DNA of 36,981 bases from Candidatus Dormiibacterota bacterium (GTDB lineage Bacteria; Chloroflexota; Dormibacteria; Aeolococcales; Aeolococcaceae): contig PLWW01000055.1 in the NCBI GenBank assembly GCA_003153125.1, positions 1 to 36,981 of the forward strand. Reading direction: 5' to 3'. The translations under genes were made by a program, and so were the position numbers. A model generated the notes under the pieces. It did no database searches and was not told where the DNA came from. It was given only the letters and a program-made list of their open reading frames with translations. Positions 1-36,981 of the stretch are shown piece after piece; position 1 is the first letter of the stretch; each line of letters opens with the position of its first letter.

Positions 1-375
1 CTAGCTCATGGACGGGGAAGGCTGGCGGACCCGCGAGACACCGTCCAACACCACGCTGACGACGTACCCGAGGTCCAGCCGCGCTGTGGATTCCTTGGCG
101 CGCGATATGTCGGCATCGATGTGGAGCTCGGCACCGGCCGGAAGCAGGCCGCGGAACGCCTCCTCTCTCGGTACGCCCGGGTCAACGCTCTGGGCTGGCC
201 GCAGAATCGGCCGACCATCGGGCCGCTCGAAGACCACGCCGACGTCGGGATGAGCGCGAACGACGAATGACCCGTCATGGAGGCGGCGGTGGTGGAAGTG
301 ACAGAGCGAGAGCAGGTCGCCGAGGTCGGTGGGGCCGCCGTCGGCCCAGTGCTCGATGTGGTGTCCTACAAGTTG
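1..375 (-). pseudogene. HNH endonuclease 3' remnant (DUF222/HNH type)
   Basis: The minus strand is open from 375 to a TAG stop at 1-3. It encodes the C-terminal about 124 residues of an HNH endonuclease: GHHIEHWADGG, then DLLSLCHFHHRRLH, which carry the HNH histidines and the second metal-site region. The first half of the zinc site and the whole N-terminal region are missing, because an in-frame TAG (376-378) lies directly upstream and a serine-recombinase-like start on the other strand begins at 389. HNH domains of this sequence type usually end DUF222 proteins of Actinomycetota, often multicopy and mobile. It is a truncated, probably dead copy. The domain assignment is strong; the inference that it was cut by an insertion or recombination is less certain. 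Confidence 0.7.
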
Positions 376-388
376 CTAATGTGGGCCC

Positions 389-568
389 ATGGCGGTCAGG
401 GTCGGTATCTACGCCCGCATCTCGGAGGATCGGGATGGCGGCACCGACGCGACTGGCGCCACCGTGTCGACTCCTGACCTCAACACGAACCGCGATGGGC
501 GCCGAGACCGCCTAGCGGTGGCCATCCACGCGTCGACGTCAAGCTGGCCAGCGGCCACCTCCGGCTGA
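389..568 (+). pseudogene. Serine recombinase N-terminal remnant
   Basis: The ATG at 389 opens a 59-codon frame whose first 16 residues, MAVRVGIYARISEDRD, match the start of large serine recombinases/integrases, including the Tyr-Ala-Arg-Ile-Ser stretch in which Ser is the catalytic nucleophile. After about residue 20 the similarity stops and the frame ends at a TGA with no recombinase core. It is therefore a short 5' fragment. It abuts the broken HNH gene and lies about 270 bp left of an insertion sequence, which fits a site that has taken repeated insertions. It is too short to function; the family call rests on the N-terminal motif only. Confidence 0.45.
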
Positions 569-657
569 TCTACCCGGTGAGCCCTCGGCAATCGCCCAGG
601 CGATGCCGCGGGCGTCGCGGCCGCCAGCGGGCAGCGACAACGGTCAGGCCACCAGAC

Positions 658-703
658 CTAGGAGACTGCTGAGCAAACCCACCTACACAGGCGTTTGGGG
701 ATG
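658..703 (+). repeat. IS left end, also present as an orphan copy at 3127
   Basis: The first 46 bp of the insertion sequence, from the CTAG through GCGTTTGGGGATG, recur in the same orientation at 3127-3171 with only one base deleted. This copy holds the left inverted repeat and the leader before the transposase start. Confidence 0.85.
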
Positions 704-718
704 TGAGTCAATGGCCGA

Positions 719-2243
719 ATGCAAGGTTCGAGCGACCCCAACCGCGAACTCCTCGATGCCACAGCCTTCTGCCGGCACCTGGTGGAGAAGGGCTCCGTCG
801 CTGACTTCCTGACAGACCATCGGCAGGAGCTGTTCTCCGACGAGCTGTTCGCTGATCTCTTTCCGTCGGGCCGCGGGCGGCCGTCGGTGCCGGCGGATGT
901 CATCGCCACGGTAATGGTGCTGCAGTCGCTGGAGGGTCTCTCGGACCGAGACGCGGCGCGGCAGCTGCGCACCAACATCGCCTGGAAAGGTGGCCACCGG
1001 GATGGCGCTGGACGATCCCGGTTTTCATGCCACGGTGCTCACGCTGTGGCGGAACCGGCTGCGCGCCTCAGCGCGACCACAACGGATCTTCGATGCGGTG
1101 CGGGCGGTCGTCGACCAGACGGGCATCCTGGCAACGCGCCATCGTCGCGTGCTGGATTCCACCGTCCTGGACGACGCGGTCACCAGGCAGGACACGCTGA
1201 TGCAGTTGGTGGCACAGATCCGCGTCGTGCGCCGCCTGATCCCCGAAGCACGAGCACTGACGCTGGTGGCCCATGACTATGAGCAGGGCGGGGCCAAGCC
1301 GGTCTGCGCGTGGAACGACCCCACTGACATCGATCGAGTGGTCACCGAGTTGGTCACCGACGCCCAGACCGTGCTCGATGTGGTTGGTGCGCTGCCGCTG
1401 TCCGAGACGGCGCAGGAAGCGGTGGGGCTGCTCGCCTTGGTGGCGGGCCAGGACGTTGAGCCCGGCGAGGGCGAGGGAACGTGGCGGATCGCGCAACGCA
1501 CCGCGCACGACCGGGTCGTGTCGGTGCACGATCCTGAGTCACGACACGTCCACAAGACGGTGCACAACTACCGGGATGGCTTCAAGGCCCACATCGCCGT
1601 GGAACCGGAGACCGGTGTGGTGACCGCCTGCGAGCTCACCGCGGGCAACGTCGGTGATGCGCAAGCAGCTCCCCGCCTCGTGGAGCGTGAGCCGGCGGGC
1701 ACCGAGGTCCTGGGAGATTCTGCGTATGGCGCCGGTGCCTTTCGCGAGCATCTCGCGACCTGCCAGCAGCCAGCCGTGATCAAGCCGGGACCGCTCCAGC
1801 GGGCGATCGATGGCGGCTTCACCATCGATGACTTCGCCATCGACCTGGACACGCGGACGGTGACCTGCCCTGCCGGCTACGCGGTTCCGATCGCGGCGGG
1901 TGGCACTGCGCGCTTCCGCCAGCGATGTGTCGGCTGCCCGCTGCGCCAGCGGTGCACGACGTCAGTCACCGGTCGAGACGTGAAGGTCCATCCGCATCAC
2001 GCTCTGCTGCGTGCAGCGCGAGAGCAGGCAGAGACACCAGAATTTCACCAGGTCTATCGACAGTCCCGACCGATGGTGGAGCGCAGCATCGCCTGGATCG
2101 TCCGCAAAGGCCACCGCCGCGTCGCCTACTGGGGCATCGACCGCAACCGCCTCTGGCTCGGCCATCGCATCGCCGCCGTGAACCTCACAGCCCTGCTCAA
2201 CCTGGGGCTCCACCGGGGGCCGGAGGGGTGGGCAGTGGGCTGA
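719..2243 (+). pseudogene. IS1182-family transposase, frameshifted
   Basis: The product is a DDE transposase in two overlapping frames. The first frame (719 onward) covers the N-terminal DUF772-like region, including FSDELFADLFPSGRGRPS and LQSLEGLSDRDAARQLRTNIAWK. The second (to 2243) covers the catalytic core, with candidate acidic residues in VLDSTVLDD, GDSAYG and MVERSIAWIVRKGHRRVAYWG, and a Cys-rich stretch CVGCPLRQRC before the last acidic residue. The frames join if one A is removed from the AAA run at 986-988, after which IAWKVATGMALDDPGF reads through. The needed shift is +1 and no classical slippery heptamer is present, so a mutation or sequencing error is likelier than programmed frameshifting. 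Repaired length would be about 508 residues. Confidence 0.85.
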
Positions 2244-2373
2244 GGCCACCCGCCCCCGTGCGCCCGCTGTCACGGGCCCACGGGCGATGACTGCTTCGCA
2301 CGTTTCCGACTGCCCGATCCTCCGGGACGGCGCCTCGACCATCCTCAGACCGGGTTGCTCAGCAGTCTCCTAG

Positions 2374-3126
2374 CCGCGGTCCCGGTGACCTGACCGGAGC
2401 CCGGTGCCGTCGACCAGAGGTCTTCGGGGGACCGGGTATGGGGTCGGGGTAGGGTTGGGTAGGGTTCCGCGCGCGGGCGTTAGAACCCCGACCCCGCACC
2501 TCCAACCCCTGCCTTTCAAGCAGTACCTCCAACCCCTACCTTCCAGCCTACCCACCGAGGTCACCGCACCAGCCTGCCGATGCCCTCACGCCGGAGGACC
2601 GACCTCCGCGGGCTGGCCGAGCGTTACTCCGTCACCCCACCCCGAGGGCCGGACGTCCGTGGCGCTGATCGTCGGAGCTCTGGCCGCTTCCCTGCCCGCC
2701 TCCCTCCTCTGCCTACGGGCGCCCGGGTGGTCGGCAGCCGCTGCACTCCCGCGCGGACCAACGCCTGACGATGGCATCGCGCTCAACCTGCAGGCCGCGC
2801 CCGCCGTCGTGGTGACCCAGTACGAGGCTGACCTGGCCGGGGACGGTTGGACCACCCCGGAGGAGTTCCGTCCAATGCAGGGGGGGTTCGTGTCGAGCGA
2901 GAGGCGGAGCGGCGGGCCCACCGCGAGGGTGACCAGGCCCCGATCTGACCGCCACCGTCGGAGTGCGGGACGACGGGTCGAGGAGGTGCTACTCAGCCTC
3001 AACTGGGACGCCGTCCACCCAGCCCTTGAAGATGGGGAGGCGCTGCTTCAGGTCTCTGCTATGGATGTCGGCAGGGAACGGTCACAAGCGGACAGACCGG
3101 GTCGGTATGAACGAGTGAAAATGCGT
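2374..3126. other. Inter-element stretch without a convincing gene
   Basis: About 750 bp between the IS right end and the orphan IS left end. It holds a G-tract cluster near 2426-2464, inverted repeats and short direct repeats (CACCTCCAACCCCT at 2497-2510; CCTCCAACCCCT again at 2527-2538). A long plus-strand frame runs through it (2404-3141), but its first part follows the low-complexity repeats and is not credible. From about 2658 a signal-peptide-like stretch followed by TQYEADLAGDGWTTPEEF looks faintly like a decayed secreted-protein gene. No family is recognised. Confidence 0.4.
2426..2464 (+). other. G-quadruplex-forming tract
   Basis: The plus strand has seven consecutive runs of three to five G separated by two or three bases; the last five are GGGG-TC-GGGG-TA-GGG-TT-GGG-TA-GGG. 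This satisfies the usual G3+N1-7 G-quadruplex rule several times over. The same segment forms an alternative hairpin: GGGGTCGGGGT (2440-2450) pairs with ACCCCGACCCC (2485-2495), and GGGTTC (2462-2467) pairs with GAACCC (2483-2488) around a CG-rich loop. No gene clearly uses it as a promoter or terminator. Confidence 0.6.
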
Positions 3127-3171
3127 CTAGGAGACTGCTGAGCAAACCCACTACACAGGCGTTTGGGGATG
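3127..3171 (+). repeat. Orphan IS1182-type left end
   Basis: A 45-bp copy of the left end of the insertion sequence at 658, in direct orientation and with a single-base deletion. Downstream sequence shows no transposase, so this is a solo end left by deletion, or by recombination with the intact copy. Confidence 0.8.
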
Positions 3172-3617
3172 GGGTCCTGACATAGAGACAGGTGCTTTAG
3201 GTCAAGTCCCACGGAGTGGTGTGAATTCGATGGAGTTCTCACAACGTCGGTGATCTAAAAGGATGAGCCAGTGGTCGCGGCTATGCGCTCCACACGGCGT
3301 TGATGACGACATCAACCTCAGAAGCAAAAGTGCGCTGTGGACAAGGCATGAAACTTGTGCATGACGATATATCCGAAATAGGCGAGGCCCCACACCGTGG
3401 TTCGTGCCTGACCTACACAGATCCGGGGTAACTACCGTGAGGCGCCGGTGGGAATAGGCCGCCGCAATCCCGGGGCGGGATTGTTCCTGGAGATCCAGCC
3501 GTGCTCCCCGGCCGGGCTTACACCGCGTCGCGGAGCGAGGGAGCGACCCCACACCCGGTGCCCCTCAGGTCCCCGCCGATTCGGCGCCTACTGTGTGTGC
3601 GGCACTGTACGGATACG
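3172..3617. other. Non-coding stretch upstream of the GntR gene
   Basis: About 450 bp with lower GC than the flanks in places and no frame with coding character. A minus-strand frame at 3202-3552 is open, but its product is Arg/Ser/Leu-rich with no recognisable motif. The right end carries the operator-like palindromes described separately. Confidence 0.5.
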
Positions 3618-3651
3618 AGATATTGCATCTGGGATGTGAGATATCATATCT
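3618..3651 (+). promoter_or_regulatory. Tandem 13-bp palindromic operators
   Basis: Two 13-mers with AGAT...ATCT arms lie in an AT-rich patch: AGATATTGCATCT (3618-3630) and AGATATCATATCT (3639-3651). The second is a perfect palindrome with one central base. Their starts are 21 bp apart, two helical turns. They end 7 bp before the likely GTG start of the GntR gene, which fits autoregulation by that protein and possibly control of the transporter operon. Confidence 0.6.
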
Positions 3652-3658
3652 TGCCCTC

Positions 3659-4372
3659 GTGCCGCAGATTTTGGTCATTCACGAGGCTCCCGCGCCGCTG
3701 GAACCCATCGACCTCCGTCGGAACAGCCTCACCCGGCAGGTGCATGACGCTATCCGGGACGCCATCGTGTCAAAGCGGCTGCCGCCCGGCATTCGGCTGT
3801 CCGAGGCGGCGCTCGCCGAACAGTTCGGCGTCAGCAAGACCCCGGTGCGCGAGGCCCTGGTGCGGCTGGTGGCCATCGGCCTCGTGGAAACCGAGGGCGC
3901 CCGCGGCGCCCGCGTGGTCACGCCGTCGCGGGACCGCATCCGTCACGCCTACGAGGTGCGCGGCGGCCACGAGTTCACCGCTGCCCGGCTTGCGGCAGCC
4001 CGCGCCGGCCGCCGTGAGGTCGCCGACCTGCAGCGTGTCGCCGAGCAGTCAGTGGTGCGTGCGGAGGCTGGGGACGCGCCCGGCTTCCGCGAGTTCGACG
4101 CACTCTTCCACCGGGGGGTTGCCCGCGCTGCCGCAAACCCGCTGCTCACAGAGCTCGTCGAGAACAGCTTTTCGCTGACGTGGGCGCTGCGCCGTCGCGA
4201 CGTTCCGGTCACCGGCGACTCGATCGAGTGTGCCCACCAGCACGTGAGTATCGCCCGCGCAATTCGCGAGCGCGAAGAGCAGAGAGCGTCGATGGAGATG
4301 CTCGCTCACATCGACAAGGTAATGAACATGGTGCTCGTTGCACTGGAGGAGAGCGAGACAACGGCCGTCTGA
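3659..4372 (+). CDS. FCD-type GntR family transcriptional regulator
   Basis: A cytoplasmic DNA-binding regulator of 237 residues. Residues about 22-90 form the GntR winged helix (LSEAALAEQFGVSKTPVREALVRL is typical); the rest is an FCD ligand-binding domain rich in His/Glu, which in this family often binds a metal and a carboxylate effector. The frame can be extended to a GTG at 3593, but that would place the palindromic operators inside the gene, so the GTG at 3659 is preferred; no good Shine-Dalgarno precedes it and the message may be leaderless. It is followed after 69 bp by the ABC transporter operon on the same strand and is the natural candidate for its regulator. The ligand is unknown. 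Confidence 0.88.
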   Translation: MPQILVIHEAPAPLEPIDLRRNSLTRQVHDAIRDAIVSKRLPPGIRLSEAALAEQFGVSKTPVREALVRLVAIGLVETEGARGARVVTPSRDRIRHAYEVRGGHEFTAARLAAARAGRREVADLQRVAEQSVVRAEAGDAPGFREFDALFHRGVARAAANPLLTELVENSFSLTWALRRRDVPVTGDSIECAHQHVSIARAIREREEQRASMEMLAHIDKVMNMVLVALEESETTAV

Positions 4373-4441
4373 CACACGCCGGCCGGCCCTTGCCAGGGCG
4401 CTCCGACCGACGCACATCGCCGAACGGCGAAGGGGAAAACC

Positions 4442-5671
4442 ATGCGCAGCACGCGGACACGGCTCGGCAAGGTGACACTAGTGACCGCACTCTGTGTGGG
4501 GGTGGCTGCCTGCGGCACGCCCGCACCGGCTGCGAGCAGCACAACGTCCGGCCCGCTGAAGGTCGGCATCTCGGTCTCGCTGACAGGCGACTTCTCGAAC
4601 ACCGGCAAGGCCGCACAGCTCGGCTACCAACTGTGGGCCGCCCAGATCAACGCCAAGGGCGGGATCCTCGGCCGCCAGGTCCAACTGTCATTCGCGGATG
4701 ATGCGAGCAGCCCAGCCCAGGTCGTCACCAACTACCAGAACTTCATCAGCCGTGACAAGGTGGACCTCGTCTTCGGGCCCTACTCGAGCCTTCTGACCCT
4801 GGCTGCGGCAAAGGTAGCCAACCGCTACGGCTACAGCTTCGTGGAGGGCGCGGGCAATGGGCCGTCGGTGTTCGACGCGCACCTGCCCAACCTCATCGAC
4901 GCCGGACCCGCGACCGCTATCAACGGAGCCCAGGTGTGGGGCGACTACATCCTGTCGCTGCCTCCGGACCAGCGCCCCAAGACGGCGGCGTACCCGTCGC
5001 TGGTCGATCCCTTCTCGCAGCCCACCGCCGCAGCGTTGCAGAAGCGGTTCGAGGCCGCGGGCATCACTACGGTGTACTCGGCAACCTACCCCGCTGAGAC
5101 CACCAGCCTCGGCGGTGTTATCGCCAAGGTCGCATCCCAGAACCCCGATATGGTGGTGAGTGGCTCGCAGGACGCTGACGGCTGGGCCCAGGTACAGTCG
5201 ATGATCCAGCAGAAGTTCAACCCGAAGTTCCTCTTCATGACCAACGGTCCGGAGAATCCCGTCGACTTTCCGAAGAACGTCGGTGCGCAGAACACCGAGG
5301 GCGTCTTTACCTCCGATGTCTGGACCTACAGCGCGCCGATCCCGGGCAACAGCGACTTCGTCAAGGCGTACATCGCCAAGAATGGCGGCACCCCGGGCGG
5401 CATCGATTCGACGTCTGCTGAGACCTACGCGGTGGGCCAGCTCATCGAGGCGGTCGCCGCCAAGACCGGCAAGATCGACAACCAGACGATCATCTCCACG
5501 CTGCACCAGGGCAGCTACCAGACCGTCGTCGGCGTGGTGAGCGTCGATCAGTACGGCGCGCCCAAGGGGACGCAGTTCCTCGAGGAGTGGGTCGGCGGCA
5601 AGCTGACCATCGTCTACCCGTCGAACATCGCCGAGCACGCGCCCGTCATCCCCAAGCCGGTCTGGCCGTAA
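4442..5671 (+). CDS. ABC transporter substrate-binding lipoprotein (Liv/aromatic type)
   Basis: The extracytoplasmic receptor of a Liv-type (HAAT) ABC importer, 409 residues. A lipoprotein signal peptide ends in VAAC with the lipidated Cys at residue 24. The mature part begins LKVGISVSLTGDFSNTGKAAQLGYQLW, the usual start of the type I periplasmic-binding fold (Peripla_BP_6). The ATG at 4442 follows a GAAGGGG ribosome site. It is the first gene of a five-gene importer set (binding protein, two permeases, two ATPases). Members bind branched-chain amino acids, amides, urea or aromatic acids. The neighbouring ring-cleavage genes favour an aromatic or N-acyl-aromatic ligand, but the sequence does not settle this. 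Confidence 0.9.
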   Translation: MRSTRTRLGKVTLVTALCVGVAACGTPAPAASSTTSGPLKVGISVSLTGDFSNTGKAAQLGYQLWAAQINAKGGILGRQVQLSFADDASSPAQVVTNYQNFISRDKVDLVFGPYSSLLTLAAAKVANRYGYSFVEGAGNGPSVFDAHLPNLIDAGPATAINGAQVWGDYILSLPPDQRPKTAAYPSLVDPFSQPTAAALQKRFEAAGITTVYSATYPAETTSLGGVIAKVASQNPDMVVSGSQDADGWAQVQSMIQQKFNPKFLFMTNGPENPVDFPKNVGAQNTEGVFTSDVWTYSAPIPGNSDFVKAYIAKNGGTPGGIDSTSAETYAVGQLIEAVAAKTGKIDNQTIISTLHQGSYQTVVGVVSVDQYGAPKGTQFLEEWVGGKLTIVYPSNIAEHAPVIPKPVWP

Positions 5672-5695
5672 TCGAGTAACGGCGGACGACGTCCA

Positions 5696-6571
5696 GTGCA
5701 TCTGCTCATCCAGGCGATCATCCTCGGCGTGCTTACCGGTGGTCTGTACGCGCTGATGACCAGCGGCCTGACTCTGACCTTCGGGACCATGCGGATCATC
5801 AACATGGCGCAGGGGGTGTTCGTGGTGTGCGGCGCATACATCGCGTTCACGATGTTCAATTACCTGCACATCGATCCCTTCCTGTCGATCCTCGTCTCGA
5901 CGCCGCTGCTATTCGCCGTCGGTGTGACTCTGCAGACGTTCCTGCTCAAACCGATTCGGCATGACGCACACCGGTTGTCGCTGCTGATGACCTGGGCGAT
6001 GGCGATAGGGCTGGAGGGCATCCTGAGCCTCATCTTCGGGACCGACTTCCGCGGCATCACCACCACATACCAGAACAGCTCGTGGACCATTGCCGGATAC
6101 CAGTTCCCTGTGGTGCGGGTCCTTGCCTTCGGGCTCTCCGTGCTCATCCTGGTGGGCATGTATCTGCTACTCGCACGGACCAAGTTCGGCCGGGCGGTGC
6201 GCGCCGTTTCCCAGCGCGAGTCGGCGGCGAAGCTTCTCGGCGTCAATACCGACAGAACCGCCGCGCTCGCGTTCGGCATCGGTGCTGCAACCGCCGGCGC
6301 GGCGGGTGCGATGTTCGGCCTGGTCAGCAGCTTCGACCCGGCGAGTCACTACGACCTGATCGGGCGGCTGCTAGCCATCTGCGTGCTCGGTGGTCTCGGC
6401 AGCAACGCCGGCGCCATCACCGGCGCGGTGGCCCTGGCCCTCTCCGAATCACTTGTCCAGGCCGAATTCTCACCGGCGTGGTCATCGGTGCCCTTCTACG
6501 TTCTGCTCGTCATCGTTCTCGTCGCCCGTCCCCAGGGGCTCTTCGGTGTGCGCACCAGGGGCGCCATATGA
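5696..6571 (+). CDS. Branched-chain-type ABC transporter permease (LivH-like)
   Basis: An integral membrane permease of 291 residues with about eight hydrophobic segments and the LivH hallmarks: GVLTGGLYALMTSGLTLTFGTMRIINMAQG near the N-terminus, and GADTDR-like and GLGSNAGAITGA loops near the ATPase-contact and C-terminal regions. It starts with GTG 25 bp after the binding-protein gene, and its TGA overlaps the ATG of the next permease. With LivM it forms the membrane channel of the importer. Confidence 0.9.
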   Translation: MHLLIQAIILGVLTGGLYALMTSGLTLTFGTMRIINMAQGVFVVCGAYIAFTMFNYLHIDPFLSILVSTPLLFAVGVTLQTFLLKPIRHDAHRLSLLMTWAMAIGLEGILSLIFGTDFRGITTTYQNSSWTIAGYQFPVVRVLAFGLSVLILVGMYLLLARTKFGRAVRAVSQRESAAKLLGVNTDRTAALAFGIGAATAGAAGAMFGLVSSFDPASHYDLIGRLLAICVLGGLGSNAGAITGAVALALSESLVQAEFSPAWSSVPFYVLLVIVLVARPQGLFGVRTRGAI

Positions 6572-7620
6572 AGAGGTGGGCAAGCGCACACCGTGGGCTG
6601 CTCATCGGCCTGGTGGTGATCCTCGCGCTCGCACTCTTTCCGTTCAGCGGGGTGGAGGGCTGGATCGTTAACATCGGTATCTTCACCCTGATGTACGCAG
6701 CGCTGGGCTCGGCGTGGAACCTGATCGGGGGGTACACCGGCTATGTGTCGCTGGGCAGCGTGGCCTTCTTCGGACTCGGTGCCTACGGGCTGGCGCTCAC
6801 CTTCCAGCACGTCGGCGTCGGTGATGGGCTTCTGCCCTTCGCGCTGGTGCCGGTCATCGGCATAGCGGTGGCGATCATCAGCCTGCCGCTTGGTTTTGTC
6901 GCGTTCAGGACGCGCGGCCTGCCTTTCATCATCGTCACCATCTCGCTGGTCATCATCCTGCAGTACCTCGCCCTGAACCTCACCGCCGTGACTGGTGGAG
7001 CGCCGGGCCTCCAGGTGCCGCAGGCGCCCTTCCAGCCGGGGACGTACGAGCAGTACTTCTACTGGGCAATGCTGACCGTCTTCGCGGTAACTCTGCTGGC
7101 TTGCGCCTACGTGCGGGGGAGCCGGCTTGGCCTGATGATGTTCGCCGTCCGCGAGGATGAGGATAAGGCGCGCGGCCTCGGCGTCGCGACGTCGGTGCCC
7201 AAGTTCGCCGCCTTCGCGGGCAGCGCCGCCTTCTCGGCGATGGCGGGGGCAGTGTGGGCGTACTACCTGTCTACGGTGTACCCGCAGTTTGCCTTCGACG
7301 GGGAGTTCCTGGCTATGGGAATCATCCTCGTCGCCTACCTCGGCGGCATCGGCACACTCTGGGGACCGTTCATCGGCGCACTGATCCTCACGCCCGCCCA
7401 GCAATACTTCGCGTACTCGCTGGGCGGCAGCCAGCTCTATCTCATCGCCTACGCCGCGGTGTTTGTGGTGGTGATGCTGTTCTTGCCACGGGGCGTCGTC
7501 ACCACCTTCGCCGACCGGGCGCTGCGCCGCAGCCGCCGCCGCAAGCAGGCCGTCGAGGAGCTGGCGACTGCGGAGTTGGAACCGCCGGTCGAGGCCTCCA
7601 GCCACGCGGTGGCGCGTTGA
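6568..7620 (+). CDS. Branched-chain-type ABC transporter permease (LivM-like)
   Basis: The second permease, 350 residues, starting at an ATG that overlaps the preceding stop (ATGA). Family landmarks are LGSAWNLIGGYTGYVSLG, the EAA-like AVREDEDKARGLGVATSVPKF loop that contacts the ATPases, and YLGGIGTLWGPFIGA near the C-terminus. The frame stays open far upstream, but that part overlaps LivH out of frame and is spurious. A charged 25-residue C-terminal tail follows the last membrane segment. Confidence 0.9.
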   Translation: MKRWASAHRGLLIGLVVILALALFPFSGVEGWIVNIGIFTLMYAALGSAWNLIGGYTGYVSLGSVAFFGLGAYGLALTFQHVGVGDGLLPFALVPVIGIAVAIISLPLGFVAFRTRGLPFIIVTISLVIILQYLALNLTAVTGGAPGLQVPQAPFQPGTYEQYFYWAMLTVFAVTLLACAYVRGSRLGLMMFAVREDEDKARGLGVATSVPKFAAFAGSAAFSAMAGAVWAYYLSTVYPQFAFDGEFLAMGIILVAYLGGIGTLWGPFIGALILTPAQQYFAYSLGGSQLYLIAYAAVFVVVMLFLPRGVVTTFADRALRRSRRRKQAVEELATAELEPPVEASSHAVAR

Positions 7621-7622
7621 CC

Positions 7623-8357
7623 ATGGGCGCGCTCCTGGAGATCGAGGGACTGGCCAAGCGATTCGGTGGCATCGTTGCGGTCGATGGCTGCTCGTTCAGC
7701 GTGGAGACAGGCAGCATCACCGGCCTGATCGGACCCAACGGTTCGGGCAAGACCACGGTGCTCAACATGCTCAGCGGCTACCTGGCGAGCGACGCGGGCT
7801 CGATTCTTTTCGACGGCAAGCGGATTGGCCGTCCCGACCCCACTGCGATGTACCGCCGGGGCATGAGCCGCACCTTTCAGCGCGCCCGTGTTCTGCCCGA
7901 GATCGATGTTCTCGACAACCTTCTCGTGGCCGCACCCAAGCGCGGCCTGGCGGTGTGGGGGATGTCGAAGGCCAACCGGGCCACGGTGGATTACGCCATG
8001 ACCCTGCTGGAGGATTTCAGGCTGATCCGGCTTGCGGAGGCCAAGGCGGGCGAGCTCTCGTACGGCCAGCAGAAATTGCTCGAGTTCGCGACGGTGCTCA
8101 TGGGCCAGCCCCGGCTGGTCCTCCTCGACGAGCCGACCGCCGGTGTCAACCACGTGATGGTCGACCTCATGACCGAGCGCATCCGCCAGTTCCATGCCCA
8201 GGGACTCACCTTTCTCGTCATCGAGCACAACATGGAATTCGTCATGAGTCTGTGCAATCCCATCGTGGTGCTCGACCACGGCAAGCAGCTCTTCGGCGGC
8301 GCGCCGGACGAGGTGCAGCAGAACCAGCTCGTGCTCGACGCGTACCTGGGAGACTAG
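7623..8357 (+). CDS. ABC transporter ATP-binding protein (LivG-like)
   Basis: A 244-residue cytoplasmic ATPase. It has Walker A GPNGSGKTT near residue 37, a LivG-type MSRTFQRARVLPEIDVLDNLLVA segment, signature LSYGQQK, Walker B LVLLDEPTAGV, and switch His in VIEHNMEFV. The C-terminal LivG extension for permease contact is present. The ATG lies 2 bp after the LivM stop, and the LivF-like gene follows after 2 bp, so the five genes form one transcription unit. Confidence 0.9.
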   Translation: MGALLEIEGLAKRFGGIVAVDGCSFSVETGSITGLIGPNGSGKTTVLNMLSGYLASDAGSILFDGKRIGRPDPTAMYRRGMSRTFQRARVLPEIDVLDNLLVAAPKRGLAVWGMSKANRATVDYAMTLLEDFRLIRLAEAKAGELSYGQQKLLEFATVLMGQPRLVLLDEPTAGVNHVMVDLMTERIRQFHAQGLTFLVIEHNMEFVMSLCNPIVVLDHGKQLFGGAPDEVQQNQLVLDAYLGD

Positions 8358-8359
8358 TC

Positions 8360-9121
8360 GTGGATACCTGCCTCGACATCCGCCAGGTAGTCTCCGGATA
8401 CGGGTACGGCACCGTGTTGCGTGGTGCCGCGTTGCGCGTCCCACGCCACCAGATGACCTGCCTCATCGGCCCCAACGGTGCCGGGAAGTCGACACTGCTG
8501 CGAGCGATCAGCGGCCTGATCGCGGTGCAATCCGGCGAGATTCTGCTCGACGACGTGCCGCTGCAGGGACTGTCGCCGCGACAGATCCTCGAGGCGGGAG
8601 TCGTGCACGTGCCCCAAGACCGGAGCTTGTTTCCCACCCTCAGCGTGTGGGAGAACCTACTGATGGGCGGCTATATCCTTCGAGACGGTGGCGAGGTTCG
8701 CCGCCGCGCGGAGTCTCTGGCCGAGAGGTTCCCGACAATCAAACAGTTTCGCAACGCCCACGCCGGCTCGCTGTCCGGCGGCCAGCAGCGGATCATCGAG
8801 TTCGCGCGAGCGTTGATGCTCGAGCCGAAGGTGGTGCTCGCCGACGAACCGTCGTTGGGGCTGGATCCGAAGAGTCGCGCCCTGGTTTTCGATACGCTCA
8901 CGGCTATGACCAAGGACGGCATCACAGTGCTGCTTGTTGAGCAGAACGCTCGCTCCGCTCTGCGAGTGTCCGACCACGCCGCCGTGCTCGAGCTCGGCGT
9001 TGTCCGTATCGAGGATCGCGCTGCCGACCTTCTGGACAACCCCGAGGTCGGCCGGCTGTATCTCGGCGCGTCCGCCGCCGCCCACCGCCGCCGACCGCAT
9101 CTCGCGCATGTGCGGACCTAG
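8360..9121 (+). CDS. ABC transporter ATP-binding protein (LivF-like)
   Basis: The second ATPase, 253 residues, starting with GTG 2 bp after the LivG-like stop. It has Walker A GPNGAGKST, the LivF-type HVPQDRSLFPTLSVWENLLMG segment, signature LSGGQQR, Walker B VVLADEPSLGL and switch region LLVEQNARSAL. It ends in a basic His/Arg-rich tail. It completes the first importer; the gene for a DapA-like enzyme begins 3 bp later, linking uptake to metabolism. Confidence 0.9.
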   Translation: MDTCLDIRQVVSGYGYGTVLRGAALRVPRHQMTCLIGPNGAGKSTLLRAISGLIAVQSGEILLDDVPLQGLSPRQILEAGVVHVPQDRSLFPTLSVWENLLMGGYILRDGGEVRRRAESLAERFPTIKQFRNAHAGSLSGGQQRIIEFARALMLEPKVVLADEPSLGLDPKSRALVFDTLTAMTKDGITVLLVEQNARSALRVSDHAAVLELGVVRIEDRAADLLDNPEVGRLYLGASAAAHRRRPHLAHVRT

Positions 9122-9124
9122 TCG

Positions 9125-10066
9125 ATGATCACCGTTGGCGAACGGGAGCCGATGACGCTATACGCCATCGCGCCCACACAGTTCACGTCGGACGGGCGCT
9201 CGGTCGACGGTGTTTCGATGGCGGCCAACGTGGAGCGACTGGCGGCAGCCGGAATCAGAAAGGTTCTGCTCACGGGCGCGTACGGCGAATTCCACTCGCT
9301 CAGCGACACAGAAAGGCTGGAGATTCTCCAGCGGGTTCGGTCAACCGGCGCATGCGATTCGATCATGGCCTGCGCCGCGTCGCTGTCGGCCGAGGCGACG
9401 GCGCGTCTCGCGCTGAACATGCTTGAAAGGGGCGCCGACTACGCGATGGTGGCGCCCCCACTCGCTTGCGAAACCGCCGACCGCGACGTGTTGCGGCACT
9501 TCGAGTACCTAGCCAAAACCGTGGGACGGCAGCTCGTCGTCTACAACAATCCCGTCTTTGGGCACGACCTCGAGCCTCGCGTCCTGGCCGAGGTGATGGC
9601 GATGGACGGTTACGTCGGCGTCAAGCAGGGCACGCGCGACACCGCGCGGCTGCTAGGTAGCGTCGAGGCCATCCGCGGTATCGGCCGCTCCGTACGGATC
9701 TACATCGCCTCAGATCTCAGCGCGACGCTCACGCTTGCGGCTCCAGTCGACGGACTCACCTCGACCAATGCATGGGTGTTCCCCGACGCGATGCAGGGCT
9801 TGGTCGCCGCCGCGAGCAACAGCGACCTCGGGGAGATGCAGCGTCTGCACCGAGCTCTCGCTCCCTACCGGCGCGCGCTCGCCCGAATCGGACAGCCCGC
9901 CGGCGTCAAGGCGGCGATGCAAATTCGAGGGTACGAAGGAACGCTTGCGGTGCGGGCGCCGTACGCGCCGTGCCCGGCCGACGAGGTCCACCGTCTGCGC
10001 GATGCACTCGCCGAATGCGACACAGCCCTGGGCGCGTCCACAAACCGTTTGGAGGTCAGTCGATGA
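9125..10066 (+). CDS. DapA/NAL superfamily aldolase or lyase
   Basis: A class I aldolase-fold enzyme of 313 residues in the dihydrodipicolinate synthase/N-acetylneuraminate lyase superfamily. The Schiff-base Lys is in GVKQGT (Lys167) and the partner Tyr in VYNNP (Tyr140). The usual GTTGE substrate loop is GAYGE (51-55), so the keto-acid pocket differs from true DapA. It starts 3 bp after the ATPase gene and its TGA overlaps the ATG of the DpaA-like gene. Superfamily members condense or cleave pyruvate with an aldehyde. Lysine synthesis is unlikely here. A role making or splitting a pyruvate adduct of a ring-cleavage product is inferred from context. Confidence 0.8.
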   Translation: MITVGEREPMTLYAIAPTQFTSDGRSVDGVSMAANVERLAAAGIRKVLLTGAYGEFHSLSDTERLEILQRVRSTGACDSIMACAASLSAEATARLALNMLERGADYAMVAPPLACETADRDVLRHFEYLAKTVGRQLVVYNNPVFGHDLEPRVLAEVMAMDGYVGVKQGTRDTARLLGSVEAIRGIGRSVRIYIASDLSATLTLAAPVDGLTSTNAWVFPDAMQGLVAAASNSDLGEMQRLHRALAPYRRALARIGQPAGVKAAMQIRGYEGTLAVRAPYAPCPADEVHRLRDALAECDTALGASTNRLEVSR

Positions 10067-10974
10067 GGCACTACCGCGTCGCCGTGCTCGGCGGTGATCG
10101 CCGCGAGGTGCACGTCGCCGAGCGACTCGCGAACGACGGGCACGAGGCCGTGCGCTACGGCCAGGCGACCATCGCATCCAACAGTGTGCGCGTGGCGACC
10201 ACTGTGGGTGAGGCGGTGCGGGGGACCGAGTGGCTCGTGCTCCCCTCGCCGGGGATGGCGGGCGACGTCATCTACGCGCCCGACGCCCCCGAACCTATCG
10301 TGCTCGACGGCGCATTGCTCGAGCAGTCCGCGGCGCGCGAAGGCGGCGTGGTGATGGGCCGTTCGACGCCCGCGCTCGATGCGATCGCCAACCGAATGAA
10401 CATCCAGATCTTCCAGCTTAAGGACGATCCCGGCCTTGCCACTCGGCTGTCGACCGGCGTCGCCGAGGGGGTGATGCGACTTCTTATCGAACTGACCCAG
10501 CGCATCCTACGCGAGCACCGCTTCCTCATCGTCGGCTACGGCGTCACCGGCGCTGTCATCCTGGACTATCTGGTGGCGGCGCATTGCACGCCACAGGTCG
10601 TGGCCCGCAATCCGCGCTGGCTCGAGCGGGCCCGTCAGTGTGGCGCGACACCCGTGCTCTACGACGACCGCGTCGATGCGATGTCCGCCGCAGACATCGT
10701 CGTCAACACCGTCCCGTCGGTGGGCGCAATTCCGGCAGAGGCATTTGCGAGCCTGCGCGATCGCATCATCGTTGACATCGCCTCGCCGCCTGGCGGCCTC
10801 GACCACGAGGCGGCGCGTGTCGCGGGTGTGCAGGTGCACTGGGCGCGCGGCCTAGCCGGCGGTCGCGCTCCGCTCACCGCCGGCGATGCCCAATATGCCT
10901 TTGTCGCCAAATCAATGGCGACCCGCGACCACGCAACCACACTTGCCTCTACGTCACTGGGAGAAGACTCATGA
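10063..10974 (+). CDS. DpaA-like (dipicolinate synthase subunit A-like) dehydrogenase
   Basis: A 303-residue NAD(P)-dependent protein resembling dipicolinate synthase subunit A (SpoVFA/DpaA). It has an N-terminal VAVLGGDRRE motif, a second nucleotide-binding glycine motif VGYGVTG (157-163), then VNTVPS (214-219), DIASPPGG (238-245) and ARGLAGGRAPLTAG (261-274), in the same order as the DpaA landmarks NTIPS, DLASRPGG and APGLPGIVAPKTAG. A GGAGG ribosome site lies 7 bp before the ATG, which overlaps the DapA-like stop. No DpaB flavoprotein gene is seen, and nothing else suggests spores. It probably oxidises a cyclic or imine intermediate in catabolism; a D-isomer dehydrogenase-like role is the alternative. 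Confidence 0.75.
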   Translation: MRHYRVAVLGGDRREVHVAERLANDGHEAVRYGQATIASNSVRVATTVGEAVRGTEWLVLPSPGMAGDVIYAPDAPEPIVLDGALLEQSAAREGGVVMGRSTPALDAIANRMNIQIFQLKDDPGLATRLSTGVAEGVMRLLIELTQRILREHRFLIVGYGVTGAVILDYLVAAHCTPQVVARNPRWLERARQCGATPVLYDDRVDAMSAADIVVNTVPSVGAIPAEAFASLRDRIIVDIASPPGGLDHEAARVAGVQVHWARGLAGGRAPLTAGDAQYAFVAKSMATRDHATTLASTSLGEDS

Positions 10975-11810
10975 CCACTGTCACAACCGACGGCGCGCGG
11001 TCCCCCGACGTGGCCCACAAGGGCGGGGTCGCTTTCGGCTTCTGTGTGTCGCACGCGCCGCAGATCTTCACGCAGCCAAAGGAGGAGGACCCGGCAGAGC
11101 TGGCCCGGATGCACGAGGGTTACCGCACCGTCGCCCGGCGTGCCAGCGAGCAGAAGGTCGACGCGTTGATCATCGTCGCGCTCGACCATCTGCACAACCA
11201 CTTCCTCAACCTGGTGCCGCAGTTCACGCTGTTCACCGGCAATCCGGTGGTGGCGCAATTCAACCGCCGCCGCGTCGAGCTAAAGGGCAGCCCCGACCTT
11301 GCCAACAGCCTGATGGACGGATTGCTCGAGAGGGGCTTCGACCCCGCGTTCAGCCAGAACGAGGTGCTTGATCACTCCTTCCTGGTGCCCCTCCACTTCA
11401 TGGTCGAGGAGGGGCTCGACGCGCCGGTTCTGCCCATCGTCGTCAACGGGTACGTGCCTCCCCAGCCCTCGATCCGGCGCTGCCACGACCTCGGCAGGGC
11501 GATCGCGTCGTGGGCGGAGACCACCGGCATCACGGTCGGCATCGTCTCGACGGGAGGCATGTCCCACTTCCCGGGGACACATCGATTCGACGAGCCCGAC
11601 GTTGAAGCCGACCATCGCGTCCTCGGCTGGCTCGAGCGGGGTGACACCGAGAAGCTCGTGTCGATGTCGGCGGCGGAGCTCGACGCCATCGGCATGGTTG
11701 AGCTGCGCACCTGGGCTATCGCACTCGGTGCCAGGGGCGACCACGTGCAGGTTGAGCGCCACTCGTATTGGGACTCTGGGCATTGCGGCTATGCGGTCAT
11801 TGAATTTTGA
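10971..11810 (+). CDS. Class III extradiol ring-cleavage dioxygenase, LigB type
   Basis: A 279-residue Fe(II) dioxygenase of the LigB/protocatechuate 4,5-dioxygenase catalytic-subunit family. Likely iron ligands and acid-base residues are His28 (VSHAP), His73 (LDHLHNHF), His135 (LDHSF), His199 (GGMSHFPG) and Glu244 (MVELRTW). The ATG overlaps the TGA of the DpaA-like gene and a LigA-type gene follows after 14 bp, so the active enzyme is probably a two-subunit LigAB dioxygenase. It opens a catechol, protocatechuate, gallate or aminophenol-type ring; the exact substrate cannot be read from sequence. Confidence 0.88.
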   Translation: MTTVTTDGARSPDVAHKGGVAFGFCVSHAPQIFTQPKEEDPAELARMHEGYRTVARRASEQKVDALIIVALDHLHNHFLNLVPQFTLFTGNPVVAQFNRRRVELKGSPDLANSLMDGLLERGFDPAFSQNEVLDHSFLVPLHFMVEEGLDAPVLPIVVNGYVPPQPSIRRCHDLGRAIASWAETTGITVGIVSTGGMSHFPGTHRFDEPDVEADHRVLGWLERGDTEKLVSMSAAELDAIGMVELRTWAIALGARGDHVQVERHSYWDSGHCGYAVIEF

Positions 11811-11824
11811 AAAGAGGACACACC

Positions 11825-12136
11825 ATGGCAGACCAACAGCTCATGTATCCGAGGCCTCAGGCTAGTGACTTCCACGTCCACCGCCTTCTGCACGACATCC
11901 AGGAGGACGAGGATCTCTTCGTGGAGTTCCTCGGTGAGCCTGACGCGGTGCTCGGACGCTACCCTGAGGTGGACGATGAGGCCAAGCACCTCATTGCCTC
12001 CCACGACTACACGGGCCTGCAGAAGCGCGGCCTCCACCCGATCATGATCGTGCAGTTCCAGCGCCACATCGAGTGGGGCATGCGCATGACCGCGTCCCGG
12101 GCGGCGGCCGTGTCCGTAACGGACGCGAGCAGCTGA
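11825..12136 (+). CDS. LigA-type small subunit of extradiol dioxygenase
   Basis: A 103-residue protein of the LigA superfamily: FHVHRLLHDIQEDEDLFVEFLGEPDAVLGRY, then the IASHDYTGLQKRGLHP helix that caps the LigB active site in LigAB. The ATG at 11825 is preceded by an AAGAGG ribosome site, so it is preferred over the in-frame ATG at 11807. Adjacent placement to LigB supports a heteromeric dioxygenase. LigA-type helical proteins are normally non-catalytic and shape the substrate pocket. Confidence 0.85.
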   Translation: MADQQLMYPRPQASDFHVHRLLHDIQEDEDLFVEFLGEPDAVLGRYPEVDDEAKHLIASHDYTGLQKRGLHPIMIVQFQRHIEWGMRMTASRAAAVSVTDASS

Positions 12137-12171
12137 CGCACGCGGCCGCGGCATTAGACCGCGGCGGCTCG

Positions 12172-13785
12172 TTGCTTCTGCGCGGCGGGGAACTGGTCGA
12201 CGGGACCGGCGCGCCACCTCGCATCGCCGACGTGGCCGTCCGTGATGGCGCCATCACGGACGTTGGTCGCGGGCTGACCGCGCCGCCGGGAGCAGCGGTG
12301 GTCGACGCCACCGGCCTGGTGATCGCGCCGGGCTTCATCGACCTGCACACCCACTGCGACTTCACACTGCCGCAGTACCCGCGCGCGGATTCGATGGTAC
12401 GCCAAGGCGTCACCACGATTGTGACCGGCAACTGCGGCAGCACCCCGTACCCGGTGGACCCCGAGCGCGCGGGGCTCCTGCGCGAGTCCACGGCGCACCT
12501 GGGGAGCTCGCTGCAGTGGAACTGGGGTGACGCCGCCGAGTACGCGGACGTGCTCGACCGGCTGCCGCTGTCGCTCAACGTCGTCATGCTCGTCGGTCAC
12601 ACGTCGATTCGCATCGCAGCGATGGGCTTTGAGCGGCGACCTCCCACCGAGGGAGAGCTGGTTGCCATGCGCCGGCTGGTCGCCGACGCGATGGAGCATG
12701 GGTGCGCCGGCCTGTCGTCCGGCCTTATCTACTCGCCAGGCAGCTATGCCGAAACCGACGAGCTGATCGCGCTGGCGACCGTTGCCGCGCAGCACGGCGG
12801 CTTCTACGCGACCCACATGCGCAACGAGGGCCCGGCGCTCCTCGCCGCCGTCGAGGAGGCGCTCAGCGTCGCATCCCGGTCCGGGGCGGGGCTGCAGCTC
12901 AGCCACCACAAGGTATTGGGACGCAGCAACTGGGGTCTCACGGAGCGCTCGCTCGCCCGCGTCGCCAAGGCACAAGGCGCGGGCATGGATGTGCTGCTCG
13001 ACCAGTACCCGTACACCGCCACCTCGACAACGCTCACCGCGCTACTGCCCACGTGGATGCTCGAGGGCGGCGTGGCCGCGATGCGCGACCGGTTGCGTGA
13101 TGAACAGACCCGCGCGGCGGCGCGTGCGGAGGTGCTCAACGGTCCCACGGACGGTCGCCCGAAGCGCGATTTCGAAGCGGAGACGGTGACCATCGCCTCC
13201 GTGAGCGGCGGCCGTCGCCCGGACCTCGGCGGCAGAAGCATCGCCGACCTGGCGCGTACCGAGGGCCGCGAACCGGTCGACGTCTTCCTCGACCTGCTCC
13301 GCGACGAGGGAGGCGGCGTCGAGGTGGTGATCGCCGCAATCGGCGAGGAGGACATCCGCCGGGTGATGCGCAACCCCTTCGTCGCCGTCGCCAGCGACGG
13401 CTGGACGCTGAGTCCCGCCGCGGGAGGCACGCCGCACCCGCGCAGCTACGGCACCTTCGCGCGGGTTCTCGGCCACTACTCGCGGGACGAGAGAGTGATC
13501 CCGCTCGAGGAGGCGGTGCGCAAGATGACGTCGCTGCCGGCGCGACGGCTCGGCATGACAGATCGCGGCGCGGTCCGGGCCGGGGCGCGCGCTGACCTGG
13601 TGGTCTTCGACGCGGCCGCCGTCGCCGACCTCGCAACGTACGAGCAGCCGCACCGTTTCTGCGCCGGCGTTCACCGCGTGTTCGTCGACGGCACGGAGGT
13701 GGTCCGCGACGGCGCCGACACCGGCGCGGTTGCCGGAGCGGTGCTCCGCCGACGGAGCGTCGGCTTCGCTGATCGCGGGCGGTGA
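12172..13785 (+). CDS. N-acyl-D-amino-acid deacylase (D-aminoacylase) family amidohydrolase
   Basis: A metal-dependent amidohydrolase of 537 residues if started at TTG 12172, giving the family-like opening MLLRGGELVDGTGAPP; an ATG at 12073 would overlap the LigA-type gene by 64 bp. Landmarks are DLHTHCDF (His59, His61), GNCGSTP (Cys88, the D-aminoacylase metal Cys), SGLIYSPGSYAETDEL, ATHMRNEG, LQLSHHKVLG and VASDGW with the catalytic Asp. Relatives hydrolyse N-acyl-D-amino acids, and related members act on hydantoins or other cyclic amides. Its place after LigAB suggests removal of an N-acyl group from the substrate or opening of a cyclic amide. Its GTGA junction couples it to the transporter gene. 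Confidence 0.85.
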   Translation: MLLRGGELVDGTGAPPRIADVAVRDGAITDVGRGLTAPPGAAVVDATGLVIAPGFIDLHTHCDFTLPQYPRADSMVRQGVTTIVTGNCGSTPYPVDPERAGLLRESTAHLGSSLQWNWGDAAEYADVLDRLPLSLNVVMLVGHTSIRIAAMGFERRPPTEGELVAMRRLVADAMEHGCAGLSSGLIYSPGSYAETDELIALATVAAQHGGFYATHMRNEGPALLAAVEEALSVASRSGAGLQLSHHKVLGRSNWGLTERSLARVAKAQGAGMDVLLDQYPYTATSTTLTALLPTWMLEGGVAAMRDRLRDEQTRAAARAEVLNGPTDGRPKRDFEAETVTIASVSGGRRPDLGGRSIADLARTEGREPVDVFLDLLRDEGGGVEVVIAAIGEEDIRRVMRNPFVAVASDGWTLSPAAGGTPHPRSYGTFARVLGHYSRDERVIPLEEAVRKMTSLPARRLGMTDRGAVRAGARADLVVFDAAAVADLATYEQPHRFCAGVHRVFVDGTEVVRDGADTGAVAGAVLRRRSVGFADRGR

Positions 13786-15014
13786 CGCCCGCTGACAGCG
13801 CGGCAGTACCGCCGGGAGAGGTGCTCCGACCTGTGCCCGTTGCCTCGCCTCGACTGCCGCCGGCTCTGCTCGTGGTTGCGATGTTCGCGCTCGCCGTCAA
13901 CCTCCGCATGGGCATCGCGTCGGTCGGGCCCGTGCTGCCGCAGGTGGTGCACGACCTCGGCGCGACGCTGGTCTATGGGTCGCTCCTGACCACCGCGCCG
14001 GTGGTGATGATGGGGTTGGCCTCGCCGTTCAGCGCCCGCATGGGTGCGAGGTTTGGCGTGGAGCGAACCGTGGTCGCGGCCATCGCCGTCGTGTGTGTCG
14101 CGACCGCGGTGCGGTTGTGGACTGTCACGCCGCTGACTTTGCTGGTCAGCGCGGTAGTGCTGGGTTGCGGCATCGCCGCCGGCAACACGATGCTGCCGGC
14201 GGTGGTGCGCCGATACTTCCCGGCGCACGGCGCCCTGATGACCGGCGTCTACGCTGTGGGGATCAACGCGGGGGCGGGGCTCGCCGCGTACGGGACGCCG
14301 CGGCTGGCCCAGAGCCTCACCTCCACCTGGCGAGGGTCGCTGGCGATCTGGGCGCTGGTCGCCCTGTTGGCAGTGGTGATGTGGCTCGTTATCGCGGTGC
14401 GGGCGCCTCGGCCACCGGTGGTCGTCCAGGGACCGATGCCGCGGCGCAACCGCCAAGCATGGATGGCGGCCTGCTTCTTCGGGCTCCAGTCGATGGTGTA
14501 CTACGGCGTCCTCGCGTGGCTGGCGCCACTTTACGAGGAGCGCGGCTGGTCCAAGGTGGAGGCGGGGCTGTTCGTATCCTACTTCACGGCGATGCAGGTG
14601 GTCGGCGCGCTGACCTCGGCGCTGGTGGTGCAGCGCACCGGCCGGCTCACCGACGGACTCCGGGTCACTTCGGCGTTGTCCGCGGTCGGCCTGCTTCTCG
14701 TCGCCTTCACTCCGCTGTCGGCACCCTGGCTGTGGATCATCGTTCTTGGCGTGGGCGTCGGTGGCATCTTCCCGCTGGCGCTCACCATTCCGCTCGCGAT
14801 GACGTCGAGCGTTGACGAGGCGCGAAGCCTCACCGCCTCGATGCTGTGCTATGGGTACCTGCTCGCCGCCACAGGACCGTTTGCCGTGAGCCTGCTGCGC
14901 AGCGCGTCCGGCGGCTTCGCGGCGGCGTACGTCTTCCTCGCCGCCCTCTCTGTCCTGGCGCTGCTCATCGCCCGTCCGGTGGTGGGCCGGAACTCGAACA
15001 TCGGCCGGGCGTGA
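13782..15014 (+). CDS. MFS transporter, CynX/NimT family
   Basis: A 12-segment integral membrane transporter of 410 residues. FALAVNLRMGIASVGPVLPQVVHDLG in segment 1 and the first loop is typical of the CynX/NimT (cyanate/nitroimidazole) branch of the major facilitator superfamily. The start is a GTG overlapping the amidohydrolase stop (GTGA). It is the last gene of the first module. A second paralogue of the same branch closes the second module at 31281. Substrates of this branch are mostly unknown; uptake of the aromatic or its amide, or export of a by-product, are both possible. Confidence 0.85.
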   Translation: MTPADSAAVPPGEVLRPVPVASPRLPPALLVVAMFALAVNLRMGIASVGPVLPQVVHDLGATLVYGSLLTTAPVVMMGLASPFSARMGARFGVERTVVAAIAVVCVATAVRLWTVTPLTLLVSAVVLGCGIAAGNTMLPAVVRRYFPAHGALMTGVYAVGINAGAGLAAYGTPRLAQSLTSTWRGSLAIWALVALLAVVMWLVIAVRAPRPPVVVQGPMPRRNRQAWMAACFFGLQSMVYYGVLAWLAPLYEERGWSKVEAGLFVSYFTAMQVVGALTSALVVQRTGRLTDGLRVTSALSAVGLLLVAFTPLSAPWLWIIVLGVGVGGIFPLALTIPLAMTSSVDEARSLTASMLCYGYLLAATGPFAVSLLRSASGGFAAAYVFLAALSVLALLIARPVVGRNSNIGRA

Positions 15015-15135
15015 CGAACGACGTGCACCTGGCGCTCCTTCAGTGCCGCAGCCGGCCTGGGGCTTTACCTGCTGGGTGCCGGCGCGGCCGTCAAACGAGT
15101 GGCGATGAACGCGTATGTAACTGCCCCGACCGCTC

Positions 15136-15154
15136 GCGCCAGCTCAGCCGGCGC
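15136..15154 (+). terminator. GC-rich hairpin between convergent genes
   Basis: GCGCC (15136-15140) pairs with GGCGC (15150-15154), extended by two internal GC pairs around a small loop. It lies in the 204-bp gap where the MFS gene and the minus-strand operon converge. No T-run follows, so it is a weak or factor-assisted terminator at best. Confidence 0.3.
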
Positions 15155-15218
15155 TGCTATGGCCGGCGGAGGCGCAGTTGTGTCATGAGTGCGGCGGCGA
15201 AAGAAGCCGCGATCGCGG

Positions 15219-16088
15219 TCATCCGCGCCGCTGCGCGGACCTCACCGCCTCCACCACCGCCGCGACGTCGTTGTCGGGGTGGCCGAGCTGCTCCGCCTGC
15301 CGATAGACGAGGTCGGTCGTCGCTGCCAACTGCAGATCGAGGCCGGTTTCGCGGCCGAGCTCTACAGCCAGGCGGATGTCCTTGCGTGCCAGCGGGATCG
15401 GGAACCAGCCGCGGTGATCACCGCCGAGCACGTCGGCGAGCCGGTTCTGCAGGCCGACGGGAACCATGGCGCTGGCGTGGAAGAGCTCAGTGACCAGCGC
15501 CTCGTCGAGGCCCGCAGCCTGAGCCAGGGCCACCGCCTCGGACAGTGCCAGCAGCTCCTCGAGGAAGAGGAGGTTGAAGACCAGTTTCACGGTGGTGCCT
15601 GCACCGGCAGGACCGCCGTGGACACACCGGGCGCTGAGGTCGTCGAACAGCGGCCGGAGCCTGGCTACGAGAGACTCAGGGCCGCCGACGACAAGCAGGG
15701 CTTCGCCGCTCGTGATCGTGGCCGGGCCGGCGAGGATCGGCGCGTCGGCGAATCGATCCTCGCCGACCGTCGCCGCCAGCTCCCGGGATGTGCGCGGATG
15801 GACCGAACTCATGTCGACGAGCGCAGCCTTGGGTGCGAGCGACTCGCGCACGCCACCGTCCCCAAGGCACACCTCGCGCACCGCGTCGTCGGCGGTGAGC
15901 AGGGTGAGCACGGCCTCGGCGTCCGTGACTGCATCGGCGATGCTGACGGCCACTCGAGCGCCGCGCCCGGCCAGGTCGCCCTCCCGTCCCGGCGTTCGAT
16001 TCCAGACTGTCACCGCGTGGCCGCGATTGAGCAGGCGCTCGGCGACGGCCCGGCCCACGGTGCCCAGCCCCAGCACGCTCACTTTCAT
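15219..16088 (-). CDS. Beta-hydroxyacid dehydrogenase (3-hydroxyisobutyrate dehydrogenase family)
   Basis: A 289-residue NAD(P)-dependent oxidoreductase. It has an N-terminal Rossmann motif GLGTVG (7-12) and VWNRTP after the second strand, the substrate loop VDMSSVHPRTSREL, and the catalytic Lys in GTTVKLVFN (Lys168), all in the order of the 6-phosphogluconate/3-hydroxyisobutyrate dehydrogenase family. AGGAGGAG precedes the ATG. It is the last gene of the minus-strand operon, 30 bp after the amidohydrolase. Relatives include tartronate-semialdehyde reductase, which fits the GlcDEF neighbours: both handle short 2- or 3-hydroxy acids. The substrate is inferred, not shown. Confidence 0.85.
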   Translation of the reverse strand: MKVSVLGLGTVGRAVAERLLNRGHAVTVWNRTPGREGDLAGRGARVAVSIADAVTDAEAVLTLLTADDAVREVCLGDGGVRESLAPKAALVDMSSVHPRTSRELAATVGEDRFADAPILAGPATITSGEALLVVGGPESLVARLRPLFDDLSARCVHGGPAGAGTTVKLVFNLLFLEELLALSEAVALAQAAGLDEALVTELFHASAMVPVGLQNRLADVLGGDHRGWFPIPLARKDIRLAVELGRETGLDLQLAATTDLVYRQAEQLGHPDNDVAAVVEAVRSAQRRG

Positions 16089-16118
16089 CGCGGTCTCCTC
16101 CTGCCAGGTCGCCCGGCA

Positions 16119-17552
16119 TCACGCGTCGACGACTGCGCGGGCATCGAGCTCACGCCGACGCAGGTCGGCGGCAATGTCCTTGCTCTGGTCGCGGGTCCAC
16201 ATCGGCACAGGATGGCCCTCGGGCGGCCCCTCGCCGTACACCTTGTTGTACGTCAGGTCGTCGAGCGAGAAGGTCATCACCCGCTCGGGATAAGCCCGGC
16301 GCGTCTCGAGCTCCTGGTCGTTGAACTCCACCACGGCGCCGCCCTGGATGACTACCTCGATGTTGCGCTTGTCGACCAACACCCGGATGTTCTTGCTCGG
16401 GTCACCGTTGACGACCAGCAGGTCGGCGTACTTGCCCTCCGCGACCTCGCCGACTTGGTCGCCGAGCGAGGTAGTGATCGCGGCGTCCTTGGTGGCCGAC
16501 CGAATCGCCTCGAGCTCAGTCATGCCCGCGTACACCATCAGCAGCTCGAGCTCGCGCGCGTGCCACTCGCCGTACGGCGTCACCGAGAAGCCCGTGTCGG
16601 TGCCCGTCAGCATCTTCACACCGGCGGCGTGGGCGCGGTGCAGGGAGTCTGAGGTCTTCTCGAGCATGCGCCGGGCGCCATCGCGCTGGTTGGCGGGGAC
16701 GCCGCAGAGGTCACCCCAATCGCTGAGATTGGCGAGCAGTAGGAGTGTGGGGACGAGCGGAATCTGCGAGGCGGCCAGCTTGTCGATGGTCTCGTCGGTC
16801 ATCACGTTGCCATGCATGATCCAGTCAAAACCGGCATCAACCGCGGCGCTCACCTCGGCGGAGCCGCGGGCATGCACGGTGATCGGCCGGCACAGATTGT
16901 GAGCCAGCTCGGCGAGCTGCTTCATCTCGTCGTTGGTGAACGCTTGCCACTGGCCGTACGGACTGTCAGCGAGCTTGATGAAGTCAACTCCATTCTTCAC
17001 CTGCCGCCGCAGTTCGTTGACCATCTCCGGCAGGGTGTTGGCGAGTTTGCCGATGGCGCCGTCTGGGTTACCGACGCTGGTCGGGTAGTAGTCGGTGAGG
17101 CCGTTGCTGGTGGTGATGTATCGCCCGGCCGCGGTCATGCGCGGGCCCTGCACGAGGCCGGAACGGATCCCCTCGCGCAGACCAACGCCGATGTAATAGC
17201 TACCACCCGGCTGGGATATGGAGGTGACCCCGGCACTAAGCACCTTGGTGGCGTTGGCGGCGGCGATCAGGGTGCGCAGCTCTACTCCGGTGTAGAGGTC
17301 CTGCTCTTCCTGGGCGCGGCTCTCGCCGTACGTCATGTGGCAGTGGGCGTCGATCAACCCAGGCATCAGGGTCTTGCCGGTGGCGTCGATCACCTTGATG
17401 TCGTCGACCTGGGGCACCTCCGCCCGCAGAGAATCTGCGTCACCGACGCGGTGGATCAGCTTGTCTCTCACCAGCACGGAGGTGCCCGGGATAGGAGTGG
17501 CCCCGGTTCCGTCAATGAGGTTGGCGTTGGTGATCAGCAACCACGAAGGCAT
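16119..17552 (-). CDS. Metal-dependent amidohydrolase (imidazolonepropionase/prolidase-like)
   Basis: A 477-residue TIM-barrel amidohydrolase. The metal site is readable: IDAHCHM (His70, His72), a bridging Lys in VDFIKL (Lys193), TVHARG (His227), WIMHGN (His247) and GTDTGF (Asp319). The ATG at 17552 has AGGAG 8 bp upstream; the frame extends further 5' but without family sequence. It is transcribed with glcDEF-like genes upstream and a dehydrogenase downstream. Enzymes of this group cleave X-Pro dipeptides, imidazolone rings, carbamates or other cyclic amides. It is the second amidohydrolase in the window and belongs to a different subfamily from that at 12172. Confidence 0.85.
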   Translation of the reverse strand: MPSWLLITNANLIDGTGATPIPGTSVLVRDKLIHRVGDADSLRAEVPQVDDIKVIDATGKTLMPGLIDAHCHMTYGESRAQEEQDLYTGVELRTLIAAANATKVLSAGVTSISQPGGSYYIGVGLREGIRSGLVQGPRMTAAGRYITTSNGLTDYYPTSVGNPDGAIGKLANTLPEMVNELRRQVKNGVDFIKLADSPYGQWQAFTNDEMKQLAELAHNLCRPITVHARGSAEVSAAVDAGFDWIMHGNVMTDETIDKLAASQIPLVPTLLLLANLSDWGDLCGVPANQRDGARRMLEKTSDSLHRAHAAGVKMLTGTDTGFSVTPYGEWHARELELLMVYAGMTELEAIRSATKDAAITTSLGDQVGEVAEGKYADLLVVNGDPSKNIRVLVDKRNIEVVIQGGAVVEFNDQELETRRAYPERVMTFSLDDLTYNKVYGEGPPEGHPVPMWTRDQSKDIAADLRRRELDARAVVDA

Positions 17553-17625
17553 GGATCGGTCTCCTTGACGCTGTCGGGGGTGGCGCTGCCGGGTCGCGTT
17601 GCAGCGGTGATGGCGAGCTGCGAGA

Positions 17626-18894
17626 TCACACGCGTTCACCGCGCACCGAGCGCGCGAGCAGCTCGATGGGGTGATGAACGGGAAGGGGAGGGTACATGTA
17701 CCGGCTCACCTGGATGCTACAGCCGGGGTTGGCGGAGATCACCGCGTCGGCCCCTGTGGCAAGCAGGTTGGCGGCCTTGCGGCGGCCTAGCTCGCCCGCC
17801 GCCTTCGGCTCGAGCAGGTTATAAACCCCGGCAGAGCCGCAGCACATGTCGGCCTCGGCAGGGCTCAGCAGCTCGAGGCCGGGAATGCCGGCGAGCAGGG
17901 CACGCGGCTGTTCGCGGATGCCCTGCGCGTGCGCGAGGTGGCAGGCGTCGTGGTACACGGCGCGCATCGGCAGCGGATGCCGCACCGCCCGAGGCTCGAT
18001 GCCGGCGAGGAATTCGTGCACATCCTTCACCCTTGCCGCGAACGCCCCGTCGCCGATGAGATGCCCGTACTCCTTCATCCCGGAACCGCAGCCGGCGGCG
18101 TTGACAACGACGGTGTCGTATCTGTCGAACGCGGCCACGGTCTCACGCGCACATGCCCGCGCGTCTTCCTCGTAGCCGGTGTGCTGCTGCAGCGAGCCGC
18201 AGCAGCGCGGGGCACCCGGTGCGTGCACCTCGTAGCCCTCGGCCGCAAGCACGTCGATGGTCGCCTGATTGACCCCTGCGAAGAAGACGCGCTGCACGCA
18301 GCCCTGGAGGATCGCCACGGTTCCACGCCGCGGGCCCGACGCAGGGGTGACGGCCGCCAGCGTGCGCCACGCGGCCGATATCCGCACCGGCGGCGACAGC
18401 GCCGCCATCGCGTGGAGGCGGCGGAATCGCCGGGGCACGAGGCCAGCGAGATGCAGGCGCCGCTGCATCACCAGAAGCGGGACGAGCGCACGGAGGCGAC
18501 CGGGATGGGGGAAAAGCGCAAAGATGAGCGAGCGGAAGACGCGATCGGAGAGCCGGCGTTTGAAGTTGCGCTCGATCTGCGCCTTGGTCTCCTGCAAGAG
18601 CAGGTCGTACCGCACCCCCGACGGGCAGGCGGTGACACAGGCCATGCAACCGAGGCAGCTGTCGAAGTGCGAGACCATCTCGCTCGACAGCGCCGGCGTC
18701 TGATAGCCGAGCTCCATCAGCTGGATGCGGCCGCGCGGGGAATCCATCTCCTCCTGCCAGAGCGAGTACGTGGGACAGGCAGGCAGGCAAAAACCGCAGT
18801 GCACACAGTCACCGATCAACGCCGCCGACGGTGGCCGGTTGCCGTCCCAGGCAGTGCGGCCCGGGACCACCGGCACCTCGGTCCCCTCGACCAT
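17626..18894 (-). CDS. glcF: Glycolate oxidase iron-sulfur subunit (GlcF-like)
   Basis: A 422-residue electron-transfer subunit. Two ferredoxin-type clusters are given by CVHCGFCLPACP (Cys30, 33, 36, 40) and CLGCMACVTACP (Cys80, 83, 86, 90). Two CCG domains follow, with APRCCGSLQQHTG and ADMCCGSAGVYNL, the usual layout for GlcF. The ATG overlaps the GlcE stop (ATGA). With GlcD and GlcE it forms a membrane-associated complex that oxidises glycolate or D-lactate-like 2-hydroxy acids and passes electrons to the respiratory chain. Confidence 0.9.
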   Translation of the reverse strand: MVEGTEVPVVPGRTAWDGNRPPSAALIGDCVHCGFCLPACPTYSLWQEEMDSPRGRIQLMELGYQTPALSSEMVSHFDSCLGCMACVTACPSGVRYDLLLQETKAQIERNFKRRLSDRVFRSLIFALFPHPGRLRALVPLLVMQRRLHLAGLVPRRFRRLHAMAALSPPVRISAAWRTLAAVTPASGPRRGTVAILQGCVQRVFFAGVNQATIDVLAAEGYEVHAPGAPRCCGSLQQHTGYEEDARACARETVAAFDRYDTVVVNAAGCGSGMKEYGHLIGDGAFAARVKDVHEFLAGIEPRAVRHPLPMRAVYHDACHLAHAQGIREQPRALLAGIPGLELLSPAEADMCCGSAGVYNLLEPKAAGELGRRKAANLLATGADAVISANPGCSIQVSRYMYPPLPVHHPIELLARSVRGERV

Positions 18895-20078
18895 CAGATC
18901 CCCCCCACGTGGATGCCCGGATTGCAGACGCCGGCGGGATCAAAGCGCTGCTTGACGCGCCGCGCCAGCGCCACCGCCGGACCGTCGACGCCCCACGGGT
19001 CCACGGCCGCCCGCAGCTCGGCCGGCGCGTCGAGCAGCACGCAGGTGGCCGGGGCAAGCTCGGCACGCAGCCTCCGCACCAGCGCCGCATCCGCGGGGAT
19101 GCGCAGCCAGGCGAGACCGAGGCCGGCGCGGGCCACCCCGGACGGAGCCGCGCCGAGAACCGCCGCGAGCGCGGTGGCCAGCGCCGAGACACGCAACACC
19201 GCCTCGCCGTCCCGCGCTCGCTGCCGGCTGCGCTGCTCGGCCCAGGTGGCGTCGTCATCCTCGGTGACGGTGACCTCGAGACCCTGCGCGGCCGCGGCGG
19301 TCGCGGCGATGCCGGCGACCTCGGCGGGAGCTCTCCCTGCGGATCGCGCCAGCAGCGCACCGCCGGCCGCGGGGCCGTCCCAGCGCAGGTCGAGCGCCTC
19401 GAGTTGCAGCGGCAGACGAGCCAGCGCCGCCGCTGCCTGGCTGAGCGTCCCGAGGTCGCCGCCACGGGCGGCGACGGTGACAGTGTGCGCCGGCAGAGGG
19501 TGGAGCCGTACGGTCACCTCGGTGACCACGCCGAGGGTCCCCAACGCCCCGCACATCAGCTTGGCGAGGTCGTAGCCGGCGACGTTCTTGATGACGTTGG
19601 AGCCGGCCCTGGCAACGGTGCCGTCCGGCAGGGCGATGCGCACCCCGAGAATGAGGTCGCGCACCGCTCCGTGGCCGTGGCGCAGAGGCCCCGAGTCGGC
19701 GGTGGCGACGACCCCGCCGATGGTCGCCTCGCCACCCGGGTTGGGAGGATCGAGCGAGAGCCGCTGTCCGCGATCGGCGAACGCAGTCTGCGCGTCGGTA
19801 AGGCGGACGCCCGCCTCGAGGACCGCGGTGAGGTCGCCTTCGTTGTGCGCGACCAGGTGGCCCAGTTTGCGGGTGGACAGCTCGACCTCGGCGGCGGGCC
19901 CCACGCCACCCCAGTCGGTCTTGGTGCGGCCGCCGACCGGGCGCACGGTTCGTCCGGCGCTGAGAAGCTCGGCCACCTCGGCCGCGGTGGTGGGCCGCTC
20001 GACGGTGATCAGAAGCGCTCCGCCAACCCGGCGGCCTCCAGCGGATGGACACGGTTGGGCCCGGGCACCTCGCCGCAC
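18894..20078 (-). CDS. glcE: Glycolate oxidase FAD-binding subunit (GlcE-like)
   Basis: A PCMH-type FAD-binding protein. Landmarks are RPVGGRTKTDWGG, GEATIGGVVATADSGPLRHGHGAVRD, GSNVIKNVAGYDLAKLMCGALGTLG and the closing RVKQRFDPAGVCNPG. The start is uncertain. The frame reaches a GTG at 20078, which would overlap glcD by 70 bp; family sequence begins near ITVERPTT, right at the glcD stop (about 20005), where only CTG is near. It overlaps glcF by 3 bp. GlcE is the second flavin-fold subunit of glycolate oxidase. Confidence 0.85.
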   Translation of the reverse strand: MRRGARAQPCPSAGGRRVGGALLITVERPTTAAEVAELLSAGRTVRPVGGRTKTDWGGVGPAAEVELSTRKLGHLVAHNEGDLTAVLEAGVRLTDAQTAFADRGQRLSLDPPNPGGEATIGGVVATADSGPLRHGHGAVRDLILGVRIALPDGTVARAGSNVIKNVAGYDLAKLMCGALGTLGVVTEVTVRLHPLPAHTVTVAARGGDLGTLSQAAAALARLPLQLEALDLRWDGPAAGGALLARSAGRAPAEVAGIAATAAAAQGLEVTVTEDDDATWAEQRSRQRARDGEAVLRVSALATALAAVLGAAPSGVARAGLGLAWLRIPADAALVRRLRAELAPATCVLLDAPAELRAAVDPWGVDGPAVALARRVKQRFDPAGVCNPGIHVGGI

Positions 20079-21511
20079 AGCCGCGGCGTCGGCATCACCT
20101 TGCCAGGATTCGCGAGGCCGTCGGGATCGAACGCGCAGCGCAGCTTCTGGAAAGCGGCGAGGTCGGGCTCATCGAACATCCGCGGCATGTAACCTTTCTT
20201 GTCGACCCCGACGCCATGCTCGCCGGTGATCGAGCCGCCCGCGTCGAGGCACGCCTGAAGGATGAGTGTGGCCACCTTCTCAGCCCGGGCGGCCTCGTCC
20301 GGGCCGGCGTAACACACCATCGGATGGAGGTTGCCGTCGCCGGCATGGAAAACGTTGGCCACCTTCAACCCGTGCTCGGCGCCGAGCTCCTCAACCCGGG
20401 CCATCACCTCCGGCAGTCGGGTGCGGGGAATCACCCCATCCTGCACGTAATACCGTCCAGAGATGCGACCGGCTGCGGGAAACGCCGACTTGCGCATCTT
20501 CCAGAAGACGCTGCGCTCGGCCGCGGTCCGGGCGACGCGGATCTGCGTGGACCCGGTGTCGACGCAGATGGCCTTGAGCTCGGCGAAGCCAGCTTCGCAG
20601 TCGGCCAGGGTGCCGTCGAACTCGACGAGTAGCGCCGCACCGGCCTCGGCCGGCCAGCCAGCATGCGCCATCTGTTCGGAAGCGGCGATCGACAGCGCGT
20701 CCATCATCTCGATGGCACAGGGCGTGAGCCCGGCGGCCACCACCGCGCTGGTCGCCGCCGAGGCGGCGACCACGCTGCCGAAGAACGCAACCAGCGTGCG
20801 GGTGTGCTCGGGGGTGGGAATGACCCGGAGCGTGATGCGGGTGGCCACGCCCAGCGTCCCTTCCGAGCCGACGAATGCCCCGAGCAGGTCGTAGCCGGGA
20901 ACGTCCACCTCGCCGTGGCCGCCGAGAGTGACCATCTCGCCGTCGGTGAGCACCACGTCGAGACCGAGCACGTAGTTGGTGGTGAACCCGTACTTGAAGC
21001 AATGAGCCCCACCGGAGTTCTCGGCCACGTTGCCGCCGATGGTGCACACCGTCTGGCTCGAGGGGTCGGGGGGGTAGAAGAAGTGGGGGCCCACGGCCGC
21101 GCTGACCGCGGTGTTGGTGACCCCCGGCTCGACGACCACCAGGTGGTTGTCGAGGTCGACCTCAAGGATGCGGTTCATCCGAGTGAGCACGAGAAGCACG
21201 CCGTCCGCGACTGGGAGCGCTCCCCCCGACAGGCCGCTGCCGGCGCCTCGGGCCACCCAAGGAACCCTGGCAGCGTGGCAGGCGCGAACCACCGCCTGCA
21301 CCTCCTCGGCCGAGTTGGGCAGCACCGCCACCGCGGGCATGACCTGGAAGTGGGTGAGGCCATCCGATCGGTAGGCGTGCAGATCGTGCGGATGGGTGAT
21401 GACGTGCTCGGTGCCGCAGATCTTTTGGAACCGGCCGATCAGCGCCGCGGCCACGTTCGCGCCCGCACCGGCCACCGCGCCGGAGGCTCCCGGCGGCGAC
21501 TCGCTGGCCAT
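20009..21511 (-). CDS. glcD: Glycolate oxidase catalytic FAD subunit (GlcD-like)
   Basis: A 500-residue FAD-linked 2-hydroxyacid dehydrogenase. FAD-binding PCMH motifs are RGAGSGLSGGALP, VCTIGGNVAENSGGAHC and the GYDLLGAFVGSEGTLGV loop. The C-terminal FAD-oxidase domain includes NVFHAGDGNLHP and GSITGEHGVGVDKKGYM with the metal/catalytic His residues. ATG 21511 follows GGAGGAGAG, so it is chosen over an in-frame ATG at 21571. It is the first gene of the minus-strand operon, divergent from the FAH gene. D-lactate or another 2-hydroxy acid is an equally possible substrate. Confidence 0.9.
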   Translation of the reverse strand: MASESPPGASGAVAGAGANVAAALIGRFQKICGTEHVITHPHDLHAYRSDGLTHFQVMPAVAVLPNSAEEVQAVVRACHAARVPWVARGAGSGLSGGALPVADGVLLVLTRMNRILEVDLDNHLVVVEPGVTNTAVSAAVGPHFFYPPDPSSQTVCTIGGNVAENSGGAHCFKYGFTTNYVLGLDVVLTDGEMVTLGGHGEVDVPGYDLLGAFVGSEGTLGVATRITLRVIPTPEHTRTLVAFFGSVVAASAATSAVVAAGLTPCAIEMMDALSIAASEQMAHAGWPAEAGAALLVEFDGTLADCEAGFAELKAICVDTGSTQIRVARTAAERSVFWKMRKSAFPAAGRISGRYYVQDGVIPRTRLPEVMARVEELGAEHGLKVANVFHAGDGNLHPMVCYAGPDEAARAEKVATLILQACLDAGGSITGEHGVGVDKKGYMPRMFDEPDLAAFQKLRCAFDPDGLANPGKVMPTPRLCGEVPGPNRVHPLEAAGLAERF

Positions 21512-21592
21512 GGCCCTCTCCTCCCAGGCGCCGAAGCCTACGGCGCGGCGCAGGCCAGCGTCTTGTGACACTGTGTCGAGCTATTGTATCCT

Positions 21593-21622
21593 GCCTGAAG
21601 CCTGAGGCATCAGGCATCAGGC
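21593..21622. promoter_or_regulatory. Nested inverted/direct repeat operator in divergent promoter
   Basis: Two GCCTGA half-sites (21593-21598, 21600-21605) are followed by two opposing TCAGGC half-sites (21610-21615, 21617-21622), each pair at 7-bp spacing, giving a 30-bp near-palindrome. It lies between the divergent glcD and FAH genes, beside a TATTGTAT box (21582-21589) that could serve as a -10 element on either strand. It is a plausible operator for the GntR protein encoded at 22478. Confidence 0.55.
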
Positions 21623-21636
21623 AAGAGGGAGTAGAG

Positions 21637-22473
21637 GTGCGGTTGGTCAGATTCAGCGCTGACGGCGCTGCCAGGGTGGGCGCCCTTGCGCACGGCTCGA
21701 TCACCGAGCTGGCCGGAACCTGGACCGACGTTCTAGAGCAATTCAGCGGGGGAACCGCCGTAAGGCCCGCCACTACCGGCCCGTTCTGGACCGCAGCCGA
21801 CTGCACGCTGCGTGCGCCGCTGCCGAACGCCTCCCGGCCGATCTTCTGCATGGGCATGAACTACGTCGACCACGAGGCTGAAGCGGGCCAACCGCTGGGC
21901 GCCGTAGCCCCGGCGAAGCCGGTGGTGTTCGTCAAGCAGGCGGAAGCCATGGCCGACCCCGATGAGGTGCTCCACCTCGACGGCCGCCTTTCCGAGGAGT
22001 TCGACTGGGAGGTGGAACTGGCGGTGATCATCGGCCGGCCGGGGCGGGACATCGCCCCCGAGCGCGTCCGTGACCACATCGCTGGGTACACGGTGCTGAA
22101 CGACGTCACAGCCCGCGACCTGCAGCGCGGCCACGTCCAGTGGTTCATCGGCAAGAACATCCACCGGTCCTCGCCCATCGGACCCTGGGTGACCACGGCT
22201 GACGAGATCGCCTACCCGCCTGACCTCGCCCTGACCCTGACCGTCAACGGGGTGGAGAAGCAGAGAGCGCGCACCAGCGAGCTGATCTTCGACATCGACA
22301 CCTTCGTCAGCACCCTGTCGCGGTACGTGGAGCTTCAGTCTGGAGACGTCTTCGCCACCGGCACACCCGCCGGCGTCGGCTTCACCCGGACGCCGCCGGA
22401 GTTCCTGCGCAGCGGTGACCTCATGGTGGCCGAGATCGAGTCCATCGGCCGAATCGAGAACAGGGTGGCGTAA
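21637..22473 (+). CDS. Fumarylacetoacetate hydrolase (FAH) family protein
   Basis: A 278-residue FAH-fold enzyme. Landmarks are FCMGMNYVDHEAEAG, the metal-binding DWEVELAVIIG (Glu125, Glu127) and VLNDVTARDLQ (Asp156), FIGKNIHRSSPIGPW and the closing TGTPAGVGFTR...GDLMVAEIESIGRIENRV. The GTG at 21637 follows AGAGGGAG and starts right where the family does. Relatives act in lower meta-cleavage pathways as C-C hydrolases, decarboxylases, isomerases or hydratases of oxo-dienoates. It is the first gene of the second plus-strand module, 4 bp before a regulator gene. The exact reaction is not readable. Confidence 0.88.
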   Translation: MRLVRFSADGAARVGALAHGSITELAGTWTDVLEQFSGGTAVRPATTGPFWTAADCTLRAPLPNASRPIFCMGMNYVDHEAEAGQPLGAVAPAKPVVFVKQAEAMADPDEVLHLDGRLSEEFDWEVELAVIIGRPGRDIAPERVRDHIAGYTVLNDVTARDLQRGHVQWFIGKNIHRSSPIGPWVTTADEIAYPPDLALTLTVNGVEKQRARTSELIFDIDTFVSTLSRYVELQSGDVFATGTPAGVGFTRTPPEFLRSGDLMVAEIESIGRIENRVA

Positions 22474-22477
22474 GAAC

Positions 22478-23185
22478 ATGGATCAGGTGCTGTCCACGAG
22501 CCTCGAAACCCCAGCGGCCGAAGACCAGCCGATGGTGACTAGCGTCCATCGCGCGGTCTGCGACCGAATCCGCCGCGACATCCTGCGGGGGCGCATCGCT
22601 GGTGGAATCCGCCTCCACCAGAGTGACCTGGCGCGCGCCTACGGCGTGAGCGTCACACCCGTCCGCGAGGCGCTCCGCGACCTCGCCGCCGAGGGACTCG
22701 TGGACGTCACCGTCTACTCAGGTGCCGTGGTCCACCAGCCCACGCTCGAGGAACTCGAGCAGATCTACCAGATCCGCGCGTCGCTACTGCCGCTGGCGGT
22801 GAAGGAGGCTGTGCGGCGGATAACGCCTGCAGAGTTGCGTACGGCCGATCAGCTCATCAGCAGCATGGCGGCCGCCGCCTCGCCCGAACAGTGGCTCGAA
22901 GGCAATCGCCGGCTGCATCACCTCTTCGACGAGGCGGCCCGCAACTCCCACCTGACGACAATCCTGCGCCGACTTGGCGACCTTTCCACCCTGTACGTGA
23001 ACATCTCGTTGGACCCCGCTGCGTTGGTTCGCGATGCGGACGAGGAGCACCGAGCGATTCTCGAGGCGTATCGAGCCGGCGACGAGGTGGCGGCAGAACG
23101 ACTCACCATCCAGCATTTCGGGAAGACGTTGGAGATGTCACGCACCCGGCTGCTTGCCGAGCACCGTGGGGAGGCGGACCAATGA
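22478..23185 (+). CDS. FCD-type GntR family transcriptional regulator
   Basis: A 235-residue GntR regulator. The winged helix (about residues 17-85) includes LHQSDLARAYGVSVTPVREALRDLAAEGLV; the FCD domain follows with the usual His residues (LHHLFDEAARNSHL, DEEHRAILEAY). It starts 4 bp after the FAH gene and its TGA overlaps the next ATG, so it is co-transcribed with the pathway it probably controls. The repeat at 21593-21622 is the best local candidate for its binding site. It is a distant paralogue of the regulator at 3659. Confidence 0.9.
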   Translation: MDQVLSTSLETPAAEDQPMVTSVHRAVCDRIRRDILRGRIAGGIRLHQSDLARAYGVSVTPVREALRDLAAEGLVDVTVYSGAVVHQPTLEELEQIYQIRASLLPLAVKEAVRRITPAELRTADQLISSMAAAASPEQWLEGNRRLHHLFDEAARNSHLTTILRRLGDLSTLYVNISLDPAALVRDADEEHRAILEAYRAGDEVAAERLTIQHFGKTLEMSRTRLLAEHRGEADQ

Positions 23186-24114
23186 CCTATGCGACCGTTG
23201 ACGGGCCATCGATCAGCCAGTATCCGGTCGTGGCCGGTGATCTGGTCACCCGGGTCCTGGACTGCCGAGGCGGTGACACCACGGTGGTCTGCCTGCATGG
23301 CGCGGGATCCCGCGCCGACCGCTTCTGGCACAACATCGCGCCGGTGGCGGCGGCGGGGTACCGGGTCATCGCGATGGACTTTCCCGGGCACGGGTATGCC
23401 ACCAAGGGCGCCTCGGTCACCCACTCCACGCCCGCGTTCGCCGGCTTCGTCATCGAAGTACTGCGCGCACTCGACGTGCAGCGCCCGGTGATCGTTGGCA
23501 CCTCCCTGGGAGCCCATGTCGCCGCCGCCATCGCGGCCGACGACCCGGAGGCGGTGAGCGCACTGGTGCTGATCGGCGCCGTGGGCATCGTCCCCGCAGA
23601 GCCGCGCGACGGTCCGCTGTCGCCGATCCCCATGTGGGACGCGTCGCCGGACGCGATCCGCACCAAGCTGCGGATGGTGGTCGCGGATCCGGCGCTGATC
23701 ACCGACGAGTGGGTCAACGAGGAATCGCACATCAACAGCTCGCCGGGCGCGCGCGAATCACTGGAGGCCGTGGCCGACTACCTGGGCAACGGTGTCGAGC
23801 GCGACAGCGTCGGCGACCGGCTCCTGGAGCGCGCATCGCACGTCCCCACGCTGCTTGTCTGGGGGGGCGAAGACCGCTGGGTGCCGCCGTCGGTGGGGTT
23901 CAGGACCAAGGAGCTGCTCGCTGGGCCTGAGCTGGTGGTGATGCCGGGCACAGGGCACGCGCCGTATTACGAGGATCCTGAAACCTTCAACCGCCTGCTC
24001 ATCGACTTCCTCGCGGGCAGGCGCGTCGCAGGCCAGGTCGCAGCGGGTGCGGTCCGAGGCGGGGCCGAACAGGAAAGTGGACCGGACGGTCCGCGCCAGA
24101 GGGGAAGCGCATGA
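23182..24114 (+). CDS. Alpha/beta hydrolase (meta-cleavage product hydrolase-like)
   Basis: A 310-residue serine hydrolase. VVCLHGAGSRADRFW gives the oxyanion region, VGTSLGAH the nucleophile elbow (Ser108), GGEDRW the acid (Asp231) and MPGTGHAPYYE the base (His259), the layout of MhpC/BphD-type C-C bond hydrolases. The ATG overlaps the stop of the GntR gene (ATGA) and its own TGA overlaps the SDR start. The last 30 residues are a charged, low-complexity tail. In context it could hydrolyse a ring-fission product; an esterase or amidase role is the alternative. Confidence 0.83.
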   Translation: MTYATVDGPSISQYPVVAGDLVTRVLDCRGGDTTVVCLHGAGSRADRFWHNIAPVAAAGYRVIAMDFPGHGYATKGASVTHSTPAFAGFVIEVLRALDVQRPVIVGTSLGAHVAAAIAADDPEAVSALVLIGAVGIVPAEPRDGPLSPIPMWDASPDAIRTKLRMVVADPALITDEWVNEESHINSSPGARESLEAVADYLGNGVERDSVGDRLLERASHVPTLLVWGGEDRWVPPSVGFRTKELLAGPELVVMPGTGHAPYYEDPETFNRLLIDFLAGRRVAGQVAAGAVRGGAEQESGPDGPRQRGSA

Positions 24115-24902
24115 GTGTCGCCACCAGGTCAAGCACGGTGATCCCTGAGTTCGACCTCACCGGCAAAGTTGCGGTGGTCACGGGAGGCAACCGCAGCATC
24201 GGCCGGGGCTCGGCGGTGGTGCTCGCCGAGGCGGGTGCCAGCGTGGTCCTCGCGGGACGCAACCAGGAGGACCTCGAACGTGTCCGCGAGGAGATCACCG
24301 AGCGCGGTGGGACCGCGCTGGCGGTGCGCTGTGACGTCAGCAAGGAGGCTGACATCGACAACCTCTTCGCGCGAACCGTCGCTGAGCTGGGCCGAGTGGA
24401 CATCTGCCTGGTCAGCGCCGGCGTCTTCGGCAAGTGGCAGTCCGCTGAGCTGATGGAGCTCGATGAGTGGGACACCATCTACGACATCGACCTGCGCGGG
24501 GCGATGCTCACCTCGATGGCGGCGGGCAAGCAGATGATCGCCCAGGGCTCGGGCGGAAGCATCGTCACCATCGCGTCGATCCAGGGAGTGGTCGGCATCA
24601 AGGGAACGGTCGCCTACACGGCCGCCAAGCACGGCGTGGTGGGCATGACCAAGGGCCTTGCGTTGGACTGGGCCGAGCACGGCATCAGGGTGAACTGCAT
24701 CGCGCCAGCGTTCATCGCGCGTGATGTCGAGCCACTCCAGAAGGATCCAGTGGCCGTGGAGTTCGTCACCGCCCGCACACCGCTGCAGCGCTGGGGCACG
24801 TGCCGTGAGCTCGGCCTTGCGGTGCTGTTCCTCGCGTCCCCGGCGTCGAGCTACGTCACCGGCACGGTGCTCAACGTCGACGGCGGCTGGTGCGCGCAGT
24901 GA
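24111..24902 (+). CDS. Short-chain dehydrogenase/reductase (FabG-like)
   Basis: A 263-residue classical SDR. The cofactor motif is TGGNRSIGRG (24-33), catalytic Ser156 is in IASIQG, and Tyr169 and Lys173 are in YTAAKHG. Two positions differ from the norm: the NNAG motif reads VSAG, and the catalytic-tetrad Asn expected in the NxxG helix is Asp127 (DIDLRG). The C-terminus ends GTVLNVDGGW as usual. The start overlaps the hydrolase stop and its stop overlaps the RidA start, so all are one operon. It likely oxidises or reduces a hydroxy/oxo intermediate with NAD(P)(H). Confidence 0.87.
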   Translation: MSVATRSSTVIPEFDLTGKVAVVTGGNRSIGRGSAVVLAEAGASVVLAGRNQEDLERVREEITERGGTALAVRCDVSKEADIDNLFARTVAELGRVDICLVSAGVFGKWQSAELMELDEWDTIYDIDLRGAMLTSMAAGKQMIAQGSGGSIVTIASIQGVVGIKGTVAYTAAKHGVVGMTKGLALDWAEHGIRVNCIAPAFIARDVEPLQKDPVAVEFVTARTPLQRWGTCRELGLAVLFLASPASSYVTGTVLNVDGGWCAQ

Positions 24903-25324
24903 GCTCAGCGGACACCGCTGCAGGCAGCGCGCCGGAATTCCTCAATCCGCCGAGCGTGGGAGAGCCGATCGGAGCGTACTCTCACGTCGCCAAGAGCGGG
25001 GATACGTACTTCGTTGCTGGTCAAGTGGCGATCGACAGGCAGGGTAACGTCGTCGGCGACGGTGACCTGGCGGCCCAGCTGACCCAGACGTTCGCCAACA
25101 TCGGCGACATCCTGTCGTCGCTTGGCCTCGGTTTCGCCAATGTCGCGCAGATGACCACTTACCTCACCCAGCGCACCCACGTCGCTGAGTTCTACGAGGC
25201 GCGGCGCGTGCTCTTCCCCTCGCTTTTCGTCGATGCCATGTATCCACCCAACACATTGCTGATCATCGCCGGGCTGGTCCGGCCGGAGCTTCTCATCGAG
25301 GTGCAGCTGATCGCTACCGCGTGA
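24899..25324 (+). CDS. RidA (YjgF/YER057c/UK114) family protein
   Basis: A 141-residue RidA-fold protein. GAYSHVAKSGDTYFVAGQVAID, the helix QTFANIGDILSSLGLGFANV and MYPPNTLLIIAGLVRPELLIEVQLIA carry the pocket Arg (Arg128) and the Glu (Glu134) of the family. The GTG overlaps the SDR stop. RidA proteins hydrolyse enamines/imines; some members are 2-aminomuconate deaminases that act after extradiol cleavage of 2-aminophenols. With a dioxygenase and an FAH enzyme in the same module, a deaminase role on an amino-substituted ring-fission product is a reasonable inference. Confidence 0.88.
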   Translation: MSSADTAAGSAPEFLNPPSVGEPIGAYSHVAKSGDTYFVAGQVAIDRQGNVVGDGDLAAQLTQTFANIGDILSSLGLGFANVAQMTTYLTQRTHVAEFYEARRVLFPSLFVDAMYPPNTLLIIAGLVRPELLIEVQLIATA

Positions 25325-25349
25325 GCGAGGCATTGAAGAAGGGGCACAC

Positions 25350-25448
25350 GTGACGCGTACAGAGGCGAGGAAAGCGCTCGTGACCACGACCAACCGGACA
25401 ACCAAGGCGGCTCTTGTCAACTACGAACGGGGAGGCGAACAGGCATGA
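25350..25448 (+). CDS. Possible 32-residue leader ORF before the second ABC operon
   Basis: A GTG at 25350, with AGAAGGGG 6 bp upstream, opens a 32-codon frame that ends in a TGA overlapping the ATG of the binding-protein gene (ATGA). The product is polar, with many Thr, Arg and Lys and no motif. It could be a translated leader that couples ribosomes to the transporter gene, or chance. It fills most of the 120-bp gap between the RidA and binding-protein genes. Confidence 0.3.
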   Translation: MTRTEARKALVTTTNRTTKAALVNYERGGEQA

Positions 25449-26752
25449 CCACACGCGTGACGATGGCGCGGCTCTCGGCCACGGCGACGCTGGTGGCGCT
25501 GGTCGCTGGTTGCGGCGGCGGCGGCGGCGGCGGCGGCAGCAGTAGCAGTAGCGGTGTGGGGACGCTGGTGTTCGGCGAACTCATGCCCTTCACCGGTGAC
25601 CAAGCCACTGAAGGCGGGCAGGTGACCAACGGCTGCCAACCGGCGATTGCGGTGATCAACAAGGCCGGCGGCGTGCTCGGCAACAAGGTGACCTGCCAGG
25701 AGTTCGACACTCGAGGCGACGCCGTCGACGCGGTGCCGGCGGCGCAGAAGATGCTCGCCACGACCACAAACCTGGTCGGCGTGCTCGGCCCCAGCACCGC
25801 GGAGGCGCCTGCGACGGAGCCCCTGCTGCAGCAGGCCAACATGCCGATGTTCTCGGTGGCCGGCGACCCGCAGTTCGATAAGAGCACCGACCCGTACTTC
25901 TACCGCTTCACGCCGGCCGACGACCTCGCCGCCAAGGCGCTGGCGCTCGAGGCCAAGAATCTCGGGTACAAGCGGGTCGCGGTGGTCTTCACCGCCGGTG
26001 ACAGCGCGCAGGCCAACGTTCCATCGCTGCAGGCGGTGGCCCCGATCCTCGGACTGCAGATCACCGACGCGCTCTCGATCACGCCCAACCAGCCGTCCTA
26101 CCGCACCGAGGTCGCCAAGCTTCTTGCCAACCACCCCGATGTGATCATCAACGAGGGCGACCCTCAGAGCGATGCCACCTTCTTCGGTCAGTTGAAGGAA
26201 GCTGGCGGCAACATTCCCATGGTGATCACCGCCGTCGCCACCTTCAGCGACTGGCAGAACGCGATGAGCACCGCCATGGGTAGCGCTGTCCTGGCCGACC
26301 TGATGACCGTCATCGATCCCTACACGCCGACCGAGGGCGAGGGCTGGCAGGTCTTCAACGACACCCTCAAGGGCCTGCACGGCAACGGCGTCGACTACAA
26401 GCAGTACAACGCCGACATCTACTCGCGCACCACCTACGACGCCTGCATCGCCATGGCGCTGGCCATGACAGCATCCAACTCCATCGATCCCAAGACGTAC
26501 AACCCACACATCGCCGACATCCTCACCCCGGGCTCGGACAAGACCACGGTGCACACCTACCAGGAGGGACTCGACGCGCTCAAGGCGAGCAAGAAGATCT
26601 ACCTGGTGGGCGCCGGTGGCGAGCTGGGGCTCAACCAGTACCACAGCGTCGCTGGTGCATTCGAGACGCAGCACTATGACCCCGCGACGAAAGCGCTCGT
26701 CCACGTAGGCGTGATCCCTAACGACGAGTTGAAGGCACTGTCGCTCGGCTGA
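25445..26752 (+). CDS. ABC transporter substrate-binding lipoprotein (second Liv-type importer)
   Basis: A 435-residue receptor with a lipoprotein signal peptide ending LVAGC (Cys23). The Cys is followed by eight Gly and five Ser, a flexible tether, before the type I binding fold starts at LVFGELMPFTGDQATEGGQ. A GGGGAGG ribosome site precedes the ATG at 25445. Body features such as YYRFTPADDLAAKA-like and VAVVFTAGD segments fit the Peripla_BP_6 family. It heads the second five-gene importer and is only distantly similar to the receptor at 4442, so the two systems probably differ in ligand. Confidence 0.9.
   Translation: MTTRVTMARLSATATLVALVAGCGGGGGGGGSSSSSGVGTLVFGELMPFTGDQATEGGQVTNGCQPAIAVINKAGGVLGNKVTCQEFDTRGDAVDAVPAAQKMLATTTNLVGVLGPSTAEAPATEPLLQQANMPMFSVAGDPQFDKSTDPYFYRFTPADDLAAKALALEAKNLGYKRVAVVFTAGDSAQANVPSLQAVAPILGLQITDALSITPNQPSYRTEVAKLLANHPDVIINEGDPQSDATFFGQLKEAGGNIPMVITAVATFSDWQNAMSTAMGSAVLADLMTVIDPYTPTEGEGWQVFNDTLKGLHGNGVDYKQYNADIYSRTTYDACIAMALAMTASNSIDPKTYNPHIADILTPGSDKTTVHTYQEGLDALKASKKIYLVGAGGELGLNQYHSVAGAFETQHYDPATKALVHVGVIPNDELKALSLG
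25514..25552 (+). repeat. (GGC)8 plus AGC/AGT repeat coding Gly8-Ser5
   Basis: Eight perfect GGC codons directly after the lipidated Cys codon are followed by AGC-AGT-AGC-AGT-AGC. The repeat codes the tether between membrane anchor and binding domain. Simple triplet repeats can change length without shifting the frame. Confidence 0.85.
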
Positions 26753-26771
26753 TGATGAACAAGCGGAGCGC

Positions 26772-27659
26772 ATGAGCCTGATCCTGCCGACGATCGGCTT
26801 CAGCCTGATCAGCGCGTCGATCCTCGCGCTAGCGGCAGTCGGGTTCACGCTGCAGTTCGGCGTCACCAACATCCTCAACCTCGCCTTCGCCGAGGTGATG
26901 ACGTCATCGGCGTTCGTGGCCTACTGGGTGAACAGCAGGGGCATCTCGATCTGGATCGGCATGCTCGTCGCAGGTCTGTTTGGAGCGATCCTATCGCTGC
27001 TCATCAACCGGTGGCTCTACCGCCCTTTCATCCGCAGCGGGACACGACTCTTTGGGCTGATCATCGTCAGCATGGGCTTGGCGCTGATCATCCAGAACGG
27101 CGTGTTGGCGATCACCGGCCCGGGCTTCTTCACGTACGACCAGCCTCACGGCCTCGCCTTCGATGTGGCTGGCATCCGGTTCACGTACACCGAGTTGGCC
27201 ATTCTGCTCATCGCCGTCGTCGCCATGGCGGCGGTGCATCTGCTGCTGACCCGGACGCGGCTGGGCAAGGCGATGCGGGCATGCTCCGCCGATTCGGCTC
27301 TGGCCCGTTGCTCGGGGGTGCCGACCGCGCGCGTCGTTGACATCGCCTGGTTGCTCTCCGGCGCGCTGGCCGGCATCGCCGGCGTCACCCTCTTCATGAA
27401 CACGACCGCGTTCTCGGTGACCACCAGCGGGGATTTTCTCGTGGTCATCATTGCGGCGGCGATCCTCGGCGGTGTGGGGGATGCCTACGGGGCCATGCTC
27501 GGCGCGCTGATCATCGGCTTCGCCACCGAGTTCTCCGCTCTCTTTCTCAACTCCGCGTACAAGACCGCGATCGCGTTCGTCATCCTGGTTGTGGTTCTGC
27601 TGATCAGGCCCCAGGGGGTTCGCGCCGCGTTTGCGGCCGCTCGCGAGGTGCAGACGTGA
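26772..27659 (+). CDS. Branched-chain-type ABC transporter permease (LivH-like, second set)
   Basis: A 295-residue permease with about eight hydrophobic segments: AVGFTLQFGVTNILNLAFAEVMT near the start, AMRACSADSALARCSGV as the ATPase-contact loop, and ILGGVGDAYGAMLGALIIG near the end, all LivH-like. It starts 19 bp after the binding-protein gene; its TGA overlaps the GTG of the next permease (GTGA). Confidence 0.9.
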   Translation: MSLILPTIGFSLISASILALAAVGFTLQFGVTNILNLAFAEVMTSSAFVAYWVNSRGISIWIGMLVAGLFGAILSLLINRWLYRPFIRSGTRLFGLIIVSMGLALIIQNGVLAITGPGFFTYDQPHGLAFDVAGIRFTYTELAILLIAVVAMAAVHLLLTRTRLGKAMRACSADSALARCSGVPTARVVDIAWLLSGALAGIAGVTLFMNTTAFSVTTSGDFLVVIIAAAILGGVGDAYGAMLGALIIGFATEFSALFLNSAYKTAIAFVILVVVLLIRPQGVRAAFAAAREVQT

Positions 27660-28702
27660 GCAACGCGACCCAGTTCTACGTCACCACTCTGCTCATCTAT
27701 GGGGCGGTCTCGATCATCGCCTGCTGGGGGCTCGATCTCCAGTTCGGCGACACTGGGATTCTCAATTTCGCGTTCATCATGTTCCAGGCGGCGGGTGCTT
27801 ACACGGCCGCAGTGCTCACGCTGGGACCCTCGACCCAGTCCAATCCGCTCAGCAACTATCAGCAGTACGTCTTCGGGGCGTCGGTCCCGTACCCAGTGTC
27901 GGTGTTCGCTGCCGCTCTCGTGGGGGCGCTGCTGTCGTACCCCATCGGGGTGGTCGCGCTGCGACGGCTGCGCTCGGACTATCAGGCGGTGGCCATGCTG
28001 GTGGTGTCGTTGATCGCGACGACCGTGGTGATCAGCGACACTGGTTTACTCGACGGCGAGCGTGGTCTCTTCCTCATCCCCAAGCCCCTGCGCGACTCCG
28101 CTGACACCCTACTCGGCTACCAGTGGCTGTACGTTGGCATCAGCTGCGTCTTCCTGGCAGTGGTCCTGTGGGTCATCGCTCGCATCTCGCGCGCCCCGCT
28201 GGGCCGCAGCCTCCGCGCCATCCGCGAATCGGAGTCGGCGGCCGCAGCACTCGGCAAGAACGTGCTCTCCCTGCGCATGGGCGCGTTTGTGGTGGGGAAC
28301 ATGATCGCCGCCATCAGCGGCGCGCTCCTGGTCCAGTACATCGGGTCGTGGTCGCCCAATGGTTGGCTGTACCCGGAGACCTTCGTATATCTCGGCGCCA
28401 TTATCATCGGCGGCGCGGCGAACAAGCTCGGGGTGCTGATCGGTGCGCTGCTCCTTCCCGTTGGCATCTCCGAGGGCGTGCGCTACCTCCCCTCGTTCGG
28501 TGGCCCGGGCTTCGTCGACGCCGTCCAATTCATGCTCATCGGAGTGTTGATCATTGCCTTCATGTGGTTCCGCCCGCGCGGTCTCGTGCCGGAGCGACGC
28601 CGGACGTTCGGGAATCCGCGGTGGTCCTTCCGCCGCAGGACACCCGGGGCGGGCGTCGCCACCGCGATGCCGTCGGCGGATGAGCAGGGGCTGGCGGGCT
28701 GA
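27656..28702 (+). CDS. Branched-chain-type ABC transporter permease (LivM-like, second set)
   Basis: A 348-residue permease starting with GTG inside the previous stop. LivM-type landmarks include CWGLDLQFGDTGILNFAFIMF, the AIRESESAAAALGKNVLSLRMGAF loop that contacts the ATPases, and LGAIIIGGAANKLGVLIGALLLP. About nine to ten hydrophobic segments are visible, with a basic cytoplasmic tail. It pairs with the LivH-like protein to form the second importer channel. Confidence 0.9.
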   Translation: MSNATQFYVTTLLIYGAVSIIACWGLDLQFGDTGILNFAFIMFQAAGAYTAAVLTLGPSTQSNPLSNYQQYVFGASVPYPVSVFAAALVGALLSYPIGVVALRRLRSDYQAVAMLVVSLIATTVVISDTGLLDGERGLFLIPKPLRDSADTLLGYQWLYVGISCVFLAVVLWVIARISRAPLGRSLRAIRESESAAAALGKNVLSLRMGAFVVGNMIAAISGALLVQYIGSWSPNGWLYPETFVYLGAIIIGGAANKLGVLIGALLLPVGISEGVRYLPSFGGPGFVDAVQFMLIGVLIIAFMWFRPRGLVPERRRTFGNPRWSFRRRTPGAGVATAMPSADEQGLAG

Positions 28703-28703
28703 G

Positions 28704-29492
28704 GTGAGCGCGCTCCCCGCCGAGGCCGTGGGCCGCCCCATCCTCTCCGCGCGCTCGCTGTCGCACTCATTCCAGGCGGTCCGCGTCGTCGACGGCGTGT
28801 CCATCGACATCGATGAGGGCAGGTTATACGGCTTGATCGGTCCGAATGGCGCCGGGAAATCCACGGTAATGAACATCCTCGCCGGCGCGCAAAAGCCGAT
28901 CGGAGGCACCACCCATTACGGTGGCGTCGACATCACGCGATGGCCGGCGTATCGGCGGGCGCGGCACGGGGTCATTCGCACCTTCCAGCTATCCAACGAG
29001 TTTGCCCGCCTCACCGTGCTCGAGAACCTGCTCGTCGCCGTCCCTAACCAGCCGGGTGACACCTTCCGCGAGGTGTTCACCACGCCGCGGCGCCGCTGGA
29101 ACCGGCGCCAGGGCGAGTCCCTCGACCGGGCACGCGCACTGCTCGCCCGTTTCAACATGGAGGCCAAAGCGGACGACTACGCCAGCGACCTCAGCGGCGG
29201 TCAGAAGCGCATCCTCGAGATCCTCAGGGCGGTCATGGCGCAGCCCCGGTTGCTCCTTCTCGACGAGCCTCTTGCCGGCATCCATCCGCGCATCATCGAG
29301 TCGGTCTGCGACTACCTTCGCGAGTTGCGCCGCGAGGGCGTGACCATCCTGATGATCGAGCACGAGCTCGAGGTCGTCGAGACGCTCTGCGACGCGGTGG
29401 TGGTGATGGCCAGCGGCATCGTGATCTTTCGCGGCAGCATGACCGAGGCACGCCAGCGCAGGGAGGTCATCGATGCCTATGTCGCCGGCTGA
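28704..29492 (+). CDS. ABC transporter ATP-binding protein (LivG-like, second set)
   Basis: A 262-residue ATPase: Walker A GPNGAGKST, the LivG-type VIRTFQLSNEFARLTVLENLLVA segment, signature LSGGQKR, Walker B LLLLDEPLAGI and switch MIEHELEVV. GTG 28704, 1 bp after the LivM stop, is preferred; an ATG at 28680 would overlap that gene. The 3' end overlaps the next gene by 20 bp. Confidence 0.88.
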   Translation: MSALPAEAVGRPILSARSLSHSFQAVRVVDGVSIDIDEGRLYGLIGPNGAGKSTVMNILAGAQKPIGGTTHYGGVDITRWPAYRRARHGVIRTFQLSNEFARLTVLENLLVAVPNQPGDTFREVFTTPRRRWNRRQGESLDRARALLARFNMEAKADDYASDLSGGQKRILEILRAVMAQPRLLLLDEPLAGIHPRIIESVCDYLRELRREGVTILMIEHELEVVETLCDAVVVMASGIVIFRGSMTEARQRREVIDAYVAG

Positions 29493-30309
29493 CGCGGTGC
29501 AGCGGCCACCGGCCGTGCTCACCACGCGTGGCCTCACTGCTGGCTACGGGAGGGTGCAGATCATCCGCGATATCTCTGTCGACATCGGCAGGGGAGAGGT
29601 GGTCGCCATCGTCGGCCCCAACGGTGCGGGCAAGAGCACCTTGCTCAAGGCCATCATGGGGCTGATCCACGTGTGGGACGGTGAGCTGGTGGTCGGCGAA
29701 ACGCCGGCGAGCGCCCTGGCCACCGAAGGGCTGGTGCGTCGGGGTGTCGGATACGTGCCCCAGATCGGAGACGTCTTCACGCCGCTGTCAGTATCGGAGA
29801 ACCTCGACATCGGCGCGTACACGCTGCCGCAGTCGGAGGTAGCCAGGCGCCGTCAGGAGGTCATCGACGTCTTCCCCCGGGTCGGTACCCTGCTCCACCG
29901 CACCGCCGGAAAGCTGAGCGGTGGCGAGCGCAAGATGGTGGGCATCGCCCGTGCGCTGATGAGTAGGCCCAGCGTGCTGCTGCTAGACGAGCCCACCGCG
30001 GGGCTGTCCGCGGAGGTGGCCAACACGCTTCTCACCAGCCATCTGCAGACACTGCGCGGCGTCGGCGTCGGCATTCTCCTCGTGGAGCAGAAGGCCACTG
30101 CGGCCCTCGATGCCGCGGATTGGTCGTACGTGATGGCGGCGGGACAGGTGCGGTTCAGCGCCCGTGCCCGAGAGCTTCGCGAGCACCCGCGCTTCAGCGA
30201 CATCTTTTTCGGTGTGATCCAGCCGGACTCGCAGGCGACTCAGGGGTCCGCCGACACCGACGAGACCATATCCACGACTGCACAGGAGGACACGGCATGG
30301 GCGAAGTAG
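29473..30309 (+). CDS. ABC transporter ATP-binding protein (LivF-like, second set)
   Basis: A 278-residue ATPase: Walker A GPNGAGKST, the LivF-type GYVPQIGDVFTPLSVSENLDIG segment, signature LSGGERK, Walker B VLLLDEPTAGL and switch LVEQKATAAL. GGGAGG lies 8 bp before ATG 29473, inside the end of the LivG-like gene. A 30-residue polar C-terminal tail overlaps the start of the dioxygenase gene by 13 bp, tying the importer to ring cleavage. Confidence 0.88.
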   Translation: MPMSPADAVQRPPAVLTTRGLTAGYGRVQIIRDISVDIGRGEVVAIVGPNGAGKSTLLKAIMGLIHVWDGELVVGETPASALATEGLVRRGVGYVPQIGDVFTPLSVSENLDIGAYTLPQSEVARRRQEVIDVFPRVGTLLHRTAGKLSGGERKMVGIARALMSRPSVLLLDEPTAGLSAEVANTLLTSHLQTLRGVGVGILLVEQKATAALDAADWSYVMAAGQVRFSARARELREHPRFSDIFFGVIQPDSQATQGSADTDETISTTAQEDTAWAK

Positions 30310-31265
30310 TGCTCGGGATCTCGATGTCGCATGCGCCCGGAATCCTCGGCTGGCCGGAGGCGCCTGCGGCAGACAAGCGGGACCGCATGCAGGAGGCACT
30401 GCAGACCATCAGCCAGCAGCTCGAGGCTACCCGGCCGGACGTGCTGATCGCGTTCCTCGACGACCACTTCGACAACCACTTCCGTAACCTCATGCCGACT
30501 TTTGCAGTGGGCATCGCACCCAGCCACGCCGGTCCCAGCGAGCACTACTTCGAGATGCTCCGCATCGACCGCAAACGCGAGGTGCCGAGCCACGAGGAGA
30601 TGAGCGAGGCACTGCTCAGTCACCTGGTGCACAGCGGGTTCGACGCCGCGCGCATGGGTCACATCGAGTACGGCAACAACCTGATGGTGGCGCTGGCCCT
30701 GATCCGTGATCAGCTCGACATCCCGGTCGTCCCCGTTTTCATCAATGTGTTCACGCCGCCGATCACGCCGCCGGCACGCGCCTACCAACTCGGCGAGCTG
30801 GTGCGATCATTCGTCGATGGGCGACCCGAAAGAGTCGGCTTCCTCGCCACGGGCGGGCTGTCCCACTGGCCGCCGTTCTGGACGGACAGCAGCCCCGCCG
30901 ACGATCCGCTCTTCGCGCGGATGAAGCGCTACCAGACGGAGGGCCGCTCATACCTGAGGGAGGATCCCGACCTGATCACCGACGTCGGCAAATGGGAGCA
31001 GGCGACCGCGGCGCAGTCGGACCAGCCCCTCGTCAATGAGGCATGGGACCGGGATTTCCTGGACGCGCTGGGCCGCGGCGACATCGACTACATGAAGAAC
31101 CTCACCTTCGCCAGTGTCGAGAAGGACGCCGGCAACGGCGGCCACGAGGTGCTCAACTGGATCGCGCTCATGGGTGCCATGCGCGGTGAGCCGGCGGAGA
31201 TCCTCGCCTACGAGCCCGTCAAGGAGTGGATCTGCGGCATGGGATTCGCCCTCTATCGCGGCTGA
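30297..31265 (+). CDS. Class III extradiol ring-cleavage dioxygenase, LigB type (second copy)
   Basis: A 322-residue LigB-family Fe(II) dioxygenase. Likely ligands and catalytic residues are His12 (MSHAPG), His57 (DDHFDNHF), His122 (MGHIEYG), His190 (GGLSHWPP) and a Glu in GHEVLNWIALMGAM. It is about 40 residues longer than the paralogue at 10971, mainly in the insert after SHWPPFW, and no LigA-type gene lies next to it. The ATG sits inside the last codons of the LivF-like gene. Some single-subunit members act on gallate or aminophenol-type rings. The substrate is unknown, but RidA and FAH genes in the same unit point to an amino-substituted ring as one option. Confidence 0.86.
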   Translation: MGEVVLGISMSHAPGILGWPEAPAADKRDRMQEALQTISQQLEATRPDVLIAFLDDHFDNHFRNLMPTFAVGIAPSHAGPSEHYFEMLRIDRKREVPSHEEMSEALLSHLVHSGFDAARMGHIEYGNNLMVALALIRDQLDIPVVPVFINVFTPPITPPARAYQLGELVRSFVDGRPERVGFLATGGLSHWPPFWTDSSPADDPLFARMKRYQTEGRSYLREDPDLITDVGKWEQATAAQSDQPLVNEAWDRDFLDALGRGDIDYMKNLTFASVEKDAGNGGHEVLNWIALMGAMRGEPAEILAYEPVKEWICGMGFALYRG

Positions 31266-31280
31266 CCGCCCACGACCACG

Positions 31281-32531
31281 ATGACGGTCCCGGCGTCCGC
31301 AACGACCGCGGGACCTGACGCCGGGGCGCACGCTTTCGGCGGCCAGGCCGCTCATACGGCGAGGTTGCTGTCCCTGCTCTGCACCGGCTTCATCCTCCGC
31401 GCGGTCTTGCTCGGCGTACCGCCGGTCCTCGAACAACTGCGCCGCAGCCTGGGCCTCAGTCACGGGATGGCCGGGCTGGTTATTGGCCTGCCGGTGCTCG
31501 TGCTCGGCCTCAGTGCTCTCCCCGGCGCCGCGATCACCCGGCGGATCGGGGCGGCTCGGACCGTCGGGGCCGGGCTGGTCCTGCTGGCCGTGGGCGCGGT
31601 TCTCCGTGCCGCTCCTGGCGGCTTCACCAGCGTCATGATCGGCACGCTGTTGCTCGCCGTCGGAATCGGTGCGGCGCAGCCGCCGCTGGCGCGGCTCGCT
31701 CAAGTGTGGTTTCCGCGGCAGGTGCAACGCGCCGCCACCGTCATGACCCTGGGGCTACTCGTCGGCGGCATCGCCGGTGCCGCCCTCACGCCGTTCGTGG
31801 TGCACGGCGTCGCGCACGACTGGCGGGGCAGCTTCGTGTTCTGGTCGGTTCCGGCGGCCCTGGCGGTGGTGATGTGGCTGGCCGTGGCGTCGCGCTCACC
31901 GGACGGCAGCGCCGGTCAGGCCCCCGTCCGGATCGGACCGCTGCTCGCCGATCCACGCGTCCGCTGGATCACCCTTCTCTTTGCCGCCCAGGGGGTGACC
32001 TTTTACACCAGCAACACTTGGATCGCGGGCGCCTCGGCCGGAGGCGCGGATACCCCCGCGGCCGCGCTCAATCTGCTCTGCCTCAATGGGGCGGCGCTGC
32101 CGATAACCCTAGTCCTCACCGCCACGCGGCGCAGCTTCACCGATTCGAGGCGCTTCTACGTCGCCGCCGGTCTACTGTCGATCGCCGGGACGGCCGGCTG
32201 GACCTTCGCCGGCCCCGAGCTCGGCCCGCTCTGGTCGCTGCTTCTCGGCGGCGGCGGCACCATGGCGCTGGTGGGCGCGACGGCATACTCTCCGATGTCA
32301 TTCCCGCCTGCGCAGGTGGCGGCGGTGGCGGCGACGGTGTGGACCGTGGGCTATATCGCCGCCTTCGTGGGGCCGCCGCTGGCAGGTTTCAGCATTGATC
32401 TTTTCCATAACCCGCGCGCGCCATTCGCACTGTGCCTTGCGTTCAGCTTTCTGCTCATCCTGGGAGGGTTGAGGCTCCCGCGCACGGTCCCTGGAGCGGT
32501 GCCCGCAACAGACCCGGCTGCAGGGGATTGA
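31281..32531 (+). CDS. MFS transporter, CynX/NimT family (second copy)
   Basis: A 416-residue membrane transporter with about 12 hydrophobic segments. The N-terminal GFILRAVLLGVPPVLEQLRRSLGLSHGMAGLVIGLPVLVLGLSA is typical of the CynX/NimT branch. It starts 15 bp after the second dioxygenase gene and ends the second module, mirroring the transporter that ends the first. No cyanase gene is present, so cyanate is not the likely substrate. Confidence 0.85.
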   Translation: MTVPASATTAGPDAGAHAFGGQAAHTARLLSLLCTGFILRAVLLGVPPVLEQLRRSLGLSHGMAGLVIGLPVLVLGLSALPGAAITRRIGAARTVGAGLVLLAVGAVLRAAPGGFTSVMIGTLLLAVGIGAAQPPLARLAQVWFPRQVQRAATVMTLGLLVGGIAGAALTPFVVHGVAHDWRGSFVFWSVPAALAVVMWLAVASRSPDGSAGQAPVRIGPLLADPRVRWITLLFAAQGVTFYTSNTWIAGASAGGADTPAAALNLLCLNGAALPITLVLTATRRSFTDSRRFYVAAGLLSIAGTAGWTFAGPELGPLWSLLLGGGGTMALVGATAYSPMSFPPAQVAAVAATVWTVGYIAAFVGPPLAGFSIDLFHNPRAPFALCLAFSFLLILGGLRLPRTVPGAVPATDPAAGD

Positions 32532-32804
32532 TGCGCCGTCGTCGGGCGGCCTGGCCACCGATCATCTCGGCGGCGCCCCATCTCGGGGTGGCACGGGTGC
32601 GCCGCACCTCGTCCTCGCTGCCGGAGACCAGCACTCGGTACGCCCGGCGGGTCAAGCGGCTTACTGGAGAGTGGGGCGCACTCACGGCGGCGGGGACCGT
32701 CTGAGCACCTGCGCGTTCGGTGCAGGTCAGTAAGGGTCGTATTCCGAACGCCCCACAGGTGCTTTGCTCCGAGGCGACCTCGTGGAGCACGCGGAGCACG
32801 CACC
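32532..32804. other. Intergenic stretch, no convincing gene
   Basis: Between the MFS gene and a minus-strand ferritin-like gene. A minus-strand segment reads RLTRRAYRVLVSGSEDEVRRTR and may be part of a decayed gene, but no family was recognised. It also holds a small hairpin (ACCTGC 32707-32712 with GCAGGT 32722-32727) and a 9-bp tandem repeat GGAGCACGC (32784-32801). Confidence 0.35.
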
Positions 32805-32853
32805 GACCGGCCAAGAGATCATCGACACGACGATCGTGTCCGGCTGGCCGGTC
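32805..32853 (-). terminator. Nested inverted repeat 3' of the ferritin-like gene
   Basis: An outer 9-bp stem, GACCGGCCA (32805-32813) with TGGCCGGTC (32845-32853), encloses an inner 7-bp stem, GACACGA (32824-32830) with TCGTGTC (32834-32840), around a CGA loop. It starts 7 bp beyond the stop of the minus-strand gene, the place expected for a terminator or 3'-end protecting hairpin. It has no T-run. Confidence 0.5.
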
Positions 32854-32860
32854 AGTGCCC

Positions 32861-33364
32861 TCATACCTTTGGGCGCCGGGCGACGTGGTCGCGGAGGAAG
32901 GTGAACACACGGATGTGCTTGGCGGTGTCGTGCTCCATGAGCTCGACGAGCAGTGCCCACAGGCTCGTGTCACGGAACGGTCGCAGCTCCTTGCGCAGGG
33001 CGCGCAGCTGCTTTTGATCGGCCCGTTCGGCGGCAAGGAACCGGCCGGTCACCTCCTCGAGGGCACGGGACGGCGGCCCGTAGCTCAGCTCGGGCACCGC
33101 GTCGGGGTCGTGCGCCCAGGCGATGCCACTGCCGAGGGCGGCGGTCATCTCGTGGAAGAGGCGGTGATGGCGCTCCTCGTCCTCGACCACGAGGCGGATC
33201 AGGTACCGCGCCGTTTCGGGGGTGTCGGGCGCCTCGGCTAGGTCCCGGTAGCTGGCAAGGAGGTCGGCCTCCGAGGAGACGTGCTCGGTGAAGTGACGGT
33301 AAAGCCCCTCCTCGAGGATGCTCAGCCCACGCGGTGGTGTAGTGGGTCGCTCTGTCGGTGTCAT
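32861..33364 (-). CDS. Ferritin-like four-helix-bundle protein
   Basis: A 167-residue, mostly helical protein. The first helix pair has SEADLLASYRDLAE (Glu32) and VVEDEERHHRLFHEM (Glu61-64, His66-67, His71); the second has FLAAERADQKQLRAL and LWALLVELMEHDTAKHIRVF. This E...ExxH spacing is typical of ferritin-like di-iron bundles and related hemerythrin-like proteins. The ATG at 33364 is preceded by a strong AAAGGAGG. It is transcribed away from the decayed cluster to its right, with its leader bordering an FAH remnant. A role in iron handling or oxidative stress is a guess from the fold. Confidence 0.65.
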   Translation of the reverse strand: MTPTERPTTPPRGLSILEEGLYRHFTEHVSSEADLLASYRDLAEAPDTPETARYLIRLVVEDEERHHRLFHEMTAALGSGIAWAHDPDAVPELSYGPPSRALEEVTGRFLAAERADQKQLRALRKELRPFRDTSLWALLVELMEHDTAKHIRVFTFLRDHVARRPKV

Positions 33365-33382
33365 GGTGCCTCCTTTAAGGCC

Positions 33383-33520
33383 TCGGCGATTGCCACGGGC
33401 ACGCCACAAGGGGTCATTCTCGGTCGTGACCCCAAGGCGTGGATGAAGCCGGGAGATCTGGGCGAGGTCGAGGTGCAGGGCCTCGGGAGGTTGGTGACGC
33501 GTCTCATAGCCGCTGACTGA
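33383..33520 (+). pseudogene. FAH-family 3' remnant
   Basis: The plus-strand frame encodes the last 45 residues of an FAH-family hydrolase: IATGTPQGVILGRDPKAWMKPGD, then GEVEVQGLGRLVTRLIA and a TGA. This matches the family ending TGTPxGVG...LKPGD...EIEGLG. Nothing upstream in frame resembles the rest of the family. The sequence differs from the intact FAH gene at 21637, so it is the tail of another gene. It is wedged between a ferritin-like gene and a molybdopterin-domain remnant, both on the opposite strand. Confidence 0.7.
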
Positions 33521-33524
33521 CGTG

Positions 33525-34014
33525 CGAACGCCGCATCAGCAGAAGGACGAGCGCGCTGCGCCGCGAGAATCATGCCGCACGAAGCGACGCCGATGACCAG
33601 CGTCTGGTGCAGATCTGCCAGCCAGTTGCTTCCCTGGACCGGCAGTTCTCGCCGAACGGGCACGGCGCCGGCCGTGAGCAGGCTCTGCCACGTGACGTCC
33701 AGCGGGTCGCCCGAGGCCACGACGGCGGCGATCACCACATCCGCCCTGGACGCGGCTTCTTCGAGGGCACCGCGAACCGTTGCGGGGTTATCGCCAGCGT
33801 CGAAAATCCCCGCGATGCGGCGACCGTACCATCCGGCACGCGCATGAAGCGCGGTCTCGAATCGTTGCCGGGCACTGTTACTGAGCCGCTGACGGACCAC
33901 CGCGGCCGGCCCCAGCGGCGCAAACGGTCGCACGCTGACGACCGATGCACTACCATCGCCTCGGCATGGTTTAGCGCCCCAACGCGGGTGTTTTGCTGCA
34001 ATCACCAAGGGCAT
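33525..34014 (-). pseudogene. Molybdopterin-binding-domain remnant
   Basis: The minus strand encodes FDAGDNPATVRGALEEAASRADVVIAAVVASGDPLDVTWQSLLTAGAVPVRRELPVQ...WLADL...VIGVASCGM, which resembles the MoCF-binding (MoeA/Mog-like) domain found next to or fused with CoxI/XdhC and MobA-type proteins of molybdenum hydroxylase systems. The frame stays open to 33361, but family sequence would continue after about 33570 in another frame (ALVLLLMRR), and the rest lies antisense to the FAH remnant. It is degenerate. With the XdhC fragment upstream it marks a lost molybdenum-hydroxylase maturation locus. Confidence 0.5.
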
Positions 34015-34017
34015 GAT

Positions 34018-34441
34018 CTAGAGGGCTCGACTGGCGTGTGCGCTTTCCACGCCATCGCCGGCGACCGCCACGCGAGTTGCCGTGCAGCGCTGTCCGCATC
34101 GATCCGCAGCCAGTACGGGGTCCGTGCCGTCTCCGCCCACCTTCTCGACGAAGATGTCGACGGTGCGGCCACACGCGAGCCCGACCGACCAGCCCAGCTC
34201 GTCGCTGATGCCGTAATGCAAAAGTCGCGGCGGTGCATCACCTTCGAGCATGACTTGAGCCTCGAGAACGACCGCGGATTCCAGGCAGCCCCCGCTTACA
34301 GAGCCGGGCGTCCGTCCGTCGCGGCTCACCAGCAGCCTCGCCCCCGCACACGGCGCGCTGTGAGCCGGTGGTACGAACCACGGTGGCGACAGCCAGCAGA
34401 GGATCGGTTGCTGACCACTCATCCACAGTCGCAAGGGTCAC
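34018..34441 (-). pseudogene. XdhC/CoxI-family fragment with frameshift
   Basis: From GTG 34441 the minus strand reads DPLLAVATVVRTTGS, then continues in another frame as APCAGARLLVSRDGRTPGSVSGGCLESAVV...LLHYGISDELGWSVGLACGRTVDIFVEKV. This is the N-terminal XdhC_CoxI domain, which helps mature molybdenum hydroxylases. A one-base insertion near 34365 breaks it, and the C-terminal Rossmann domain is not seen. AAAGGGAGG lies upstream of the start region. Confidence 0.7.
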
Positions 34442-34531
34442 GCATCGCTCTAAGTATCCTCCCTTTCCTGACCGCTCACAAGGCGTTGTGCTTGTCCGAC
34501 AGCTCCGAGCTCTTGATGCGAGGATGCGGGC

Positions 34532-35252
34532 TTATGCCTTCCCGCGCCGTCGCGCGCGGACAGCCTTGCCGGGCAACCGCGTCGGTTTGTACTCGGGTAG
34601 GCTGCCCTGCCAGAGCCAGGAATAGCGATCACCCAACGGGCGAAACGCATTTATCCCCTCCAGTGCCGGCATTCGGTATTGGCCGAGCTTGGTCGGCCAC
34701 CGGAAGGCGAGGTTCCCATACCAACAAGACCAACACTGTGTGGCCATGGCGACCGGACGAAAGGCTGCCTCCCACGCGAGCAGGGCTTCCTCGACTGTGT
34801 CGAACCTCTGGAGCATGTCAGCGAGCGCCAAACCGTTTGGCGATAGCAAGCCCTGCACACTGGCCCAGGTTCGGAGGCTGCCCGTGTGCCGCGTCGCCCA
34901 CGATCGCCACTCTCCCTGACACCCAGCCTCGGGTCTCGACCCTAACGTTTGTGTGGTGGACTGCACCCTTCGCGCCTATCCTTTCGACGATATCGCTGAG
35001 ACCGGGAAAAGCGTTCGACCAGCGCTCCTTGTCGATCGGCACCGCAGAAGCGCGATTGTCTGATTCAGGGCCCATGAGCGCCACGTACGTGTCGGTAGCA
35101 CTGCACGGAGTCGTTAACACTCGGAGCCTGCCCGACCAGTGTTCAACGCTCCATCTGATCCACCCATGGGAGACCACCGATGCGGCGCTGACCGCGATTG
35201 CGTATCGGTACATGGTTCCGTTCGACTGACCAACCGACGTCGAACCGGTCAT
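34532..35252 (-). pseudogene. FAD-dependent aromatic monooxygenase remnant
   Basis: Two overlapping minus-strand frames make the C-terminal half of a UbiH/PHBH-type flavin monooxygenase. The first (35252 down) has EHWSGRLRVLTTPCSATDTYVALMGPE, PIDKERWSNAFPGL and the FAD motif GRVAIVGDAAHGQPPNLGQ. The second continues NGLALADMLQRFDTVEEALLAWE and ALWYGNLAFRWP-like sequence. They join by a frameshift near 34830-34850. The N-terminal FAD-binding GxGxxG region is absent. Such enzymes hydroxylate phenolic or hydroxybenzoate rings ahead of ring cleavage, so this was probably part of an aromatic pathway. Confidence 0.7.
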
Positions 35253-35337
35253 CTCGGCCTTGGCGCACCCCTCGGAATTCCTCCTCGATTTCCGCTGCCG
35301 CGCGTGTGGACACGGTGATCCCTTCAGGGCGATTCAT

Positions 35338-35583
35338 GCGACCCGCATCCGTGCGAATTCGAGACCCGCGTCGGAGTTAGGATGCGGTTCGCAGAGCATC
35401 AGGCCGCAGGACTTGGCAGTCGCCGGGGGCGATCGCGGACCCGATCTGACCGCTGACTCGAAGGCGCGTCCACAGCGACATGGCGGACCGCCTGGCTCAA
35501 TCGCTATGTGGCCCACCTCAGCAAGGTGGGCGAACCGTCACGTTCGACGACACGGAGGAGGCCATGGACTTTAGAGTTCGGAC
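35338..35583. other. Stretch between the monooxygenase remnant and a small ORF
   Basis: No gene is recognised. The only clear structure is a hairpin at 35511-35531: GCCCACCT (35511-35518) pairs with AGGTGGGC (35524-35531) around a 5-base loop. Confidence 0.4.
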
Positions 35584-35745
35584 ATGGTCAAGAGCCGGTA
35601 CTCCATGGCATCCATGTCGACTCGGGGTCGTGGCCGGTTGCTCGGTCCCTATCCGGTCTGCCGGGAGAAGGCTTTCTTCGAGGCCAATCAGGGTGGCCGG
35701 CGCGTGCGGAGCTGCAACGCGTGCGGCCATGAGGAGCGCCCATGA
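35584..35745 (+). CDS. Small Cys-containing (zinc-ribbon-like) protein
   Basis: A 53-codon frame from ATG 35584 (ATGs at 35605 and 35614 are alternatives) ending in a TGA that overlaps the phosphatase ATG. The C-terminal half, PYPVCREKAFFEANQGGRRVRSCNACGHEERP, looks like a one-knuckle-plus-CxxC zinc ribbon in which the first Cys of the expected CPxC pair is Tyr. The tight coupling to the next gene and the ribbon pattern support a real gene; the missing Cys may mean partial decay. Function is unknown. Confidence 0.4.
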   Translation: MVKSRYSMASMSTRGRGRLLGPYPVCREKAFFEANQGGRRVRSCNACGHEERP

Positions 35746-36380
35746 CGGACGACGCGATATCGCAGCGGGGACTACGGCGCACGAGCGCGATGACGGCCGT
35801 CAGCCAGGATCGCGATCACACGAAGATCGCGGTGAAGCTGGATCCGCTGGCGCGGCGGTTGGTAGGAACCACGCATGGCGACATGGACTTCGACGCGCCG
35901 TACATGACCGAGGTGGCGGACAACCTGTGGCAAGGTGGGTGTGTCTCGGGATTGTTGCTGCCAGCGTTCATCGCGCATGTGGTGAGCCTGTACCCGTGGG
36001 AGTCGTACGAGGTCAAGCATGACCTTGCCAGCTTCCGGGAAGTGCGCATGTACGACGATGCGATGCAGCCACTGGACGAGGTGGTGCCGGCGCTGGCTGC
36101 GTGGGTGAACCACTGTCGCGAAACGGGGCCGACGTTGGTACATTGCCAGGCCGGGCTCAACCGGTCGGGCGTGGTGGTGGCGTACGCGCTGATGCTCGAT
36201 GGACTGTCGGCGGACGAGGCGATCGCACGGATTCGTGGGCGTCGCTCGCCCGCTGCGATCTGCAATCCCCAGTTCGAGCGCTGGCTGCGGAAGTCACAGC
36301 AGTTGGCCGGGCACGGCGAGGATGAGCGCCGCACACTTCGCGACGGCCAGGTTCGGACTCTCGCGGGAGAGGTGCCGTAG
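35742..36380 (+). CDS. Dual-specificity-type protein phosphatase
   Basis: A 212-residue protein with the cysteine-phosphatase signature HCQAGLNRSG (Cys135 nucleophile, Arg141) and an upstream acidic pair in MYDDAMQP that could supply the general acid. The flanking FAIHVVSLYPWE-like and GLSADEAIARIRGRRSPAA segments fit the dual-specificity/atypical PTP fold. GAGGAG precedes ATG 35742, and the start overlaps the stop of the small Cys-containing ORF. Similar small phosphatases occur in actinobacteria and their phages. The substrate (protein, lipid or nucleotide phosphate) is not readable. Confidence 0.8.
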   Translation: MTDDAISQRGLRRTSAMTAVSQDRDHTKIAVKLDPLARRLVGTTHGDMDFDAPYMTEVADNLWQGGCVSGLLLPAFIAHVVSLYPWESYEVKHDLASFREVRMYDDAMQPLDEVVPALAAWVNHCRETGPTLVHCQAGLNRSGVVVAYALMLDGLSADEAIARIRGRRSPAAICNPQFERWLRKSQQLAGHGEDERRTLRDGQVRTLAGEVP

Positions 36381-36399
36381 CCTTACCTTGAGATGGGAG

Positions 36400-36720
36400 C
36401 GCGGGGCCGTCCGCCGTAGCCGCCCCTAACGCATTTGCTACGTTCGCCTGGGTCAGTCGGTAGGCTGATTGGCTGATCTGCGTGAAGCTCATCAGGTCGG
36501 CGAGGGCCAGCGTATCGAGGTGAGCTACCGACAGGCGTGCCGCTTCGAGGACGTGGACGTGCGATCCACTCACGGCCTCTGCCGCGGGAACGAGCGCCGC
36601 CGTTTGAACCGCAGTGAAGGCGACCGTCCTCTCCAGTGCGGCCTCGCCGCCAGCGCGGCGCGGGCTGCGTCATCCGGGAACGTGGCCGTCGCCAGCTGGC
36701 GCGTAAGCTGGTCGTGGGGA
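36400..36720 (-). pseudogene. Coding-like minus-strand segment, unknown family
   Basis: From an ATG at 36725-36727 region the minus strand reads DQLTRQLATATFPDDAARAALAA, and after a frame change ALERTVAFTAVQTAALVPAAEAVSGSHVHVLEAARLSVAHLDTLALADLMSFTQISQSAYRLTQANVANALG. The composition is protein-like and helical, unlike the shadow frames around it, but two frames are needed and there is no clear stop before the phosphatase gene. It may be a decayed gene; no family is recognised. Confidence 0.25.
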
Positions 36721-36787
36721 AGTGTCATCGGCCTGTTCCTCGCCGCCCGGACGCCACCGTCTTGTGGTCACGATACCACCAGGCAGT

Positions 36788-36981
36788 GGTCGTAGGACAA
36801 CTCATTTCGCTGGGTTCAACTTCGCGATGGCCCTCTCGTTAGGGCTCGACAAGGCGGGACATCCGCCAGAGCGGTTGGAGACGTCTGCCAACGTTGCGTT
36901 CCAGGCTGGCGAGGGGATCACCGAAATCCACCTCACAGTTCGCGGCACAGTGCCCAGAATCGACGCCCAAGGGTTCCGCGA
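36788..36981 (+). pseudogene. OsmC-like protein, partial at window edge
   Basis: The plus strand reads HFAGFNFAMALSLGLDKAGHPPERLETSANVAFQ, then GEGITEIHLTVRGTVPRIDAQGF, and runs off the window. This matches the middle of OsmC/Ohr-type proteins (A-A-H-xx-C-F-x-M-A-L-S helix, then EGxxI...L...VPGID). The expected first catalytic Cys region reads HFAGFNF with no Cys, and no start codon or N-terminal strands appear in frame upstream. It is either a frameshifted remnant or a gene with an unusual start; the 3' end is outside the window. Confidence 0.5.

What the first reader, a model, noticed from the sequence alone, without database searches (positions are those of the whole stretch)
21637..31265. 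RidA, FAH and LigB in one unit suggest an amino-aromatic meta-cleavage route
2-Aminomuconate deaminases of 2-aminophenol-type pathways belong to the RidA family, and the ring-opening enzyme of those pathways belongs to the LigB family. Here RidA, an FAH-fold enzyme, a C-C hydrolase-like protein, an SDR and a LigB enzyme share one transcription unit with an importer. No aldehyde dehydrogenase of the usual type is seen; the SDR would have to replace it or the route differs.
Basis: partly seen in the sequence, partly recalled or inferred. Interest (0 to 1): 0.55.

Follow-up and report, generated by a model that had tools for sequence, protein, structure and literature searches.

The report
Pyridone ring-opening operon, not aminophenol
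A bacterium known only from environmental DNA carries a set of genes that most likely imports and takes apart a small nitrogen-containing ring compound of the hydroxypyridine kind (related to the plant toxin mimosine), using a new mix of known parts and an unusual member of a small helper-enzyme family.

Summary
The aminophenol reading is not favoured. The LigB protein falls in a 9-row clade (SH-aLRT 100) with those of rhizobial mimosine-type plasmids (PydA, 3-hydroxy-4-pyridone dioxygenase) and has their signature motifs; 2-aminophenol dioxygenase lies outside. Searched alone, the RidA finds the same six pydA plasmids as its best six of 529; a clade with 2-aminomuconate deaminases is rejected (AU p 0.013). 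Divergently next door is an amidohydrolase 56-62% identical to ones in two actinobacterial operons with monooxygenase, hydrolase, RidA and FAH, a layout like the kpi 4-hydroxypyridine cluster. The locus looks like a hybrid pyd/kpi unit: open the ring, deformylate, deaminate, split formylpyruvate; no aldehyde dehydrogenase is needed. The hydrolase and importer are not the pyd ones; substrate and reactions are inferred. The RidA lacks the essential arginine but, like all 12 Rids examined from such or related loci, has an arginine at another position: a testable relocation.

The parts
21637..22473 (+). FAH-family hydrolase; proposed 3-formylpyruvate (acylpyruvate) hydrolase
   Evidence: PF01557 5e-67; 35-42% identity to FAHs of pyd, kpi-like, Thioclava and JS3073 loci; not specific: most of its best plasmid hits are elsewhere
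22478..23185 (+). GntR/FCD regulator
   Evidence: PF00392/PF07729; GntR/FCD genes also lie next to PydA or amidohydrolase genes elsewhere
23182..24114 (+). alpha/beta hydrolase; proposed N-deformylase of the ring-opened product
   Evidence: PF00561/PF12697; 42-45% to the hydrolases of the BX2 and G1263 amidohydrolase operons, 19-22% to PydB-type hydrolases of CB3060, SA1 and G479, 26% to that of L004; Ser (GTSLG), Asp and His of the triad aligned
24111..24902 (+). SDR oxidoreductase of unknown role (side chain of the substrate?)
   Evidence: PF13561 1e-61; overlaps its neighbours; in annotated pyd loci SDR genes are only seen some kb away
24890..25324 (+). Rid protein, PPNTLL type (Asn121 at the RidA Arg105 place, Arg105 at the RidA Tyr91 place); proposed enamine deaminase
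   Evidence: PF01042
25445..26752 (+). periplasmic binding protein, Liv type
   Evidence: PF13458 5e-29
26772..27659 (+). Liv-type permease
   Evidence: PF02653
27656..28702 (+). Liv-type permease
   Evidence: PF02653
28702..29492 (+). ABC ATPase (start approximate; frame open from 28554)
   Evidence: PF00005
29473..30309 (+). ABC ATPase
   Evidence: PF00005 5e-31
30297..31265 (+). LigB-family dioxygenase of the PydA clade; proposed ring-opening enzyme
   Evidence: 51-55% identity to 6 plasmid and 1 genome relatives; clade support 100; motifs DDHFDNH and EWICGM
31281..32531 (+). MFS carrier, CynX type
   Evidence: PF07690, TIGR00896 below its cut-off
16119..17552 (-). Amidohydro_1 protein, about 477 aa, divergent neighbour; candidate second (KpiC-like) ring-opening enzyme or a hydrolase of the same pathway
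   Evidence: PF01979 1e-34; 61-62% to BX2, 56% to G1263 amidohydrolases in operons with monooxygenase, alpha/beta hydrolase, Rid and FAH
17626..21511 (-). GlcF, GlcE, GlcD-type hydroxyacid oxidase genes (17626-18894, 18894-20078, 20009-21511; starts approximate); role in the pathway unknown
15219..16088 (-). 3-hydroxyisobutyrate / tartronate-semialdehyde reductase type protein
   Evidence: PF03446 2e-31; NCBIfam hits below cut-off

Best explanation
The unit is a catabolic operon for a 3,4-dihydroxypyridine / 3-hydroxy-4-pyridone type ring (or a close derivative), a hybrid of the pyd (mimosine) and kpi (4-hydroxypyridine) gene sets. Proposed sequence, every step inferred from homology and from the pathway in PMC7356986: the Liv-type importer brings the compound in; the PydA-clade LigB enzyme (and possibly also the divergent amidohydrolase, if it is KpiC-like) opens the ring between C2 and C3 with O2 to 3-(N-formyl)-formiminopyruvate; the alpha/beta hydrolase removes the N-formyl group; the Rid protein hydrolyses the remaining enamine (3-formiminopyruvate) to 3-formylpyruvate and ammonia; the FAH enzyme splits that to formate and pyruvate; GntR regulates. 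SDR, GlcDEF, the reductase and the MFS carrier probably deal with a side chain or with export and are unassigned. No ring hydroxylase is in the unit, so the compound either arrives dihydroxylated or is hydroxylated by an enzyme encoded elsewhere.
For: LigB: six plasmid records at 53-55% identity, the next at 34%; five of the six are rhizobia, four of those from mimosoid hosts, with the order PydA-like gene, alpha/beta hydrolase, ABC, FAH, RidA, pyc, LysR, ABC in all five and a PatB-type lyase seen in two, which fits midABCD and pydABCDE as described in PMC11524260. Tree: 9-row clade, SH-aLRT 100, with 2-aminophenol dioxygenase subunits, MhpB, gallate dioxygenase and CarBb outside. PydA primer motifs in PMC3637104 are DDHFENH and EWICGM; the window has DDHFDNH and EWICGM. 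RidA alone recovers the same six records as its best six of 529. RidA and FAH lie within about 8 kb of the pydA-like gene in 7 of the 9 other records or genomes looked at. The amidohydrolase and the alpha/beta hydrolase both have their best plasmid hit in one operon of R. rhodochrous BX2; a second operon in G1263 has FAD_binding_3 monooxygenase, FAH, GntR/FCD, Rid, alpha/beta hydrolase, amidohydrolase, the family list and sizes of kpiA, D, R1, B, C (PMC7356986 Table 1).
Against: The alpha/beta hydrolase is only 19-26% identical to the PydB-type hydrolases, which are 42-58% identical to each other in four lineages; the importer is Liv type, not the sugar type of the pyd loci. The FAH is no closer to pyd FAHs than to many others. 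The Rid lacks the arginine on which known Rid deaminase activity depends (PMC4433059, PMC8113886). No monooxygenase or mimosine lyase in the window, and only short partial FAD_binding_3 hits in the genome, whose bin is 86% complete. G497 has a PydA-clade gene with no Rid or FAH within about 15 kb, and L004 none on its 8.5 kb contig. The amidohydrolase is close to prolidase/carboxypeptidase types and barely matches enamidase, the nearest characterised relative reported for KpiC. PydA itself had not been purified (PMC3637104), so the activity of the family rests on genetics.
Confidence: 0.65

Rival explanations
1. 2-Aminophenol-type modified meta-cleavage: LigB opens an aminophenol, RidA acts as 2-aminomuconate deaminase, the SDR replaces the aldehyde dehydrogenase.
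For: Same broad families; 6izh (2-aminomuconate deaminase) is among the PDB matches of the RidA at E about 7e-9.
Against: LigB lies with PydA, apart from CnbCa/CnbCb; phmmer reached a 2,3-dihydroxyphenylpropionate dioxygenase, LigAB and gallate dioxygenase but no 2-aminophenol dioxygenase chain; a RidA clade with 6izh and the pCNB Rid is rejected, AU p 0.0133, and both of those have the canonical arginine; no aldehyde dehydrogenase, aldolase or two-subunit dioxygenase in the unit.
Confidence: 0.07
2. Another hydroxylated N- or O-heteroaromatic (a substituted 3-hydroxy-4-pyridone, a hydroxypyridine carboxylate, or a 3-hydroxy-4-pyranone) is the substrate; the chemistry is as proposed but the compound is not 3,4-dihydroxypyridine, which would explain the SDR, GlcDEF and the different hydrolase and importer.
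For: Distinct importer and hydrolase; SDR tied into the operon by overlaps; divergent GlcDEF, amidohydrolase and reductase genes; related Rid and FAH genes also sit in loci with Rieske or flavin monooxygenases and no PydA.
Against: PydA motifs and the Rid group are shared with the rhizobial loci; there is no direct substrate evidence.
Confidence: 0.22
3. Ordinary benzenoid meta-cleavage (catechol-like substrate, C-C hydrolase, FAH-fold hydratase), with RidA a general enzyme that happens to be in the operon.
For: The alpha/beta hydrolase has NCBIfam matches (below cut-off) to HsaD and BphD and 33% identity to MhpC; LigB is distantly related to MhpB.
Against: RidA is not of the housekeeping type and its nearest plasmid relatives are in the pydA plasmids; the FAH has no hydratase-specific match.
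Confidence: 0.06

Closest known systems
pyd genes of mimosine degradation (Rhizobium sp. TAL1145 pydA-E in the literature; read here in Rhizobium sp. CB3060, Sinorhizobium americanum, S. terangae and S. chiapasense plasmids)
   Same: PydA-clade LigB with the signature motifs, RidA of the same group, FAH, GntR regulator, an importer
   Different: alpha/beta hydrolase not PydB-like, Liv-type importer instead of sugar type, SDR in the operon, no pyc, no mid genes, probably non-proteobacterial host, divergent amidohydrolase and GlcDEF
kpi cluster of Arthrobacter sp. IN13 (4-hydroxypyridine)
   Same: alpha/beta hydrolase, FAH, GntR/FadR-type regulator and an Amidohydro_1 protein of about 475 aa
amidohydrolase-Rid-FAH operons of Rhodococcus rhodochrous BX2 (L146) and of the actinobacterium G1263 (L160)
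   Same: amidohydrolase 56-62% and alpha/beta hydrolase 42-45% identical, Rid and FAH adjacent
   Different: they have a flavin monooxygenase and no LigB
2-aminophenol meta-cleavage genes (pCNB of Comamonas testosteroni CNB-1; AmnE of Pseudomonas sp. AP-3)
   Same: LigB-family dioxygenase beside a RidA-family protein
   Different: different LigB and Rid groups; aldehyde dehydrogenase present there
E. coli rut operon (RutC 3-aminoacrylate deaminase, RutD alpha/beta hydrolase)
   Same: a Rid protein hydrolysing a beta-enamine made by opening an N-heterocycle
   Different: RutC keeps its arginine (Arg104); no LigB or FAH

Membership tests
PydA (3-hydroxy-4-pyridone dioxygenase), for the LigB protein | groups with PydA-like proteins of mimosine-type loci | tested here: met
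   9-row clade, SH-aLRT 100; TAL1145 PydA itself was not available
PydA (3-hydroxy-4-pyridone dioxygenase), for the LigB protein | conserved motifs DDHFENH and EWICGM (PMC3637104) | tested here: met
   DDHFDNH and EWICGM; one conservative E to D change
PydA (3-hydroxy-4-pyridone dioxygenase), for the LigB protein | LigB metal ligands and catalytic His | tested here: met
   His12, His57, His190 and Glu284 invariant in A1 and in the alignment with LigB of 1b4u; roles of the residues recalled
PydA (3-hydroxy-4-pyridone dioxygenase), for the LigB protein | cleaves 3,4-dihydroxypyridine | not testable with these tools
   needs an assay
pyd operon, for the whole unit | RidA and FAH beside pydA | tested here: met
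pyd operon, for the whole unit | PydB-type alpha/beta hydrolase | tested here: not met
   19-26% identity against 42-58% among PydB-type hydrolases
pyd operon, for the whole unit | pydCDE-type importer (sugar-type ABC) | tested here: not met
   Liv-type importer
kpi cluster | KpiC-type amidohydrolase dioxygenase | tested here: inconclusive
   same superfamily and length, kin in kpi-like operons, but only 25 bits to enamidase; KpiC sequence not held
kpi cluster | KpiA flavin monooxygenase | tested here: not met
   none in the unit; only short partial PF01494 hits in the genome
2-aminophenol meta-cleavage pathway | LigB of the 2-aminophenol 1,6-dioxygenase type | tested here: not met
   CnbCa and CnbCb outside the clade
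2-aminophenol meta-cleavage pathway | RidA of the 2-aminomuconate deaminase type | tested here: not met
   AU p 0.0133
2-aminophenol meta-cleavage pathway | aldehyde dehydrogenase for the semialdehyde | tested here: not met
   none in the unit
Arg-bearing Rid imine deaminases (RidA, Rid1-3, RutC) | arginine at RidA position 105 | tested here: not met
   Asn121 in the window protein
Arg-bearing Rid imine deaminases (RidA, Rid1-3, RutC) | deaminase activity | not testable with these tools
   needs an assay

The most novel reading that the evidence does not exclude
The Rid proteins of hydroxypyridine-type loci form a group in which the essential active-site arginine has moved: Asn, Ala or Ser at position 105 but Arg at position 91 in 12 of 12 rows, whereas the four Arg105 Rids have Tyr or Trp at 91. 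They would be dedicated deaminases of a ring-opened enamine (3-formiminopyruvate), giving a function to Rids that lack the arginine, and they work downstream of two unrelated ring-opening enzymes (LigB type and amidohydrolase type), both of which this locus carries.
Probability: 0.3. Interest if true: 0.65.

Novelty: new variant of a known kind. Interest (0 to 1): 0.5.

Why it matters
It would extend the pyridone (mimosine-type) ring-cleavage route to a lineage, probably non-proteobacterial, in which it was otherwise not seen (1 of 400 genomes of its phylum, the window's own), propose an enzyme for the enamine-hydrolysis step that PMC7356986 leaves open, and offer a concrete test of what arginine-less Rid proteins, called 'mysterious' in PMC4433059, can do.

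Tried and rejected
The 2-aminophenol reading was tested by two trees and rejected as the best account. A housekeeping RidA was rejected by the same Rid tree and by positions 105 and 91. Mis-binning of the contig was considered: window pieces have tetranucleotide distances 0.12-0.155 against 0.149 +- 0.046 for 25 pieces of 18 other stretches of the bin, and the left half is syntenic at 73-99% amino-acid identity with two genomes of the same family, so it was rejected. Riboflavin (lumichrome) catabolism, which also has an FAH and an extradiol enzyme, was looked at in passages of PMC12746152 and set aside: P450, xanthine oxidase, Rieske and catechol dioxygenase are named there. Identity of the amidohydrolase with KpiC could not be settled. 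Naming the host phylum failed: an RpoB part is 52-53% identical to Acidimicrobiia over most of its length and matches Proteobacteria only in pieces, so the host is probably neither. An AlphaFold model of the Rid from one sequence was poor (mean pLDDT 42) and was not used. Promoter and terminator scans were at chance level. The small protein after the first LigB gene found no match.

Rows dropped or limits: the LigB tree (rows made) left out the third LigB of the genome and duplicate fetches of the same genes; it is a quick tree with long outgroup branches, which the tool flags. The first Rid tree held one mis-framed row (G479_c), corrected; the last tree left out two rhizobial Rids and two paralogues of the own genome. 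The counts for positions 91 and 105 are for the 18 rows, which are not independent (three rows are rhizobial, three are from G479); of the two further rows, Variovorax has Arg91 without Arg105 and Streptomyces has neither, so the swap is not exclusive to these loci. The neighbourhood tables keep only matches over about half of a query.
Full report
Observation. The stretch 21637-31265 holds, on the plus strand, FAH, GntR/FCD, alpha/beta hydrolase, SDR, RidA, a Liv-type binding protein, two permeases, two ATPases and LigB, followed by an MFS carrier. The contig ends at base 36981. The MAG has 3.02 Mb in 130 contigs and is 86% complete.

What the LigB protein is. Its best NCBIfam model is PRK13373 'putative dioxygenase' (371 bits, cut-off 462). 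Among 72,556 plasmid records 199 match; six stand apart at 53-55% identity over at least 92% of the length, the seventh is at 34%. Five of the six are rhizobia, four of them from Leucaena, Desmanthus, Acaciella or Vachellia, and the sixth is Novosphingobium resinovorum SA1. In a tree of 92 LigB proteins the window protein sits in a 9-row clade (SH-aLRT 100) of just these and one alphaproteobacterial MAG protein (one plasmid row is there twice). The rhizobial loci have the order GntR, dioxygenase, alpha/beta hydrolase, three ABC genes, FAH, RidA, pyc, LysR, ABC genes in all five examined, with a PatB-type lyase seen in two of the five stretches, which fits pydA, pydB, pydCDE and midR-midABCD as summarised in PMC11524260 (passages). 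PydA of TAL1145 itself was not available; the paper that describes the pyd genes is not held. The PydA motifs used for primers in PMC3637104 (passages) are met.

What the RidA is. Used alone as a query it matches 529 plasmid records, and the best six are exactly the six with the PydA-type LigB. The final tree of 18 Rids puts it with Rids of pyd loci, of G479, Thioclava, Rhodococcus JS3073 and G1263 (support 87/89, short of the tool's star), apart from E. coli RidA and RutC, the pCNB Rid beside 2-aminophenol dioxygenase, and 6izh; forcing it together with the last two is rejected, p-AU 0.0133. The group has the motif PPNTLL (PPATLL in one) where Arg105 of RidA belongs. Arg105 is essential in RidA and its counterpart in RutC, and Rids without it have shown no deaminase activity (PMC4433059 and PMC8113886, passages). 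In the alignment of 18 rows, 12 of 12 Rids from PydA-, amidohydrolase- or related loci have Arg at the place of RidA Tyr91 and none at 105; the four Arg105 Rids have Tyr or Trp at 91; of two other rows one has Arg91 without Arg105 and one has neither. Tyr91 lies one helical turn from Asn88 (recalled as an active-site residue), so a relocated arginine is a fair hypothesis, not a result.

The neighbours. Close relatives of the divergent amidohydrolase (16119-17552, minus) are in R. rhodochrous BX2 (62%), actinobacterium G1263 (56%) and G125 of the window's own phylum (51%). In BX2 the operon is amidohydrolase, HpaB-type monooxygenase, alpha/beta hydrolase, RidA, FAH with a divergent GntR; in G1263 it is FAD_binding_3 monooxygenase, FAH, GntR/FCD, Rid, alpha/beta hydrolase, amidohydrolase, ABC genes. 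G125 has no such neighbours in 13 kb, and none of the seven more distant amidohydrolase relatives (35-41%) fetched has them either. The window's alpha/beta hydrolase is of the BX2/G1263 type (42-45%), not of the PydB type. PMC7356986 (abstract, the whole of Results and the table) shows that in Arthrobacter IN13 an amidohydrolase-family protein, KpiC, converts 3,4-dihydroxypyridine to a product 32 Da heavier, that the alpha/beta hydrolase KpiB acts next, and suggests the FAH KpiD for the last step; how the enamine is hydrolysed is left open there. Family list and protein sizes of G1263 match kpi. The window therefore seems to combine the LigB and Rid of the pyd kind with the hydrolase and amidohydrolase of the kpi-like kind. 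G479, an alphaproteobacterium, likewise has two PydA copies, a PydB-type hydrolase, FAH, three Rids and an amidohydrolase 36% identical to the window's within about 16 kb.

Against this reading. PydB and pydCDE features fail; the FAH is not specific (of the 15 best rows only SA1 and two Thioclava records are among the Rid-FAH loci discussed here, apart from one Corynebacterium record with FAH, hydrolase and a 28% amidohydrolase); the amidohydrolase is near prolidases and hardly matches enamidase, so its KpiC kinship is open; PydA-clade genes without Rid and FAH nearby exist (G497; L004 on a short contig); the Rid lacks the known catalytic arginine; and no ring hydroxylase or mimosine lyase is in the window. 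RidA and FAH beside the PydA-clade gene: 7 of 9 records or genomes other than the window (six plasmids and G479 yes; G497 and L004 no).

Distribution. A PydA profile at E <= 1e-60 rings in 1 of 400 genomes of the window's phylum (itself), 2 of 385 genomes of one alphaproteobacterial draw and 0 of 369 of the class of G433 (the tool warns that the last empty answer alone shows nothing). Among 60 nearer relatives two match the protein, only at 30-31% identity, through the other LigB of the left unit. With the native-looking composition this suggests gain by transfer some time ago; not tested further.

Literature on the link between Rid and this pathway. In four searches I saw no paper that ties a Rid protein to 3,4-dihydroxypyridine; the one paper listed with formiminopyruvate or formylpyruvate, PMC7356986, does not contain the word RidA (which listed 15 of 10,167). 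Mostly listings were seen, and most subscription journals are not held, so this is a weak negative.

Verdict. The gene observation stands; the aminophenol interpretation does not, while its logic (extradiol opening of an N-bearing aromatic plus Rid) does. The most likely function is import and ring cleavage of a hydroxypyridine or pyridone, as a new variant of a known kind.

Noticed in passing
3593-15014: A second importer-plus-LigB unit: GntR, Liv-type ABC genes, DHDPS-family protein, dipicolinate-synthase-A-like protein, LigB, a small orphan protein, amidohydrolase (Amidohydro_3), MFS. The same order is found at 73-99% identity in two genomes of the same family (G008, G021), and this LigB groups only with its G008 copy. 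A catabolic unit of unknown substrate.
   Followed up: partly
11825-12136: A 103-aa protein after the first LigB gene with no Pfam, NCBIfam or PDB match; its position suggests a LigA-like small subunit (guess from memory).
   Followed up: partly
15219-21511 (minus): GlcDEF, amidohydrolase and a 3-hydroxyisobutyrate/tartronate-semialdehyde reductase type gene in one divergent run between the two LigB units.
   Followed up: partly
990-2243: DDE transposase gene near the contig start; the first and last few kb have few convincing genes.
   Followed up: no
35742-36380: Protein with the sequence VHCQAGLNRSG, like a dual-specificity phosphatase signature (recalled); no NCBIfam match.
   Followed up: no
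L144/L145 (G479:C15): Two PydA-clade genes 10 kb apart with three Rid genes, flavin monooxygenase-like genes and an amidohydrolase: a rich hydroxypyridine-type locus.
   Followed up: partly
L088, L089: Rhodococcus JS3073 and Thioclava plasmids have PPNTLL-type Rid genes with FAH and flavin monooxygenase or Rieske genes but no PydA seen, perhaps other N-heterocycle routes.
   Followed up: partly
G000:C53:1858-5080: rpoB of the own genome is split over several reading frames and its stretch gives undetermined residues, so the MAG has assembly gaps or errors there.
   Followed up: no
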